Shown: one piece after another, positions 1-64,000 of the stretch
Layout of the letters: the number at the start of each line of letters is the position of its first letter
How positions within the stretch are numbered: the stretch's first letter is position 1
Origin: Puniceicoccus vermicola
Lineage (GTDB): Bacteria > Verrucomicrobiota > Verrucomicrobiia > Opitutales > Puniceicoccaceae
Direction of reading: 5' to 3'
DNA: 64,000 bases
Assembly: GCF_014230055.1 (NCBI RefSeq)
Contig: NZ_JACHVA010000101.1
Coordinates: forward strand, 186,001-250,000
The notes under the pieces: model-generated
Databases searched by the model: none
Told to the model about the DNA's origin: nothing
Seen by the model: the letters and a program-made list of their open reading frames with translations, nothing else
Translations under genes and position numbers: made by a program

Positions 1-1899
1 CGAGAATTCTGCCTTGCCACTATCGGTTTCAAAAACTCGTTCCTTGACCCCGTTGGGGAGATAGAATCCTCCCTTGCGACGGGCTCTTTGGTTAAAATCC
101 TCAAACCCGGGAACGACTGCCTCGATCTTTTCGCGAATGCGGTCGTAGTTCTCCTCAAAGGATTCCCATGGGGTTGTTGATCGTTCTCCCAAGGTCGCGC
201 GAGCGAGTCGGCAGATGATCGCGGGCTCGCTGAGGAGGTCAGGGGAGGCTGGTTCAAGACGTCCCTCGGAGCTTTGAATGACGCCCATTGAGTTCTCGGT
301 GGTAACGAATTGCGGGCCACTGGCTTGAAGGTCGGTCTCGGTTCGTCCCAGGCAGGGGAGGATGAGGGCTCGATCGCCCGTGACCAAGTGTCCTCGATTG
401 AGCTTTGTGGACACTTGGACCGTGAGGCGACATTTGCGGAGGGCGGCTGCGGTATAGTGGGTGTCCGGTGAGGCGGAGAGAAAATTCCCTCCGAGGCCGA
501 AGAACACCTGAACTTGGCCGGCGTGCATGGCTCGAATCGCGTCGACCGTGTCGTAGCCATGTTCTCGGGGTGCCTGAAAGTCGAATACATTTTCCAAGGT
601 TTGGAGGAAGGATTCTGGCATTTTCTCCCAGATGCCCATGGTGCGATCACCCTGAACGTTGCTGTGGCCCCGGACGGGGCAAAGTCCACTGCGGGGACGC
701 CCAATTTTGCCGGTGATGAGATGGAGGTTTACGACTTCGCGGATCGTGGCTACGGAGTTTCGGTGTTGGGTGAGGCCCATCGCCCAGCAGGTGATGGCCT
801 CCTCGGACTCCGTGAAAGTGCGGGTCGCCCGTCGGATCTCTTCTTCGCTGAGGCCGGATTGTTCGACGATCGTGGACCAAGAGACCTTTTCCAGATCGTC
901 GACCATCGCTTCGTATCCACAGGTGTGTTCGGCGATGAACTTCTGGTCGATGACGCCTCCGGGGGAAGTAGCTTCGTTTTCGAGGATGCACTTGAGCATG
1001 CCTTTCAGCAGCGCGAGGTCCCCGTTGAGTCTCACAGGCAAATGCTGTGAGGCCAGAGGGGTGGCTTTGCCGAGAATGCCGGAAAGTTTTTGGGGGTGGG
1101 AGAAGGCCTTGAGTCCGGTCTCGAAAAGAGGGTTTACGGAGATGATTTTACCGCCGTTCTGAACCGTCTTTTCCAGGGAGGAGAGCATCCGCGGGTGGTT
1201 CGTTCCCGGATTTTGACCGAAGATCATGAGGCAGTCGGTCTTTTCGATATCCTCCAGAGTCACGGTGCCTTTTCCGACGCCAATCGTCTCGGTCAGGGCG
1301 CTACCGCTGGACTCATGGCACATGTTGGAGCAGTCCGGTAGGTTATTGGTGCCGAACTGGCGGGCGAAGAGCTGATAAAGGAATGCGGCCTCGTTGCTGG
1401 CTCTCCCGGAGGTATAGAAGGCCGCTTCATCGGGGCTATCCAGTGACTGGAGCTCTTCGGCAATGAGGGAGAAGGCATCGTCCCATGAGATCGGGCGGTA
1501 GTGGCTGGCCTCCTTCTCGAGAACCATGGGAGTGGTCAGCCGGCCAACATCGTTGAGCCAGTAATCCGACTGTTCCGCGAGTTCGGTTACGGAGTATTTT
1601 TCGAAAAACTCGGCCCCGATGCGCTTGCGGGTGGTTTCGGTGGCCACCGCCTTCGCCCCATTCTCGCAGAACTCAAATCGTGAGCGCTCGTCGTCCGGAT
1701 CGGGCCAGGCGCAGCTCGGGCAGTCGAAACCGCCTTTCTGGTTCAGTCGGTAGAGGGCTTGGGCACTCCGCTTCGTGCCAGCCTGTCCATGAAGATGTTT
1801 GAGGGAGTTCGTAACTGCCTTCCGGCCAACCGCTTTCTCTTTGGGAGCACCACGTTCGAGGTTCAGGAGTTTGCGAGGCGGTTCGGCGTCGGGTTGCAT
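1..1899 (-). CDS. YdeP/FdhF2-type molybdopterin oxidoreductase alpha subunit (partial, 3' end outside window)
   Basis: The reverse strand is open from an ATG at 1899 to the window edge, giving 633 residues. Near the N-terminus it reads CPSCAWPDPDD and then FCENGAKAVATE, followed by TSGRASNEAAFLYQLFARQF and DCSNMCHESSG. These are hallmarks of the YdeP/FdhF2 branch of the molybdopterin oxidoreductase superfamily. Later blocks (GQNPGTNHPRML, GLCPVRGHSNVQGDRTMG) fit the bis-MGD binding fold. The family is usually about 750-780 residues, so the missing end is probably about 130 residues. It should be a cytoplasmic formate-dehydrogenase-like or acid-stress-linked enzyme whose real substrate is uncertain. 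It lies 31 bases downstream of fdhD, which is needed to sulfurate its molybdenum cofactor, so the two probably form an operon. Confidence 0.9.
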   Translation of the reverse strand, partial: MQPDAEPPRKLLNLERGAPKEKAVGRKAVTNSLKHLHGQAGTKRSAQALYRLNQKGGFDCPSCAWPDPDDERSRFEFCENGAKAVATETTRKRIGAEFFEKYSVTELAEQSDYWLNDVGRLTTPMVLEKEASHYRPISWDDAFSLIAEELQSLDSPDEAAFYTSGRASNEAAFLYQLFARQFGTNNLPDCSNMCHESSGSALTETIGVGKGTVTLEDIEKTDCLMIFGQNPGTNHPRMLSSLEKTVQNGGKIISVNPLFETGLKAFSHPQKLSGILGKATPLASQHLPVRLNGDLALLKGMLKCILENEATSPGGVIDQKFIAEHTCGYEAMVDDLEKVSWSTIVEQSGLSEEEIRRATRTFTESEEAITCWAMGLTQHRNSVATIREVVNLHLITGKIGRPRSGLCPVRGHSNVQGDRTMGIWEKMPESFLQTLENVFDFQAPREHGYDTVDAIRAMHAGQVQVFFGLGGNFLSASPDTHYTAAALRKCRLTVQVSTKLNRGHLVTGDRALILPCLGRTETDLQASGPQFVTTENSMGVIQSSEGRLEPASPDLLSEPAIICRLARATLGERSTTPWESFEENYDRIREKIEAVVPGFEDFNQRARRKGGFYLPNGVKERVFETDSGKAEFS

Positions 1900-1930
1900 A
1901 GTCGGTTAGTCCAGAAAAAAGAATGAAGAT

Positions 1931-2812
1931 TTATGGGGCGGTGCGGATGCGCTCTGGGCAGCTGTATAAATTGTATCGGTGATCCCGAAGGAAACCAATG
2001 AGGGTGAGATTGAAATCATTGGCAAGAGCAACGGCGAGGCTGGAAGGCGCACCAACGCCGGCGATGATGGGAATTCGGGCGATGAGGGCTTTCTGAATGA
2101 TTTCGTAGCTCATGCGGCCACTGACGCAAAGAGTCTGGCCCGTGCAGGGGGACCGCTGATTCAGGAGGTTGGTTCCAATGGCCTTGTCGAGGGCGTTGTG
2201 GCGTCCGATGTCTTCGCGAACGACCTCGAGTTGACCGTCGGAGGAAAAGATCGCCGCGGCGTGGAGTCCTCCGGTTTGTTCGAAGGTGTTTTGCTGTTCC
2301 CTCATTTGCCGGGGGAGGCTGTGAATCCATTCGGAATCCACCTCGACTGGATCCTCGATCCGGAGCGACTTGGGAATTTCGAGATGGCCGAGAGAGACCG
2401 TGCCACAGGCGCCGCAGCTGGAGTGAACTGCGAAGTGGCGTTCCTTTGTTTTGGCGGAGGCGTCGAGGCCCTCCCGCAAGCGGATTCGGGCCCGATTCGG
2501 GGCGGCGTGATCATTGTCGGCCGTAAAATCGATCTCTTTGATGTCTTCGGCCCGCTGAATGATCCCTTCTGCATAGAGGAGTCCGTAGATCAATTCCTCA
2601 TCATTCCCCGGTGTGCGCATCGTTACCGAGAAATTTCTCTCCACCCAGGATCCGCCCGACTGTGAGCATAGGCTGAGTTCAAGAGGATCTTCGATTGCGA
2701 GGAAATCCGTCTCGGGCGAATGAGCGAGATTGCCCTCAATCCGCTGACGAATGACTTTGATGGTCGATCGAACGGCGGGAGCGGATTGCGCTTGAGCTTT
2801 GGAGGCTATCAT
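1931..2812 (-). CDS. fdhD: FdhD, sulfurtransferase for formate dehydrogenase maturation
   Basis: The 293-residue product has the full FdhD pattern. It contains CGACG at about residues 134-138 (the CxxC that carries the persulfide), TGGLHAAA at about 180, EDIGRHNALDKAIG at about 200, SGRMSYEIIQKAL at about 231 and GVGAPSSLAV at about 252. FdhD passes sulfur from a cysteine desulfurase to the Mo-bisMGD cofactor of formate-dehydrogenase-type enzymes in the cytoplasm. It is transcribed with, and just upstream of, the YdeP-type subunit at 1-1899, which is its expected client. Length is normal for the family and nothing is missing. Confidence 0.95.
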   Translation of the reverse strand: MIASKAQAQSAPAVRSTIKVIRQRIEGNLAHSPETDFLAIEDPLELSLCSQSGGSWVERNFSVTMRTPGNDEELIYGLLYAEGIIQRAEDIKEIDFTADNDHAAPNRARIRLREGLDASAKTKERHFAVHSSCGACGTVSLGHLEIPKSLRIEDPVEVDSEWIHSLPRQMREQQNTFEQTGGLHAAAIFSSDGQLEVVREDIGRHNALDKAIGTNLLNQRSPCTGQTLCVSGRMSYEIIQKALIARIPIIAGVGAPSSLAVALANDFNLTLIGFLRDHRYNLYSCPERIRTAP

Positions 2813-2926
2813 GGACGCCTTCTACTATGCCCGATTTTGAAGTCTCCGCAAGTGAGAGAATCGATGGGAGAGGGCGGAAAGAAGGTTTCTTTCCGCCCGA
2901 GTATTGCTTAAGCCATGTGCCCATTT

Positions 2927-3075
2927 CGTAGCATCGAGCCTTGCTCGATGATCGCAATGGAAGACCGGGAATCCAAGCTTCCTAGACCTTTGGCAGCCCT
3001 GAGTTGATCGGCGAAGCGGCGGTGCTACCGATCTCCCGTCGAATCACTCCGCTACTCTTCGGCCGAATCGCGGGC
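2927..3075. repeat. Interspersed repeat, copy 1 (about 149 bases)
   Basis: This stretch matches 22878-23025 along its whole length with scattered substitutions and a one-base length difference. It contains an 8-bp perfect hairpin (arms CATCGAGC and GCTCGATG, loop CTT, 2932-2950). Further in is a second inverted pair, GATCGG/CCGATC (3006-3033). No ORF runs through it. It begins 10 bases after the stop of the leftward gene B1, in the same orientation relative to that gene as copy 2 is to the esterase gene. No T-tract follows the hairpins, so it is not a simple intrinsic terminator. Confidence 0.85.
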
Positions 3076-3085
3076 TATGGGTTCC

Positions 3086-3862
3086 CTATTCTTCCGGAAT
3101 CTCCAGGGCGGTCACTCGATAAGCATTCCGGTTTCCCGACTTTCTGTAGATCAGAGTGAGGATACTCGCTTCAGGGGGAATGCGCAGTCGTTGGGCGTAG
3201 CGTTCGCGCCATTTCCCTTCTTCATTGGGCGCGCCAATTCGAATCGTCACGGAGAAATCTTGGTTCGGACCGAGTTCAGCGAGCTCAGATTCTCCAGGTT
3301 CCAACCGGATAGATTGTTGGTTGAAGAGACAAGCTACGGGAGTCGTTGTCAGGTTGTAGACCCGTGATTTCCCGGCTGGTATGCCGCGTTGAGAACTATC
3401 GACGGGGAATATATCGTATCCAGTGGATTCGCTTTTCGGGTAGAAGATCAGGAGCGATTGTTTCTGATTGGGAGGTAGACCGATTTTTCCGAGTGTTTTG
3501 CGCGAGAAGGAGTTGTTGGAAGTGGATACCTCCTGAAAAAACGTGAGTGGATCGGAGCTGGAGTATTCGTAGAGAGGTGAGATTCGTTGCGCCTCAGCTT
3601 TAATTTGAACGGTCTCTCCTTCCCCTGTTGGACAATATTCGATCAAAGGTGGTTCGTAGGGATCCATGAAATCGATCCCGTCTTCTTCCTTGTTTGAAGC
3701 TGCATTGCTATCCGGCGTTGGGACAGTCTGAACTCCGGGTGGATTCTCTCCGGGCCACAAATAGATTCGAAAGGAGACCACAGGGTGTGCTTTTTCGTCC
3801 TCTGCGTGAACGACTGAGAGAGACGTGAAAAACAGGGCTAGGAATATGGAGCGGAGATTCAT
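3086..3862 (-). CDS. Cassette protein B1: small secreted partner of the giant prepilin-like protein A1
   Basis: I start this gene at the ATG at 3862 because it gives a clean signal peptide (NLRSIFLALFFTSLSVVHA) and avoids the overlap with A1 that the upstream TTG at 3892 would create. The mature part is about 240 residues. It is clearly homologous to 39112-39924: shared blocks include LWPG near the N-terminus, a PLIEYCPTG/PTIEFSPNG block, CLFNQ followed by LEPGE, and W-(R/K)-ERYA near the C-terminus. I do not recognise a catalytic motif. The gene follows A1 by 17 bases, and the same A-then-B order is found at 35824-39924, so the two products probably act together at or outside the inner membrane. 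Function unknown. Confidence 0.8.
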   Translation of the reverse strand: MNLRSIFLALFFTSLSVVHAEDEKAHPVVSFRIYLWPGENPPGVQTVPTPDSNAASNKEEDGIDFMDPYEPPLIEYCPTGEGETVQIKAEAQRISPLYEYSSSDPLTFFQEVSTSNNSFSRKTLGKIGLPPNQKQSLLIFYPKSESTGYDIFPVDSSQRGIPAGKSRVYNLTTTPVACLFNQQSIRLEPGESELAELGPNQDFSVTIRIGAPNEEGKWRERYAQRLRIPPEASILTLIYRKSGNRNAYRVTALEIPEE

Positions 3863-3879
3863 TTCTGCCGTCAGTGTAT

Positions 3880-6800
3880 TTAGTTCAACCAACGAAAGGA
3901 AACGACCTTATATCCTCTTCCAAAGATCCGATTGACGGAATCGGTAAGCGTTGAGGGGAGGGAGCTCTCCGGATCTGTGGATTTGAGGTATGGGGGAAGA
4001 CGCTGAACGGTGGCTTCTGCGCGGGCTATTGACTTTTCATCTTCGAATACGTTGTTGTTTTCGCCATATAGATGGATGGTAAATGTATCGGAACGAGGGG
4101 TTAGCGTCGATCCCAACCGGGCGAGTAGGTCCGCCTGGGTGATCCATCCCGGAATTCCTTCGGATCGCCAGCCTTTCTGTGCATCGCCATTGAATCCATT
4201 TTCGGTACGAGCTTGGGTTTTAATGGATGCTGATTGCAGGGAGGTGTTGATCTGAGCATTGGCGCGATTGATCCCGAGATGGTTGGCTTCGGCCGTAGAG
4301 ATTGAATCGGCCGATGCCAAGGCGGCGGCCAGTGGTCCCTTGAGCCGAAAGGCATCTGTGCCCAGAGTGTTGGGGGCGTCCCGATCCGGATCCCGATTGA
4401 TGAAGTCTGCGAGCGATGTGAATGGCCCTCGCCACTTAATTTCTTGGACGATTTGATGGGCGAGGTTCTTGATTTGAGAGGAATTCAATGTGCGATAGCC
4501 GTGATAGCTCGCAGTTTCATATTCGTCGTCGGAGAGGGCGAAGGCCTCTCCCGGGGAGTCGTAAATACGGAGATAGGGGGCGCCTTCCTCTTGGTCGGGC
4601 TCAATAGTTTGTCCATAGCTATAAGCCAAAATTGCTCTCCAAGCCTCTTCCGAAGTCGAGTTGATGTTGAAGGCTCCGTCCAACAGAAAGTTGCTAGCAG
4701 CAGTTTCACTAGTCAGGGCGGAAGTGTCGCTTTCATTGAGCGGGACTAGTCTTTGATTGGAGGGATGCCTGCTCGTTGTGGAAGAAAGAGAGGAAAAGAA
4801 AAATGGATCCCACAGGGCCTCATTCAGCCAGTATGAATAGTCATAGTGCATTCCCTTAATGTTGGTGTAGGTAGTATTGAAATATTGGGAGGATGGAGGT
4901 GGGTAATCGGTCCAACGAGTGAATGTCTGGTCGGATTGGATGTTGGGATCGGCAAGGCTGTTACCGATCGCATAGGCGGGGATGAGATTGTCAAAGCGTC
5001 CCCACTTGATCCGATATTTTGTTTCCAGATTTTGAATGCGATTCAGGTCGGTTTCTGAGGTCACAATTGGGGCGGAGTAGTAGAGAGGAGCGTCCATCAG
5101 CTGACCGATCGATTGAAGCTCAGCTCGGTTGGGAGGAGAGGAGAATAGTATACTGCGCTCATTGAAGACAGGATTGACGGAGAACCCGGTTCCGGCTCGA
5201 CTGCCAGATATGGGCAATCCGAAACTCTGGTCCTGCCCGTCTAGAGTTACGTAGGATTCGAAGGAAGGATTGTTGATCTTGGATTCGACGACGTCGCTGT
5301 TGTTTCGGAAATTGTGGTAGAAAATCGGGTTCGACCCATTGGCCGATGCACGGGGATTGTAGTTTGCTGTCCATTTCACGGAACGGTCGGATCCGCTCTC
5401 GACGAAGTTGTGAATCGACTTCATACCCACGCTTCCTTCCATGGAGGCAATTGGGCCGCCCATTGGCTGCATCATGGAGGGAGCCGCTGCATTGGATGCA
5501 TATCCGGCTAGATAGAACGCTTCGAAAAGAACGCTTTCGTTGTCCCGTCGGACGAGGCGCACTGAATTGGAGAAGGACCGGCTTGGGATTAATTCGAAAT
5601 CCGCTGGTGTGAAGCCGGAAGAGGCTGAGGTGAAGGTATTGCCAGTGGGGATGTGGTAGCTGGCGGAGGGACGGAAGCCTGGCGTGAGCTCAGATTCTCC
5701 TGACTTTGGCCGAGCCAGTCTCGTAAAAACGGGCAGCTCGGTGTTCCCATTGGGCGGTGAGAAGCAAACGGCTTCTCCAGGCATCAACTGGACGTTGCTT
5801 AGGTTGAGACTGAGTCGTGCGGAACCGGGGATCTTGACGTCATCTCGGGCTCCGTTGATTCGAATATCCCAACTTCCGAGGTACTGGTCGTAGTGGTGAA
5901 TGTGTTCTGTGGAGGAGTTCGTTTGGTAGAAGGTTTGCCCGAAGTCCAGGCGATAGTCGGTCTCTTCCAAAGTCACGCTGTACGGATTCCACAGAGTGAC
6001 GGCTGGCAGGAACTCGAGATAAACTGTGTATTCTCCATCGGCATTGGGGGTCGGATCGTAGCGAGGGAGGACATAGAGCTGAACTTGAGTGATGACTGGG
6101 TGAAAGCCGACCTGTGTTTGCGACTGGCGCTGGACTGGAAGTTGCCCGAGGAGGTTTGTCGTCGTGGTGGCCCAGTTTTGGAGTTGCGACCAGAGAGGAC
6201 CCCCTGGATCGGAATCTAGTTGGACACCGCCAATCGGGTCGAAGATTTGTCCGGTGGGCATGAAAGAATTGTCATAGAGGGCGAGAGTCAGATCTTTTTT
6301 CAATCCTCCGTTGCGCGTGTCGGTCAGGAGCCCATAGCTGCGAGCGGTGAGATCGTGATAGCGGTCACGGAGAGCGGTGAGTTCGGTAGGATCGTTTGCA
6401 CGCTGAGCAAGTTCGTTCACATATTGGGCCTGCTGGAGCTCGGCTCGCGAGAAGGATTCGATCCATCCCAGGTTGCTCATGAGGGTGATTTCGGCTTTTT
6501 GGGAGGAGAGAAGAAGATCGCCGGCAGTCTCGGAGCCGGCGGAGCTGAACTTGGCTTTAATGCCTTCGTCGCTCACCCAGAATGCGTATCCATTGTTTGG
6601 GCTGATCGATTGCAGAGGGGCGGTGACGGAATCGTCATCGGTCAGGAGTACCGATACAGGTAGAACCGAATCGGGAGTAGTGAAATCGGGATCTTCAGGG
6701 TCGAGGCCCGTGTTTCCGCTGATCAGCCAGGTGAGCAGATTTCCGGATTCGTCCCAGACCCCGGTCCAGTGATTGTGGTTTTGCCCATCGACTTCAGGAG

Positions 6801-7101
6801 TGGAAGGATCCGTATCCAGAAGGCTCGAAGACGCCGTGATTCGTGTGTCGGGCCCGGTTTGCTTTTGAAGTTCCCCGAGGGCAATGTTGAAGCTAAGAAG
6901 GGCATTCTGCTGGGCTTTGAGCCTGCCTAACTGATGGTTGGAATGCTGGGCTTCGATCCGAGTGAGGGTGGCGATCGCTATCAGTATCAGAAGCACGAAA
7001 GCCATCAGTGAAATCGAAATAATCAGGGCAAAGCCGGAGTCCATTGGGACGCCCAATGAGGTTGTTTGAGGCTGGGGTTGTGTGAGGTGGGGGCTACGCA
7101 T
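3880..7101 (-). CDS. Cassette protein A1: giant prepilin-like membrane-anchored protein (Verru_Chthon cassette A-like)
   Basis: The product is 1073 residues. After a 23-residue leader comes Gly23-Phe24 followed by a single hydrophobic helix (SISLMAFVLLILIAIATL) and a long exported region. This is the layout of a prepilin or GspK-like pseudopilin, but there is no Glu at +5. The C-terminal third contains LAHQIVQEIKWRG, a FRLKGPLAAAL block, GWITQADLLARLGS and RSDTFTIHLYGE. These resemble, from memory, the Verru_Chthon cassette protein A family. It is a paralogue of 35824-39087 (1087 residues). It lies 29 bases downstream of the hydrolase gene at 7131-8681 and just upstream of B1, probably one transcript. 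Role unknown; assembly into a pilus-like or secretion structure is an inference. Confidence 0.8.
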   Translation of the reverse strand: MRSPHLTQPQPQTTSLGVPMDSGFALIISISLMAFVLLILIAIATLTRIEAQHSNHQLGRLKAQQNALLSFNIALGELQKQTGPDTRITASSSLLDTDPSTPEVDGQNHNHWTGVWDESGNLLTWLISGNTGLDPEDPDFTTPDSVLPVSVLLTDDDSVTAPLQSISPNNGYAFWVSDEGIKAKFSSAGSETAGDLLLSSQKAEITLMSNLGWIESFSRAELQQAQYVNELAQRANDPTELTALRDRYHDLTARSYGLLTDTRNGGLKKDLTLALYDNSFMPTGQIFDPIGGVQLDSDPGGPLWSQLQNWATTTTNLLGQLPVQRQSQTQVGFHPVITQVQLYVLPRYDPTPNADGEYTVYLEFLPAVTLWNPYSVTLEETDYRLDFGQTFYQTNSSTEHIHHYDQYLGSWDIRINGARDDVKIPGSARLSLNLSNVQLMPGEAVCFSPPNGNTELPVFTRLARPKSGESELTPGFRPSASYHIPTGNTFTSASSGFTPADFELIPSRSFSNSVRLVRRDNESVLFEAFYLAGYASNAAAPSMMQPMGGPIASMEGSVGMKSIHNFVESGSDRSVKWTANYNPRASANGSNPIFYHNFRNNSDVVESKINNPSFESYVTLDGQDQSFGLPISGSRAGTGFSVNPVFNERSILFSSPPNRAELQSIGQLMDAPLYYSAPIVTSETDLNRIQNLETKYRIKWGRFDNLIPAYAIGNSLADPNIQSDQTFTRWTDYPPPSSQYFNTTYTNIKGMHYDYSYWLNEALWDPFFFSSLSSTTSRHPSNQRLVPLNESDTSALTSETAASNFLLDGAFNINSTSEEAWRAILAYSYGQTIEPDQEEGAPYLRIYDSPGEAFALSDDEYETASYHGYRTLNSSQIKNLAHQIVQEIKWRGPFTSLADFINRDPDRDAPNTLGTDAFRLKGPLAAALASADSISTAEANHLGINRANAQINTSLQSASIKTQARTENGFNGDAQKGWRSEGIPGWITQADLLARLGSTLTPRSDTFTIHLYGENNNVFEDEKSIARAEATVQRLPPYLKSTDPESSLPSTLTDSVNRIFGRGYKVVSFRWLN

Positions 7102-7130
7102 TGGGTTGGGTAGTTAATCATTGGGGAGGC

Positions 7131-8681
7131 TCAGGTATCTCGTCCGTTTGTATATCCTGGCCCTCCTGCGGCTGTAAATCCTCCGCTTTTTCCTTCCAGA
7201 TTGTCAGTCATCCAAAATGAGAAGAGATCGCCTCGATCCAATTTGAAATGGAACCGAACCCCTTCCTCTTCCAGGGAGTAGAGGTCTTTATTCTTCCAAC
7301 GGATCTGTGCGCATGTGCTGTTGCCAACAAACCCGAGACAATCCTCGTGCGAGAGACCGGGGATAGGCTTTTCATCGGTGCCGATCGCGGCGACGCTCAG
7401 ACGGGACCCAACCGTAGTGGCGTTGACGAAAAGGTGTCGGCCTTTAAATCGCATGCGCCTTGTTTGAAGTTCACTTCCAGGGTAGTTGGGGCGCATAGAG
7501 GCGAATCCGTCGCGGCGAATCTTGGCCAGGCCCATTGCTCCGTTCGAATACATGCCGTTGGTTCTCCAGTCCTCTGTAATACGGTTGGGATCGCCGCCAT
7601 AAGCCGAATAGTAGAGCCAGAGTTCATCTCCAACGATGCAGCACATGCCTGCGCTGGATTCCACATATCCGAATTCCCATGAACCGTATTCACGACGGGC
7701 GGGAATGAAAGGCTGGCGGTCTGGTCGATACCAATGGCATCCGTCGCGACTGCTGCTTAAGTAGAGTTCAGTGAGTTTGGGCTCGCCCCGAGATTCACCG
7801 TGAGGATTGTTCGGACCGTGTAGGATTTGGTGAAATCCGATCATCATGCTCTCGTAGGCAATGGCATCGAAATTGTAGAGTTGGGCCGGGAAATATTTGC
7901 CGTGATCGAGGCAGTCGGCCCGCATCCAAGGGGTCATGCTTTCTTCGGTCCAACGAGCGCTTTCCAGGAAATGATCTCCTTCGTGGTAGTAGCGTGCACG
8001 ACAGGCTAGCGGATGCCACTTTCGGATGCTTTGCACCCATTTTTGCCGAATTGGGTTGTAATACATCGTGCTGCGGTCGTCCATAGGTCCGGACTTCCCC
8101 CGAAAATCCCAGTGGACTCCATCCTTGGAGGTGTAAAGAAGCGCTTCAAAATTGTCGATCCATGGTGGGCCGACGGGATTGGGTTCGCGCATCAGCATCT
8201 TGTAGCGAGGTTCATCACCGGTCGCATTATGGTCGATGATGACACTGCCAGAATCTGGATGAACTTCTTGGGGGAGAATTAGATTTGTGCCCGGGACTAT
8301 GTCGAGAGAGGGGCGTTCCCAATGGATCCCATCGCGGCTGATGGCTAGGGCTGCGTAGCCGAGGTAGCCGGTCATATACCACATCTTAAAGAGCTGGTAG
8401 CGATCGTCGAACCAGACGCCTCCACTTTTGGCAATGGCACACGGAGGAAATCGAGGGTCGGTTTCCTCTGCCGTCTCCGGCCAGAGAATGGGGTTCCCAG
8501 AGAACTTGGCGGGTTGGTGGTAGCAGGGGCTCATGCTTGTTCGATGAGCTTCCCATAGATAATCGTCTAGAAAAAGTTGTCGGCCAGGTTGGAGTTCGAT
8601 TATGTCCGGGATTTGCTTTAGATAGGGGACTTGAATGGGTTGATTGTTATTGAGGTCGTTGGGGTGAGGAAATGAATTCAT
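7131..8681 (-). CDS. Five-bladed beta-propeller glycoside hydrolase-like protein (GH32/GH43-like)
   Basis: I prefer the ATG at 8681 (MNSFPHPNDLN) to the TTG two codons earlier. The 516-residue product lacks a signal peptide. It has repeating blade motifs such as FLDDYLWE, YQLFKMWYM, AISRDGIHWERP, YTSKDGVHWDFRG, SSSRDGCHWYRP and DELWLYYSAYGG. The recurring SxDGxHW pattern is typical of the GH32/GH43/GH68-type propeller proteins common in Verrucomicrobiota and Planctomycetota. No specific substrate can be read from it. It is the first gene of a leftward unit that continues into cassette A1/B1, and is divergent from the AraC gene at 8833 with an operator-like motif between them. Confidence 0.7.
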   Translation of the reverse strand: MNSFPHPNDLNNNQPIQVPYLKQIPDIIELQPGRQLFLDDYLWEAHRTSMSPCYHQPAKFSGNPILWPETAEETDPRFPPCAIAKSGGVWFDDRYQLFKMWYMTGYLGYAALAISRDGIHWERPSLDIVPGTNLILPQEVHPDSGSVIIDHNATGDEPRYKMLMREPNPVGPPWIDNFEALLYTSKDGVHWDFRGKSGPMDDRSTMYYNPIRQKWVQSIRKWHPLACRARYYHEGDHFLESARWTEESMTPWMRADCLDHGKYFPAQLYNFDAIAYESMMIGFHQILHGPNNPHGESRGEPKLTELYLSSSRDGCHWYRPDRQPFIPARREYGSWEFGYVESSAGMCCIVGDELWLYYSAYGGDPNRITEDWRTNGMYSNGAMGLAKIRRDGFASMRPNYPGSELQTRRMRFKGRHLFVNATTVGSRLSVAAIGTDEKPIPGLSHEDCLGFVGNSTCAQIRWKNKDLYSLEEEGVRFHFKLDRGDLFSFWMTDNLEGKSGGFTAAGGPGYTNGRDT

Positions 8682-8745
8682 ACTCAAAAATTTTGAATGC
8701 GAGAGGTCGAAATGAGTTGGTTTTCAAGATCTAAGAGACTTGCGT

Positions 8746-8768
8746 TGTCCGAAGATGGTTTATTTGTA
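8746..8768 (-). promoter_or_regulatory. Operator-like motif, copy M (upstream of the leftward hydrolase-A1-B1 unit)
   Basis: On the minus strand this site reads TACAAATAAACCAT then TTCGGACA. It is nearly the same as the copies at 9774-9797 and 11643-11666, where the first block is TACAGATAGAC. It lies about 65-87 bases upstream of the 8681 start and in the same orientation to that gene as the other copies are to theirs. A site for the neighbouring AraC protein is the simplest reading (inference). Confidence 0.55.
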
Positions 8769-8822
8769 TTTTTGTATGAGACTCCATTCGGTTTGTAAAA
8801 TGAACTATATAGTCTATTTGTA
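8763..8822. promoter_or_regulatory. Cluster of four TTTGTA direct repeats in the divergent promoter
   Basis: TTTGTA occurs at 8763, 8771, 8792 and 8817, all in the same orientation and ending 11 bases before the AraC start at 8833. The 8771 and 8792 copies are 21 bases apart, two helical turns, as expected for tandem AraC half-sites. It may serve autoregulation. Confidence 0.4.
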
Positions 8823-8832
8823 AGATCTTACT

Positions 8833-9789
8833 ATGTCTGACGATGCGCTTGCAGTTTGGGATTCCGTAATCCGCGATTATGGGTTCGAGTCGAAGGGGTC
8901 CCACTATGCGGGGCACTCTTATCTAATCCATCAGAGCAGTTTCGGTGTGGGGGCCGAGTTTCAGTTCCCGTCCGAGGACTATCGATGGAATGGCATGGAG
9001 CGAGGAGGCTCGGAAACGAATCGGTGGTTTACCTTTCAATGGACTCTGGAAGGCGAAGGAGAGCTTCGAGTAGAAGACAAGGTCTTTGCTCAGGGACCGG
9101 GCCAGGCCTTTTTGGTCCCGATCCCCTCAGAGCATGAATATAGGGTGTCCCCTTCGGGAAATGGATGGAAGTTCTTCTACTTATTCCTGAAGGATACGCA
9201 TTGGGTGGTCGATCGGCTGACACGCGCTGTTTCGGACTGGGTTTACACCTTTCCGGTTGAGGGAGGATCTCGCTTTCAATCTGAAACGCTGCGAGTGATC
9301 GAGTTGATGTTTTCGGGTCATCTGGATGATCCATTCGAAGCGGAGAAGGCTGCGTTGTGCTGGATGCTTGAGGTCGAGAGGCACTTGTATCAGCTCAAGC
9401 ATCCGGAGGATCCCCGGAAGGAATTACTTTTTATTGCGGACAAATTCTACCGGGAGAATCAGCAGCGTTCGTTTGGAGTAGAGGATTTCGCTCAGGTGCT
9501 GGGGATGGGACGTGCTCAGGCATCGATGCATTTCAAGCAGATTACCGGAATCTCCCCCGCTGCCTATTTCAATGAGTTACGTCTCAAAGATGCGATCTCA
9601 CTTCTGAGGCAGGGGTTTAAGCTCCAATATATTGCCCGGGAGACCGGCTTCGCGGATGCGAACCATTTGTGTAAGGTATTTCGCCGCGTTTATCATATGT
9701 CGCCCGGACAATTTAAAAAGATTCATGCGATCAACCGAGTATTGGAAGTGGATGATGTGGCGGACCGCCTGATTACAGATAGACAATAA
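8833..9789 (+). CDS. AraC-family transcriptional regulator
   Basis: The 318-residue product has an N-terminal cupin-like sensing half (FQWTLEGEGELRVEDKVF, then GPGQAFLVPIPSEHEYRV). From about residue 205 it has the double helix-turn-helix of AraC/XylS proteins: FGVEDFAQVLGMGRAQASMHFKQITGI in the first helix pair and LQYIARETGFADANHLCKVFRRV with SPGQFKK in the second. It is divergent from the 7131-8681 hydrolase. A conserved motif found in that divergent gap recurs across the end of this gene (9774) and before other units (11643, possibly 21522), so this regulator probably controls the local sugar genes. The inducer is likely a sugar, but its identity cannot be read. Confidence 0.93.
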   Translation: MSDDALAVWDSVIRDYGFESKGSHYAGHSYLIHQSSFGVGAEFQFPSEDYRWNGMERGGSETNRWFTFQWTLEGEGELRVEDKVFAQGPGQAFLVPIPSEHEYRVSPSGNGWKFFYLFLKDTHWVVDRLTRAVSDWVYTFPVEGGSRFQSETLRVIELMFSGHLDDPFEAEKAALCWMLEVERHLYQLKHPEDPRKELLFIADKFYRENQQRSFGVEDFAQVLGMGRAQASMHFKQITGISPAAYFNELRLKDAISLLRQGFKLQYIARETGFADANHLCKVFRRVYHMSPGQFKKIHAINRVLEVDDVADRLITDRQ

Positions 9790-9797
9790 TTCGGACA
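9774..9797 (+). promoter_or_regulatory. Operator-like motif, copy 1 (upstream of the GH-D-like glycosidase)
   Basis: The site has block TACAGATAGAC, then ATA, then TTCGGACA, with single-base separations. It overlaps the last codons of the AraC gene and sits about 100 bases before the ATG at 9896. It differs from the 11643 copy at only two or three positions over 24 bases. Confidence 0.55.
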
Positions 9798-9895
9798 TCG
9801 AGGGCATTTACCGCTGGGCGACCCTTCCTTATGATGGAAGGGATGCCTTTAGCAAAAATAGGAAAATCGGTAGCGGACCAGGGGGATGAACTCGT

Positions 9896-11632
9896 ATGAG
9901 TCTGGAGACCCCCAAAATCGCAGGGGTGGACGACATTGTCTCTCTGGGGATATTTCAATGGAGAATCTTGGATGGTTCCTTGACGATCCGCGATTCGGCT
10001 GGGCAGTCATTCCTTCTGCGTTCGGAGAACGCTTCATACTTTCAGCCTGTGGTCAACGGACGCAGGCTTTCAACGGAACTAGTGTCTGTCTCACGGGAGG
10101 GGGGCTCTGTCATCCTGCGCTATGCGGCGGAGGGTCTGGAAGAGATGCTGGTAGAGTTTACCGGGACGGAAGATCGGCTCGGGGTGGATTGCAGCTGCAC
10201 GCTTCGGTTTTCGGAGAAGGTTGAACTGAATCGAATCGAGATTTTTCCTCCGGGCACGGAGTTGAATGCCTACGATGTCGTGAATTTCCGGAACCGGCAT
10301 TATACTCCAGCGACGTGGCCTGAGTTGAATGTAGGTTCGGCCTTGGATACGGGAACCTATTCGGATGATTGGCAATTCGCTCCACATCCGACGGCTCTTC
10401 TCTTTCGACGGGATCGGCATGCGCTGTTTTGTGGTTTTCTCGATTTGCAGCCTAGCTTTGGAATGTCCCTGAGTGTCAAGCGAGGGGAAGTTGAAAGCTG
10501 GTTCTTGGATTTTGGCGATAGACCTCACGGATGGCAGATTCCGGGTGGTGAGAATCTTTTTGTTGGCCGGATGAGACTATTCACGCGCTCGAATGTCGAG
10601 GTGCATCAGATGTTTGCCCAGTTCGGAGATATGCTGATTGAGGAAAAAATCATCCCGGACGCTCAGGAGAAGGTCTTTCACGATTGGTGGAGAGAGCCGA
10701 TTTATTGCACTTGGAACGATCAACGAATGCTGTCCAACGGACAGTTCGAAGCGGAGTTAGTCGACCAGACTGCCGATTCGGTATCCAGCGCGCTGGAGCA
10801 ATTGAATGAGTCGATGGTTCGTCGGGCTGTAGAGGTTATTCAGCGCGAGAAGATTCCGGTTCGGACAATTTTGTTGGACGAAGGTTGGAATGTTGCGCGG
10901 GGTGATTGGAGGCCTCACACCCAGCGTTTTCCCGATCTTCGGCGATTGGTAAATGATCTCCATGAGCGTGGATTTAAGGTCATGGTTTGGTGGAATTGGG
11001 CTGAAATCGCCAAGGATGCAAAGATTCCCTCTCACGAATTGGCTGAGGGTGGATGGCTCAATCGAAGGGGATTTCGCTGGCGGGATTACTCCGATCGAAA
11101 AATTCAGGAGAGTTATTTGAAGCCTTTGATGCGAACGTTTTTCTCAGACGGACCCGGGTGTTATGATCTTGACGGGGTGAAGACGGATTTTCTTGCCGAT
11201 AAGGTGCATCCAGAAAACCCGCTTTGCGATTCATCTTGGCGCGGCGAGGAGCAATATTTTTTGAAGGTTTTCGATCTGTTTTACTCAGAAATGAAGAGGC
11301 ATAAGCCAGAGGCGTTGCATTTGGGTTGCGCGGGAAACTACTGGCTTTCGCCCTATATCGATCTAAACCGGACCTACGATGTTCATACCAGTAATTGGAG
11401 GGAGCACGAAGAGCGTGCCCGCATGTTAAAGAGCACCTGCCCGGGGGTCACCGTCTCGTATGACATGCATGAATTTGATGAATCTCTTGACGAATACTTC
11501 GCATCGGCTTCCCGAATGCAGGCCTGCGTTGAGGTGGGGAATGTATTGGCTCTTCGCGACAACTTCTTTTCAAAGCCTCGTGTAGCAGATTCAGAGCACT
11601 GGGAGGTGCTTCGGAGAGGTTGTGCTGGGTGA
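9896..11632 (+). CDS. Cytoplasmic alpha-galactosidase-like glycosidase (clan GH-D / GH36-like)
   Basis: The 578-residue product has an N-terminal beta-sandwich (to about residue 260) followed by a TIM barrel. The barrel contains VRTILLDEGWN at about 322, VMVWWNWAE at about 362 and YDLDGVKTDFLADK at about 423-436. In clan GH-D enzymes the Asp after the DGxK block is the nucleophile, which here would be Asp431. The Asp in SYDMHEFDE (about 523) is a candidate acid/base. There is no signal peptide, so it should act on imported oligosaccharides. The assignment to alpha-galactoside hydrolysis is from fold and motif only; GH31- or GH36-related activities on other alpha-linked sugars are possible. 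It follows the AraC gene, with an operator-like site in the gap. Confidence 0.72.
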   Translation: MSLETPKIAGVDDIVSLGIFQWRILDGSLTIRDSAGQSFLLRSENASYFQPVVNGRRLSTELVSVSREGGSVILRYAAEGLEEMLVEFTGTEDRLGVDCSCTLRFSEKVELNRIEIFPPGTELNAYDVVNFRNRHYTPATWPELNVGSALDTGTYSDDWQFAPHPTALLFRRDRHALFCGFLDLQPSFGMSLSVKRGEVESWFLDFGDRPHGWQIPGGENLFVGRMRLFTRSNVEVHQMFAQFGDMLIEEKIIPDAQEKVFHDWWREPIYCTWNDQRMLSNGQFEAELVDQTADSVSSALEQLNESMVRRAVEVIQREKIPVRTILLDEGWNVARGDWRPHTQRFPDLRRLVNDLHERGFKVMVWWNWAEIAKDAKIPSHELAEGGWLNRRGFRWRDYSDRKIQESYLKPLMRTFFSDGPGCYDLDGVKTDFLADKVHPENPLCDSSWRGEEQYFLKVFDLFYSEMKRHKPEALHLGCAGNYWLSPYIDLNRTYDVHTSNWREHEERARMLKSTCPGVTVSYDMHEFDESLDEYFASASRMQACVEVGNVLALRDNFFSKPRVADSEHWEVLRRGCAG

Positions 11633-11642
11633 TTGCGGTTTC

Positions 11643-11666
11643 TACAGATAGACCATAGTTCGGACA
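11643..11666 (+). promoter_or_regulatory. Operator-like motif, copy 2 (upstream of the PEP-CTERM LamG gene)
   Basis: The blocks TACAGATAGAC, ATA and TTCGGACA appear here 47 bases before the ATG at 11713. The site continues into ACACTTGGACTATTG (11664-11678), which resembles ACACTAGGACAATTG at 21449-21463 before the sialidase gene (13 of 15 identical). Confidence 0.55.
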
Positions 11667-11712
11667 CTTGGACTATTGTCGAATATCGCACCATTTTATA
11701 CAATTTGAACAT

Positions 11713-12762
11713 ATGAATTACCCCAACTTAAAGACTTACTGCCGGTTTCCCGGTTCAGGAAAAATTCGTTCCTCTCTTCTCGCTGCGGCCTGTTTGGTGG
11801 GGGCAACGGTGGAGGCCGAGATGCTCTATTATTTGCCTTTCGATGATGGCACCAGTTTCAGCTTGGCCAATAGTGGGAGCCAGGGTGGGGTAGCTTCTGT
11901 CAGTAGCGGATCACCCTCGGGGTCTACATCGCAACTTCCTTCGTCACTAGGGGGCGGGGCTTCTCTCTATTTAGGTAATTCGGTTACATCAATCAGTTTG
12001 CCGAACAGTACCGATGTTTTGAGACAGGATACTGCTGGGGCGCAGATGACTCTTTCGACTTGGTTTTATGTGGATTCCGCCACACCTGCATGGATCGATT
12101 TCTTGAGCGTGAATGGTCAGAGCGGCTGGCAGTATTCAATGTCTGGAGGCACTGGCGCAAATGCGCGAAAATTGAGAATTACGGCGAACGGAGTCCAGAG
12201 GTATTCTAGTAATCAGTTTGCTTTGGGCGAATGGGTTCAGCTGGTCGCAACCTGGGACACTTCTGTAGGATATGATGCCTTTATTGACGGCACTTACAGT
12301 GATTTCAATCAGGACAATGCATTCTCAGCGGGCGGGCCTTACACTGATTCGATTCTTCTTAAGGGAGGACAAGCGCCGATCTATTTTGATGATCTTGCTA
12401 TCTGGAATGGGATTCTCACAGATGGCCAAGCCCGTTCGCTGAGCCAGGCTCCCGAGCAGCTGACGGGGTATAACGCCGGAATTATGAATTCCCTCTTTGA
12501 GGAATGGGAAACTGGCGCTGCGGGTGGTTCGACGGTGATTGTAGATGACCTGGAGTGGGATTATGCTTCCGGTTTCGATACGACGGGGAAATCCGCCGGA
12601 GATGTTTGGCAAGAGGGCGGGAACTACTACATTTGGTTGGACGGAGAAGGAGCAGAAGTTTCCGGTGTCTCCGCAGCGATACCCGAACCTTCCGCCTATG
12701 CGGGATGGATTGGGTTGATGTCGGTTCTGCTTCTTCTGATCCGTCGGAAATCTCGGGAGTGA
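11713..12762 (+). CDS. Secreted PEP-CTERM protein with a LamG/concanavalin-like domain
   Basis: The ATG at 11713 is chosen because it gives a plausible export signal ending near VGATVEA. The upstream in-frame start at 11668 lies inside the operator-like region. The body carries a LamG-type jelly roll: LSTWFYVDSATPAWIDFLS, then GEWVQLVATWDTS and YFDDLAIWNGILT. The C-terminus is IPEPSAYAGWIG, a hydrophobic stretch and RRKSRE, a canonical PEP-CTERM sorting signal processed by an exosortase. Such proteins are usually exported and anchored or released at the surface. The LamG domain suggests glycan or cell-surface binding. It lies between glycosidase genes and shares their operator-like motif. Confidence 0.85.
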   Translation: MNYPNLKTYCRFPGSGKIRSSLLAAACLVGATVEAEMLYYLPFDDGTSFSLANSGSQGGVASVSSGSPSGSTSQLPSSLGGGASLYLGNSVTSISLPNSTDVLRQDTAGAQMTLSTWFYVDSATPAWIDFLSVNGQSGWQYSMSGGTGANARKLRITANGVQRYSSNQFALGEWVQLVATWDTSVGYDAFIDGTYSDFNQDNAFSAGGPYTDSILLKGGQAPIYFDDLAIWNGILTDGQARSLSQAPEQLTGYNAGIMNSLFEEWETGAAGGSTVIVDDLEWDYASGFDTTGKSAGDVWQEGGNYYIWLDGEGAEVSGVSAAIPEPSAYAGWIGLMSVLLLLIRRKSRE

Positions 12763-13106
12763 AGATTGTTTCAGTCCTCTCATTTTGGATGTCTGGAACG
12801 AAGATCTCGGGCGCAACAGATGATTGAATGAGGCTTCTGCTGAGGCCTTTTGGAATAGAGAAAATCGCTTTGAAAGGCCCTTCCTCGGTGGATGAATGCA
12901 ACCGGGGGAGGGCTTTTGTTGTAGTTCTTGAGACTTTATGATTCTGGCTTGATCGCTAAGGCCAGGAGAATGAAAGCGAGAGATCTCCTGCTTCGCTGTT
13001 CGGCTCCAACATTTGGACCACATTTTAGACACCCCGACCATTGTGAAATTGGATGGCAGTCGGTAGACTGTTTCTCGATATTCACTTTCGAACATTTCCC
13101 ATCCCC
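12763..13106 (+). other. Intergenic region before the GH42-like pair
   Basis: This 344-base gap holds the terminator at 12877-12921. A weak relative of the GGAC part of the local operator motif occurs near 13007-13022 (ACATTTGGACCACAT). A 256-residue reverse-strand ORF spans the area but has no recognisable domain and mostly mirrors the PEP-CTERM gene. Confidence 0.5.
12877..12921 (+). terminator. Intrinsic terminator after the PEP-CTERM LamG gene
   Basis: A 13-bp stem is formed by GCCCTTCCTCGGT (12877-12889) and ACCGGGGGAGGGC (12901-12913), where the non-Watson-Crick positions are G-U pairs. It is followed directly by TTTTGTTGT. Confidence 0.75.
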
Positions 13107-16100
13107 ATGTTTCTCCGTATTCTGCTATTGCTCTCCGTTTTTTCGTTTCCGGGACTCCCGTCTCCGTTGATGGCCTCTACCAATGAGGATCCTGTAGAGC
13201 GGATTCCGGAGATGGCCGACGTGGAGTCTTGGGTCATTGCTGAGAACGGGTCTGATCGCCTAAGTTGGTTCCCCATTTCAGAACGTCTTGGCTTGGGAAT
13301 TACAGATTTTCGCAGGGGAGACATCGCGGACATTTGGCTAAAAGAGCCGGTCCGGGTTCCCGAGTGGAGCGATGAGTTTTCTCTCGATATTCATTCTACC
13401 GGAGGATGGCCTACAGGCTTTCAGTTGCGGCTGTTGGTGAAGGATTGCCAGGGGCATGTTTACGACTATGATTTGCATTCGAATCTTCTTCCGAAGAGAA
13501 CCCACTATTTCGCGAACAACCAACGCCCGCGTGCGGTTCGAGTTTATGCGCCGGGGTTCAAAAGGCCCGTAATGAGGCGTGCAGGAGCGACTTTGGATGC
13601 AGTGGACCCTTCCGTGCGTGACCTGCCAGAGCCTCCTTTGTCAGTGGTGGGGATACGTTTTGAGGGTTTGAACTATAAAGAGCCCGCTGCCGGTGAGAAT
13701 GCCAAACCCTTGGTGTTTTCCTTGGGGAACTTCAAGTTTACCCGCTTACTCTGGCGGGAGGCAGACTTCTATTATTCTCTGGCGGACACTGAATATTTTG
13801 GCGCGGATGATCCCGTTCCTTCTCTCTCCTTAGGTGAACTCAAGCAACCGCATTACGGAGAGCAGTTCGTGATTAGCTGGGATGTGAGGGATGAATATGC
13901 CGGACAGCCTTTTCTGGTCGGTGGAGAGGAAATTCTCGTCGACCGGGACGATCCCGATTACCGGAATACTTTTCTACGCAAGATCGAGATTCCGGTTTTT
14001 GCGGAGGGAAGTTACTGGATTCGGGTCAAAAAGAAGTGGAATCGCGAGCCAGCACGTTTGACCAGCCGTATCGATGAGTTCGAATTTCGGCTCGATATCC
14101 TGGCTGGGGAGGAGCCGGCGGATCGCGAGGAGGTGGCTCCCGAAGTCCAGGTTCCTTATTCTTTTCTGCGGATGGCTCCAAATCGCGAGTCTTTTGTCGG
14201 GGAGGAAAATGATTCCGTTTTATGGGAAACGGCGTTTTGGCTTCCAGATGATGCGGATCGTCATGAGTATCAGTGGAAGCTGACGATTCGTCATGACAGT
14301 AGTGGTGAGCTGGTGGATGAATTCGAGGGAGATCTTGAGTCTGTTCCTCAGCGACAGATGGTTCCGGTTTCGCTGGGGAAGATGAAGGCAGGAACCTATC
14401 AGATGAAGATGGATGTTTTTGAGGACGGGGAGCTGATGGATCGGGAAACTCGACTCTTTGGTGTCAAAGAGGCTGAAAGTCCTTGGTCAGAGATTCCCGC
14501 GTCGATTCCTTCCTACGAGGAAATTCTCGAAGGAGATTCTATCATTTATCTCATGCCACACGGATACGGCTCGATACGCGACCCGGAGGAACGTTGGCGG
14601 TTGTTGAAGAATTTTTTGGATCGGGCTTCGGAAATTACTTCGACCGTAGAGTTCATTGTGCGTTGGCGAGATATCGAGCCAATGGAGGGAGTTTATGACT
14701 GGTCGGAGTTGGACCGGTTTCTTGACTACGCGGAGACGAAGGGCGTGACGGTACTGATTTGGCCCTCGATCATGGGCGCCGAGCCGGAATGGCTGCCCGC
14801 GATCTATGAGAAGCCGCGCAACGAAGATGGGGAAATTTACAATCCGATTCCCTACACATTTCACGGAGGGCGCATTAATCACTACTACTCGGATGAGGTT
14901 AAGGCGGCGACTTTGAATCTGTATCGTACGTTGGCAGAACGTTATCGGGGTAGTCCCGCAGTTCATGGCTACTTTGTGCTCACCGAACATCCTTATGATA
15001 TGCCGACGTCGGGTTGGTATATCGGAGGTTCGGAGGAAACCCTTGGCCAATTCCGAGATCACCTGCGCAGGGAGTTTCAAACGTTGGAGGCGGTGAATTC
15101 CCGATGGGCAACTGATTATGCGAGTTGGGAGGCAATCATCGTTCCACCCGAGGAGGCTACGGGAAGGCAGCGACTAGATTGGCTCGCCTTTCTCCGACGT
15201 GGTGTGGGCAGCCATCTGATCGATTGCGTGGAAACGATTCGAGAGGTCGATGATCATCGAATTATTCAGGTTTACACCGGGGGGCAGACCCCGGAGACTA
15301 TGGACGCGCTCAGTGATATGGGATGCATGTTGGCGGACGGAGGAAGTCAGAATCCAGAGACCTTCGGTGGGGCAGCCATGCAAATGGCCGACTACGGACT
15401 CCAGCGTCGGGCGGAAGAAGTCTCGGTGGGAAACTGGTCGGAACACTTTCCGACTCAGTTGGACGCAACCCTATATACCATGCTCCTAGGAGGAGGAGGA
15501 AATGCCAATATCAAGATGTTTTATCCTGTTCGCCTTGATTATGAGCAGCTTCTTTCGGCTCCGCATTCGCTGGATCGTTTTCTCCAGTTTATTCCAATCT
15601 GGAAGGAGCTGAGGTACACCAAGACCATGCCTCGTGAAGTCTATGTGCTGAATGACTTGAATGCTGGCATGCTTGAAATCGAACGTTTGAACTACCACGG
15701 GGAACTTTGGCCGGATATGGTGCTCATGGAGGCGGGAATCAATGCACCTTGGGGAGATATCGACCGAGCTTGTAGAGGCAAAATGATGATTCTCCCCGGC
15801 ATCACGGTCTACGAGGAAAAGACCATTGATAAGATTGTTCAATATGTTGAAGATGGGGGAACCGTATTCTTGTATGCTGATTCGGGCCGCAGTTCTCCGG
15901 ATCTTCCTGAAGAAGATTGGATCTTACTGCGTCGATTTGGGCTATCCGTCCCAGTTACTGAAACGGGAGTCGGGGGGTATGTTGACGTGATTCCGGTAGC
16001 GGGTGATGTTTTTGACGAAGAGGCTGGTACGTGGCGTTTTCGAACTGCTTGGCCTCATGACTCAAAAGAAGGCGAAGAAGTGTTCGCGTTTTTCGATGAA

Positions 16101-16538
16101 AAAGTGGATGCATCGGCCATCACTCGTTTTCCTTTTGGAGAAGGGCAAGTGATTGTTGCGTGGGCTTCGTCGATTGTTCCGGCCGTAATTGAGGAAGAAT
16201 ATCCGTTTATGCGTGATATTGCCCGGTGGGTTGGAGTCGATTTGCTCGCAAGATCGGATTCGCCATCTCTGTGGACCAACCTACTGTCTCAAGAGAATAG
16301 CGACGATTATTACGGGTTGGTTTATCATCCAGCCTATCTAATGCGGGGGAAAAAGGCGGTAGACGGAACCGTTTTTTGGAGACTGCCGCAAGGAGAGTAT
16401 CAGGTTGCGGAAATGATCTCAGAACAGATCTTGGGAGTTTTTTCCGCCGATACGCTTTGGAATGAAGGTCTATCCACGGCACTGGGGCCCCGTGAGGTCG
16501 CTATCTATAGAATGAAGAAAACAGAATCTTTAAAATGA
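13107..16538 (+). CDS. Large secreted GH42-like beta-galactosidase-type enzyme, paralogue 1
   Basis: The ATG at 13107 begins a strong signal peptide (FLRILLLLSVFSFPGLPSPLMA), so I prefer it to the upstream TTG. The mature protein is about 1120 residues. The first 450 or so form beta-rich domains. A GH-A barrel follows, with FIVRWRDIEPMEGVYDWSEL at about 527, WPSIMGAEPEWLPA, then GYFVLTEHPYD (Glu627, candidate acid/base) and VGNWSEHFP (Glu779, candidate nucleophile). The spacing of about 150 residues fits GH42. After that comes a trimerisation-like domain (KMMILPGITVYEEKTIDKIVQYVEDGG). The canonical NE pair before the acid/base is TE here, so the activity may differ from true beta-galactosidase. 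It overlaps the next gene by ATGA. Confidence 0.75.
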   Translation: MFLRILLLLSVFSFPGLPSPLMASTNEDPVERIPEMADVESWVIAENGSDRLSWFPISERLGLGITDFRRGDIADIWLKEPVRVPEWSDEFSLDIHSTGGWPTGFQLRLLVKDCQGHVYDYDLHSNLLPKRTHYFANNQRPRAVRVYAPGFKRPVMRRAGATLDAVDPSVRDLPEPPLSVVGIRFEGLNYKEPAAGENAKPLVFSLGNFKFTRLLWREADFYYSLADTEYFGADDPVPSLSLGELKQPHYGEQFVISWDVRDEYAGQPFLVGGEEILVDRDDPDYRNTFLRKIEIPVFAEGSYWIRVKKKWNREPARLTSRIDEFEFRLDILAGEEPADREEVAPEVQVPYSFLRMAPNRESFVGEENDSVLWETAFWLPDDADRHEYQWKLTIRHDSSGELVDEFEGDLESVPQRQMVPVSLGKMKAGTYQMKMDVFEDGELMDRETRLFGVKEAESPWSEIPASIPSYEEILEGDSIIYLMPHGYGSIRDPEERWRLLKNFLDRASEITSTVEFIVRWRDIEPMEGVYDWSELDRFLDYAETKGVTVLIWPSIMGAEPEWLPAIYEKPRNEDGEIYNPIPYTFHGGRINHYYSDEVKAATLNLYRTLAERYRGSPAVHGYFVLTEHPYDMPTSGWYIGGSEETLGQFRDHLRREFQTLEAVNSRWATDYASWEAIIVPPEEATGRQRLDWLAFLRRGVGSHLIDCVETIREVDDHRIIQVYTGGQTPETMDALSDMGCMLADGGSQNPETFGGAAMQMADYGLQRRAEEVSVGNWSEHFPTQLDATLYTMLLGGGGNANIKMFYPVRLDYEQLLSAPHSLDRFLQFIPIWKELRYTKTMPREVYVLNDLNAGMLEIERLNYHGELWPDMVLMEAGINAPWGDIDRACRGKMMILPGITVYEEKTIDKIVQYVEDGGTVFLYADSGRSSPDLPEEDWILLRRFGLSVPVTETGVGGYVDVIPVAGDVFDEEAGTWRFRTAWPHDSKEGEEVFAFFDEKVDASAITRFPFGEGQVIVAWASSIVPAVIEEEYPFMRDIARWVGVDLLARSDSPSLWTNLLSQENSDDYYGLVYHPAYLMRGKKAVDGTVFWRLPQGEYQVAEMISEQILGVFSADTLWNEGLSTALGPREVAIYRMKKTESLK

Positions 16539-19500
16539 AACGAAAATATCTTACAGTGGTTTCTCTCTTGGCCGGACTTGGTCTTACTTGCCCCTTGTTC
16601 GGTACTTCCGAATTGAAGGCTTTCGATGTTCTGAATGTGGATGATTGGAAGGTCGAAATACGGGAGGGAGATACAGTCCGCCTCCTGTCTAGTGAGGACG
16701 ATCTATTAGCCGTCGATTTTGACGTTGCGGTAGACCGATCCCAAATGGTTGGGCATGTCCGCCGGAAAGAAGGGGGCTTTCGGCTCTTGCTGAAAGAACC
16801 GATAGCACTCGCGCCTGAGGACCAGCGCGTTGTCTTCGAAGTGCGGATGAAAGGGGTGAAGGAAGATACCTATCAGGTTCGACCCCTGCTTGAGGACGAA
16901 AATGGGGAGACTATCTCTTACCGAGCCGTTCCGATTCGCAGTTTTCAGGAATCCCACGATGGATGGAAGTGGATGAAAACTCATGTCTTTGATCTAACAG
17001 AAGCGGGCGGGGCTACGGACAACATTTTTCGAGTTGAAGGGGGAGACCTGAATGCCTGGCCAGATGGGAATCTTACGTTCCGTGGGTTTCAGGTCGTTCT
17101 CTTTGCCAATCGTGGAAAGCGAGCAGAGGGAGAGAGTTCTGGAACGATTTACCTCGGGAACATTGAATTGGGCGGGAAACAGGTGCCTGATAGCCCGTTT
17201 GCCTTCGCCGATTCTCTTCTCGAGGAGAAAGGCAAATACGAGATTAGCTTTGAGATCCGATCAGCGTTTCAAGGAGCCCCAGTAGAGGAGATGGTTGAGA
17301 CCCTTGATTTTGACCCGGATAACGAAGCCAGTCGTCGTCAACGAATCGAGTTGCCGATAGGAGACCTTCACAACAGTTGGGTCCGTTACCAGGTGCGGGA
17401 CGAAGAAGGTATGCCAGTGGTGAGCGAGGATATCCGCTGGGAGCAAAATATATCGCCCGAAGTTTCGAAGGATGTGGCGAGTATTGATCTCACACAGCGT
17501 CCCCTCTTGGGGCTGGTTCGGATGAATCCGGACCGTTTGGATGATTCAAAACAGACAGGAGGTGTTTACCGCGAAGATGAAGAAATGAACGTGCAATTTC
17601 GCATATTTGAACCGGAAGATGGTTCCGAATCCCTGACGTTACAATGGCAATTTATGCCCTATCTGAGTGATAAAATTATTGATTCAGGGGAAGAAGATGT
17701 TCGATTTGAGGGGGCCTCCTTCGTGGACGCGAACGTTGTTTTACCGGTTGTAAAGGATCGTGATGCCTACCGGATTTCCTACACCGTTCTCGATAAAGAG
17801 CAAAAAACAGTGGATGGAGGGGAGTATGTGTTGGGGGTCGCCCGGGAACAAATTCCAGCTTACATTTCGAGGGACGGGAACTTGCCTGATCGGAATGTGA
17901 TCAAACGGCATCCTTACTTCCGAACAACCTATTTTTACAAGCGGAGTCGCGGGGAAGTCCCGGTCGAGGAGGATATTCTCGAAAATTTTTCAGAGATGGT
18001 GGACGAGTCGAAGCAGATGGCCTCGCATATTACCTATATGGTGGATTTGGCCGAATTCGAGATCCTCCCGGGGGTGTATGATTTTGCCTTGATGGATCAA
18101 ATCATGGATGTCGCAGCGGATAATGGTGCGGGGATTACAGTTCGCTTGGCGCATACGGAGCAGGAGAAGCCTTATCGATGGTTGCCTTACACCCTGCCGC
18201 GAAGCTTTGACGGGACGCCTCTGGAGGGGCACGGTTATTACGGAAGTTATTCCGTCGCAGATCCAGACTATCGCGATTCTTGGCATCGTGCCTTCAAAGC
18301 CGTTCATGATCGTTATCAAGAGCATCCTGCGTTCGAAGGCTATTACGTGATGCAGGCCGGAGGAGAATGGGCTATCCCGGATGAGCCATGGAACGGGTAC
18401 ATTTCCGATTATTCCGTTGCGGGTCAGAACGGGTTTCGGGATTACCTGAAAAATACTCTTGGGCTCGACTTACAGCAATTGAATGACCGTTGGTCGACCG
18501 ATTATACTTCCTGGGAGCAAGTGATGCCTCCGTTGCCGGATTTGTCGAAGGGTAAAGCGCCGGACCTTCGTCCGCAGTGGGTGGACTTTCAGCGTTGTAA
18601 AAACTTTTGGCGTTCGAGCTGGTATAACCGAGTTACCCAACGCATCCGCAGTTATGATGAGCAGCGCGTCATCATTGTTTACGGTGGGTTTCGAAACGTT
18701 GGCAACGACGAGCTGCTGGATCTTGTCGATTACTTTCACAACGGAGGGAACCATTATTTGCAGGGAGAGGGAACGATGGTGAAAATGTGGGAAGACGACC
18801 GAGTTGGCTGGATCAATGAACCCCATCATCCTCATGGCTGGGCCGCCTACGGGGATCCTGCCGACCGGGGTTGGGTTCTGGATTGGCAGATGTATGTCTC
18901 TATAGCTCAATCAGGAGGAGGGGGAGCAAACTTGCATGTTTATTATTTTCCGAATCCCGGCGTCGATCTTACGGCGCATTATGGGGGGACCTACGCCTAC
19001 GACCGTTTCGAGCGCTACAAGCCGATCTTGCGGGAGTTTCAGGAGATGACTTTGGTCCAAGACCCAAAGCAGGTAGCAGTGATTCAGGACGAAAAGACCC
19101 TGCTGACGAAACATCGAACTACCTTTATGGCGCGTAAGTCTGACCTGCGGCGTTGGTTCGAGTTGATGAAACTGGATGCAGTCGATTTCGAATTCTACCG
19201 GGAAGATGAGGAGGCCAATTATAAAATGCTGGTTTTGAACCCCATTGACGAGGTTTTGAGCGAGGACACGATTGAGGTGGTAAACCGGATGGCCCGCAAC
19301 GGAGCATTGGTGGTGATGTCTGCACGCACAGGTCGTTACACGACTGATGAGCAGCACGGCGAGTATCCACTTCTAAAGAAGCTAGAAATTCCGCTGCCGA
19401 CTGGGACATGGGAAATGAATGAAGAAGATGTGGTTGCGAAGATCGAGGAATCCGATTGGCTCGGTTCGTCGGAAGGCGGATTGCCCTTCTTTACACAGGA

Positions 19501-20098
19501 GGATCTTCGGAATGATTTAGCGAAAGAGGATCTCTATGAGTCCTATTGGAAGTGGCCATACCGATTTATCCCGGAGACCGATTACTTTGGTTATTACAAA
19601 GGAAATCTGGATGTGGGTGGAGAAACTCTCGCGACCTTCGTCGATGGCGGTGTCGCGGCTTCTCTATATTCGGTGGGTGAAGGACAGGTTCTCGTCTTCT
19701 GGGGAACTCCGGAGATGAAGCCTGAAGAGCAGAACGGCCTCATGGCAGCGATTGCCAAGAAGGCCGGGGTTACCAACGGTACTATGGATAATCCGATTCC
19801 CTACATGCTGGAGGGAGTCGATGAGTCTATGGATCGTTTCTACACCTTCATCTACGAAGAGAAAGCAGGGATTTATCTGCAAAAAATCGGAAATGTTCCC
19901 GATGGGGAATGGTTTGTCGATGACATGGTTACCGATACACGCATGGGTACCTACGACGGAACCTTGATTCGGGAAAACGGGATGGAGTTAGAGTTTCGAT
20001 CCGGGAACTCGCCTTTAAAAGTTCTCCGCTTCATCCGCCCGAAGAAGATGGGCAATGCGAAATGGATGGAGAAGTATCCGGATTATACCGGGAACTAA
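16535..20098 (+). CDS. Large secreted GH42-like enzyme, paralogue 2
   Basis: The ATG overlaps the stop of the previous gene as ATGA, so translation is probably coupled. The 1187-residue product has a signal peptide (MKRKYLTVVSLLAGLGLTCPLFG) and the same layout as its neighbour. It has beta-domains to about residue 460, then a barrel with DLAEFEILPGVYDFALMDQI, GYYVMQAGGEWAIPDE (Glu611, candidate acid/base) and WINEPHHPHGW (Glu762, candidate nucleophile). A trimerisation-like domain follows (KMLVLNPIDEVLSEDTIEVV). Both share the RWxTDYxSWE block about 50 residues after the acid/base. Two diverged tandem copies suggest different linkages in the same polymer (inference). Its stop overlaps that of the convergent broken AraC gene. 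Confidence 0.75.
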   Translation: MKRKYLTVVSLLAGLGLTCPLFGTSELKAFDVLNVDDWKVEIREGDTVRLLSSEDDLLAVDFDVAVDRSQMVGHVRRKEGGFRLLLKEPIALAPEDQRVVFEVRMKGVKEDTYQVRPLLEDENGETISYRAVPIRSFQESHDGWKWMKTHVFDLTEAGGATDNIFRVEGGDLNAWPDGNLTFRGFQVVLFANRGKRAEGESSGTIYLGNIELGGKQVPDSPFAFADSLLEEKGKYEISFEIRSAFQGAPVEEMVETLDFDPDNEASRRQRIELPIGDLHNSWVRYQVRDEEGMPVVSEDIRWEQNISPEVSKDVASIDLTQRPLLGLVRMNPDRLDDSKQTGGVYREDEEMNVQFRIFEPEDGSESLTLQWQFMPYLSDKIIDSGEEDVRFEGASFVDANVVLPVVKDRDAYRISYTVLDKEQKTVDGGEYVLGVAREQIPAYISRDGNLPDRNVIKRHPYFRTTYFYKRSRGEVPVEEDILENFSEMVDESKQMASHITYMVDLAEFEILPGVYDFALMDQIMDVAADNGAGITVRLAHTEQEKPYRWLPYTLPRSFDGTPLEGHGYYGSYSVADPDYRDSWHRAFKAVHDRYQEHPAFEGYYVMQAGGEWAIPDEPWNGYISDYSVAGQNGFRDYLKNTLGLDLQQLNDRWSTDYTSWEQVMPPLPDLSKGKAPDLRPQWVDFQRCKNFWRSSWYNRVTQRIRSYDEQRVIIVYGGFRNVGNDELLDLVDYFHNGGNHYLQGEGTMVKMWEDDRVGWINEPHHPHGWAAYGDPADRGWVLDWQMYVSIAQSGGGGANLHVYYFPNPGVDLTAHYGGTYAYDRFERYKPILREFQEMTLVQDPKQVAVIQDEKTLLTKHRTTFMARKSDLRRWFELMKLDAVDFEFYREDEEANYKMLVLNPIDEVLSEDTIEVVNRMARNGALVVMSARTGRYTTDEQHGEYPLLKKLEIPLPTGTWEMNEEDVVAKIEESDWLGSSEGGLPFFTQEDLRNDLAKEDLYESYWKWPYRFIPETDYFGYYKGNLDVGGETLATFVDGGVAASLYSVGEGQVLVFWGTPEMKPEEQNGLMAAIAKKAGVTNGTMDNPIPYMLEGVDESMDRFYTFIYEEKAGIYLQKIGNVPDGEWFVDDMVTDTRMGTYDGTLIRENGMELEFRSGNSPLKVLRFIRPKKMGNAKWMEKYPDYTGN

Positions 20099-20878
20099 TC
20101 GATGTCCGGATTCCGAACATTCAAGGCTTTCAGCTGATCGCGAAAAGAACGGGGAGAGCAGCCCTCCAAGCGGGTGAACCAATTGGAGAACTTTGATCGA
20201 TGCTTAAATCCTAGATCGTAAGCGATTGTTTTTCTGCTGGTGTCGAGGTCGGCCAATCTTTGCTGCTCTCACGTAAAGCGTCTTCGTTCGAAGTAGCGGG
20301 TAGGGGTTAGATGGGTCGCTTGCGAATAAATCCGATTCATATGTCGGACGGTCAGATTGGCTCGATCTGCGATGGTTTGCAGGCAGAGAGGAGCGTCTAG
20401 TGGAGCGTTCGATAAATGCTCATGGATTTCATGAGCGCGTGAATTGCTTTCTTGAGGTTCCAGATAAGTTTCTTTTTCGGTAGCGAGGACTTCGAGTAAG
20501 GCTTCGAGCCACCGAATAAAAGCACCTAATCCGGCGATATAGTCATTTACCGAGCAGGAAATACCGGGGATATGAGCTTCGTGGGCTGACAAACGTGTCG
20601 AGACGACTTTGTCCAGTTTCCAGGTGGCTTGATTCAATTTCGGATCTTTGGGGGACCTTAACTGAACCACCTCGCGGAAATTGAGCTCGGAGCCTGGTTG
20701 ATTGGACTCAAAATAGAAGTGGGCTGACCACAACTGAACTTCGCCTTGAATGACGTGGGTTCGACCTTGTGGTGGCATAATGAGCCAGTCGCCTTTCTTC
20801 GCTTTCCACTGTCTGCCGATGATTCTACAACCACCGAACCTTTTAGCACATTGATCTGGCCTGATAAAACCCCGGAGG
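20095..20878 (-). pseudogene. Broken AraC-family regulator
   Basis: The reverse strand encodes AraC pieces that cannot form one protein. The sensing half appears in two frames: GQINVLKGSVVV around 20840-20875, then GRQWKAKKGDWLIMPPQGR from about 20825 down to 20760. This implies a frameshift near 20835. The DNA-binding half runs through TIADRANLTVRHMNRIY and RYFERRRFT to an in-frame TGA (20271-20269). It then continues in the same frame as EQQRLADLDTSRKTIAYDLG and HRSKFSNWFTRLEGCSPRSFR, ending at a natural stop at 20097-20095. The second helix-turn-helix is therefore behind the premature stop. No start codon fits the upstream end. The 169-residue piece at 20269-20778 is only a fragment of this dead gene. 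Confidence 0.8.
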
Positions 20879-21284
20879 GGGGACTACATTGAATCTCAGC
20901 GAATTGAGTTTCTACGCCTGGGTGAGCACGGCGGGGCCGTACAACGGTGGGAATTATAATTTTTTAGTGTGAAGCAGTGAGACGGGTGCTTCGACGCTCG
21001 GCACGTATTCGAGTTCGGCGGCGATCGCGAGTAGTGTGCAGCCTACCAGTTCAAATCAGTTTGTATTGGACTTGTCGGGAACGCCAGAACTTCAGGGATT
21101 GACCGGAACCGTTTCGTTCACAGTCGGTGTTTATACAGACAACAAGCCCGCCAATGGCTTTATGCGGTTGGATCAGGTTGAAGTGAGCGGCGCTGCGATT
21201 CCGGAATCGGCGCCGTTTGGGTTGGTTGCTTGTGTGCTGGCTCTTTCCCTTGGCCTGAAGTGTCGTAACCATCGTTCGAGCTGA
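20879..21284 (+). pseudogene. 5'-truncated PEP-CTERM protein remnant with an in-frame stop
   Basis: One frame reads LNLSELSFYAWVSTAG and PYNGGNYNFLV, hits TGA at 20970-20972, and continues in the same frame as SSETGASTLGTYSSSAAIA through FVLDLSGTPELQGL to a PEP-CTERM-like tail (IPESAPFGLVACVLALSLG, then KCRNHRSS). The homologous position is often Arg in this kind of sequence, so a CGA-to-TGA change is plausible. An upstream stop in the same frame near 20865 and the absence of any signal peptide show that the 5' part is gone. It stands head to head with the broken AraC gene. Confidence 0.7.
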
Positions 21285-21337
21285 CTCGTATTCTCTGTTT
21301 TCGTATCTCTTTCCCATTGTTGGGGAATTCATATAGA

Positions 21338-21375
21338 GGGCGGGTTGGAGAGATCTTCAACCCGCTCTTCTTTTG
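21338..21375 (+). terminator. Intrinsic terminator after the PEP-CTERM remnant
   Basis: GGGCGGGTTG (21338-21347) pairs with CAACCCGCTC (21358-21367) with one G-U pair and a 10-base loop, followed by TTCTTTTG. Confidence 0.7.
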
Positions 21376-21423
21376 CTTCGTTTGACCTATTCTTTGGTGA
21401 AATCTGAGGGTCTGCACGAGAGA

Positions 21424-21463
21424 TACAGACAAATCGACTATCGGTTCGACACTAGGACAATTG
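21424..21463 (+). promoter_or_regulatory. Diverged operator-like motif upstream of the sialidase-like gene
   Basis: The region starts TACAGAC, contains GACTATCGG and ends with ACACTAGGACAATTG (21449-21463). The last block matches 11664-11678 at 13 of 15 positions. The spacing between blocks is longer than in the other copies. Confidence 0.35.
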
Positions 21464-21521
21464 ATCCGATTCGGGGAAGCGAGGTATGATGACCTACTAT
21501 GTTTCTTCTACAGAAGATGAA

Positions 21522-21545
21522 TACAGATACCTACTATTCTGAACT
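21522..21545 (+). promoter_or_regulatory. Second diverged operator-like motif before the sialidase-like gene
   Basis: TACAGATACCTACTATTCTG lies about 31-54 bases upstream of the ATG at 21576 and resembles the TACAGATAGAC / TTCGGACA motif. A direct repeat ACCTACTAT (21492 and 21529) is embedded nearby. Confidence 0.35.
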
Positions 21546-21575
21546 GCCCGCTCAAAGCACGGCACACTGAATTCT

Positions 21576-22754
21576 ATGGAAAAGACGAACACGATTGACT
21601 ACCAAGAAATTCCTACAGCGTTGGACGCTCCGGAGATAATTTCATCCCCAGGTCCTGAGTATCAAGCTGACAAGAGACCATTTCAGGGAATTCCTACGGT
21701 TGAACGCAGTCCCACCGGGAGGCTGTGGGCTGCGTGGTATGCTGGTGGAGACTGGGAGTGTTGGCAGAACTACGTTGTTGTGGTTACGAGTGATAACGAT
21801 GGATGCACTTGGTCTGATCCGCGTTGGGTGGTTGCTCCGGGGGGCACGGTTAGGGCTTTTGATCCTTGCTTGTGGATGGATCCGGAAAATCGCCTGTGGC
21901 TTTTCTGGGCCCAGTCGATGGCTGCCAAAGTTCCGAAGAATCTATATATGGACGGTCGCTTTGGGGTCTGGGCAATGGTCTGCGAGAATCATGAGTCGAA
22001 CCAGCCGACTTGGGCTGCTCCCAGGTATATTGGGGATGGCATCATGATGAATAAGCCAACCGTCTTAGAGTCCGGGGCATGGTTGCTGCCGATTTCCATT
22101 TGGAAAAAGTTGAAGGAGGGTGAGGGTCAGGCTCCACCGCTTTATCACGATATGGGGAAAAGGATTGGCGCGTATGCGGTCGTGAGTCGAGACAGCGGGA
22201 AGACCTTCGAGTATCTTGGAAAGTCCGATCAGCATGAGAAGCCTAGTTTCGATGAACATATGTTTGTCGAGCGGCGGGATGGGTCGATTTGGATGCTGAT
22301 TCGCACCGACGGGGGAATGTGGGAGACTTTCTCTTGCGATCAGGGGCGATCGTGGGAGAAAGGAAACCTTTCGTCTGTGCGAGGGGAGAGTTCTCGGTTT
22401 TTCATTCGCCGATTGAAGTCGGGAAATCTGCTGTTGGTCCGTAATGATTTTCCTGAAGGTCAGCAACCTAACCGCTCTCATTTGACTGCCTATCTGTCGG
22501 AGGACGATGGGTTCACATGGAAGGGAGGTCTACTGTTGGACGAGCGATCGAAGGTCTCATATCCGGATGGAACCGAAAGCGAGGATGGGACGATTTACGT
22601 CATTTACGACTACAACCGAACGGAAGAGCGCGAAGTGCTCATGGCTTCTTTTAATGAATCGGAAGTGCTCGCAGGTCGGTTTGAAACCGGAAATTCTCGG
22701 TTCAAGATATTGGTCAACAAAGCATCCGGTTCGGAAAGAGTTGCACACGTGTAA
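21576..22754 (+). CDS. Sialidase-fold (BNR/Asp-box) exoglycosidase
   Basis: The 392-residue product carries four Asp-box-type motifs: SDNDGCTWSDP (about 69), SRDSGKTFEYLG (about 205), SCDQGRSWEKG (about 250) and SEDDGFTWKGG (about 308). These are the signature of six-bladed sialidase/neuraminidase propellers. An arginine-containing RPFQGIPTVER block lies near the N-terminus. No signal peptide is seen, so it should be cytoplasmic or exported by an unusual route. Fold assignment is safe, but many Verrucomicrobial proteins of this type are not true sialidases. A sialate O-acetylesterase-like gene lies nearby, which fits acylated sugar acids as a target. Operator-like sites related to the AraC regulon precede it. 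Confidence 0.75.
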   Translation: MEKTNTIDYQEIPTALDAPEIISSPGPEYQADKRPFQGIPTVERSPTGRLWAAWYAGGDWECWQNYVVVVTSDNDGCTWSDPRWVVAPGGTVRAFDPCLWMDPENRLWLFWAQSMAAKVPKNLYMDGRFGVWAMVCENHESNQPTWAAPRYIGDGIMMNKPTVLESGAWLLPISIWKKLKEGEGQAPPLYHDMGKRIGAYAVVSRDSGKTFEYLGKSDQHEKPSFDEHMFVERRDGSIWMLIRTDGGMWETFSCDQGRSWEKGNLSSVRGESSRFFIRRLKSGNLLLVRNDFPEGQQPNRSHLTAYLSEDDGFTWKGGLLLDERSKVSYPDGTESEDGTIYVIYDYNRTEEREVLMASFNESEVLAGRFETGNSRFKILVNKASGSERVAHV

Positions 22755-22877
22755 TCGAAGGCACTCCAGCAGAGTCTTTGGCCGAATCAGGGAACGAACC
22801 AGAAATTAGGGCCTCTGGACCTCGGGGCTCGATGAGAAAGCGGATAGAGCGACATTGTCCTCAATCCGCTACCGTCC

Positions 22878-23025
22878 CGTAGCATCGAGCCTTGCTCGAT
22901 GATCGCAATGGAAGCCCGGGTATCGAAGCTTCTTAGACCTTCGGCAGCCCTCAGTTCATCGGCGAAGCGCCGGTGCTACCGATCTCCCGTCGAATCACTC
23001 CGCTACTCGGCCGCCGCATCGCGGG
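22878..23025. repeat. Interspersed repeat, copy 2 (about 148 bases)
   Basis: This copy matches 2927-3075. It has the same 8-bp hairpin (arms CATCGAGC and GCTCGATG). Here the second inverted element is perfect, with inner arms CGGCG and CGCCG around AAG, nested in ATCGG/CCGAT. The last 23 bases overlap the end of the leftward esterase gene and encode its final seven residues and stop codon. Confidence 0.85.
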
Positions 23026-25078
23026 CCACGGCCTCGGTTGGCCCGTCGGTGCGGAAGGGAGCCATCGGGAGACCTGCTTCATTATAGAAGGGTGCGACCG
23101 GATTGTTGGCCCAGCCGTAGCGGACGGCTTCCGGTTCATCGATAGTTTCGGTGCTGACGCGAATCGTATTGCCATCCACGGTGACTGAGTCGGCCCAGAC
23201 AAATTTCCCATCGGGCCCACAAATGGCGAACGCGTTTTCGGTGTCACCTTGGGCGACAATTCCGCCCTCGGCGTTTTCGAAGGTAAGTACGGCTTCATTG
23301 TCTTCAATCTCCAGAGAGGCGAAAGTGGGGCCGTTGGCGACGATGTTATGCCCGTAGGCGATCTCTTCCGCTTGGAGACCGAGTCGCTTGCCAACATCCT
23401 GCTTGTTTTTCGGGTGGATGTTATTGGCTTCACCGATGTCGATGATGACGGCGAGTCCTACTTGAGGGTCGTTGGCGGCGGTCATGGACTGGGCTTCGCG
23501 CAGTTCGGCCCAGTTGCTTTCGGCCGGCTTCTCCTCGCGAGCGCGGAAATTGGCGAGCTGCACGACAAGAAAGGGGAAGTCTCCACGATCCCAGCGCTCA
23601 CGCCAATCTTCGATCATGGTGGGGAGCAGTGTCTGGTATTGCTCTGGGCGGCCTGCATTCGATTCGCCCTGATACCAGATTGCACCACGGATGCCGTAGG
23701 GGATCAGGGGTGCGATCATTTGGTTATAGAGCACGGTCGGGTAGTTCGGGCTGTTGGGATTCTTAGGCTTCGGGAGAAGCGCGAATTCTGGTTTTGCTTT
23801 CCATTCGCCCGCTAGGGCAATGGACTCGGCATCGGTTCCTTCGACGGGGGAGAGGGTCATTTGGCTCGCATCTTGTCCCCAAAGGCCTCCTTGCCCAGCA
23901 GCGTCTATGACACGGATGGCGATAACGTTAGGACCCGCTTGGACGAGTTCTCCTGGGACGGTGTAATTTCGGGGCTTATCCCAGAAATCGACGTTCTTCT
24001 CAGAGATATTTCCGCTGGCACCGACTTCTTTTCCGTTGAACCAAGTGACATCGACCTCATCGATCGGTCCGGGACGGAGTGCGAGATCGCGACCGACCCA
24101 GGATTCTGGGATGTCGACGGTTTTGCGGTACCAGACGATGCCGTCAAGGTTCCCGTATCCGGGGAGCCCGGATTTTTCCCAGTTCTGGGGGACAGGCATT
24201 GTGGTCCACTCGGAGTCATCCAGATCGGGTTGAGCCCAAGCCTGAGCCGAGGCTAAATCGGCTTCGAGGGAATAGAGCTCGGTCAACGAAGCTCTGTAGG
24301 CGGAGAGGTCTTGTTGATAGGTTTGAACAGCTTCGGCGTTTTTGGCCGGAAGGTTGGGAATATCGGCAATTTTCTGAGAGAACTCGGGCAGATTGGCTTC
24401 GAGGGCTTCGGCACTGGTCCAGGCCTCGGCGATGGTGCCGCCCCAGTTGGTGCTGATGAGGCCGACGGGTTGTTGCAGCTCGTTGTAGAGGTGGCGTCCA
24501 AAAAAGTAGCCGACCGCGGAAAAGTTTTTGGCGGTTCCCGGGGTGCAGACGACCCATTTGCCCTCGAGATCTTCCTGAGGTGCGTAGGCGATTTGGTTCT
24601 TTACGTCAAAGAGTCGAATTTCGGGGTAGTTGGCATTGGCAATTTCCTCTTCGGCGTTCGCCGCGCGATTCAGCGACCATTCCATGTTGGACTGTCCGGA
24701 GCAGATCCAGACCTCGCCGACGAGGACGTCTTCGAAGGTGACCTGATCTCCACTGGAGTCGGAAATGGTCATCACCTGAGCCTCGGAATTGGCGGGAATG
24801 GCAGGTAATTCGACGCGCCAAGTGCCGTCCTCGCTGGCTTTCACCTTGGCGGATTTTTCGGCGAAGGAGACGGTCACCGTTTCTCCGGGATCCGACCATC
24901 CCCAAACGGGAATCGTTCCGTCTTGCTGGAGAACCATATGGGATCCGAAAATCGCGGGTAGCTTCAGTTCCGCGAGGGCCGAGCTGGCGCCGAAAAAGAG
25001 ACCGATTCCGGTTGTCAGGCCGATTGCGGCACATTTGCAGGTGTATGAACGAAGACGGGAAGGGGTTGTCTTATACAT
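23003..25078 (-). CDS. Secreted sialate O-acetylesterase-like SGNH esterase
   Basis: The ATG at 25078 gives a signal peptide ending SALA after residue 35, so I prefer it to the in-frame start at 25120. The mature protein has the 9-O-acetylesterase layout. It starts KLPAIFGSHMVLQQ, then VPVWGWSDPGE-type beta domain, VGEVWICSGQSNMEW (block I nucleophile Ser at about 123) and NWGGTIAEAW. A jelly-roll insertion (PVPQNWEKSGLPGYG, RPGPIDEVDVTWFNG) follows, then GAIWYQGESNAGRPEQY and the Asp/His region IGEANNIHPKNKQDVG. It should remove acetyl groups from sugars outside the cytoplasm. It is 62 bases downstream of an AraC gene on the same strand. The final codons lie in an interspersed repeat, so the natural C-terminus may have been replaced. 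Confidence 0.88.
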   Translation of the reverse strand: MYKTTPSRLRSYTCKCAAIGLTTGIGLFFGASSALAELKLPAIFGSHMVLQQDGTIPVWGWSDPGETVTVSFAEKSAKVKASEDGTWRVELPAIPANSEAQVMTISDSSGDQVTFEDVLVGEVWICSGQSNMEWSLNRAANAEEEIANANYPEIRLFDVKNQIAYAPQEDLEGKWVVCTPGTAKNFSAVGYFFGRHLYNELQQPVGLISTNWGGTIAEAWTSAEALEANLPEFSQKIADIPNLPAKNAEAVQTYQQDLSAYRASLTELYSLEADLASAQAWAQPDLDDSEWTTMPVPQNWEKSGLPGYGNLDGIVWYRKTVDIPESWVGRDLALRPGPIDEVDVTWFNGKEVGASGNISEKNVDFWDKPRNYTVPGELVQAGPNVIAIRVIDAAGQGGLWGQDASQMTLSPVEGTDAESIALAGEWKAKPEFALLPKPKNPNSPNYPTVLYNQMIAPLIPYGIRGAIWYQGESNAGRPEQYQTLLPTMIEDWRERWDRGDFPFLVVQLANFRAREEKPAESNWAELREAQSMTAANDPQVGLAVIIDIGEANNIHPKNKQDVGKRLGLQAEEIAYGHNIVANGPTFASLEIEDNEAVLTFENAEGGIVAQGDTENAFAICGPDGKFVWADSVTVDGNTIRVSTETIDEPEAVRYGWANNPVAPFYNEAGLPMAPFRTDGPTEAVARDAAAE

Positions 25079-25140
25079 GGATTTAGAGGGATAGGGAGTG
25101 ACGCTCTGAAAATCAAGCATGAGGTTCCCATGGACGAAAA

Positions 25141-25899
25141 TTAAGAGGATCGTTTTTCCTGTCGGTATTCCGAAGGAGTCTTGCCGAGACGCTTTTTGAA
25201 GAGCCGGGAAAAGTAGTAGGGGTTTTCGAGGCCCACTTGAGCGGCGATCTCTTGCACCGGAAGGTCGGTAAAGGTGAGGAGTTCGCAGGCGACATCGAGC
25301 CGTTTCCTGATCAGATAGTGAAGGGGAGATTCGCCGAGATTTTGTTTGAACAGATGGCGGAGGTGGTCGGCGCTGATGTAGATTTCTGCGGCGAGGTCTG
25401 ACAGGTCCAGGGTTTCATGGTAACGGGTGTCGAGAATTTCGCGGGCGGTCTTGACTGGATGGGGCAGGGAGGAGGTTTCATGCTCTTCCCGCTGGATCTT
25501 TTGCAATTCCACGAGAATCCAACCCGAGAGCAGGTCGAGGCGGCGTTGTTTCAGGTCGCCAGGAGGGCCTTTCAATTCCGAGAGAAGCTGTTCGAAAGTC
25601 GCTCCGATGGTTTTGGGTGTGTTGTCCCAGACGTTGGGTCGGAGATCTTCGGAATCGCATCCTGAGATGCCGACACAGATCTGTCGGCCATCTTGATGAG
25701 GAATATCGCTGTGGGGAACGTTTGGCGGGCTGACTGTGATTTGGCCCTGCCGATAAGGGTAGTGGTTATTGTTCTGAACGAGCTCTCCTGATCCTTTCGC
25801 GTAGTAGACTAGTTCCGTGCAGTGGTGAGAATGAATCGGGCAGGGAGCATTCGCTTTCATTGGAATTTCAGCAACGAAAATACAGCGGATAGAGGCCAT
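25141..25899 (-). CDS. AraC-family transcriptional regulator
   Basis: The 252-residue product has an N-terminal cupin with HSHHCTELVYYAKGSGELV and QGQITVSPPNVPHSD. The C-terminal AraC DNA-binding domain has LDLSDLAAEIYISADHLRHL and then VQEIAAQVGLENPYYFSRLF with GKTPSEYR. The paired histidines in HSHHCTE are typical of sugar-responsive AraC proteins of this length. It is upstream of the esterase gene on the same strand and divergent from the MDR dehydrogenase at 26069, so it probably controls one or both. Confidence 0.93.
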   Translation of the reverse strand: MASIRCIFVAEIPMKANAPCPIHSHHCTELVYYAKGSGELVQNNNHYPYRQGQITVSPPNVPHSDIPHQDGRQICVGISGCDSEDLRPNVWDNTPKTIGATFEQLLSELKGPPGDLKQRRLDLLSGWILVELQKIQREEHETSSLPHPVKTAREILDTRYHETLDLSDLAAEIYISADHLRHLFKQNLGESPLHYLIRKRLDVACELLTFTDLPVQEIAAQVGLENPYYFSRLFKKRLGKTPSEYRQEKRSS

Positions 25900-26068
25900 A
25901 GTTTATTCAAAAGGACAAAGTGGATGAGGGTCGAGGTGGAAGAGAGTGAGTTACTTGAGGATACCCGGAATGTGCAAATGATTTTCCCCGTCGAGTGCAT
26001 TCACCTCGGGAGGGGCTTCGGTTATTATTTTCGGGCTCAATATCCTCTATCATCCAGAAATATCCATC

Positions 26069-27127
26069 ATGCCTGAATTTGCCGACGCGATTGTTTTCTC
26101 ATCTGTCAACGAGGTCTCTCACCAGACTGTCGAACTGCCTCCGTGTGGTCCTGATGAGATCGTTTGCGAAACCTTGTACACTTTCGTCTCTCCTGGAACC
26201 GAACTGCGAGTGCTTGGAGGGCAGTATTCAAAGCCTAAGGATTTTCCACTCGTTCCCGGATACTCGGCGGTTGCCCGGGTTTTAGAAGTTGGAACCGAGG
26301 TTTCGGGGATTCGGGTGGGCGATCTCGTTAGTGGCCGGAATCCCAAGGCGGTTGCGGGAGTTGGCGCCATGTGGGGAGGTCAGGCCAGTCGTCATGTTTA
26401 TGCGACTCGGGGAGAAGACCGGATCGTTCTTCTGCCGAAGGAGGCGGATCCGCTGGACTACGTAGTTGCCGAAGTGGCGGCGATCAGTCATCGTGGAATC
26501 GATGCGGCACGACCGAGGGCGGAGGAAACCGCAGTGGTCATCGGTCAGGGGATGATCGGTACGTTTTCCGCCGCCTGGCTCTTGAATCACGGCTGTCGGG
26601 TGATCGTATGCGATGTGGACGCAGGACGACTGGAAAAGGCTAGGAGTCGAGGAGTGGCCGAAGCGGTCAATATGATGGACGAGGATGCCATGGGACGTCT
26701 GGAGTTTCTTTTAAACGGAGGAGCTGACATTGTGGTCGAGTCTTCCGGTACATCCGCCGGAATTCAGGCCGCCTATCGACTGCTGCGCAAGAAGCCTCAG
26801 GCTTATGGAGACGACTACAAGGTCGAGCCGATCGGCTTCTATGGGGACGACTGGCCCCGCCTTGTCGTGCAGGCGAACTACATTGACGAGGTCTCAATCA
26901 ATCCATTTTCCTTTTTCTCCGGCGAGGGGGTCACCGTTCTTACTCCGAGCGATCGGGGAGTGGAAGATCGTCAGAAGGTCGTGGAGGCCATTCGCTCCGG
27001 GCACCTGTCTGGACGGGATTTCGTCGATCTGGTCCTTCCTTACAAGGAGGCCGCAAGTGGTTATCGGAAATTGCTCGAGCGGGAGGTGAGTTCGGTCGCC
27101 TTCTCGTGGCAGTCCGAGAAGAAATAA
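26069..27127 (+). CDS. MDR-family (zinc-type alcohol dehydrogenase-like) sugar dehydrogenase
   Basis: The 352-residue product has the medium-chain dehydrogenase layout. It has an N-terminal GroES-like domain (VSPGTELRVLGGQY, PGYSAVARVLEVG, IRVGDLVSGRN). The Rossmann domain carries AVVIGQGMIGTFSAAWLLN (about 153-171) and then DADRLEKA-like VDAGRLEKARSRG. The classical zinc-ligand Cys/His set near residue 40 is not clearly present, so it may be zinc-independent. It probably oxidises or reduces a sugar or polyol with NAD(P). The next gene starts 15 bases after its stop behind a strong GGGAGGAAG ribosome site, so the two form an operon. Confidence 0.78.
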   Translation: MPEFADAIVFSSVNEVSHQTVELPPCGPDEIVCETLYTFVSPGTELRVLGGQYSKPKDFPLVPGYSAVARVLEVGTEVSGIRVGDLVSGRNPKAVAGVGAMWGGQASRHVYATRGEDRIVLLPKEADPLDYVVAEVAAISHRGIDAARPRAEETAVVIGQGMIGTFSAAWLLNHGCRVIVCDVDAGRLEKARSRGVAEAVNMMDEDAMGRLEFLLNGGADIVVESSGTSAGIQAAYRLLRKKPQAYGDDYKVEPIGFYGDDWPRLVVQANYIDEVSINPFSFFSGEGVTVLTPSDRGVEDRQKVVEAIRSGHLSGRDFVDLVLPYKEAASGYRKLLEREVSSVAFSWQSEKK

Positions 27128-27142
27128 ACCGGGAGGAAGTCA

Positions 27143-28171
27143 ATGAGTGATACAGATATTCGGTCGGCGATCATCGGTCTCGGTTCTTCGGAAGAGGGAA
27201 GAGGCGGGGTCCATTCTATTTCTTACTGTCATGGCTGGGCGCACACAGCGACTTCAGGCATAGAACTCGTGGGTGGCTGCAGCCGCCAGCAGAAGAACGT
27301 CGATGATTTTCTCGCTGAGTTCCCAGGATGTGAGGGCGATCGAAACTACCGGAATATGCTGGAGGAGCTGAAGCCGGACCTGGTGGTGATCTGCGCCTTC
27401 GCCACGACTCGGGAAGAGATGGTCATGGCCGCGTTGGAAAACGAAGCGAAGGCGATCTGGATCGAAAAACCATTGGCCCTCGATCTGCCGACGGCGAAGA
27501 GAATCATGAAAGCGGCCGCAGAGAAAGGCGTCCGGCTCTTTGTGAGTCATCAGCGGCGATACGGATTACCGTTCGAATGGTTTCGCGACGCGTCGTCGAA
27601 GGTTGGGATCGTTCAAGGGGGGGACATCGTCCAGCCAATGCCCAATTTTCTGGATTTTGGCCCTCATCTCGTCGATGCGGCCCTGTTTGCACTCGGAGAA
27701 TCGTGCTCATTGCGGTCCGTCTTCGGGGCCGTGGACTGGTCGGAGACGGGGGAATGGCACGGCATTCCTCATGAGAAACAGTTGCTCGGCACGGCCCATT
27801 TTCTCGATGATTTCCGGATTACCGTGGAAGTGGGGTCGGATACGCCGGGCAAGTCTCCGATCCTCCGTATTCACGGAAGCGAGGGATTTGCCGAGCTGCA
27901 CCTCTCGCCGCCACCGGGAGCAGCCAGCGTCTTTCGCGCTTCTTATGCGGGTGAAGAGGCTATCCGTTGTCCTTCGACGGAGGAAAACTTCCATCACGGC
28001 GAGGATGAAGCTCTCTACATGAAGCGCGCTGTAGTGGATGTCGTAAAGGCGTTGCGGAGCGGGGGTAGCACTCGGATTGATGTCGGGGAAGCATATCGCG
28101 GAATGGAAATCATCCACGGCATCTATCAGTCGGCAAAAGAGGGCCGAGCGCTGAAAGCTGATGAGCTTTAG
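27143..28171 (+). CDS. Gfo/Idh/MocA-family oxidoreductase
   Basis: The 342-residue product begins with a Rossmann dinucleotide fold (SAIIGLGSSEEGRGG) and has AIWIEKPLALDLPTAKRIM at about 109. The EKPL motif is the family hallmark and contains the catalytic Lys. It also has FLDFGPHLVDAALFALG at about 170, the GxHxxD block. These enzymes oxidise, epimerise or deoxygenate sugars with NAD(P). A GGGAGGAAG Shine-Dalgarno lies three bases before the ATG. With the upstream MDR gene it forms a two-gene unit; fused steps on one sugar are likely, but the substrate cannot be read. Confidence 0.88.
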   Translation: MSDTDIRSAIIGLGSSEEGRGGVHSISYCHGWAHTATSGIELVGGCSRQQKNVDDFLAEFPGCEGDRNYRNMLEELKPDLVVICAFATTREEMVMAALENEAKAIWIEKPLALDLPTAKRIMKAAAEKGVRLFVSHQRRYGLPFEWFRDASSKVGIVQGGDIVQPMPNFLDFGPHLVDAALFALGESCSLRSVFGAVDWSETGEWHGIPHEKQLLGTAHFLDDFRITVEVGSDTPGKSPILRIHGSEGFAELHLSPPPGAASVFRASYAGEEAIRCPSTEENFHHGEDEALYMKRAVVDVVKALRSGGSTRIDVGEAYRGMEIIHGIYQSAKEGRALKADEL

Positions 28172-28183
28172 AATCGATCGATT

Positions 28184-28264
28184 CTAGTTATTCTTTGCCG
28201 AGAGTGCCTCTCGGATCGTGGCCATGATTTCGGGAAGAGGGACCTCTCCCGTAATTCGAATTGC
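28184..28264 (-). pseudogene. 3' stump of a gluconokinase-like gene
   Basis: The reverse strand reads HRAIRITGEVPLPEIMATIR then EALSAKNN and a TAG stop at 28186-28184. It matches the end of the intact gluconokinase at 46269-46814 (NAIRIRGDLEIDEILREI) in register. Nothing upstream of about 28264 continues the protein, because the fucosidase stump starts there in the opposite direction. Only about 27 of 180 residues remain. Confidence 0.55.
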
Positions 28265-28932
28265 CCTATGCCGGGGACTATGAGCAAACCGAGCAGAACA
28301 TTCCCCAGGAATGCCTGAAGGATGGCAACGGGGATGGAATTCCCTGAGAGGGCTGGTTCACGTTGACGAACTCCTGGTCGTATTCCTCGACGGACAACCT
28401 CTGGAAACCGCCGGCAACGATCATTCGCTCCCTCATCAATTGCGTCTCGAAGAACGGCAACCTTCTGATCAACGTTTGTCCGGATGGCAACGGAATCGTC
28501 CCGGAGCAGGCGGTGGAGACGATGCGGGAGGTCGGTGCCTGGATGAAGAAAAACGGCGAGTCGATTTACGGAGCCGGTGCAGCCGATTATCCAACACCGG
28601 AATGGGGCCGATATACGCAGAAGGGAGAGACTCTCTACGCGCATGTCACGGATCAGCCTATCGGAAACATCAGCTTGCGTGGCCTGCGGGGTCGAGTCCG
28701 GGAGGGGCGACTGGTGGCTACCAATACCGATGTGTTGATTTGCGAATACTGGAATCCCGAAGTGCAAACCCTCGACGGGCCGGAGGATATTTTCTTCAAT
28801 TTTGCCCGTCCCACCGCCTGGACATACCCGCTACCGGATGAGAGTGCTACGGTCGTCGCGTTTCGGTTGAACGACGATGAGGGGACCCGGACCGAACGGC
28901 AACGGTTGGATGAGGTCCGGATGCGGATCTGA
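28255..28932 (+). pseudogene. 3' part of a GH29 alpha-L-fucosidase with an in-frame stop
   Basis: One frame reads LPYAGDYEQTEQNIPQECLK, then DGNGDGIP, TGA (28345-28347), EGWFTLTNSWSYSSTDNLWK, and later LINCVSKNGNLLINVCPDG with VGAWMKKNGESIYG. These are the late conserved blocks of GH29 fucosidases. The usual residue at the TGA is Trp (a PWEG block), so a TGG-to-TGA change is the simple reading. The catalytic nucleophile region and signal peptide are missing, as an upstream stop at 28252 closes the frame. The 190-residue ORF from 28363 is therefore not a functional enzyme. Confidence 0.85.
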
Positions 28933-28997
28933 GGGTCGAATCAGGTTGTGCAGGTATTAACTAAGAGTATAGCGCGTTTCGCGAATCGAGACTGGAG

Positions 28998-29033
28998 CCC
29001 GTTTAAACGTCTTCACGGGGATGTTTAAACGGG
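28998..29033. terminator. Bidirectional hairpin between convergent genes
   Basis: CCCGTTTAAAC (28998-29008) and GTTTAAACGGG (29023-29033) are perfect 11-bp arms with a 14-base loop, located between the fucosidase remnant and the stop of the leftward 1382-codon gene. No strong T-tract is seen. Confidence 0.55.
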
Positions 29034-29036
29034 GTC

Positions 29037-32000
29037 TTAGTCCTTGTTCCAGAGAAGCACTGCTGGCCATAGATCCGGTCGGTTGTATGAATCTTGTCCA
29101 TCGCGCAAAATCGTCATGGAAGATTGGATTGGCCCATCTGGGGCGTCTTTGTCGTTTAAGGTTAAAGAGAATCCGAAGGAAGAGCCATGTTCCAGCCGAA
29201 GTGGTAATAGATACTTTGCGGGAAAATAGATTTCATAGGTGTATCCTTCACGGGTTCTTTGAAAGGCTGCCGGAATATCTTCGGCGATCATATTGTCTGG
29301 CGGTGCCGTGGTGGCGAGAGTCAATTGAGGGTCGGGAGACCGTCGACGGAATACCTCGGCACTGTTTCCGTCGGAACTCGGATGGACGGTATAGTCATAA
29401 TCGTTTTCGTCGAATCCTTGCTGTTGATGGGACCGAGCGTCGATGAGGGTATCAAAGTAGATTTGGAGCGAATCATTGTCCCAGCGGTCTTCGGCATTGG
29501 GCCAATTTTTAATTGCCAGAAGGTCGTCCTCGACGGATACAGCGATGAATATTCCATGCGTATTCCAGGCAATTTGGAAATGTCCTGAAAGATCTAGATC
29601 GGATATTTTATCCGCATTTCTCAAAAGTCGACCGGAGAAGGGAATTTTCGGTAGGTCGCTCCAGTCCTCAAGTTTACCATCAATGACGATCGGATCCGGA
29701 TGAAATTCGCTAAGGAATGCTCGAAAACTCAGATCTAGATCCATCGAAAGCTTCTCTGAATTGAGATTTACCGGAATGTGCTCTTCTACGATTAGATCGT
29801 TCTGTAGGGGAGTCGGTAGCGGGAGAACCGCCTTTGCCCGTGAGGATGAGGGGACGGTGAGTTTCACCATTTTTGATCCGGTTGTCATGGTTCCGACAAA
29901 ATCTCTCGACAATAAGTTGGTTGCCGAAATCTCAAATCGGTCTTTTGCCATGGGTCGGGCGCTCAGTTGCAATGGGGATACTCCTTCGCCTGAGATTACG
30001 GATGCCTGTTTGAAAGTTTTTATGAAACTCTTGAGGGTGCCGGGTTCACCCAGAAAGAAAACTGGAAATGAAGAGACGGGAAAGGTGAATCGGCCTTGAG
30101 GGTCAGGATTAAATTCTCGAGGAGCTTCCATCAGATCGAAGATCTTGACGTTTTGTCCGGGGGTGAAATTGGCCTCGACCGCAGGTGCGGACATCATGCC
30201 CGCGTCCAGTTTCGGATGGTGGCACCAGATGGCTGCTACGGGTCTTTCTTGAGCGTCTTCGAAAATATAACACCTCAAATAAGAAGCGAAACGAATATCC
30301 TCCCGAAACTCTGCATCTCCCAATAAATTTCCCAATGTGTTCGAGATCTTCTGAGTCGCAAAGGGAGTATATTCGATATCCATGTCCAAATTGTTAATGT
30401 AAGATGAGGATGTGAAGGTCTTGACCTTGTCCTGATACTTTAGGGAGACTAACCAGCTACGTGCCCGCCAAGCGGCGGAAACCTTTTCGCTCCAGCCCAT
30501 GTCATAGGAGAGCGTACCGTAATACCAGCAACTCGGAGGCAGCCAACTAGCGGATCGAATTCCCCATTGAGGAATCGTGTAGGGTCCGTAATGCATCCCT
30601 TCTGGCCAGAAGACGGGTGTATCTCCATATCCGTTTTCCGCAAGCATATCGAAGAATGTTTGGGCGTCGGCATCAAGATCCGGGCTTTCTGGAGATTTCC
30701 GATAATTGTGAATTCCAATCCAATCGAACTTTGTCGAACCGATCTCATTGAGTTCAGCTAGAGTATGGGCGGTTTCGGCGATGCCTCCATTAGGATTCAT
30801 ATTGGAAGGGGCTCCTTGATAGACTTGGGCCTCTGGATTGCCCTGCTTCACTCCTTGGATGAATGCTTGCTGGAGGATTGCGTATTTGCGGAAGGCTTTC
30901 TCAGGGTCTCCATCTTCCGACCACCATTCCACGGGATAGTTGGCATACACCTCGTTGCCGAGTGACCAGATCGGAACCCAAGGGTGCTCCGCAGCTAGAG
31001 TGGCAACGGTATCTTTAAATTGCTGAAGCCATTCTGGAGTGATTTCGCCATTCGCGTCGTGGTTGAAGTCGCTTAACAGAATACGAGGATCGTCGGGTCT
31101 GAGACCGTTTACTTTGGATTCATTGAGGAAAGCAAAACCTTCAACCTTCTTATGTACGCCGGTGTAGGGAGCTATTCTCTGACTCATGACGGAGTCCATG
31201 GTCATAAACCCTGCATCGGTATAGGCGTCCCAGACGGCCTTTTCGTCCCAGCGATAGGTGTGAGGCTTTCCGCCGATGCCGATTTTACGGTAGCGGTCGA
31301 GTAGTGTTAAAAAGTCGAAGCGTTCGCTGAGGTCATCTCCGTATTCGTCGGAGAAATGTCCCTTCAATCGATGCTTGTTTTCGAGAAAGTCCATGATCGC
31401 AAATCGATGAAGGTCATAAGATTTGGTTCCATTCGCTAGCTCGTAAGAGGCCTTCACTACAAAAATTCCGGAGGGGAACCGCTCGTTCCAAGACAGCGGA
31501 ATTCTCGCATGACCCTTTTGATCGGAGGAAAATTCAAATTCGTCTTGGACGAGGGTTTGGCCGAAGAAATCCTTCACGCTGATTCGTGCCGTGCCTGCCG
31601 TCTCGGGAGGGCCGACTACTTCCAGACTGGCGTCAAGAGGGTCCGATGGTTCGAGGAAGTTCCCCTCTTGTGAGGTTCGAAAACGACCGGCGACCGGGCG
31701 GGTCGTATAAGGCGAGGTCTCACTGCCCCGTTCCAGTTGCAGCCCGTCGATCCAGACTTGCGATTGACCGTCGGGTGAGTCGGAACCGAACGCGGCAAAT
31801 ACTGGCATCGATTGAGGGACTTCAAAGGTAAGCGAGTAGCGGGTCCAATCCCGGGAGAGCTGGAATACCTTTTGTGCTCCGGCTTCTTTCCAGCTTTGCC
31901 AATTTATTGGCAAACTTGTCTTGCGGTTTCCTACCCAGGCCGAATTGGGAAACCATATACTCAATTGCGCAGATCCGCTTGATTTCGCGTAAACACTGAA

Positions 32001-33110
32001 AGTATATCTTCCTGGAGATAGGGGAATCGCCATGGTGCGCATCGGCATGCCGATAAAACGGAAGTCTTTACTTGTGGACTCTGGAGCTGCCAATTCTAAT
32101 GAGTAAGAAGCGTCCCAAGAATCCTGATCATTCAGTTTGAAGGGGAGTACGCCCCACTCTTGTGGCAGTTTGGTTCGTTGAAGAAGATCATACGAGTAGA
32201 GTCCTTGTTCAAAAGAGGGATTGAGAAGAAGATTTCGGGAACCCGCGTAGTCGGGCATGACTAGGTCGTCGGTGGAGAGGAAGTCGATCCCCCCGGCTAG
32301 CTGCGAGGAGTTTTTCAACTCCGCGCCCTCTCGGATATCAATCAGGAAGCGAATGCAGTGGGTTTCCGGTGCTTCGCGAATGCGAAACCACAATTCATTT
32401 TGTCCAGCACGCACTTCAGCGGTGAGGGAGCCGGAATCGTTCGTTCCGAGTAGGGTGAATGAACCGGAAGGCGACTCTGGATAGACTTTGAGTCGAACGA
32501 AGTCTTTCGATTTCGCTACGGTTCCGTCGCTCGTCGAGGTGATCGGGTAATCGGTCCCGTCGAGTTGAATCGAGGTCCCTTCGATTTCGAAGAACGGAAC
32601 AGATAAAATGGCGGTTCTAGGGATCAATTTATAGGGTTCTGGGGGGGCGTCCCATTTATACGACAGGGAAATCAGACCGTCTGGCAGGAGCTCAAGCGAG
32701 GTCGAAAGAGTTAGTTCCTCTCCGTCGCCCACATGAAGGGTTTTGGTAGTCTTGAGAACGTCTTCTACATGTTCGAAAGTTCGATCTTTCCGGCTGAAAT
32801 ATTCCTTTGGATAATCCCGTACGGGATCTACCCACTGCTTCTCTCCCGTTTCGGTATTTCGGAAAGAGAAGGGCAGAAAAACGGTTGTCAGAACCTTTCC
32901 CTCTGCGAGAATTTTAATCTCACCATCGGATGACATAACGATTCTTTTTTGCCCCGCGACTAGGGCCCCGTCTTTCCAATTTACCGGGAAATGACGCACC
33001 TCTTCCGCTTGACCTTTTTCAAAAGGCGGAGGGGGGGCCGTTACGGGAGGGAGAGTCGATGCTCCGGTTGCGCTTGCAAAGGCAAAAAGTAAAAGGGTGT
33101 ATTTCATCAT
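29037..33110 (-). CDS. Very large secreted GH-A clan glycosidase with C-terminal CBM9-like domain
   Basis: I start at the first ATG of the ATGATG pair at 33110, which gives a signal peptide (MMKYTLLLFAFASATGAS), rather than the upstream start at 33185. The product is about 1357 residues. Beta-rich domains fill the first half, including a CBM4/CBM22-like block (NLLLNPSFEQGLYSYDLL). A GH-A barrel follows, with WVPIWSLGNEVYANYP (acid/base Glu in the NE pair) and DTPVFWPEGMHYGPY (candidate nucleophile Glu), in a layout like GH2 or GH39 barrels. The C-terminal 220 residues begin HPDPIVIDGKLEDWSDL and contain IAWNTHGIFIAVSVEDDL and RWDNDSLQIYFDT, the CBM9/DOMON-like fold. Substrate unknown. It is leftward and in line with the propeller gene upstream. 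Confidence 0.78.
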   Translation of the reverse strand: MMKYTLLLFAFASATGASTLPPVTAPPPPFEKGQAEEVRHFPVNWKDGALVAGQKRIVMSSDGEIKILAEGKVLTTVFLPFSFRNTETGEKQWVDPVRDYPKEYFSRKDRTFEHVEDVLKTTKTLHVGDGEELTLSTSLELLPDGLISLSYKWDAPPEPYKLIPRTAILSVPFFEIEGTSIQLDGTDYPITSTSDGTVAKSKDFVRLKVYPESPSGSFTLLGTNDSGSLTAEVRAGQNELWFRIREAPETHCIRFLIDIREGAELKNSSQLAGGIDFLSTDDLVMPDYAGSRNLLLNPSFEQGLYSYDLLQRTKLPQEWGVLPFKLNDQDSWDASYSLELAAPESTSKDFRFIGMPMRTMAIPLSPGRYTFSVYAKSSGSAQLSIWFPNSAWVGNRKTSLPINWQSWKEAGAQKVFQLSRDWTRYSLTFEVPQSMPVFAAFGSDSPDGQSQVWIDGLQLERGSETSPYTTRPVAGRFRTSQEGNFLEPSDPLDASLEVVGPPETAGTARISVKDFFGQTLVQDEFEFSSDQKGHARIPLSWNERFPSGIFVVKASYELANGTKSYDLHRFAIMDFLENKHRLKGHFSDEYGDDLSERFDFLTLLDRYRKIGIGGKPHTYRWDEKAVWDAYTDAGFMTMDSVMSQRIAPYTGVHKKVEGFAFLNESKVNGLRPDDPRILLSDFNHDANGEITPEWLQQFKDTVATLAAEHPWVPIWSLGNEVYANYPVEWWSEDGDPEKAFRKYAILQQAFIQGVKQGNPEAQVYQGAPSNMNPNGGIAETAHTLAELNEIGSTKFDWIGIHNYRKSPESPDLDADAQTFFDMLAENGYGDTPVFWPEGMHYGPYTIPQWGIRSASWLPPSCWYYGTLSYDMGWSEKVSAAWRARSWLVSLKYQDKVKTFTSSSYINNLDMDIEYTPFATQKISNTLGNLLGDAEFREDIRFASYLRCYIFEDAQERPVAAIWCHHPKLDAGMMSAPAVEANFTPGQNVKIFDLMEAPREFNPDPQGRFTFPVSSFPVFFLGEPGTLKSFIKTFKQASVISGEGVSPLQLSARPMAKDRFEISATNLLSRDFVGTMTTGSKMVKLTVPSSSRAKAVLPLPTPLQNDLIVEEHIPVNLNSEKLSMDLDLSFRAFLSEFHPDPIVIDGKLEDWSDLPKIPFSGRLLRNADKISDLDLSGHFQIAWNTHGIFIAVSVEDDLLAIKNWPNAEDRWDNDSLQIYFDTLIDARSHQQQGFDENDYDYTVHPSSDGNSAEVFRRRSPDPQLTLATTAPPDNMIAEDIPAAFQRTREGYTYEIYFPAKYLLPLRLEHGSSFGFSLTLNDKDAPDGPIQSSMTILRDGQDSYNRPDLWPAVLLWNKD

Positions 33111-33256
33111 CTCTGATATTTGTCTCTGGTAATCTTTTGTCTGGATTTCGTATTCTCTGCCCGGGGAAGAGGGCAACTCCGTCAAAATTTTCGGTCCGCT
33201 TTCGGTATCTTTCGGGGATTAAAATATATTTTTCAATTGGATCGGGAGTTTCCCGT

Positions 33257-34306
33257 CTATGTCCGGTTGGCCGGGGTGTTTGCCTGGGTTGGGCGTTGAA
33301 ACGGTATGGCGAGATTCCAGGTGTTATTAGCATTTCTAAAGCCTCCTGGTCCATCAGCGGCGGCGACAAAAAGACAAATCGGCTCCCCTTCCTCATCGAA
33401 CAGGAGTTGCGGTCTTTCCAGTGAACCGAGTTTTTCGGTGGATCCATCTGTCCAGGTGATGTTACGCGAGTAAGCTTTTGCCGGCTTCATCGGCTCCCAA
33501 AGCAAGCCATCGGACGAGTGAAAATGCGCTCCGGCGTGATACTCGCCTGTAATTCCGCCAAGCATGTCCTTCGCAAGCATCTGATAGTGGTTTCCCGCCC
33601 ACCAGACATAGGGATCCTCAACGTAGTCTCCTCCTTCGAAGCGTAGAACTGGGTCCTCGGAGAGTCGTCGGTAAGGGCCTTCGTAGAAGTCCGCTCCGGC
33701 GACGCCTATCCGCAATCCATCCGGGGTATTGGAACGATAATAGAGAATGATGCTTCCGTCTTCGCGAACGCACGGTGCCGGATTCGTGACAATATTCGCG
33801 TCCCAGTGATTGGGGCGAGGTTCTAGAATGGGCTTAGACAATATTTTCCAAGGGCCTTTGACTGAAGAAGAAATGGCTAATCCGATTCGAATGCCGGCAT
33901 AGCTCTGTTTGACCTGTTCGCCAGCCTCGTCTGGGTCGTCTTGTTCAAGCGGCCCTGCAAACGTAGAGCCAATATAAAAAAGTAAAAATTTATCTCCGCA
34001 TCGGTGGACGGTGGGATTATGGGCCATGCGTCCGTCCCATGCTTCTGGAGGAGAATCGGGTAGAACTCGATCCGCAAATTGATATGGTCCTTCCGGAGCC
34101 ACGGATACGGCTCGAACAATTTCGGAGTTTAAGACATATCCTGAGAACATCGGGAGATTCGTGGGCCATCGTGAGGCAAACATATGATAGAGTCCATCCT
34201 CTCCGCGGATCACCGATCCACACCATACCCAATAGCCATCCATGCGAAAACCTCCGTTTTTGGGGACGGGAAGAATTCGCGAAAACAGACCTCTATCGGG
34301 ATCCAT
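33257..34306 (-). CDS. Five-bladed propeller glycosidase-like protein (GH43/GH117-like)
   Basis: The 349-residue product has no signal peptide. Motifs include DGYWVWCGSVIRGEDGLYHM, FASRWP, WDGRMAHNPTVHRCGDKFLL, HWDANIVTNPAPCVREDGSI, YYRSNTPDGLRIGVA and YVEDPYVWWAGNHYQMLAKD. The acidic residues at blade starts (DGYW, NPTV, EDPYVW) resemble the catalytic acids of GH43/GH117-type propellers. Similar proteins are usually annotated only as putative sucrase or glycosyl hydrolase. It ends 147 bases before the large GH-A gene on the same strand and is divergent from lacI at 34507. Confidence 0.65.
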   Translation of the reverse strand: MDPDRGLFSRILPVPKNGGFRMDGYWVWCGSVIRGEDGLYHMFASRWPTNLPMFSGYVLNSEIVRAVSVAPEGPYQFADRVLPDSPPEAWDGRMAHNPTVHRCGDKFLLFYIGSTFAGPLEQDDPDEAGEQVKQSYAGIRIGLAISSSVKGPWKILSKPILEPRPNHWDANIVTNPAPCVREDGSIILYYRSNTPDGLRIGVAGADFYEGPYRRLSEDPVLRFEGGDYVEDPYVWWAGNHYQMLAKDMLGGITGEYHAGAHFHSSDGLLWEPMKPAKAYSRNITWTDGSTEKLGSLERPQLLFDEEGEPICLFVAAADGPGGFRNANNTWNLAIPFQRPTQANTPANRT

Positions 34307-34468
34307 TGCACAAGCCTCTCGTTTGCGTTGAATGAACGATAGGTTCTTGATCCGACGAATGAGTGAACTGGAAGAATAGGCGGGATTCGGGTCGAGTCAT
34401 GTTTGCTGGTATTCGATTGAATTACGCTTCAGAATCACCATTGGTTTGTTGAAGACAAATTTGGCGTT

Positions 34469-34482
34469 ACGCTTGCCGATGC
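34469..34482 (+). promoter_or_regulatory. LacI-type operator-like motif upstream of lacI (34507)
   Basis: ACGCTTGCCGATGC lies 25 bases before the lacI start. It matches the minus-strand ACGCTTACCGATGC at 35640-35653 in 13 of 14 bases. The central region CG is typical of LacI-family sites. Autoregulation is the simplest reading. Confidence 0.4.
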
Positions 34483-34506
34483 GTTAAAGCCTATCAATTT
34501 AATCCT

Positions 34507-35562
34507 ATGCCCCATTCAAAATTTTCTCCCGGTGCCCAGAATATTCCTACAATGAAGGATGTGGCCAAAGCTGTTGGGGTTCACCAGACTACCGTGTCAC
34601 GAGCTTTGAGGAATGCTTCTTCGGTTTCGCCTGCCATGCGGGAAAAAATTCGTGAGACGGCCGATCGGATGGGATATCGCACGAATCCATTGCTTTCGGC
34701 ATTGGGAACCTTGCGGCGAAAGAGGGCCGATACGCTTTACGAAACGCCGATTGCTTACCTGCTACATGAATCCCAGGCCTCCGCGCGTCATTTGAAGGGA
34801 GCGCAGGACGCAGCCAGGCAGCGGGGATTTAAAATCGATCTTTTTCATTATTCCGATTCGGCAAGTGTGCAGAGAATCAACCGGATTTTGACGGCTCGTA
34901 ACATTCTGGGAATTATTATCGGTCCTCTTCCTCAGGCCCATGGCCATTTTCAATTAGATTGGGAGCGATTCTGCACCGTTGTGATCGAGTATTCCTTCAA
35001 CGAGCCCCGTTTTGATCGGGTGGTAACCGACAGTTACCGGACAATGTTGATGGCTGTGGAACATTGTCTGGAGCACGGGTATCAACGAATCGGTTTGGTC
35101 CTCTCGAAGGTCGTGGATGACCGCAACGAGGGCCTCTTGTCTGCAGCTTATTGGCGGGAACAAATGCGGTGGCGTTCGATGACAGGTCTTCCGATCCTGA
35201 TCTTGGAGGAATGGAATGAGAACAAATTTGAGAAATGGATGAAGAAAGCTTCTCCTGAAGTGATCGTGACCTCGAACACTTTGATCTATGATATCTCCGG
35301 TTGGCTGAAACAGAATCGATATCATGTGCCGAAGAATATGGGACTTCTGAATCTGAACGTTGCGAACAACAGAATCTATTCGGGCATCTGTCAGGACTCT
35401 CCTGCAATCGGAGCGACGGCGGCGGCTCTCTTAATCGAAAAGTTGAATCATAATGATAGTGGAATTCCGGTGCGACGGAAGACGATCCTCACAGACGGAA
35501 TCTGGCAGGATGGACGGACGCTTCGACATCTCGACGGAGCGAGTAAGGTTCGGAAAAAGTAA
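34507..35562 (+). CDS. LacI-family transcriptional regulator
   Basis: The 351-residue product has the LacI headpiece at residues 15-70: TMKDVAKAVGVHQTTVSRAL, then MREKIRETADRMGYRTNPLL. A periplasmic-binding-protein-like effector domain follows (IIGPLPQAHGHFQLDWERF, VTDSYRTMLMAVEHCLEHG, YQRIGLVL). It is a paralogue of 41827-42918, sharing the RPNPLxSALGxLR region and the PLPxAHGxFxLDWERF block. The downstream neighbour is cassette A2/B2, and a motif found upstream of this gene also occurs twice before A2. This points to control of the cassette and of itself. Confidence 0.93.
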   Translation: MPHSKFSPGAQNIPTMKDVAKAVGVHQTTVSRALRNASSVSPAMREKIRETADRMGYRTNPLLSALGTLRRKRADTLYETPIAYLLHESQASARHLKGAQDAARQRGFKIDLFHYSDSASVQRINRILTARNILGIIIGPLPQAHGHFQLDWERFCTVVIEYSFNEPRFDRVVTDSYRTMLMAVEHCLEHGYQRIGLVLSKVVDDRNEGLLSAAYWREQMRWRSMTGLPILILEEWNENKFEKWMKKASPEVIVTSNTLIYDISGWLKQNRYHVPKNMGLLNLNVANNRIYSGICQDSPAIGATAAALLIEKLNHNDSGIPVRRKTILTDGIWQDGRTLRHLDGASKVRKK

Positions 35563-35639
35563 TCACCTTTTGGTCTCGGGATGTTGAGACTACCGCAGGG
35601 GAATCTCTCTTTGAATTAAGAGAGAGGCGCCGGGTTTGT

Positions 35640-35653
35640 GCATCGGTAAGCGT
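35640..35653 (-). promoter_or_regulatory. LacI-type operator-like motif, distal copy before cassette A2
   Basis: On the minus strand this reads ACGCTTACCGATGC, 13 of 14 identical to the site before lacI. It lies about 170 bases upstream of the A2 start. Confidence 0.4.
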
Positions 35654-35807
35654 TGGTGAAATGTTGCCGATTGACCTGGATTTCGTACGGTGTTGGCCGA
35701 ATATTCGGGAGCCCCGTCGAACGACTGATGCGGAGAAAAAATAATTAAGTAACCGAAAGCCGTCGAAGGATCCGAGATATTGTCGAAAATGCTACTTTTT
35801 CAGAAAG

Positions 35808-35818
35808 AACGCTTACCG
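35808..35818 (+). promoter_or_regulatory. LacI-type operator-like motif, proximal copy before cassette A2
   Basis: AACGCTTACCG is the exact inverse of CGGTAAGCGTT at 35644-35654 and ends five bases before the ATG of A2. Two facing copies 154 bases apart could support DNA looping. Confidence 0.4.
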
Positions 35819-35823
35819 TTTCA

Positions 35824-38800
35824 ATGCACCCCATCCATTTCCATCATTCGCAACCGAAGCCTCGACGTGAAGCGCGAGGCTTCGCACTTGTCGTCTCTTT
35901 GTCCTTGATGTCTTTGGTGCTACTATTGGTACTGGTTCTTAGCTCTGTTGTCGGAGTTAGCGTGAAAAGTGCGAACCATGACTCAAAGGAGTTCGTTGCC
36001 CGGCAGAATGCGTTGCTTGCTCTCCAAACGGCTTTTGGGGAAGTTCAACGGCAGACAGGGCCGGATCAACGTATTACTGGCTCGGCGGGGTTAATGGATT
36101 CGGACCCGGAAACATCCGAAATAGACGATATCAATGAACCTTACTGGACAGGAGTTTGGGATCAGAGAGGGACCCTCCTTTCGTGGTTGGTTAGTGGCAA
36201 TGAAGGCTTGGAACCGTCGGATGCGGATTTCATTTCTCCTTCAGCGCTCCCACTGAACGTCCAATCGATGTATTCCGACGGGAGCGTGGAGGTGCCACTT
36301 CGCCCGATTGAAAGCGGGGCGTATGCCTATTGGGTTAGCGATGAGAACGTGAAAGCAAATATCAATTTGGCGGATGCTACTCTGAATACGGAACCTCTGG
36401 TTTCTGCTCAGATGATGGATATTTCACGAATGAGCGAACTGGAATGGATCTTGGCTGTTTCCGGGCAAAAGGAAGCGCGGGCGAATTTGAGTATGATCGA
36501 GTCGCTGGACCTTATGGCGTCAAGTGCCGCCGAAAAGGAAAGCATAGATGATCGTCGTTTCGACTTGGCGGCCAATAGCTTCGGGGTTCTTGCGAACGTT
36601 GCCAAGGGCGGGCTCAAGCGGGATTTGACTCTTGCCCTTTACGACGGGTCCGAATTGCCGTCAGGGCAAATTTTTGATCCAATTAGTGGAGCGAAGTCTC
36701 TTTCGGATCCTGGAGGCCCAACTTGGCAGCAATTGAAGAGTTGGGTCGATATCCCGGATTCCGGACCATTGGAGGTCCGCTCTCAGCACGACAATCAGAC
36801 CGGATTAGCTCCTGTCGTTACGCAGTTTCAATTTTATACAGTCCCACGTACGCAAGTAGACCTTTTGGCAGGGACGCAGGAGATTTTTTTGGACATTTAC
36901 CCCGCGATTACCCTTTGGAACCCCTATGATCGTCGTATCAGGATTAATAACGGTCTAATCGATGTTGCCCGACGCTATTGGGATTTTCGGTATGGAGGCA
37001 GTGGGGGTGCCTTCAGGTGGAGTTACCTGCCTTTTCACGCATGGCTATTAAAGATCGTACAAAATGGTATAGAAAGCCGGTATGATGATGATTCTTCCCC
37101 CCAATTCCCCAATCAAACCGTGCTGAATACGAACGATCATAATGGCCTCCATTTTTCGATCGGTACCGTCGACCTCGATCCGGGGGAAAGCGTGACGTTC
37201 AGCCCGCCGGCCGGAAGTAAAAGTCCCATGTCCATGAATAAGACGGATTACTATGCACTTACTCCGGGATTTCATCCGGATGGTAGCTATTATTTTCTGA
37301 CGGATATCAGCGGTAGCGATGCGTTGAGCTATGATCCGTCTGACCCCCCTGTGGAGTTTGTTCTTCGCGCGACTCGAAATGCGACTTTGGCGGTGACGCT
37401 CCGGGATGGAGATGAGATCTTGCAGGAGCTTTACCACTTGGGCGGCATTGCCGTGATTACGGCTCCTCAAACGGATTTGTTGCCATTAGGGAGTTCTGAT
37501 ATGACGGGAAGCATTGGGATCAAAGTGATTCGCAATTTCACCGATTGGGGAACTCTTGATGGAAGCGAGGACCGCTCGATCCAGTGGATCTCTCATCTCA
37601 ATCCGAGAGGATCGTATCAGGGGGCGATTCCTTATTTTTTTCGTGACACCATGGATACGATCGTGAATCGGCATACGAACAATCCGTCTGTTTTTAGTTC
37701 CAGCACTCATAAAGGCGACCAGCAACTCGGGTTGAATAACGTTGGGAGCGGCTGGTCGATAAGTTCTTCGTATCTGGACGAGACGGTGTTGTTCGAGAGC
37801 TCGTTGAGCCGGAGCAGGCTCCGCTCGATTGGTCAATTGATGCACGCTTCGCTTTTCCACTCTGGGGTCAATCGTTCTCAAGGAAGTCTTTACAATCGGG
37901 AAGATGCGGAGAGCGATGCCGGAAATCGTATCCGTTATGGACGCTTTGATAATACGATTCCTGCCTATGCGATTGGCAATAGCGAGGCTGATCCCTCCAT
38001 ACCTCTCGATGCGGTGGTTGTAGAGTGGCGTGAGAATGATTACACGGACAGCGAAGTCTATGATTTTCTGCGAATTCAAGGACGTCATTACGATTATTCG
38101 TATCTATTGAATGAAGCACTCTGGGATTCGTATTTCTTTTCGGCTCTTTCGAATAATTCCAGCAGGCATTCCGCAAATTCCCGTTTGGTGCCGCTCGACG
38201 ATTCGCAAACCAATGCTCTAAAGAGTCACGAAGTTGCAGCTGAGTTTATGGTAGAAGGGGCCTTTAACGTGAACTCGGTCTCAGAAGAGGCATGGCGGGC
38301 TCTTCTGGGTTCTTTCTTCGGTCAGGCCAGCCTTGATGGTGAGTTTGCCTCTCCGATCGTCAGGATTCTGGATGAGAGCGCAGTGCTCTTTGACCCCGCT
38401 AGCGATGATGCACAGGAAGAGCCAGCCTATCGCGGATACCGAGCTTTGACGCAGGATCAGATTATCAATCTGGCCCATCAGATCGTCGAGGAGATCAAAT
38501 GGCGCCGCTTGGGACGAAACAAGCCATTCTCTTCTCTGAGCGGCTTCGTGAATCGGCAACCTTATGAAGATGCGCCGACCGGAGTGGGAAGCAATAACTC
38601 CTTTCGTCTGAGGGGAGTCCTCTCGGCGGCTTTGGACCGTGCGGATAAGATTTCTGCGGATGAATCCAGTGAGTTGGGTGTCGATCAAACCAGATCGACG
38701 ATTAACCGCGCTCTGCAAGATAATTTGACGCAAACGGAAACCAGCAATGTGATCGCAGGATTTACAACCCAAGCGATGGAAGGATGGCGGTCGGAAGGGC

Positions 38801-39087
38801 TGCCCGGTTGGCTAACCCAAGCAGATTTACTGGCGAGGCTGGGCTCTGTTTTGGCGGTTCGCTCCGATACCTTTAAGATTCGAGTTTATGGGGAATCCCG
38901 CAATCCCCTCGATAACCGGGTGGATGGTAAAGCTTGGGGAGAAGCGACCTTGCAGCGATTGCCTAACTATTTGAACAGTGATGCCGATAGTGCCTCTTCG
39001 GACGTGGATTCACTCACCGATCCGGTGAACGAACGTTTTGGAAGACGTTATGTTCTGACGGGCTTTCGCTGGATGGACTCAAATTAG
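35824..39087 (+). CDS. Cassette protein A2: giant prepilin-like membrane-anchored protein (Verru_Chthon cassette A-like)
   Basis: The 1087-residue product has a basic leader ending PRREAR-Gly19, then Phe20 and a hydrophobic helix (ALVVSLSLMSLVLLLVLVLS). This is a GspK-like prepilin arrangement without Glu at +5. The exported part matches A1 throughout, for example ARQNALLALQTAFGEVQRQT versus KAQQNALLSFNIALGELQKQ, LAHQIVEEIKWRR, GWLTQADLLARLGSVL and RSDTFKIRVYGE. The C-terminus ends with RFGRRYVLTGFRWMD, as A1 ends with FGRGYKVVSFRW. It is followed at once by B2 and preceded by lacI with operator-like motifs. Function unknown; a surface or pseudopilus role is inferred. Confidence 0.82.
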   Translation: MHPIHFHHSQPKPRREARGFALVVSLSLMSLVLLLVLVLSSVVGVSVKSANHDSKEFVARQNALLALQTAFGEVQRQTGPDQRITGSAGLMDSDPETSEIDDINEPYWTGVWDQRGTLLSWLVSGNEGLEPSDADFISPSALPLNVQSMYSDGSVEVPLRPIESGAYAYWVSDENVKANINLADATLNTEPLVSAQMMDISRMSELEWILAVSGQKEARANLSMIESLDLMASSAAEKESIDDRRFDLAANSFGVLANVAKGGLKRDLTLALYDGSELPSGQIFDPISGAKSLSDPGGPTWQQLKSWVDIPDSGPLEVRSQHDNQTGLAPVVTQFQFYTVPRTQVDLLAGTQEIFLDIYPAITLWNPYDRRIRINNGLIDVARRYWDFRYGGSGGAFRWSYLPFHAWLLKIVQNGIESRYDDDSSPQFPNQTVLNTNDHNGLHFSIGTVDLDPGESVTFSPPAGSKSPMSMNKTDYYALTPGFHPDGSYYFLTDISGSDALSYDPSDPPVEFVLRATRNATLAVTLRDGDEILQELYHLGGIAVITAPQTDLLPLGSSDMTGSIGIKVIRNFTDWGTLDGSEDRSIQWISHLNPRGSYQGAIPYFFRDTMDTIVNRHTNNPSVFSSSTHKGDQQLGLNNVGSGWSISSSYLDETVLFESSLSRSRLRSIGQLMHASLFHSGVNRSQGSLYNREDAESDAGNRIRYGRFDNTIPAYAIGNSEADPSIPLDAVVVEWRENDYTDSEVYDFLRIQGRHYDYSYLLNEALWDSYFFSALSNNSSRHSANSRLVPLDDSQTNALKSHEVAAEFMVEGAFNVNSVSEEAWRALLGSFFGQASLDGEFASPIVRILDESAVLFDPASDDAQEEPAYRGYRALTQDQIINLAHQIVEEIKWRRLGRNKPFSSLSGFVNRQPYEDAPTGVGSNNSFRLRGVLSAALDRADKISADESSELGVDQTRSTINRALQDNLTQTETSNVIAGFTTQAMEGWRSEGLPGWLTQADLLARLGSVLAVRSDTFKIRVYGESRNPLDNRVDGKAWGEATLQRLPNYLNSDADSASSDVDSLTDPVNERFGRRYVLTGFRWMDSN

Positions 39088-39111
39088 GTGGGCTGCCGCC
39101 AACGTCTCGCT

Positions 39112-39924
39112 ATGAATTTCCATTTCTTCTTTTTTCGTGTTCTACTGCTTTGCTTCTTGACGAATTTCGTGGGTGCCACTCCGGATGGAAGGTCTCCTAT
39201 CCCGTTTCAGGTCTTTCTTTGGCCGGGCGCTCCAAACCCGAATCTCGATGCTAAGTTGAGGGAAGGGGTTAAGGAAAAAGGCAGCCGTTCAATGCTGGAA
39301 TACGTTCCGCCTACGATCGAATTCAGTCCGAATGGTGGTGACGAGGTAGAGTTGGTGCAAGCCGCCGAGCAACGCCTTTCACCAACTTATTGGTATGAGG
39401 GAAGCAATCCTCTCGTCTTCTTTCGTCAAGAGAGCGTGGGAACGGGATCGGTTCGGAGAGTTTTTCTGGGGGACGTGAGTATTCCACCTTCTTTCCGACA
39501 CGCTTTGCTCTTATTTCTGCCGGATCCTGAGAGCCGGAATACATACCGCATCTATCCCATCGATAATTCTCGTGAACGGGTGAAGCCTGGTGAGGCTTGT
39601 GTTCTGAATATTACAGGAACGACAATTGGATGTCTTTTTAATCAAGAGCAGATCCTTCTGGAGCCCGGAGAACAAAAAGTCGTTCCCATTGGTGCCTCTG
39701 AAAGCGTATACATCGTGGTCCGCATTGGAGCTGAAAATAACAAAGGCGACTGGAAAGAGAGATATGCCGAGCAGCTATACGTGAATCCCAGTGACAGTCT
39801 GACCATTCTCGTTTATAATAAAGCGGGAAGACCCAACAATTTCCGGATCATGCAGATCAAGAATCCCGGAAGTGGCCCGGTCTCGAAAGAAAAAGGACTA
39901 AGCCATGGAGCGAAGCCGGAATAG
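39112..39924 (+). CDS. Cassette protein B2: small secreted partner of A2
   Basis: The ATG at 39112 gives a signal peptide (MNFHFFFFRVLLLCFLTNFVGA), better than the GTG at 39088 that touches the A2 stop. The 270-residue product is the paralogue of B1. Shared blocks are FLWPGAPNP/YLWPGENPP, PPTIEFSPNG/PPLIEYCPTG, QRLSPTYWYEGSNPLVFFRQ versus QRISPLYEYSSSDPLTFFQE, GCLFNQEQILLEPGE, and WKERYAEQL. No enzymatic motif is visible. The repeated A-B order in two distant loci argues that A and B act as one unit, perhaps with B as a periplasmic or surface partner of the A fibre or platform (inference). Confidence 0.8.
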   Translation: MNFHFFFFRVLLLCFLTNFVGATPDGRSPIPFQVFLWPGAPNPNLDAKLREGVKEKGSRSMLEYVPPTIEFSPNGGDEVELVQAAEQRLSPTYWYEGSNPLVFFRQESVGTGSVRRVFLGDVSIPPSFRHALLLFLPDPESRNTYRIYPIDNSRERVKPGEACVLNITGTTIGCLFNQEQILLEPGEQKVVPIGASESVYIVVRIGAENNKGDWKERYAEQLYVNPSDSLTILVYNKAGRPNNFRIMQIKNPGSGPVSKEKGLSHGAKPE

Positions 39925-40113
39925 CGTTTCAACCTTCCCATTCGAAGACTCCTCAAGTGCGCGATAGGATTCCAAATAACGCACATTGTGCAACAGGGTG
40001 CATTTACTCGTTCTTGTTATGAATCTCGTCTTGGAGAGTATGGATAGCAGTAAACTATCTAACCTTCGTCATCGTTCCTTTGACACGTTTATTCACCCCT
40101 TGAATCAATTCCT

Positions 40114-41685
40114 ATGAAAACTCCTATCGCGAATATTCTCCTTACTTCATCTATCTTGGCCCTTATGTCTCCTCATTCCCAGGGGGCCGACTACTATTGG
40201 GCTCCGGTCGGACCAGCTAGCTGGGATGATTCTGGAAACTGGTCCGGCCCCGGAGGTGTTCCTGGAGTGGGAGATCGTGCATTAGTCACGACAACCGAAG
40301 CAGACGAAACCACGACTTTGATTTTAAGAAGCGACACAGCTGTTGATAAGATCCAAGCTCAGAGCGGAGGATCTGGCCGAGTCTTTGCGACAATTGATGG
40401 CGGCGGCTCTTATGGCATGACCCTGAACTCAGCCGTCACTTCCCTCAACGGATCAAGCGTCACCTTTAATTCGGATGTGGTCAGTAACAGTTCTTACTAC
40501 GAAGTCGATGGAACGAGCTCGGTAACTTTCAGCTCGGGGTATACGTATTCAGGCATCATCGGTAGTTCAGGTAGTTCAGGAACGATCAATCTGTATTCCG
40601 ACATTTTTGACGGAGGAGCAGAGAACATTGCCTTGGATATGAGAGGGGGGATTTTGAACTGGAGGGTCGGCTCATTTTCCTCGACCAACCTTAATGCAGG
40701 AGTGCTGAGAGTTTCGGGTCGCTACGGTGCCGCGACGATGAATCTTGAATCCAGCCTGGATCTTTCTGGTTCGGGAGGTCTTTACCTGGGATATTCCGGA
40801 ACCAACGTGAAAGCTTCGACATACGGGGTGAGAGATGGGGTAGAGCTCTCTGATAATATTATCACGGGAACCGCTGGCTCGGGAGGTGCCTCAGTCAATA
40901 TCCTGACTCTTGGAGCGAACGATAACACCGCGACTTCAGGAAGCACCTCGGAAGTGACTTTTGCTGGAAACTATGAAATGAGAGACGGGGGGAATGCCAG
41001 AACTCACCGGTTTCATGCAGCAGATAACAATACGGCTGTATTTTCAGGCGTGATCAAAGATAATGGCGGGTCCGAGAATGCTATTCTGGAGAAAACGGGA
41101 GAGGGAATCGTCATTTTCAGTGGAGCGTCTGCAAACACCTATTCCGTCGGATCATCATTTTTAGTAAAATCGGGGACGCTTCGGCTCAGCAAGGATTCGG
41201 GAGTAGATGCTTTGGCAGGAGATGTTGAAGTGGAATCCGGTGCGACTCTTGAGCTGGGATCCTCTAATCAAATCAACGATTCCGGCAATCTAGTTCTCAG
41301 TGGAGGCACTTTTGATCTGGGGGGAAATCAGGAAGAACTGGGTACACTTAGCTTAACTGCTGATTCCACCCTGATCTTGGATTCTGGTTCTTCGGTTGCC
41401 TTCTCCAACAGTTCTGGGCTCTGGGAATCCGATTCGATCCTTACGATCACCGGAACCATCGATTCGATGTCTATTCGTTTCGGCACCGATGAAACAGGAC
41501 TGACGGAAACTCAACTCTCGCAGATCATCTTTTCGGATTATAGTGAGGTGACGGCCTCGCTTGACGAATCCGGGTATATGACCCTGGTTCCGATTCCGGA
41601 GGCTTCGGTTTTTTCTTTGATTATCGGAGCTTCGGTTCTTGGATTTGTCTCTCTGCGTCGTCGCTCGGGAAGGAACAGTGAGTAA
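40114..41685 (+). CDS. Secreted PEP-CTERM protein with autotransporter-type beta-strand repeats
   Basis: The 523-residue product starts with a signal peptide (MKTPIANILLTSSILALMSP). It then has WDDSGNWSGPGGVPGVGDRA, a fold-start common to Verrucomicrobial beta-helix proteins. Gly/Ser-rich beta-helix sequence follows, and near residue 325 the autotransporter-associated repeat appears: LEKTGEGIVIFSGASANTYS and LVKSGTLRLSKDSG, then VEVESGATLELG. The C-terminus is IPEASVFSLIIG, a hydrophobic stretch and RRRSGRNSE, a PEP-CTERM variant with Ala in place of Pro. It should be a surface or exopolysaccharide-associated protein. It follows cassette B2 by 189 bases with no recognised promoter. Confidence 0.85.
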   Translation: MKTPIANILLTSSILALMSPHSQGADYYWAPVGPASWDDSGNWSGPGGVPGVGDRALVTTTEADETTTLILRSDTAVDKIQAQSGGSGRVFATIDGGGSYGMTLNSAVTSLNGSSVTFNSDVVSNSSYYEVDGTSSVTFSSGYTYSGIIGSSGSSGTINLYSDIFDGGAENIALDMRGGILNWRVGSFSSTNLNAGVLRVSGRYGAATMNLESSLDLSGSGGLYLGYSGTNVKASTYGVRDGVELSDNIITGTAGSGGASVNILTLGANDNTATSGSTSEVTFAGNYEMRDGGNARTHRFHAADNNTAVFSGVIKDNGGSENAILEKTGEGIVIFSGASANTYSVGSSFLVKSGTLRLSKDSGVDALAGDVEVESGATLELGSSNQINDSGNLVLSGGTFDLGGNQEELGTLSLTADSTLILDSGSSVAFSNSSGLWESDSILTITGTIDSMSIRFGTDETGLTETQLSQIIFSDYSEVTASLDESGYMTLVPIPEASVFSLIIGASVLGFVSLRRRSGRNSE

Positions 41686-41696
41686 CCTTTGGTTGT

Positions 41697-41719
41697 CCGA
41701 GCCTCGTTCCTCGGCTCGG
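41697..41719 (+). terminator. Hairpin after the beta-strand-repeat PEP-CTERM gene
   Basis: CCGAGCC (41697-41703) and GGCTCGG (41713-41719) form a perfect 7-bp stem just after the stop, but no T-tract follows at once, so terminator function is uncertain. Confidence 0.4.
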
Positions 41720-41826
41720 CCAGAACGTTTATTGGTTCAATCCATCTGCTGTTCGAAGTTTAATGGGAATTGCCGTCATCGTTTTTCACGACTTCAGAAG
41801 TTGTGAAAAGCGGAGTTTCCATTTCT

Positions 41827-42918
41827 TTACTTGGCTCTTACCCTTGGCGAATGTTGTTGAGGAGACTTTACATGAATTCTCGGCGAAGACATCTTTGATG
41901 CTGGCAGCAACGTCTGGCCCTCAATCCACTCGATGTCCATCTGTATGGTAATTCGAGAGGAGGGAATGCCATATTGATTGTTATTAAGTTTATGAATGAG
42001 TTGGGCGACAGACTGCGCACCCATCATCCGAGCATCCAGGCTTGTTCCCGTATATTTCTGTGATTCAGGGAATGTATTCAGGTTGATGATTCCGATCTCT
42101 TCCGGCACCTTGATCTCCAGTTCGGATAGACAGGTTTCCACTTCCGGGATGAGATGGTTGGAGCTGATCACGACTTGAGGCCGCTGGGTTATGATCCAAT
42201 CTTTAAGCTGTTCGGTCTGGTCGGAAGATTCCACAATCAGCGGAGGTAAAGCGGACGTCGGGTGGTTTTCTTGCGTGTATTGTCGGTAGGCCGCAGTCAG
42301 CAGGCGTTCATTCCGTTCATGTACGGTGCGGGTGAGTAGGAGTCCTATCCTCGAATGCCCCAATGCCATGCATTGATCCATTATTTGGATGACAGATTGA
42401 AAGCTGTCCGGAACAATACGGTCGAACCGGGGAGAGGTGAACGAGTATTCCATCGTTACGGTTGCGAACCGTTCCCAGTCGAGCGAGAACGATCCGTGTG
42501 CCTCTGGAAGCGGTGCTAAAATCAGGCCCCGAATATTCCGGTTTACGAGAATCTTGTTGAGTCTGTCGGCGCTCATTTTTTCATTAATTCGAAATTCTTC
42601 CACCTTGTAGCCGTTGTGATTTGCCATTTCGACCGCACCTCTGAATTGTTCTAATAGGGGGCGATTTCCCCGTTGGATATATCCGAGAGTTAAAGGCAAA
42701 GTGATACGATTGTGATGGGTCCGAAGCGCGCCGAGCGCAGAAATCAAGGGATTGGGGCGATATCCCATTTCTTCGGCAGTCTCTTGGACGTGTTTCTTAA
42801 TTTTGTCACTGATTCGAGGATCGTTTTTCAGAGATCGGGACACGGTGGACCGGTGGACGCCCGCTTTCCGGGCGACATCTGCCATGGTTACGGACGAAAT
42901 GAAGGTGGGGGGATCCAT
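41827..42918 (-). CDS. LacI-family transcriptional regulator
   Basis: The 363-residue product has the LacI headpiece (TMADVARKAGVHRSTVSRSL, then RISDKIKKHVQETAEEMGYR) and an effector domain with LAPLPEAHGSFSLDWERF, IVPDSFQSVIQIMDQCMALG and HSRIGLLLTRTVHERNERLL. It is a close paralogue of the regulator at 34507. It is convergent with the beta-strand-repeat PEP-CTERM gene and lies downstream of the GH4 gene on the same strand, with a 198-base gap that may hold its own promoter. Confidence 0.92.
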   Translation of the reverse strand: MDPPTFISSVTMADVARKAGVHRSTVSRSLKNDPRISDKIKKHVQETAEEMGYRPNPLISALGALRTHHNRITLPLTLGYIQRGNRPLLEQFRGAVEMANHNGYKVEEFRINEKMSADRLNKILVNRNIRGLILAPLPEAHGSFSLDWERFATVTMEYSFTSPRFDRIVPDSFQSVIQIMDQCMALGHSRIGLLLTRTVHERNERLLTAAYRQYTQENHPTSALPPLIVESSDQTEQLKDWIITQRPQVVISSNHLIPEVETCLSELEIKVPEEIGIINLNTFPESQKYTGTSLDARMMGAQSVAQLIHKLNNNQYGIPSSRITIQMDIEWIEGQTLLPASKMSSPRIHVKSPQQHSPRVRAK

Positions 42919-43116
42919 CGAATATCGGATTGGGGTTTATTTGATTGTGATGGTAGTTGGGCTGGCACGGGTGTCAACTGGAGGGCTACGGTGAATTGTG
43001 GCAATAGCTGGCTAGATGACTTGGAATCCGTCTCGCAGTGTCTGTCCTGATGTCGGGCGAGAGGCCGAGGCTGTTGCCGCCCGTAATCCCCGGATGAGTC
43101 TCGATAGACCGATGTT

Positions 43117-45273
43117 TTAGCAATCGATCAAGAAGGCCCGGTCGTTGTATCGGTGGGGTTGATTCTCCCCGCTGAGGAAGGCTTTGCCGCCGGAGTGAGC
43201 GTCGCCAAGTGCCTGTAGAGAGGCGGTTGCATCAAAGAGGAAAGGGCCCGATTCCGGCAAGCCGATCGCATGGAGGGGGATGCTCGCGGTTAAGGTGTAG
43301 TTGAGCTCGGTCTGAGAATACCGGTAGGAGGTCTTGGTCTCCGACTTCGATTTGTTCCAGAAATCAATTCCGCTCTTTTCTCCTTCTCCCGGGATCACGC
43401 CTAAGGCAGCGATGTTGTTGCGGTTCTGTTCCGAGAAGAAGAGATGGACGTAAGAACTCTGGTCGGGATTTTCGGGATAAACTTCAGGTTTGGAATCCTG
43501 GATCTGCATTTCGAGCTCGAGATTACCCTGGTGGCGGCGAATCTTGCCTGTGGCGCAGGGAAAGCCGGACAAGGACATCTCGAAGTGTCCGAAACCGTCT
43601 TCCTTGGCGCTGATCCACGTCCGTGGGACGAGGGTCGCCCCGATTGCGAGCACACACGTGCTTTCGGAGATCAGGTCGACCCGGGTCTTCTGGGTGATCG
43701 GCTTTCGGATCGTGCCGGGAACGACTTCGGTCGCTGTCGATTGAGGAGCGATTTCGATTTGTAGTTGGGTTTTCTGCAACTCCAGGTTTTCATTTTCCGG
43801 GCTCAGGGCGAGTGAAACCGATTGAGTAGTTTTTCTCGGGTTTTCGACGGAGATCTCCAAATGGAGCTCACTGTCAACTACGTCCAAATGAGACGCGCTG
43901 GCTTTTGCGGTGGCGATCAGCCGATCCCCGATCCCGGCAAAGGACCGACCCGTTCCCCGAATGACCGGTTCAAACTCTCCGAGAAAACCATCTTTTTGAT
44001 GCTGTTCAACGAGCTCGTCGCACATCGCCCAAATTTTGTCCAGCGGCAGCGAGGCGGCCGTGTGCGGGTCGGCCATCGCCGCCTGATAGATGTGTTCGCG
44101 CTTTCCGGTCAGAGCGGCGCTGACGGTCAGGCGTTGAACGTTGACATTGCTCATGCAAATGGCGGCCAGTTGTGGGGGGAGTTCACCGATTTTTACGGGA
44201 TTCAGTCCGGTGCCGTCGACCAAGCAGGGAACTTCCACACAGCATCCTTGCAGGAGATTGTCGATAAGTCCTTGGTTTGGGACATTGCCATACACGGTGC
44301 GTGGTGTGTTGGTTTCGATGGAATGGATAATGAAGGATCCGTATTCGTGTGATTGCTCCTTCACTTCGATCTCTCCCTCTTCGCCGATTAATTTGGCTTC
44401 GGTGTCCTTCCATGAGGCGATAATCGCCTCGCAACGGCGGATGTATTCGTCGAGGGGGATCTTATAGCGGTCCACCATCTCTTCGCCGAAATGGATGAAG
44501 TGGGGGACGTATTCCGACTGGTGCTCGCTGGACTCGGTGACGAAGTAGCCGAGCCTTCTCATCATCTCGTAACGAACGAGTTCATAGTGACGGTCTGGAT
44601 CGTTGAGCGCTTTGAACAGAAGAGGGTAGGCGTCCTGGCCTTGGTATTGAAACTTGAGGAAGAACGCCATGTGGTTGATGCCCGCAACGAGATAGGAAAC
44701 ATCGTCATAATTCAGATTCGCGTGGGAAGCGAGCATTCTGGCGGTCCCAAAAACCGAGTGGCAAAGACCGACATGGGGAATGCCCACGGCCTCGTCGACG
44801 GCCCAGCAATTCATGGCCATCGGATTCGTGTAATTGAGGAATAGGCAGTCGGGATGGGCCAGTTCCTCGATGTCCCGGGAAATCCCGAGAAGGACCGGGA
44901 TCGTTCTCAAACCGCGGAAGATTCCGCCAATTCCCAGAGTGTCGGCGATGGTCTGCCGGAGGCCGTACTTTTTTGGGATTTCGAAGTCGACAACCGTGGA
45001 CGGCTTGAATCCTCCGACTTGAATCGTGCAAATGACGTATTTCGCGTCCTTCACGGCTTCGCGCCGGTCAAGGGTGGAAACGATGGTCGGGTTGACTCCG
45101 AGTTTGCGGGCGACCCGTTTCATCATGATATCGGCGACTTTCAATCGTTCCGGATCGACATCCATCAGGCAGATGGTCGAGTCGGACAGTTCGGGAAATT
45201 GGAGGATGTCGCCGATCAAGGTCTTGGCGAAGACGACCGATCCGGCGCCGATGAGGGTGATTTTGCAGCTCAT
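43117..45273 (-). CDS. melA: GH4 family alpha-galactosidase (MelA-type) with an extra C-terminal DOMON/CBM9-like domain
   Basis: The first 440 residues match MelA closely. They have an NAD-binding start (KITLIGAGSVVFAKTLIGD), LMDVDPERL, QIGG-like TIQVGGFKPSTVVDF, IADTLGIGGIFRGLRTIP, NYTNPMAMNCWA, the metal-binding GLCHSVFGTA and AGINHMAFFLKF, YFVTESSEHQSEYVPHFI, and PQGCCVEVPCLVD-like LLQGCCVEVPCLVDGTG. GH4 enzymes cleave by an NAD- and Mn-dependent redox route in the cytoplasm. The usual length is about 450 residues, but this protein is 718. The extra part has beta-rich sequence and ends with a block like CBM9/DOMON (FGHFEMSLSGFP, LELEMQIQDSKPEVYPENP, SYVHLFFSEQN, FLFDATASLQALGDAHSGG). It is divergent from the AraC gene at 45412. 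Confidence 0.85.
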   Translation of the reverse strand: MSCKITLIGAGSVVFAKTLIGDILQFPELSDSTICLMDVDPERLKVADIMMKRVARKLGVNPTIVSTLDRREAVKDAKYVICTIQVGGFKPSTVVDFEIPKKYGLRQTIADTLGIGGIFRGLRTIPVLLGISRDIEELAHPDCLFLNYTNPMAMNCWAVDEAVGIPHVGLCHSVFGTARMLASHANLNYDDVSYLVAGINHMAFFLKFQYQGQDAYPLLFKALNDPDRHYELVRYEMMRRLGYFVTESSEHQSEYVPHFIHFGEEMVDRYKIPLDEYIRRCEAIIASWKDTEAKLIGEEGEIEVKEQSHEYGSFIIHSIETNTPRTVYGNVPNQGLIDNLLQGCCVEVPCLVDGTGLNPVKIGELPPQLAAICMSNVNVQRLTVSAALTGKREHIYQAAMADPHTAASLPLDKIWAMCDELVEQHQKDGFLGEFEPVIRGTGRSFAGIGDRLIATAKASASHLDVVDSELHLEISVENPRKTTQSVSLALSPENENLELQKTQLQIEIAPQSTATEVVPGTIRKPITQKTRVDLISESTCVLAIGATLVPRTWISAKEDGFGHFEMSLSGFPCATGKIRRHQGNLELEMQIQDSKPEVYPENPDQSSYVHLFFSEQNRNNIAALGVIPGEGEKSGIDFWNKSKSETKTSYRYSQTELNYTLTASIPLHAIGLPESGPFLFDATASLQALGDAHSGGKAFLSGENQPHRYNDRAFLIDC

Positions 45274-45375
45274 TTTATTGCTCTTGGGTGAAAGGGTTTC
45301 GGGTCAAAGGTGTTTCTTGGTTAAGAATCTTGGACTGTAGAGGATGATAGATCGGAGGGTTCTTCAACAATTGCT

Positions 45376-45404
45376 TTGTGATCTATTTTATGCAATTTGT
45401 GATA
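45376..45404 (+). promoter_or_regulatory. AraC half-site direct repeat between melA and araC
   Basis: TTTGTGAT is repeated exactly at 45376-45383 and 45397-45404. The copies are 21 bases apart, which puts them on the same face of the helix. They lie in the 138-base gap between melA and the AraC gene, right next to the AraC start. Confidence 0.5.
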
Positions 45405-45411
45405 TTCTGTT

Positions 45412-46206
45412 ATGGAGTTGCCACTGCTTTCAGTTCTTTATTCCAGCTTGGAAATCCGGAACAATCCCGATTATTTTTGGGACAATTCCCATCGGCCTCA
45501 TGAACCGGTTGTCTGTGTGATTCAGCGAACGAAACGGGGAGCCTCGTACATCGAGGAGGGCACGAATCGTCAGATCGCGAGAGCGGGGGAGGCCATCTTA
45601 TTTCAGTATGGAGAAGACTCGCGCTACGGAATCCCGGATCGGGATTCTCTTCCGTATGAACATGAATGGGTCTGCATCAGTGGAAAGCAGGCTCCGGGGT
45701 TGTTTCGCGGGTTGCTGGACCATGTGGGCCGGAGGGTCGCCATGCCGGAGGGAAGTCAGGCTACCCGGCTCCTTCAAACGATCATCGAGAAATGTGAGCA
45801 GCGTAGTTTTGAAGACCGTTTTCATGAGTCGACGATGGCGTATTCCCTCTTGATGGCTTGTTTCCGTCTTCCTTCGAGTCAGGAGTACGAGAACGACGTG
45901 GCCCGGCTGGCGATGGAGTTCATTCTGAACCACTACCAGCATCCTTTTTCGCAGGATGACTTGGCGGATCATCTCGGGCTCAGCCGGGAGCATGTGAGCC
46001 GGCGCTTTCGTGAGGTCTACGGAGTCAGTCCTGGGCGCTATTGTAACCAGCTTCGGATGAATCGGGCGAAGGATCTTCTCAAGGTATCCTTCGCACCAAT
46101 TGCCGAGGTCGCCCTGCAATGTGGATATGCCGATGCCAACAGCTTTTCCCGTGCCCTGAAGCAATACTATAATCGATCCCCTCGGGAGATGAGAGCGGGC
46201 GACTGA
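45412..46206 (+). CDS. AraC-family transcriptional regulator
   Basis: The 264-residue product has an N-terminal sensing domain (PVVCVIQRTKRGASYIEEG, then ARAGEAILFQYGEDSRYG). The C-terminal AraC domain has FSQDDLADHLGLSREHVSRR with VYGVSPGRYCNQLRMNRA, and IAEVALQCGYADANSFSRAL with SPREMR. It is divergent from the melA-type gene and has tandem TTTGTGAT half-sites between them. Control of melA in response to a galactoside-type sugar is likely (inference). Confidence 0.93.
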   Translation: MELPLLSVLYSSLEIRNNPDYFWDNSHRPHEPVVCVIQRTKRGASYIEEGTNRQIARAGEAILFQYGEDSRYGIPDRDSLPYEHEWVCISGKQAPGLFRGLLDHVGRRVAMPEGSQATRLLQTIIEKCEQRSFEDRFHESTMAYSLLMACFRLPSSQEYENDVARLAMEFILNHYQHPFSQDDLADHLGLSREHVSRRFREVYGVSPGRYCNQLRMNRAKDLLKVSFAPIAEVALQCGYADANSFSRALKQYYNRSPREMRAGD

Positions 46207-46226
46207 TGCGGGTCGGGCATGGTCTA

Positions 46227-46261
46227 CGGAAGGGGTTGACGGTGAAATTCCAGCCCTTCCG
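46227..46261. terminator. Hairpin between convergent araC and gluconokinase genes
   Basis: CGGAAGGG (46227-46234) and CCCTTCCG (46254-46261) are perfect 8-bp arms with a 19-base loop in the 62-base gap between two convergent genes. Confidence 0.45.
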
Positions 46262-46268
46262 AAAGTGA

Positions 46269-46814
46269 TCAGTTTGCTGGGTCCGAAGAGGATGGCGGTT
46301 GGTCTTCGGGAGTGGGAGAGATGTGACTTTTAATCTCTCGAAGAATCTCGTCAATCTCCAGGTCGCCCCGAATGCGAATGGCGTTCTTCGGGGCTTCGAG
46401 AGTCTCTAGCTGAGAGGCGAGTAGGCTGGCCGGCATAAAGTGGCCCGTTCGTTCGGCGAGCCGCCTCGCGAGGATCTCCTCCCTGGGATCGAGCCAGATG
46501 ATTATGCAATTTGTCCCGGCACAGAGAATGGAGCGATAGCTCTCTCTGAGGGCACTACAGGCGAGGACAACGGATTCGCCCGCAGCGAAATGTCTGCGCA
46601 CCTCTTCGTGAATCCGTTGCATCCAAGGAATTCGGTCCTCGTCGGTGAGCGGAATCCCGTTGGCCATTTTCGCCCGATTGGCTTCTCCGTGGAAGTCATC
46701 GGCGTCGAGAAAGGGGATATGGAGCTCTTCGGCGAGCTTTTGCCCGACGGTCGTTTTTCCACAGCCACTGACTCCCATGACGAGGAAAAGGGTCGGTAAA
46801 GAAACTTTTTGCAT
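46269..46814 (-). CDS. gntK: Gluconokinase (GntK/IdnK type)
   Basis: The 181-residue product begins LFLVMGVSGCGKTTVGQKLA, where GVSGCGKTT is the Walker A loop. It continues with FLDADDFHGEANRAKMANGI, DEDRIPWMQRI, VVLACSALRESYRSIL and GHFMPASLLASQLETLE, all conserved in thermoresistant gluconokinases. It phosphorylates gluconate to 6-phosphogluconate in the cytoplasm. In this sugar region it could serve an oxidative route for galactose- or glucose-type acids. The C-terminal 10 residues (DQPPSSSDPAN) look like a disordered tail. A stump of a related gene survives at 28184. Confidence 0.93.
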   Translation of the reverse strand: MQKVSLPTLFLVMGVSGCGKTTVGQKLAEELHIPFLDADDFHGEANRAKMANGIPLTDEDRIPWMQRIHEEVRRHFAAGESVVLACSALRESYRSILCAGTNCIIIWLDPREEILARRLAERTGHFMPASLLASQLETLEAPKNAIRIRGDLEIDEILREIKSHISPTPEDQPPSSSDPAN

Positions 46815-47445
46815 ACAGAATAACTACAAGGTTCGAGTCGCAAGCGCGGGGTTCCTACAATTTAACGAGCACGCAAAAGCGTGCATAGCCCAAGAATTGA
46901 ATTTGTGTTTTAAAGTTGCGATTCAAGCCGACAGATTAAAGCCCATTTTTTTTTAATGTCCTTATTGGAGAGTTTCGAATTCTATTCATGACGACTCAGT
47001 GGGTGGGTTGCTTGAGCGCCCACCTACGACCGGAGAGGAATGGTGAGAGCCATTTCTACGAAATTCATAACCGCAGGCACTTCTGTCGTCACTTTACCGG
47101 AGGGGGAGCGGGTAACCCCATTGCAGCTCGTAACCATTGATATCCAGCTTCTACTCCGCCAGACCAATCGCAGGGCATCTCATCGGACGGCTTACCCTCC
47201 TGAGACGATTGGCGCTAACATAGATTAAATTTTGTACTGTGCCCCAAGCGACCCAACCCAGACATGCATCGGGTGGGGCGGTACTCTTGAGAAGGATAGC
47301 GTTTCCGGTAAGGCTGAGGGTTGGCTCCTCCTCGAATTGTTCATCCCTATCAAGAATACGCTCCCAGCGAAACCATGTTCTGAGGAACCGCGTGCATCAA
47401 TCTTGCTCGCACGACCTCGACTGAGTCCCGTTGGCTTCCCTAATA
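46815..47445. other. Gene-free region left of the SIR2-TPR gene
   Basis: About 630 bases hold no convincing coding region. Two structures stand out. One is a perfect 6-bp hairpin (arms GCACGC and GCGTGC, 46869-46884). The other is a longer interrupted inverted repeat at 47234-47284, with arms GTAC/GTAC, GCCCC/GGGGC and ACCC/GGGT. The second lies downstream of the SIR2 gene and could act in transcript ending. Confidence 0.5.
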
Positions 47446-49191
47446 TCAAGCCCATCTCCGTCGGAGAAATCTCATCCAAGGCGAATACTCACATTGTGCA
47501 AAGTGGTATTCTTCAGCAGACTTCAAAGCCGCGTCGTCCGGTCGAAATTGACGCCGGAGGCGAAAGAGCTTGTATGCTTCGGGGTGCACACCTAGCTCCG
47601 CCGCCAACTCACTCCACTTTCGAGCTTCTTCCTCCCACTCAGATGTCCGAGAGTCTGCTTGGGCTCGAAACGCCTGCATTTGAGCCAAGGTATACCCAAT
47701 TTCTTCGAAACCTTCAGATGCAGAATAAGTTCGCTGGGAAATCTTCACTATGTTGCCGACATCGAAACGGGCGACCCAGAGCACCAAATGATGGTAGTTC
47801 GCATAGGCTCCGGACTCAAGTAGCACGTCTTCCTGAGACTGAAGTCTTTTTGCAGCTATTCGTTGAATAGCCCGTCTTAGCCATGCAAAGCCTCTGTAGT
47901 GTGCAAAAACTCGATACATAAAGCTAAGAGCCAAGAGTCGCGTTTGTCTCACCTCAGCAGACAGACCAAAATCCACCTCTGCTATTGCGCTAGCGCGCCG
48001 AGCCGCAATCGCACCCCGGAGTAAACGACCATACATGCGCGAGTTGTCGCTGATACCCACGAGATATCGAGAAGCTGTTTCTATAGAGGCAGTGTCTTCA
48101 ACCAGCTCCAGTGCAGTTGCGTACGCACGCGCCGCGCACCTATACTTTCCACTTTTATGCAAAGCATCAGCCCGAAGCGCATGGGCTTCAGCAACTAATT
48201 CCGCCGTCTCGAGTGAGTGATGATCCACTTCGACAATCTCGCGTGCGGCCTTGGCCGCGTACGACAGATGATTCAGCAACGCTACGCGCCACAAAGCCAA
48301 TTCGGCATCTGAGAATATTAGCGCCAACCGTTCTTTTGGAAAACTGATTTCGGAATTCTGAAGATTGAGTTCTTCTCCAAACAAAAGCGGAAGCCAATAT
48401 CTCAGATCACCCTCCAATAACGTGCCATTATGCCGTGTCAGCACTCGTTTGCCGCCAATTCCAAGATCTTCACGTCTATAAGCTAGCCATATGATTCGGT
48501 TGATGGGTAGTTTCTCGATTTCCGGGCAAATCTCAAAATCTCGTCCTGAATATCCTATAACCAAGAGGGTGCGGTTTTTAATCAATGACTTAAAAAGAGC
48601 CGCCTTTTTACCCGACATTCTGGCCTCTTGAGTTAAGGCGAAGATTAGTGTTTCACCATTGGAATCGTCCGCGCTGCCATGAATCTTGAAGTAGTAGCGA
48701 GTGTGCGTGTCGCTCAAAGTAGGCTCATTGACTACCCGCGTCAGAGAGCCGAATCGCTCCCCCTCACAACTGCTGACATGAGCTAGTGCAGTGTCTAGCG
48801 CTGTATCGTAATTCGTTGTTATTAGGTCACTAATGACGTTCAGCTTAACCTGTTGGGCTAAGAGCTCGTGAAGCGGATTAGGTTTCGCTATGCCATACAG
48901 GTTTCTCAGGAATAATCGTATTCGGCGCTCGTCAGGGGACTTTTCTAGGATGACCTCGAAAGGCAGGCTCTTGATCTTGTCCGGGAACTGATCATCTATT
49001 TCAAGACGGTCTGAAATTGGTCCAGTTGGAAACAAAAGGTCATATATGGCCGAGGTGAAACTCGCTCCTGTCGCTAAAGAGGTGGGTGACCAACTCGAAA
49101 TTCCTGAACCCAATAGTGCAGTCACCTTGGTCTCGTGAACTAATTCATCAAGGCTCTCCAGAGTGTTTCCTTCCTCAATAATCTTGTACAT
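47446..49191 (-). CDS. SIR2-like domain protein with C-terminal TPR-type repeats, candidate phage-defence effector
   Basis: The 581-residue product begins with a SIR2-like Rossmann domain: VTALLGSGISSWSPTSLATG (about 23-42), ISDLITTNYDTALDTALAH (about 128), YYFKIHGSADD (about 174, with the catalytic-type His), and TLLVIGYSGRDFEICPEIEK (about 216). From about residue 310 to the end there are alpha-helical pairs rich in Ala/Leu with TPR-like spacing (EAHALRADALHKSGKYRCAA, RAYATALELVED). SIR2-like NADases fused to sensor repeats are known defence effectors (for example DSR proteins and ThsA) that deplete NAD on infection. There is no partner gene on the same strand. Codon use looks less biased than in its sugar-locus neighbours, suggesting transfer. 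Confidence 0.75.
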   Translation of the reverse strand: MYKIIEEGNTLESLDELVHETKVTALLGSGISSWSPTSLATGASFTSAIYDLLFPTGPISDRLEIDDQFPDKIKSLPFEVILEKSPDERRIRLFLRNLYGIAKPNPLHELLAQQVKLNVISDLITTNYDTALDTALAHVSSCEGERFGSLTRVVNEPTLSDTHTRYYFKIHGSADDSNGETLIFALTQEARMSGKKAALFKSLIKNRTLLVIGYSGRDFEICPEIEKLPINRIIWLAYRREDLGIGGKRVLTRHNGTLLEGDLRYWLPLLFGEELNLQNSEISFPKERLALIFSDAELALWRVALLNHLSYAAKAAREIVEVDHHSLETAELVAEAHALRADALHKSGKYRCAARAYATALELVEDTASIETASRYLVGISDNSRMYGRLLRGAIAARRASAIAEVDFGLSAEVRQTRLLALSFMYRVFAHYRGFAWLRRAIQRIAAKRLQSQEDVLLESGAYANYHHLVLWVARFDVGNIVKISQRTYSASEGFEEIGYTLAQMQAFRAQADSRTSEWEEEARKWSELAAELGVHPEAYKLFRLRRQFRPDDAALKSAEEYHFAQCEYSPWMRFLRRRWA

Positions 49192-49320
49192 CAGGCTTCT
49201 CGTCCTTTCCTATCGCTACTACAACCCACTTTTTTCGTAGGCGAACTGAACGATAGAGAAAAAGGTCTTCCAGAATTTACATTGCTTTAGCAGAAGAGAA
49301 TAGCTCTAAAGAATCAAGAC

Positions 49321-49632
49321 CTTGTAGGACGTTTTTGGGTTCGCTTCACGCGGGAAGCGGACGAAGATCTAGTCTCGATTGCTCGATACACGAGGTGGCA
49401 GTGGGTGGATTCCCCGTGTCGGACTTACATCGAGGAAATCTTTTCGCTGTTTGAGCGGATCACGATTTCGCCGCAGTCCAGTTAAGGCGCGGATTACATT
49501 CGGCCCGACCTTCGCAAACAGATCCATACCAAGCGAATGCACGCGGTCTATTTTCGAGTGGGCGATGATGGGATTGTGGAAATTCTTCTAGTCCTGCACG
49601 CCAGGCAGGACCGCGATTCGGCTTTCGAATGA
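49321..49632 (+). pseudogene. RelE/ParE-type toxin remnant with an in-frame stop
   Basis: One frame reads LVGRFWVRFTREADEDLVSI then ARYTRWQWVDSP, YIEEIFSLFERITISPQSS, TAA (49483-49485), and on in the same frame as GADYIRPDLRKQIHTKRM then AVYFRVGDDGIVEILLVLHA and RQDRD. The order (TREAxxDL, YIExIFxxFERI, IRPDLRK, YFRV, LLVLHARQD) matches ParE toxins from end to end. A nonsense change replaces the usual Gly-Arg after SPxS. There is no ATG at the expected start and no antitoxin gene next to it, so it should be dead. Confidence 0.72.
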
Positions 49633-49662
49633 GAACGTCAGAAGTCTCATTGCCCGGTCAGT

Positions 49663-49683
49663 CAAGAATCGAGACGTGACGTC
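49663..49683 (+). repeat. Left copy of a 21-base direct repeat flanking the wHTH/nucleotidyltransferase pair
   Basis: The 21-base sequence starts CAAGAATCGAGAC and ends GTGACGTC. It matches 51201-51221 at 20 of 21 bases. Confidence 0.65.
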
Positions 49684-49791
49684 TTCTGATGGTCCTCCAA
49701 GGAACTTGTGGACCCCATCCGGATCTTCCCTCAATTGCATGTCAGGTTGCCCAGCACGTGCTTCTGGGAGGTGGCTTGATTTTCTCTTGCG

Positions 49792-49810
49792 TATTCGCAA
49801 TTCGCGAATA
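49792..49810. promoter_or_regulatory. Inverted repeat just upstream of the wHTH gene
   Basis: TATTCGC (49792-49798) and GCGAATA (49804-49810) are perfect 7-bp arms with a 5-base spacer, ending 7 bases before the ATG. A TATAAT hexamer follows at 49814-49819 and overlaps the start codon. The palindrome could be an autoregulatory operator. Confidence 0.45.
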
Positions 49811-49817
49811 GCGTATA

Positions 49818-50342
49818 ATGCTGATGATTAAGGCCCAAGATGTAATCGTAGCGCTGGATCTCTGCCGTTTCGAAAAAACAATGAGCACTTATGCGGAGCG
49901 TGGCTCGCGCCTCGGGATGAGTGCTTCCGAGGTCCATGCTGCAGTTCGCCGCTTGGAAAAGGCCCGGTTGTTGGATCCCGAAACCGGAGTGGTGCGTCGG
50001 ATTCCGTTGATCGACTTTCTTGAGCATGGCGTTCCCTATGCCTTCGCCGAAAGGCCCGGTGAGGTGACCCGCGGAATACCAACGGCTTGGGCGGCTCCCG
50101 TAATGGCTGATAGATTTACACAGAATTCGGAGTTGCCTCCGGTTTGGCCGGATCCGGAGGGAAAAACACAAGGCATCGCGGTCCGCCCCCTCTATCGGAG
50201 TGTCCCGAAGGCATCCCAGAGAGACTCCGGTCTCTATGATTTATTCGCATTGGTAGATGCACTCCGCATCGGAAGAGCTCGAGATCGAAAGATCGCCAAA
50301 GAAGTTCTCAAAGAAAAACTGTTGCACCATACCGCAGCTTAA
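49818..50342 (+). CDS. Winged-helix DNA-binding protein, candidate antitoxin (AbiEi-like role)
   Basis: The 174-residue product has an N-terminal winged-helix pattern: AQDVIVALDLCRF, then YAERGSRLGMSASEVHAAVR and RLEKARLLDPETGVV. A conserved-looking middle follows (VPYAFAERPGEVTRGIPTAW). The C-terminus is helical and basic (ALRIGRARDRKIAKEVLKEK). A second ATG six bases in (49824) is an equally good start. It overlaps the next gene, a nucleotidyltransferase, by 86 bases in another frame. That gene order is like AbiE-type or MenA/MenT-type toxin-antitoxin systems, where the first protein represses the operon and blocks the toxin. A palindrome sits directly upstream. Family assignment is by pattern only. 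Confidence 0.6.
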   Translation: MLMIKAQDVIVALDLCRFEKTMSTYAERGSRLGMSASEVHAAVRRLEKARLLDPETGVVRRIPLIDFLEHGVPYAFAERPGEVTRGIPTAWAAPVMADRFTQNSELPPVWPDPEGKTQGIAVRPLYRSVPKASQRDSGLYDLFALVDALRIGRARDRKIAKEVLKEKLLHHTAA

Positions 50343-51033
50343 CATCGGAGCCCTACGCGCCGTGGCGAGGCATCTCGACCCGATTGGAATCAACTATGCC
50401 TTTACGGGGGGAGCGGTTGTGAACCTCCTTCTCGATGATCCCGAGTTGGGTCCGGCCCGTCCCACCGATGATGTGGATGTCATCGTCGAAGTTGTCAGTG
50501 GTCGGGACTACGCTGCTGTGGAGGAATCCTTGCGGAATGCGGGTTTCAAAAACGCGACGGACGGTCCGCTCTGCCGGTGGAGATTGGGGAAACTGGTTGT
50601 CGACGTGATGCCAACCTCAGGGGAACGCTACGGCTTGAATACTAAGTGGTTTGCCGAAGCCTTGCAGACGGCAGAAACGGTGAGATATGCCCACACGACG
50701 CTTCGCATCGTTTCGCCAATCGGATTTCTGGCAACCAAATACCTGACCTTCACCGAAAGAGGAAAAGGAGATTTTTTGGGAAGCCACGATTTGGAGGACT
50801 TTATCGCTGTCATTGACGGCAGAAGTAGGATCGTTGAAGAAATCCAAGCGTCGCGAAGAGATTTTCAGAACTATCTGGTCGACGGAGTCCGTTCTCTGCT
50901 GGCTGAACCGGATTTCCGGGAAGCTTTGCCTGGATTTCTTCTCAGCGATTCGGCAAGCCAGTCCCGTCTCCCTTTGCTCAGGAAAAAGTTGGAAGGGATT
51001 TCCTTGATCGAAATCCGGGAGATTCGCCGGTGA
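50257..51033 (+). CDS. Nucleotidyltransferase-fold protein, candidate AbiEii-type toxin
   Basis: The protein carries GINYAFTGGAVVNLLLDD (about 48), then TDDVDVIVEVVSG (about 71-83), which is the GG-X8-10-D-X-D pattern of the DNA polymerase beta-type nucleotidyltransferase superfamily. LVVDVMPTSGERYGLNTKWF holds a third acidic residue. PIGFLATKYLTFTERGKGDF and SHDLEDFIAVID are helix-linked blocks typical of AbiEii-like proteins. The ATG at 50257 gives 258 residues and an 86-base overlap with the upstream gene. The conserved part begins only around residue 28, so translation might begin later (no other ATG is in frame before the motif). Role as a toxin is inferred from the pairing. Confidence 0.68.
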   Translation: MHSASEELEIERSPKKFSKKNCCTIPQLNIGALRAVARHLDPIGINYAFTGGAVVNLLLDDPELGPARPTDDVDVIVEVVSGRDYAAVEESLRNAGFKNATDGPLCRWRLGKLVVDVMPTSGERYGLNTKWFAEALQTAETVRYAHTTLRIVSPIGFLATKYLTFTERGKGDFLGSHDLEDFIAVIDGRSRIVEEIQASRRDFQNYLVDGVRSLLAEPDFREALPGFLLSDSASQSRLPLLRKKLEGISLIEIREIRR

Positions 51034-51737
51034 ACGAAAAAGCGCGACCCCTTCAGAGTTTCCGCATTTTGCTTTTGCTGCTATTCCGAACTTGGAAATC
51101 CGAAATCGATGAAATTATGCGCCAAGTATAGGGTGCTGGGGGAGCGGAGAAGAGGAGGGTCTTTAAGATCGTATTGGATATGAATGAGATGGGAATTATT
51201 CAAGAATCAAGACGTGACGTCCTTTGGAGTGCTTATTTTTTGCGTGAGAAGTCGAAGGCGAGGAATGAGTTGGAGATGGAGATTTCCTGGACTCCGGGGA
51301 GTCCCGTTCCGAGATTTGCAGAGATCAACCGCTCTCCAATCGATTGGCCAAAGTGGAAGTCTGATGAATCCGCTCCTTTGTCGCATACCATTCCGTTGTT
51401 GGGGGAGAAAAGATCAAGGGAGTATCCCTATTTCCCTTGGGAGCACTTAAATTGTGTTCAGTTGAATTGGCCTTGGGGAATTGGAGACCGGCCAGACGAA
51501 TCGGGCAGATCTCGCGAGCCGAGCTGAACGTGGATTACTAGAGTACATAATCCTGGTTTTCGAACTATGAGATTTTGGTTTTCACGTTCTCGAAGATTTC
51601 GTGTGGTATTGCACGCCCGAGTCGTGGATCAATTTCGGTATTTCGATGATAGTGAAAAACGGGTTGACCCCGTTGAGAAGGTATGGGTTTCTGATCCTGT
51701 GATTCTTCCTTGAATCGAATTTGCATGCACTTGAAAT
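51034..51737. other. Gene-poor region right of the nucleotidyltransferase gene
   Basis: The 704 bases hold the right copy of the 21-base repeat (51201). A 117-codon ORF (51174-51527) has no recognisable motif and starts inside that repeat zone, so I do not call it a gene. Nothing else is clear until lacI at 51738. Confidence 0.45.
51201..51221 (+). repeat. Right copy of the 21-base direct repeat
   Basis: This copy starts CAAGAATCAAGAC and ends GTGACGTC. It differs from 49663-49683 at one base and lies about 170 bases past the nucleotidyltransferase stop. Confidence 0.65.
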
Positions 51738-52829
51738 ATGGCTCCCAAACCGACATCCACGAAGCGATTAGTGACATTGGCTGATGTTGCGCGTTATGTG
51801 AATGTCAGCCCGCGGACTGTCTCCCAGGTGCTCAACGGTAGCGAGAATGCGACGACGCGTGTCAGTGAGGAGACGGCCTGGAAAGTTCGAGAAGCCGCTG
51901 AGGTTTTGAAGTACCGTCCCAGTGCTTCCGCTCGAGCCATGAAAGGGAAGGGACTGCGGCAGGTCGGGTTTATTCTCGAATACGAATTTTTGGATGGGCG
52001 GGTCCCTCCGGTGATCGGAATGCCAGCGGTTCTCGGGATTGGAGATTATCTTGCCGAGAAAGATTGGAATCTAAGCATTTGCCGGGAACAAAGAGGGGGG
52101 CTGGATTCCTCGCGCTTACCCCGTTATCTGCGGGAACACTCCGTTGATGGATTGATCTTGAATTCATCTTCTCCCGCCAAGGATGCGAAAATCCTGGAAG
52201 AGCTTCGCAAGTTTGAGATTCCTCATGTTGTGCTGAACGGATGTTCTCCGAGCAACAGCATTTGCTTGGATGACGTAGCTGGAATTCAGAAGGCATTGAC
52301 GCATTTGATTCAGTTGGGGCATTCGAAAATTGTCTATGTCGGTAAAAAAGAGGAGAGTCACCATTCGGTCGGGGTTCGACGTAACGCTTATCTTGAGGGG
52401 ATGAGCCAGACGGGTTTGCTGCCGCAGGTATGGCATTACGGAACGGGTCCCGTTGCAGACCAATCCGAGAAAAGTCGGATTTCCAAGCGGCGAGCGGAGT
52501 CTCTGGGGATCGTTGAATATTTTCGTGAGAAGCAGCCCACTGCGTTTCTGTGCTATTCCGACATAAATGCGCTCCATGTGAGCCAGGCCTTATTGGGGGC
52601 GGGCGTACGGGTGCCGGAGGATGTTTCCATCGTCGGCTATGATGATTTGCCGTACGTCTACTTGAACCATCCGGCTTTGACGACGGTCCGTTCGGAATTT
52701 TATCAGTTGGGCTTGGAAGCTGCGAAAATGTTGCTGGACCTTGTCGCAAAGCCGTCTTCGGAGTTTCCCTCCGTGGTGATTCAGCCTGAGATGATTGTCC
52801 GTAGTTCGACTTGTCCGCCGTCGTCCTAG
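51738..52829 (+). CDS. LacI-family transcriptional regulator
   Basis: The 363-residue product has the LacI headpiece at residues 11-66 (LVTLADVARYVNVSPRTVSQ, then RPSASARAMKGKGLRQVGFI). The effector domain has FEIPHVVLNGCSPSNSICLD, LIQLGHSKIVYVGKKEESHH, AFLCYSDINALHVSQALLGA and VSIVGYDDLPYVYLNHPALT, all standard LacI/GalR blocks. It differs in subtype from the two LacI proteins at 34507 and 41827, and follows the more usual pattern with YDD before the last conserved Pro. It precedes the rightward PEP-CTERM and glycosidase genes, which are its likely targets. Confidence 0.93.
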   Translation: MAPKPTSTKRLVTLADVARYVNVSPRTVSQVLNGSENATTRVSEETAWKVREAAEVLKYRPSASARAMKGKGLRQVGFILEYEFLDGRVPPVIGMPAVLGIGDYLAEKDWNLSICREQRGGLDSSRLPRYLREHSVDGLILNSSSPAKDAKILEELRKFEIPHVVLNGCSPSNSICLDDVAGIQKALTHLIQLGHSKIVYVGKKEESHHSVGVRRNAYLEGMSQTGLLPQVWHYGTGPVADQSEKSRISKRRAESLGIVEYFREKQPTAFLCYSDINALHVSQALLGAGVRVPEDVSIVGYDDLPYVYLNHPALTTVRSEFYQLGLEAAKMLLDLVAKPSSEFPSVVIQPEMIVRSSTCPPSS

Positions 52830-53275
52830 CACTTGATTTTCAGTTGATCTTTCCGGCGAGTGGTGGGGAAAAAGTGGAATTGCTTGTCCTTGGGGTTGTG
52901 CGTGGAGCAGGCTTACTAAATCAGGAGAGATTCTGGCCTCCTGTGTATCCTGAGTGCGACCGATTCGTTGAGACTCAAAGTTGGGAATCTGTTATCTGAT
53001 GCTTGTTTCAAGAGCAGATCGTAATCGCCGTCTTAAACTACCTATAACAGGTGGATCTTTGTATTTTTATTGGGTGGTTAAAAATAGTACTTGAAGTAAT
53101 GTCAGAGTTCCTTCTATTCTTTTGATTCAACGAGGAATCAAAATAGTATTTGACTTAAATCTAAGCTAAAGCTCCTCGCAAGACCGTGTTCCCAAAATTA
53201 AACCCCAAAGAAAACCACACCATGGATACAGTAACCTCAGAACGTGATTCCTTGCTAATTTCTATATGCTTCGGA
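52830..53275 (+). promoter_or_regulatory. Intergenic promoter region with inverted and direct repeats
   Basis: The gap holds a perfect 9-bp inverted repeat (arms TTTTGATTC and GAATCAAAA, 53120-53143). It also has a near-direct repeat, AAAATAGTACTTGA (53081) and AAAATAGTATTTGA (53140), about 59 bases apart. The region is A/T-rich next to its surroundings. Regulation of the following PEP-CTERM gene by the adjacent LacI protein is plausible. Confidence 0.45.
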
Positions 53276-54145
53276 ATGAAGTATTTATTCCGCGCTCTGG
53301 CTGCTTCACTGTTGCTAAGCGGCTTTTCGCTGAGCGCCAATGCCTCTTTGCTCGCAATCGATAACTTTAACAATTATACGGCAGGGGATAACATTGATAC
53401 CTTAAATGGTGGAACTGGATGGACTGGAGGGTGGAACGCTTCCACGGCGACAACGACGCAGGTCTCTAGCGAATCACTAACTTACACTTTAGATGGGTTT
53501 ACTTATGGCGGTGGCAATTCGTTCTTGCTGACCGGTGCCGGGAATAACAACGCAGCGATTCGAACGATGACGACGGATACTAGTGGGCAGGATTACTATA
53601 CAAGTTTCCTTGTCAAATATGAGGGGCCGTCAGGGACGGAAACGGGGCAAGTTGATGTTCAGCATGGCTTTACTATTGCAGCTCTGGATAGTAGTGGGGC
53701 GTATGCCTCGAGTGATAACATGGTCTTTGCTAATGGTGGTGGGCGTAGGATCGAAGCTCGCAGCGGAGGATCGAACACAGACGTTTCTACAATTCTGCAG
53801 CTTCAGACGACATATCTGGTGGTGGCTAAATTTTCAGGATGGGACGACATCAATGGGAACTACACAACGACGCAAGCTTGGCTGAATCCTGCGAAGACTG
53901 ATGAATTTTCTACAGATCCTACCATCACTGCTTCGCATACAGGTCCTGGTTCTGATCAATTCTCAGGGATTGCCATGCGCTTTCTCAATAATACCAATTT
54001 CGGTGGTGATTATAAAGTATACATGGACGATTTGCGCATCGGGACGACTTGGGACTCAGTGGTGATTCCAGAGCCCGGAACTTATTCTTTAATCGCAGCT
54101 TCAATCGCGTTGGGTGCTGTCATGCTCGCTCGTCGGCGTAGATAA
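53276..54145 (+). CDS. Secreted PEP-CTERM protein with a jelly-roll-like domain
   Basis: I start at ATG 53276 because MKYLFRALAASLLLSGFSLS followed by ANAS is a clean signal peptide. In-frame starts at 53186 and 53222 would add an unusual polar leader. The mature part begins LLAIDNFNNYTAGDNIDTLN and GGTGWTGGW, a fold start seen in many secreted Verrucomicrobial and Planctomycetal proteins. The jelly-roll body includes DYYTSFLVKYEGPSG and YKVYMDDLRIGTTWDSVV. The C-terminus IPEPGTYSLIAASIALG, then VMLARRRR, is a canonical PEP-CTERM signal. It should be exported and sorted to the surface. Function within the glycan locus unknown. Confidence 0.85.
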   Translation: MKYLFRALAASLLLSGFSLSANASLLAIDNFNNYTAGDNIDTLNGGTGWTGGWNASTATTTQVSSESLTYTLDGFTYGGGNSFLLTGAGNNNAAIRTMTTDTSGQDYYTSFLVKYEGPSGTETGQVDVQHGFTIAALDSSGAYASSDNMVFANGGGRRIEARSGGSNTDVSTILQLQTTYLVVAKFSGWDDINGNYTTTQAWLNPAKTDEFSTDPTITASHTGPGSDQFSGIAMRFLNNTNFGGDYKVYMDDLRIGTTWDSVVIPEPGTYSLIAASIALGAVMLARRRR

Positions 54146-54309
54146 TCGAGGGCGATCGGCATTCCGAATAGGGGACCCTACAGGCTTATTGGGATTAGCA
54201 GCTAATCATAGGAGGAGGGGTTGCATTCGATTGACGCTGGTAACATCACATCGCGTGTTTCGAGCACTTGATTTCCGCCCAGCCAACAGCCGAGATTCTT
54301 AAACATATT

Positions 54310-56310
54310 ATGCCAGTCCATCAATTTTTATCGACAGATTCAGCGAGGAATCATCCCTCTCCTGAGGTGTCAGTGCCGGCTGGAGTCCTTTATAAGAGTC
54401 CGGCGAACTGGCCTTTGGAGGAGACGCCGGAAGGGAGGCGGGATCGTCGCTTCATCCGTCTTGCGGACCGTCCGACTGGGTTTGAAACGGATTTCGCCTG
54501 CCTAGAGCGTACGCTCCATCAGATCGTGCCACGCCAGCAGCAGAATGGTTGCTTTCTTTCCTCAGAAGAAATTCTTCTCCCGGATAAGAGCGACGACCAT
54601 CTCGGAGTCGCCGGAATGCTTGCCTACTACCTGAGCCTGACGGAAGAGAATCCGGATTGGAACGATGCCTTAGGCAGGGGGTTGCGCTATCAAATCGATC
54701 ACCTGTGCGCGACGGCTCCGAATACGAGTGGGCGTTACGTTCGCTATTATCTGGAACGAGACAGTCCCTTGGACTGGTGCAATACACTCTGGAGTCTACA
54801 GGGCCTGAATTTCGTTTTGGAATTCGGCCAGCCTTTTCTCCCCCGAGAACTCTATCGGGAAGCCTTGGAGCTCGGGCGGGATTTCTGGGAGCATCTGACT
54901 AACTATCCCGCTCGCGACGAGAATCCCTGCCACAACCAACTCCTGGAGTATGCATCAATCGGTTACACCTATGGTCGTATTTCCGCCCGACCCAAAGTTT
55001 GCCAGTATGTGTTGGACTATTACAAGAGCGTGCTTAGGAAACTGCGGATTGAGGATAGTGGACGCTGGATCTATACCGAGTTTAACCGTTGGTGTGCGCA
55101 CTACGCATTGCTCTCTTGGTATGCCTTGGAGCATTTGTGGGTGGAGAGCGGGGAATCACTTTTCGAGGAAGATGCTATGGAAATGGCTGCAGCCTTTAAC
55201 GACCGGATCTCAGCGGGTGGCTATTACTTTGGGGGCTCCCGCCGGGATGAACCGGGGTATGAGACTTTTCTCTACCAATTTTGGTTGCGGGGGCAGGTCT
55301 TCAATTTTGATCGGCTCTTACTGCCCGAGCCTTCGGATCAATGGCGCGACTTGATTTATGATGGTCATAATGGTCGTAGTCTAGTTTCCGAAATGATGCT
55401 CTTTGCAAAGCAGCCTTCAATTGCGAGGACTTCATTGTCGCTGAGTGTCTACACTCTGTATCGAAACCGCTGTTCGGTCCGCTTCAACGAAAATGGGACT
55501 TCACGTCATATTTCGGTGAATGGTTTGGAGCTAATCGAGGCGAATTTACCGGATTCTTTGAACAGTCCTCTGCTGTGGAAACAAAATGGGAATTGGGTGG
55601 AAGATTCGATATTGGCGAAGCCACCACCTCCCAGTCCATTGCATCGCTATGGCCGTGTCCTTGGACAGAGTTTTTCCGGGGTTGAGCTGCGCGCGACGAT
55701 GCAGCGGGGAAGCGATTGGGAGATCCGAACGTGGTGGATTACCGATGGGCATCGGCTGCAGGGAATTGCTCATCTCATCGCGCACAACGCGGTTCGAAGC
55801 GATCAGGTGAAATTCGTATTGGGCAACCCTTGTTTGACAGAAACGGAGGGAGTCGTGAAGCCTGTGTTTTCGGTATCCAATTCGGATTGTTCAGTGAATA
55901 CATTCGGACCGCAGCAATCTTTGAGGAGCGTGGACTTCCTGCGAATCGGGGATCAATACATTCGCGCCTCCACTCCAATGCAATTTGTTCGTCCCAGCGA
56001 AGATGCTTTTGACGGTTTCCCGGCGAGAAACAGAAAATTGTGGAGCAAGCAGAAAGACTCGAATCGGATCGAGATTGTCCTTTCAGAAACTTCGAAGCAG
56101 TTCCATTTCCGCGAAAGCTTGTTTGTTGGCATGGAAATCGGAGGAGAACGAACTCCTCCGGAAGTTTTCGACAAACCTGGAATCTGGACGTGCGGTGGAA
56201 AAATTGGTCGCTTCGAAGCGACAGAAGTCGAAGGAAACTGGTCTTATTCATTCAAGCCCGAAGGAACAAAAATTTTCCAATTGTCGAACCCGGCGTTTGG
56301 GCATGCTTAG
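54310..56310 (+). CDS. Cytoplasmic alpha/alpha-toroid-like protein, possible polysaccharide lyase or uronate hydrolase
   Basis: The ATG at 54310 (MPVHQFLSTDSARNH) is preferred to the TTG at 54268. The 666-residue product is helical in its first 370 residues, with LGVAGMLAYYLSLTEENPDW, GLRYQIDHLCATAPN, DWCNTLWSLQGLNFVLEFGQ, NQLLEYASIGYTYGRIS, RWIYTEFNRWCAHYALLSWY and ISAGGYYFGGSRRDEPGYE. A beta-rich C-terminal half follows (SVRFNENGTSRHISVNGLEL). A toroid plus beta-sheet layout is typical of heparinase/alginate-lyase-like and GH88/GH105-like enzymes. I cannot assign a family with certainty. It has no signal peptide. It lies 43 bases before a secreted CIA30-like gene. Confidence 0.5.
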   Translation: MPVHQFLSTDSARNHPSPEVSVPAGVLYKSPANWPLEETPEGRRDRRFIRLADRPTGFETDFACLERTLHQIVPRQQQNGCFLSSEEILLPDKSDDHLGVAGMLAYYLSLTEENPDWNDALGRGLRYQIDHLCATAPNTSGRYVRYYLERDSPLDWCNTLWSLQGLNFVLEFGQPFLPRELYREALELGRDFWEHLTNYPARDENPCHNQLLEYASIGYTYGRISARPKVCQYVLDYYKSVLRKLRIEDSGRWIYTEFNRWCAHYALLSWYALEHLWVESGESLFEEDAMEMAAAFNDRISAGGYYFGGSRRDEPGYETFLYQFWLRGQVFNFDRLLLPEPSDQWRDLIYDGHNGRSLVSEMMLFAKQPSIARTSLSLSVYTLYRNRCSVRFNENGTSRHISVNGLELIEANLPDSLNSPLLWKQNGNWVEDSILAKPPPPSPLHRYGRVLGQSFSGVELRATMQRGSDWEIRTWWITDGHRLQGIAHLIAHNAVRSDQVKFVLGNPCLTETEGVVKPVFSVSNSDCSVNTFGPQQSLRSVDFLRIGDQYIRASTPMQFVRPSEDAFDGFPARNRKLWSKQKDSNRIEIVLSETSKQFHFRESLFVGMEIGGERTPPEVFDKPGIWTCGGKIGRFEATEVEGNWSYSFKPEGTKIFQLSNPAFGHA

Positions 56311-56353
56311 CCGGAATGCCACACCCTATAAATAACAGATTAGATAGATTATT

Positions 56354-56866
56354 ATGAAGATTAGAAACATACTTCTCGTGCTCGGATATGCGGCGTTCCT
56401 GTCGCAACTATCTGCGGAGTCCACTAGCCTAATGAGTAGCAATTGGAGAGGCGGAGCTTTGAAAAAAACGACTTCAGAGGTCAAGGAAGGTGACTTTTCC
56501 TACCGTTGGGATGCAGCCGACAGTTCCTATTTTCGGATCGATCAACTGGCTTCAGAAGACTGGAGTGATTTCAATGGAATTAGCTTCTGGTTGTATTCGG
56601 AGGAGGATAATGGAGCCAGTATCGCGATTGGAGCCTATGGAGCCCAGGGGGCGGATGGGTCTTCCGGAGACTCATACTACGTGTATCGCTTCACCGTAGA
56701 TTGGGTAGGGTGGAAAGAGATACAGGTGGAGCTCGACGACTTCATTCCTGTCCGGGGCCCGGATGGATGGTCCAGCGTTTCCTATCTGAAAGTGATGAGC
56801 AATTACGGGACGAAGCCGATTCCCGGGACGGTTTTATATTTTAACGGTCTCAAATTAGAAGAATAA
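56354..56866 (+). CDS. Small secreted CIA30/CBM-like protein
   Basis: The 170-residue product has a signal peptide (MKIRNILLVLGYAAFLSQLS, then AES). The rest is a jelly-roll-type sequence: GDFSYRWDAADSSYFRIDQL, DWSDFNGISFWLYSEEDNGA, YYVYRFTVDWVGWKEIQVEL and VSYLKVMSNYGTKPIPGTVL. This pattern is seen in the N-terminal domains of secreted lyases and in carbohydrate-binding modules that stand alone. It lies between the toroid-like enzyme and the GH39-like enzyme, with 17 bases to the next start, so it is probably cotranscribed and may bind the shared substrate. Confidence 0.65.
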   Translation: MKIRNILLVLGYAAFLSQLSAESTSLMSSNWRGGALKKTTSEVKEGDFSYRWDAADSSYFRIDQLASEDWSDFNGISFWLYSEEDNGASIAIGAYGAQGADGSSGDSYYVYRFTVDWVGWKEIQVELDDFIPVRGPDGWSSVSYLKVMSNYGTKPIPGTVLYFNGLKLEE

Positions 56867-56882
56867 TCCCAATCTCTCCCCA

Positions 56883-59519
56883 ATGCTTTATCTCCCTATG
56901 TTTAGAACCTCAGCAAACCATCTATTGAAGTTCATTGGACTTTCCTGTGCTTTCGGGTGCGCGGCCGTTCCCGTTCTGGGCGCGAGTGAGAACCTATTGG
57001 ACAATCCTGGATTCGAGGACCTTGGTGATACCAGTTCCTGGAATGAGAATAACTGGGCGAGTCTGGATGCAGATTTTCTACGCGACCCGGTAAATCCCCA
57101 TTCGGGATCCTATTCGCAGAAAGTGACGCTAAAAAAGGTCGAGGGGGTATCGGACTTACAATTTGCCCAGGATGTCGATCTGAACCCGGGAGATCTCGTA
57201 CAGGTTCGGTTTTGGTCCAGAGGTTTCAGCAATTCGGCACCCGTATCCTTACAGATTCGAAGGAAGGGACACCCGTATAGGCAATATTTCTCGGCGGAAT
57301 TCACCGCGACTGAGGCTTGGAGTGAGCATCTTTTCAATGTCACGATGCCATCCAATTTTGATGCAGGTGATGAGCTCGTGCTCTTGTTCAGTTTGGGGGA
57401 TGAAACATCGATCTGGTTGGATGATGTCAGTCTTTCGCGAATCAGTCCGCAAAGTGATGCACCGGCGTTCCCAGGGAATCCGTTGCGCAACGATTCATTC
57501 GAAGTGGGGATCGATGGTTGGGTCGCCACATTCCGCGAAGCAGGAGGTATAGCTAAAGCTAGTTACGGGGATGAGAACAATATCAGTACCTCTCTAGATT
57601 CCGTTTTTCAAGAGGAAGCTCCGGATGGATCACGGGTGATGACCTTCAAGGTGAGGGACGATTGTTCGGTTGCTATTACTTCTGGATTCTTTCCGCTTCG
57701 GTATGGACATCCGGTGGAAGTCGGATTCTGGATGAAGACCAGCGTTCCGGGTTTGGCGGTCGAAGCGGCGCTCGGGGGTGGAACCTTTCCTAACATGGTT
57801 TGGGACAAATATATGGCGAAGAGTGACGATAAGGCTTGGCGCTACTATCGCTTTACGGCGACACCAAAACCGAATGCACACGGCACCTACGTGCTGCAAT
57901 TTTATACTCGGGTTCCCGGTCGGTACGAGATTGATCAAGTGACGGTGATGGATGCGGAGTCAACTGTGAGTGTGGATGACCTCGCTCCTATGGAGGCAGG
58001 GTTTGAGGACGTTGAAGATGGTGATCCGGCTCACATCTACCACTTGGAGGATCAGGCCGCTTTCCGGCTGAACGTGCTCAATCGCGACGGGATGGAACTT
58101 ACGGCTCGCGTGATTGACCTGTGGGACAATGTCTTAGCCGAGTTTTCCGTTACGGATTTCGAATCGAACGGATTAATCGAGCAGACTGTTCTTTCTATGC
58201 CTACGACGAGGCTGGGAGGATTCAAATGCTCGGTTTATGCGAACGGAGAGAGTGAGGCTCTGGCTGAAGTGCTGTATGTGGTCCTCCCGCGCTTGGCTGC
58301 CGTCGCGGATGTGGAGGATTCTTTCTTTGGGGGGCATGCGAAACTGACGCCCTACAACCTGCACATTGCGGAGAAAATGGGGTATCGTTGGTTGCGGCTG
58401 TATCCACCCTTGGTGACGCAATGGATGGCGGTCGAGCCGGAACCGGGGGAGTGGAATTTCGACACCCGTGGAGCCGCCCGGGCTCACGACATGGGCTTTC
58501 AGTTGATGGCCGGATTCTCCAGCACTCCAGAATGGGCCGCCGGCGTCTCGCCGAAACTCGCCGCCCGGTCCCGATGGTGGTCGAGTTGGCCTCCGGCAAA
58601 ATGGAGTGATTGGCAGACCTATGTGAAGAAGACCCAAGAGGCCTTCGGTCCCTATATTCAAACTTGGGAAGTTTGGAATGAGCCGGATGGAAAGTTTCTT
58701 CAAGTTCCCGGATCTCAGGAAAAACCGGTTGTTTATTTAGATTTACTGCGCACGGCCAGCGAGGCCCTTAGCGATGTGCGGGAACAGATTCAGTTGATTG
58801 CGGGGGCCGTGGTGACTTTGCACCGACCATTTACTCGCGATGTTCTGAATCTTGATGCTGGGCAGTATATTGATGCCTACTCATTTCATTACTATGGAGG
58901 TTATGTGGGGGAAAGAAGCCCGGACGAGACGGCAGACCTTGAAGAGATCGAGCATATCCGGTCATTCAAAAACCGTGATGGGAAACCGTTGAATATTTGG
59001 GTTACGGAGGCCGGCGTGAAAGCTCCTAGCTGGTTGGATACCATGCATATCGCCCAAAAGAGGCAGACGACGATTGCCGGTTATGCTCACACGCTCGTTC
59101 GTTCCGCGATCTTTTTCAAAGCCGTGGGAGCGAAACGTTTTTTCCACTACGAAGGGTTTGCGAACCCTTCGGGTTCGATTAGCTATCGCCGCGAAACAGC
59201 GATCGTCGATGTTGACGGCATTCCGCAGCCGAGCGTTGCCGCATTTGCGGCCATGGTTTATTTCCTGGAAGGTGCAGAACCTCTGGAGTTTGAAATCATC
59301 TCACTGGGAGAAGCTGAGCCTCGTATCGCGCAGTTCGAGCGCGGTGCCCGGAAGGTCTCGGCCCTGTGGTCAAGAACTCCGGTGGGAATTCAGAATCTGC
59401 CGGAGCTCGACTTAAGCCGTTGGGATGCCTTTGATTTGATGGGCAATCCCATAGAAGAAATCGAAAATATTGTCCTATCCCTCTCTCCCGTCTATCTTGT
59501 GGAAAAGAGCCAACCCTAA
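56883..59519 (+). CDS. Secreted GH39/GH5-like glycosidase with two N-terminal carbohydrate-binding modules
   Basis: The 878-residue product starts MLYLPMFRTSANHL; the second Met (56898) is an alternative start. A signal peptide ends near VPVLGAS. Two CBM4/CBM9-type modules follow (NLLDNPGFEDLGDTSSW, then VSLQIRRKGHP, WLDDVSLSRI; and PLRNDSFEVGIDGWVATFRE). The barrel begins YNLHIAEKMGYRWLRLYPPL. WEVWNEPDGKFLQ (about residue 598) contains the acid/base Glu of GH-A enzymes, and LNIWVTEAGVKAPSW (about 702) contains the nucleophile Glu. GH39-type activity on beta-xylosides or similar sugars is possible but not proven. A C-terminal beta domain closes the protein. Confidence 0.75.
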   Translation: MLYLPMFRTSANHLLKFIGLSCAFGCAAVPVLGASENLLDNPGFEDLGDTSSWNENNWASLDADFLRDPVNPHSGSYSQKVTLKKVEGVSDLQFAQDVDLNPGDLVQVRFWSRGFSNSAPVSLQIRRKGHPYRQYFSAEFTATEAWSEHLFNVTMPSNFDAGDELVLLFSLGDETSIWLDDVSLSRISPQSDAPAFPGNPLRNDSFEVGIDGWVATFREAGGIAKASYGDENNISTSLDSVFQEEAPDGSRVMTFKVRDDCSVAITSGFFPLRYGHPVEVGFWMKTSVPGLAVEAALGGGTFPNMVWDKYMAKSDDKAWRYYRFTATPKPNAHGTYVLQFYTRVPGRYEIDQVTVMDAESTVSVDDLAPMEAGFEDVEDGDPAHIYHLEDQAAFRLNVLNRDGMELTARVIDLWDNVLAEFSVTDFESNGLIEQTVLSMPTTRLGGFKCSVYANGESEALAEVLYVVLPRLAAVADVEDSFFGGHAKLTPYNLHIAEKMGYRWLRLYPPLVTQWMAVEPEPGEWNFDTRGAARAHDMGFQLMAGFSSTPEWAAGVSPKLAARSRWWSSWPPAKWSDWQTYVKKTQEAFGPYIQTWEVWNEPDGKFLQVPGSQEKPVVYLDLLRTASEALSDVREQIQLIAGAVVTLHRPFTRDVLNLDAGQYIDAYSFHYYGGYVGERSPDETADLEEIEHIRSFKNRDGKPLNIWVTEAGVKAPSWLDTMHIAQKRQTTIAGYAHTLVRSAIFFKAVGAKRFFHYEGFANPSGSISYRRETAIVDVDGIPQPSVAAFAAMVYFLEGAEPLEFEIISLGEAEPRIAQFERGARKVSALWSRTPVGIQNLPELDLSRWDAFDLMGNPIEEIENIVLSLSPVYLVEKSQP

Positions 59520-59531
59520 TCCCCGCTACGA

Positions 59532-60245
59532 ATGAATGGTCGCATGCACAATCCGAGAGCAAGGTCTGATTTCAGTTCCGATGGAGCTTTCACCCTGGTC
59601 GAGTCATTGTTGGTGATCGCGATTATCGCTATTCTCGCGGCCATCATTATACCCGTGACCCAGACAGTTCGTACTCGTATGGCTGCTACGGTATCGCAGT
59701 CGAATCTAAGACAGCTTGGGGTATTGTTCCAGCAATACCAAGCTAATCACGATTTTGAATTGCCACCGGCTTCCCATTCCTACGACGGGAGGCGAATGGT
59801 GTGGGACCACTATTTAGCCGAGTATTTGGAGGATGACTCGGAGATCGAAGCGTTGCTGCACTCCCCAGCGGACACCCTGAAACGTCGTTGGAATAACCAA
59901 GAGCCTCGCACTTATTCCATGGTTCGCGCCAATGGCTTAGGGGTTGCTGCGACATCACGCAAAAAGGAGGCTCCTCCGGTGGCTCGTGGGTTGAATATTC
60001 CCGAGCCGATGAAGGTTCTTTTGCTGGTCGAACGAAGCTCGGATACGAATGTCGTCTTTGGTGATTCAGTGGCAGTGACTGACAATCCCAATCAACAATT
60101 AACGCATGGAGCCGATATGTATGGTGGAAAATTTAACTACCTGTACATGGATGGACATGTCGAATTCTTGAACCCTGAAGAAACCATTGGCGACGGAACA
60201 ATGGCGGCCCCCGGAGGGGGTTGGACCATTCGGGATACGGACTGA
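59532..60245 (+). CDS. Type II secretion/pilin-like protein with H-X9-DG C-terminal domain
   Basis: The 237-residue product has a prepilin leader. After SSDGA there is FTLVESLLVIAIIAILAAII, with Glu at +5, the canonical prepilin cleavage and methylation site (GA-F). The C-terminal region contains GGKFNYLYMDGHVEFLNPEE, the H-X9-DG type found in Planctomycetes and Verrucomicrobia. The first Met of MNGRMHNPRARSD is used here; a second Met four codons later is possible. It sits 12 bases after a secreted glycosidase, a setting that recalls the prepilin-like A proteins in the other sugar clusters. A role in secreting or displaying these enzymes is an inference. Confidence 0.85.
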   Translation: MNGRMHNPRARSDFSSDGAFTLVESLLVIAIIAILAAIIIPVTQTVRTRMAATVSQSNLRQLGVLFQQYQANHDFELPPASHSYDGRRMVWDHYLAEYLEDDSEIEALLHSPADTLKRRWNNQEPRTYSMVRANGLGVAATSRKKEAPPVARGLNIPEPMKVLLLVERSSDTNVVFGDSVAVTDNPNQQLTHGADMYGGKFNYLYMDGHVEFLNPEETIGDGTMAAPGGGWTIRDTD

Positions 60246-60312
60246 TTCTGTATTCCGTTTCTGGTTTGTTCTAGTAGAGCCTTGATGGTGGTGTATCAAC
60301 TTTGTCTGGAAT

Positions 60313-61089
60313 ATGGATTATTCGCACAAAAAATCTCCCTTTGATCTTTCAGGTCGTATTGCCCTGGTGACTGGGTCTGCGAGAGGCTTGGGACGGGCGA
60401 TTGCTGAGGAACTGTCTCGGAATGGTGCGTCGGTCATCGTCAACGACCTAAGAGCTGAGGGTGCGTCTGCAACATTGGTTGGCGAGCTAAAGGCAGAAGG
60501 GCACAAAGTCTGGAATATGGCCGCCGATGTTTCGGACGAGATTGCGGTGAATGCTCTCTTTGAGAAAATCGTAAAGGATTGCGGGAGATTGGATTTCTTG
60601 GTGAACAATGCCGGAACCGCGATTACTCAAGATATCTTTGAGACGTCGACAGAGGAGTGGGATCGCATCCTCGACACCAATCTCAAGAGTTGCTTTCTGT
60701 GCTCGAAGAGGGCGATGGAGCTAATGAGGGACCAAAAGTTCGGGCGTATCGTGAACATCGCTTCGGTCGTCGCCCATCGCGGGGCATTTATGGGGCCGGT
60801 TCATTACGCGGCATCGAAAAGCGGGATGCTTGGCATTACGAAAACGTTGGCCAGGACGGGGGCTCCGCTAGGGATCAATGTGAACGCGGTAGCGCCGGGG
60901 ATCATTTTGACCGAGTTGCTGGAACGTTCGCACGGAGCGGATGGGATTAAAGAGTTGGCGAAATCGGTTCCACTCGGCGTGGGTGCGCCTCGGGATGTGG
61001 GGATGTCCGTTGCCTTCCTCTGCAGCGCCGCCGCCGACTACATCACGGGAGCGACCCTGGATGTGAATGGAGGGATGTACCTCCGGTAA
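60313..61089 (+). CDS. SDR-family sugar/alcohol dehydrogenase
   Basis: The 258-residue product has the classical short-chain dehydrogenase order: ALVTGSARGLGRAIAEELSR (residues 17-36, cofactor loop TGxxxGxG), VNDLRAEGAS, FLVNNAGTAITQDI (about 95), IVNIASVVAHRG (about 145), and the catalytic YAASKSGMLG (Tyr about 165, Lys about 169). NVNAVAPGIILTELLE follows, and the C-terminus is SAAADYITGATLDVNGGM. It should oxidise a sugar or polyol with NAD(P). It is the first of four rightward genes that look like one oxidative sugar pathway. Confidence 0.93.
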   Translation: MDYSHKKSPFDLSGRIALVTGSARGLGRAIAEELSRNGASVIVNDLRAEGASATLVGELKAEGHKVWNMAADVSDEIAVNALFEKIVKDCGRLDFLVNNAGTAITQDIFETSTEEWDRILDTNLKSCFLCSKRAMELMRDQKFGRIVNIASVVAHRGAFMGPVHYAASKSGMLGITKTLARTGAPLGINVNAVAPGIILTELLERSHGADGIKELAKSVPLGVGAPRDVGMSVAFLCSAAADYITGATLDVNGGMYLR

Positions 61090-61139
61090 TCGATGGTTTC
61101 GTCTTTCCGGCAATTTTTTCTCTCCATAAAAGTCATTCT

Positions 61140-62417
61140 ATGAAACTGCCTTCTTCCTCACACTCGCGGAGTTTCGATGTCATCGTGGCCGGCGGAGGAC
61201 CGGCTGGCATAGCGGCTGCGATTGCCGCCAGTCGGACGGGGGCGAAGGTGCTAATACTCGAAGGGCATGGTTGCTTGGGAGGGGTCTGGACGGCCGGGGC
61301 TTTGACCTTAATTTTGGATTCGGAAAACAAGACCGGATTGATGGAGGAGATTTACCAACGGTTGTCTCAATACGAAGGTCGGTCCGCGATTCCCAGTAAC
61401 CGATACGATGTCGAGGTCATGAAGTGGGTGCTGGACGAGCTTTGTGAAGAGGCGGGAGTGGCCGTTCGGCTGCATACCCAGGTGACGGCAGCGAGAATGG
61501 TTCAAGGGCGTTTGACCTCGGTAGAAACGCACAGTAAGTCGGGTTTTGAATCCTGGGAGGGGAAAGTCTTTATTGATTGTACGGGGGACGGCGATTTGGG
61601 CGCTCTGGCTGGAAACGGCTTTGAAATGGGGCACCCGGTGTCGGGGGAAGTTCAGCCGATGTCTCTGATGGCGATCGTCACGGGGGTCTCGTCACCCGAG
61701 ATCGATCCCTATGTCGTTGAGTCGAATGGAGAGTATTCGGACTCTCCGAAAGAGGTGTTGTGTAAGGCCATCGAGTCCGGGGGGCATTCTCCTTCCTATC
61801 GAAGTCCGAGTCTCTTTCGCATTCATCCGGATGTCTACGGATTGATGACCAATCACCAATATTCCGTTCGTTGTGATGATGCCGAGGGTATCTCCGAGGC
61901 AACCCGGGAAGCACGAGGAGAAATTCACAAGATTGTTCGATCATTGAGATCACAGGGAGGGGCTTTTGCTGGGTTGAGGTTGGTCGCCACCGCTGAGCAA
62001 ATCGGGGTGCGAGAAGGCCGGCGCTTGCATGGGTGGTATCGGCTGACTGTGGATGATCTGGTGCGGGGGGTACGATTTGACGATGCGATTGCCCGTGCCA
62101 CCTTCTGCGTGGATGTCCATTCCACGAATCCGGAAGCGGGCAAAAGCTATGATTCCGACGGAGTTCAAACCCAACCCTACGACATACCCCTACGTGCACT
62201 CGTTGCGAAAAATGTGGATGGACTGCTCATGGCGGGCCGTTGTATTAGCGGGGATTTCTGGGCTCATGCGTCCTATAGGGTGACCGGCAATGCGGTCGCG
62301 ATGGGAGAGGCTTCGGGTTCCTTCGCAGGTTATTGCCTGGCGAATGAAACCACTCCGCACACGATCTGTTCAGATCAGGAAAAGCTCTCCACCTACAGTA
62401 AGCAGATCACGTCCTGA
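61140..62417 (+). CDS. FAD-dependent oxidoreductase
   Basis: The 425-residue product begins with a Rossmann FAD fold (FDVIVAGGGPAGIAAAIAAS, then GAKVLILEGHGCLGG). It continues with VKWVLDEL-like MKWVLDELCEEAGVAVRLHT, VFIDCTGDGDLGALAGNGFE, and near the end NVDGLLMAGRCISGDFWAHA followed by SYRVTGNAVAMGEASG, the second FAD-contact block. This matches the FAD_oxidored-type proteins frequent in Verrucomicrobial and Planctomycetal sugar clusters. The substrate is not known. It is 50 bases after the SDR gene on the same strand. Confidence 0.82.
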   Translation: MKLPSSSHSRSFDVIVAGGGPAGIAAAIAASRTGAKVLILEGHGCLGGVWTAGALTLILDSENKTGLMEEIYQRLSQYEGRSAIPSNRYDVEVMKWVLDELCEEAGVAVRLHTQVTAARMVQGRLTSVETHSKSGFESWEGKVFIDCTGDGDLGALAGNGFEMGHPVSGEVQPMSLMAIVTGVSSPEIDPYVVESNGEYSDSPKEVLCKAIESGGHSPSYRSPSLFRIHPDVYGLMTNHQYSVRCDDAEGISEATREARGEIHKIVRSLRSQGGAFAGLRLVATAEQIGVREGRRLHGWYRLTVDDLVRGVRFDDAIARATFCVDVHSTNPEAGKSYDSDGVQTQPYDIPLRALVAKNVDGLLMAGRCISGDFWAHASYRVTGNAVAMGEASGSFAGYCLANETTPHTICSDQEKLSTYSKQITS

Positions 62418-62496
62418 ATCGGGAACGGGCGGATGTCTTGGATCGGGTAGGTCACTGGCACAATTCGGCGAGAGGAGGATTCGCTGCTCTCCTCTA

Positions 62497-62521
62497 CGCC
62501 CAAAATTATTAACTTTTGGCG
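62497..62521. promoter_or_regulatory. Hairpin between the FAD oxidoreductase and the dehydratase genes
   Basis: Arms CGCC(C)AAAA and TTTTGGCG pair across TTATTAAC with one bulged base. A second inverted pair, AGAGGAG/CTCCTCT, lies just upstream (62471-62495). Either may end the upstream transcript or serve as an operator. Confidence 0.35.
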
Positions 62522-62600
62522 CATCAATGCTAAGCGTGTTCGGTTGCTCTCAGTCGAAGGGTTTGTGATGCTTCTAGTTCATTCACCCCTTTTGATTCCT

Positions 62601-63767
62601 ATGAAGATTACTGCGCTGACTCCTTACATCTGCGATTGCTTTCGCACCAACTGGGTATTCCTGAAAGTCGAGACTGACGAGGGAATTTACGGCTGGGGGG
62701 AAGCCTCTCTGGAATACCGTGAACAGACCGTTGCCGAGGCGATGGTTGAGATTGGACGATCGGTGATCGGACGCAATGCCGGCGACATCCAGTCGATCTG
62801 GGATGATGTCAATCGTGAAGTTTACTACCGGGGCGGACCGGTCTACATGTCGGCTCTTGGCGCGGTGGAAATGGCGCTCTGGGACATCAAGGGCAAGGCC
62901 TTGGGCGTGCCGGTCTACGAACTGCTCGGTGGGAAGGTGCGCGACGGCATTCAGTGCTATGCCAACGCCTGGTTTACAGGAGCCCGCAAGCCGGAGGAGT
63001 TTGCCGAAAAGGCCAAGGTGGCCATCGAGTCCGGCTACAAGGGACTGAAATGGGATCCGTTTGGGAAATCCTATCTCGATGCCTCGCCCGAGGTGATGAA
63101 AACTGCGGAAGCCTGTGTGGCGGCCGTGGCCGAGGTCGTGGACGGACGGGCCGAGCTCCTGATTGAAGGACACGGGCGTTTCAACGTCCCGACCGCGAAA
63201 CGGATTTCGGATATGCTGTCGGCCTTCAATGTGGCGTGGTTCGAGGAGCCGCTTCCTCCGGGTAATCTGGAAGCTCTGGCGGATGTGCGACGCTACTCGC
63301 GGGTGCCGATCGCGGCCGGGGAGCGTCTGTACAGCCGTTGGGAATATATTCCTTTCTTCGAAGCAAAAGCGGCCGATTTCGTGCAAGCCGATGTGATTCA
63401 CGCCGGGGGCATCCTCGAGTTGCGCCGGATCGCCGACATGGCGGAAGCCCACTACATTCCGTGCTGCCCGCACAATCCCTGCGGACCGGTGGCCAATGCG
63501 GCGACCCTGCATGTGGCGGCCCTTTCGAATAATGTCATTCGCCTGGAGACGATGGCGACGGACGTGAACTGGCGGAAGGATGTGGCTCGGGAGGATGCGG
63601 AGTTTGCTGATGGATTCCTGACCATCCCGAACACTCCGGGACTGGGCGTTGATATCGATATCGAGGCGATGAAGGAGCATCCCTACCAACCGCGGGCCTT
63701 GCGCCACTACGACGGAACGTTGACCGACATCCGTCCGCAGGACAGCGGCTACATTTTCAAAAACTAG
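62601..63767 (+). CDS. Enolase-superfamily sugar-acid dehydratase (galactonate dehydratase-like)
   Basis: The ATG at 62601 (MKITALTPYICDCFRTNWVF) matches the usual family start. The in-frame start at 62544 would add 19 unconserved residues. The 388-residue product is a mandelate racemase/muconate lactonising type enzyme: WDIKGKALGVPVYELLGGKV, GLKWDPFGKSYLDAS (Lys on beta-2), then the three metal ligands in LLIEGHGRFN, WFEEPLPPGN and AAGERLYSRW. CCPHNPCGPVANAATLH carries the catalytic His. The KWDPF and HNPCGP blocks fit galactonate-type dehydratases. It makes 2-keto-3-deoxy sugar acids in the cytoplasm and could take the product of the upstream SDR enzyme. Confidence 0.85.
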   Translation: MKITALTPYICDCFRTNWVFLKVETDEGIYGWGEASLEYREQTVAEAMVEIGRSVIGRNAGDIQSIWDDVNREVYYRGGPVYMSALGAVEMALWDIKGKALGVPVYELLGGKVRDGIQCYANAWFTGARKPEEFAEKAKVAIESGYKGLKWDPFGKSYLDASPEVMKTAEACVAAVAEVVDGRAELLIEGHGRFNVPTAKRISDMLSAFNVAWFEEPLPPGNLEALADVRRYSRVPIAAGERLYSRWEYIPFFEAKAADFVQADVIHAGGILELRRIADMAEAHYIPCCPHNPCGPVANAATLHVAALSNNVIRLETMATDVNWRKDVAREDAEFADGFLTIPNTPGLGVDIDIEAMKEHPYQPRALRHYDGTLTDIRPQDSGYIFKN

Positions 63768-63777
63768 GATCGCCCCG

Positions 63778-64000
63778 ATGGAAACCATCGACCCCAAGAG
63801 CTTCGTCGAAGAACAGGATCTTCCGGCGTTGAAAAAGCAGCAGATTGCGAATCTGGAGGAGCTCGGATACTCCCGTATCGGAGAGATGAGCACGTGCAAT
63901 ACGACTGATATTCGGTCGTCCCGAATCGGGGTGGGGTTTGAGACGCTGGACCGTTTCATGTTCGACCCGGACCGGGTCTATCCGCTCATGGAGAAGCTCG
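63778..64000 (+). CDS. GH39-like glycosidase N-terminus (partial, cut by window end)
   Basis: The ATG at 63778 lies 10 bases after the dehydratase stop. The visible 74 residues read METIDPKSFVEEQDLPALKK and later IGVGFETLDRFMFDPDRVYP, LMEKL. The second part resembles the start of the barrel in beta-xylosidase-like (GH39-type) proteins found in sugar-acid operons, where it is followed by a Gly-Val-Lys-Trp strand. The rest lies outside the window, so the catalytic residues cannot be checked. No signal peptide is visible. Confidence 0.5.
   Translation, partial: METIDPKSFVEEQDLPALKKQQIANLEELGYSRIGEMSTCNTTDIRSSRIGVGFETLDRFMFDPDRVYPLMEKL

Follow-up and report, generated by a model that had tools for sequence, protein, structure and literature searches.

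The repeated DNA element in this cluster of sugar-related genes is very probably the operator of the AraC-family protein encoded at 8833–9789, which we predict to activate a local galactoside-enzyme regulon and also to repress its own gene. The repeat structure of the element, its spacing, its genome-wide restriction to the cluster and its conservation with homologous regulators can all be read directly from the DNA. Coordinates refer to the window, the whole 64-kb stretch of DNA that was analysed.

Results

Structure and copies of the element

A preliminary description had reported a 23–24-base motif in three strong copies, at 8746–8768 on the minus strand (TACAAATAAACCATCTTCGGACA) and at 9774–9797 (TACAGATAGACAATAATTCGGACA) and 11643–11666 (TACAGATAGACCATAGTTCGGACA) on the plus strand. 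These positions and strands are correct, although the first block of the first copy reads TACAAATAAAC and not TACAGATAGAC. The motif itself is real, but the 24-base block covers no more than the upstream portion of a larger element. Lined up by their downstream sequence, the copies reveal a full element in which a 15-bp half-site, ACAnnTnGACyATnG, occurs twice in direct repeat, the period being exactly 20 bp. An extension that had been noted as shared between 11664 and 21449 (ACACTWGGACWATTG) is the second half-site of this direct repeat, 20 bp on from the first. Direct-repeat half-sites of about 15–17 bp with a period of about 20–22 bp are expected of an AraC-type operator, and this arrangement was found at the homologues described below and in front of four promoters in the window, where the elements start at 9775, 11644, 13009 and 21429:

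9775–9789 (ACAGATAGACAATAA) and 9795–9809 (ACATCGAGGGCATTT), plus strand: site 2; second half-site weak; overlaps the 3′ end of araC
11644–11658 (ACAGATAGACCATAG) and 11664–11678 (ACACTTGGACTATTG), plus strand: site 3; top-scoring pair in the window, 40.1 bits
13009–13023 (ACATTTGGACCACAT) and 13029–13043 (ACACCCCGACCATTG), plus strand: site 6; before the GH42-like gene pair
21429–21443 (ACAAATCGACTATCG) and 21449–21463 (ACACTAGGACAATTG), plus strand: site 4; 35.8 bits

Two weaker relatives had also been listed. That at 21424–21463 contains a full site (21429–21463), whilst 21522–21545 was dropped as being at chance level: it scores 8.5, when about 20 chance matches of at least 8 are expected in 64 kb, and it lies without a partner half-site downstream of the predicted promoter. 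The full site at 13009–13043 had been missed, as had the GH42-like gene pair (13107–20098) as a member of the group and a half-site at 8807–8821 on the minus strand. In leave-one-out scoring, the pairs at 21429 and 13009 reached 29.2 and 20.4 respectively, both above the top pair from any of 60 shuffled windows (maximum 19.9, computed with a model that did not include site 13009).

Promoter geometry

Each of the four full elements is followed by a promoter-like sequence:

9807–9835, plus strand: site 2 promoter; −35 TTTACC (9807–9812), 17 bp, −10 TATGAT (9830–9835)
11676–11704, plus strand: site 3 promoter; −35 TTGTCG (11676–11681), 17 bp, −10 TACAAT (11699–11704)
13041–13069, plus strand: site 6 promoter; −35 TTGTGA (13041–13046), 17 bp, −10 TAGACT (13064–13069)
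21461–21490, plus strand: site 4 promoter; −35 TTGATC (21461–21466), 18 bp, −10 TATGAT (21485–21490)

The second half-site overlaps the −35-like hexamer by 3 bp at all four sites, and the −10 starts 55 bp after the first half-site at three of them and 56 bp after it at 21429. An AraC-type operator has a promoter-near half-site that abuts or overlaps the −35 and a constant spacing to the −10, and both features are present here. Taken alone, the four window sites make this spacing only moderately significant, as the −10 score at offset 55 was reached by 204 of 5000 shifts.

Restriction to the cluster

With up to three mismatches, the two-half pattern matched the four cluster sites and a single further place, at three mismatches, in the 5.2-Mb genome (control, 0). 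The three copies reported earlier have no other counterpart in the genome even at three mismatches (reversed-pattern controls, 0), and GACACNNNGACNATTG occurs exactly three times genome-wide, always in this cluster. The patterns were drawn from the sites themselves, so that the result lies in the absence of other matches and not in the matches. These pattern scans covered the whole genome; a weight matrix, applied to the window and 306 kb of the same contig, gave 39.6, 37.3, 32.5 and 22.4 for the window sites and 20.0 for the best match in the flanks.

A core 18-mer allowed two mismatches gave 21 genome matches against 7 for its control; almost all of the other matches lie inside open frames without a second half-site, and were set aside. 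A candidate further site, TACAATAGACAATAATTCGGTCG in locus L066, was likewise rejected, having no paired half-site and lying under overlapping open frames.

The AraC gene and its divergent region

The regulator gene and the features between it and the divergent gene are as follows:

8833–9789, plus strand: AraC-family regulator, 318 aa; N-terminal cupin-like AraC_binding domain, C-terminal double helix-turn-helix
8807–8821, minus strand: lone half-site ACAAATAGACTATAT, covering araC's own −10 (TATAGT, 8808–8813)
8753–8767, minus strand: strong half-site ACAAATAAACCATCT of site 1; weak partner at 8734–8748, period 19
7131–8681, minus strand: propeller-like gene, first of the propeller-A1-B1 unit, divergent from araC; tentative target by position only

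The protein matches HTH_18 (2.7e-19), HTH_AraC (2e-11) and AraC_binding (9.1e-7) in Pfam. It has the C-terminal double helix-turn-helix of the AraC/XylS family at residues 220–296, and the N-terminal cupin ligand domain of the carbon-metabolism members is found above the AraC_binding cut-off. It is not an equivalog of E. coli AraC by NCBIfam PRK10572 (47.4 bits against a cut-off of 208). Two other genomes of the genus have no close homologue of the gene, which suggests that the cluster may have been gained recently here or lost there.

The half-site at 8807–8821 is the third-best in 64 kb (18.6 bits) under a model that was not trained on it, and the best first half-site in 64 kb (16.8) under a model built from homologues only. 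It is probably an autorepression site of araC. Within the divergent region (8681–8833) it lies 54 bp from site 1 (8753–8767), which has ATTTCG where a −10 would be expected and no good −10 at the fixed distance. The preliminary description had placed the propeller-A1-B1 unit in the regulon. As site 1 has one strong half, a period one base short and no −10 at the fixed place, control of this unit through it is possible but doubtful, and site 1 may serve autoregulation instead. No match to the propeller-like gene was found in Pfam or PDB.

Homologous araC loci in other genera

When 372 genomes of the order were searched with a profile, eight homologues of the window AraC protein stood clearly apart (at least 267 bits; next, 153), with only 25–37% identity to it overall; a search of the named genome collection with the single window protein returned no homologue. 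Promoters were read from the araC start toward the divergent gene. In seven of these loci (L048, L049, L051, L052, L053, L107 and L108) one half-site covers the start codon and −10 of araC, another follows at 20 bp, and a −10-like hexamer stands exactly 55 bp on (TATTAT, TATTAT, TATGAT, TATACT, TATGTT, TAGCCT and CATATT, in the same order). Across the homologues the mean score under the window model is highest at offset 20 and that of the −10 at offset 55, with 0 of 5000 shifts reaching either. The first half-site falls on the start codon and −10 of araC, which would in any case conserve part of it. The pooled model picks out the araC promoter as the top-scoring place in all seven loci.

A model trained on six homologue promoters and on nothing from the window gave the four window sites the top four ranks in 64 kb (27.4, 22.5, 22.4 and 21.3, against 16.2 for the next in the window and 17.2 for the highest match in 306 kb of that contig), in a cross-test that is not fully blind, the half-site register of the homologues having been chosen with knowledge of the window consensus. 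The earlier proposal that the motif is the operator of the 8833 protein is supported by this retrieval and by the same repeat and spacing at seven homologous araC starts, and we regard the predicted assignment as well supported.

The eighth homologue (L050) and the more distant L076 have the 20-bp repeat and no −10 at the fixed place. At L050, between araC and the next gene (9102–9252, minus strand), an inverted repeat TAGGCTAGA...TTTTAGCCTA follows the half-site-like GACAGATAAACCAAT. A match scoring 22.9 in the control AraC locus L121 was rejected, as it lies inside a gene with a poor −10. Several of the homologous araC transcripts look leaderless, with a GTG start inside the operator and a −10-like box some 6 bp ahead of it (L048:4480–4520, L049:9990–10015, L051:10745–10790 and L053:3595–3625).

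In three homologue loci (L051–L053) the divergent gene passes the NCBIfam cut-off for a GH4 alpha-galactosidase, and a GH4 homologue occupies the corresponding place in two more, so that five homologues in all face a GH4 gene. The closest homologues, L048 and L049, are not beside sugar genes, a point against the assignment; L048 adjoins a two-component system and an ABC protein, which suggests that the ligand may vary within the group.

Predicted target genes

Four transcription units follow the full sites:

9896–11632, plus strand: GH-D clan glycosidase, GH31/GH36-like (PF01055, 1.5e-10); predicted target
11713–12762, plus strand: LamG-domain protein (Laminin_G_3, 7.3e-8), with a PEP-CTERM tail according to the preliminary description; predicted target
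13107–20098, plus strand: GH42-like gene pair, 13107–16538 (signal peptide) and 16535–20098; predicted target operon
21576–22754, plus strand: sialidase-like BNR protein (BNR_2, 6.4e-29); predicted target

The single regulon proposed earlier is supported for the GH-D enzyme, the LamG/PEP-CTERM protein and the sialidase-like protein. The nearest solved relatives of the GH-D enzyme are alpha-galactosidases, by weak PDB matches. Both genes of the GH42-like pair match Glyco_hydro_42 (9.7e-21 and 9.6e-18), and the first, whose start was moved from 13053 to 13107 (the signal-peptide methionine), matches beta-galactosidases. The LamG gene looks leaderless, with TACAAT followed after 8 bp by the ATG at 11713 (11697–11715), and a leaderless start there is likely.

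Between the GH42-like pair and the sialidase-like gene lies a decayed AraC-family gene (20090–20860, minus strand), with a stop interrupting the frame within the helix-turn-helix region and no clear start. It is adjoined by a remnant with a PEP-CTERM-like tail and no long open frame (20930–21284, plus strand), which suggests gene loss in the cluster. A sialic-acid-esterase-like (SASA) protein with a GH2-type sugar-binding domain (23003–25120, minus strand) adjoins a second AraC gene at 25141–25899.

Discussion

We infer that the 8833 protein binds as a dimer to two direct 15-bp half-sites, at about −67 to −53 and −47 to −33, where its downstream subunit would overlap the −35 box by 3 bp. It would activate the four promoters of the GH-D enzyme, the LamG protein, the GH42-like pair and the sialidase-like protein, which have galactoside-cleaving or surface functions, presumably when its cupin domain binds a sugar, whilst occupation of the half-site across the araC −10 box would repress araC. 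A galactoside, alpha-galactoside foremost, is the leading guess for the ligand, given the homologues that face GH4 genes, the alpha-galactosidase relatives of the GH-D enzyme and the beta-galactosidase matches of the 13107 gene.

Several regulators lie within 30 kb, and the operator could in principle belong to the AraC protein of 25141–25899, to the decayed AraC gene at about 20090–20860 or to the LacI protein of 34507–35562; site 4 is close to the first two. No high-scoring half-site pair precedes the 25141 or 34507 genes, however, and LacI proteins usually do not bind direct repeats, whereas a half-site occurs in the promoter of the 8833 gene itself, and promoters of homologues of its product carry the same element. 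Ownership by another of these regulators is therefore very improbable. It is also very doubtful that the 8833 protein binds the sites mainly as a repressor, to be released by sugar. The lone half-site does cover araC's own −10, a repressing position, but at each of the four target promoters the site reaches just 3 bp into the −35 and stays clear of the −10, which is where AraC proteins usually sit to activate, and the −35 boxes are poor (TTTACC, TTGTCG, TTGTGA and TTGATC), as in activator-dependent promoters. It is scarcely credible that the copies are left over from duplication of promoter DNA, or are alike by chance, and have no regulatory role: sites 1–3 do share a spacer outside the repeat (TTCGG or TCGG), as might be expected of recent copies, but the likeness does not extend past the element, little besides the half-site letters is kept at sites 4 and 6, and distant genomes show the same layout.

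Activation by the 8833 protein would be ordinary bacterial sugar control, departing in nothing from the known AraC mechanism. E. coli AraC occupies direct-repeat half-sites at araI1–I2 of pBAD, with the promoter-near one over the −35, and regulates its own synthesis. The window system is alike in its direct repeats, its −35 overlap and its predicted autoregulation, but the E. coli half-sites are about 17 bp long with a 21-bp period and other letters, and no long-range looping site was found in the window. The five homologues that face a GH4 gene recall E. coli MelR, an AraC-family regulator divergent from a GH4 alpha-galactosidase in melAB, a comparison of gene layout and not of operator letters. 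The window itself does not have a MelR-type regulator beside and controlling a GH4 gene, a neighbour seen at L051–L053; its araC is followed by a GH-D enzyme, with no GH4 gene alongside.

MtlR of Pseudomonas fluorescens, a regulator of the AraC/XylS type, recognises two 15-bp blocks upstream of the −35 at PmtlE, with the consensus AGTGC-N5-AGTAT-N7-AGTGC-N5-AGGAT; its promoter-near half-site is weaker and is required for inducer control, and stronger upstream half-sites have also been cited for MelR and RhaS (PMC4514859). The likeness lies in a pair of similar 15-bp blocks in direct repeat ahead of the −35, a sugar-linked activator and a weaker downstream half-site, the last of which fits window sites 1 and 2. 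The two differ in letters and period (AGTGC-N5-AGTAT at 22 bp; ACAnnTnGACyATnG at 20 bp). A literature search on verrucomicrobial AraC operators yielded nothing relevant, and no earlier description of these half-site letters was found in literature lying mostly outside subscription journals.

It is tempting to go further, to a view we hold at slightly less than even chances: that a branch of AraC regulators in the order keeps one rigid design, in which the upstream half of the divergent enzyme's operator is made up of araC's start codon and −10, so that enzyme activation and regulator shut-off would be a single binding event, and that in the window this design has spread to four further promoters to give a one-cluster regulon. 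For an AraC subfamily whose operator we did not find described, the analysis provides an operator code together with a promoter layout. It assigns four sugar-enzyme transcription units to one predicted regulator, whose ligand thereby becomes testable, and the same model could be used to predict the targets of its homologues in other genomes.
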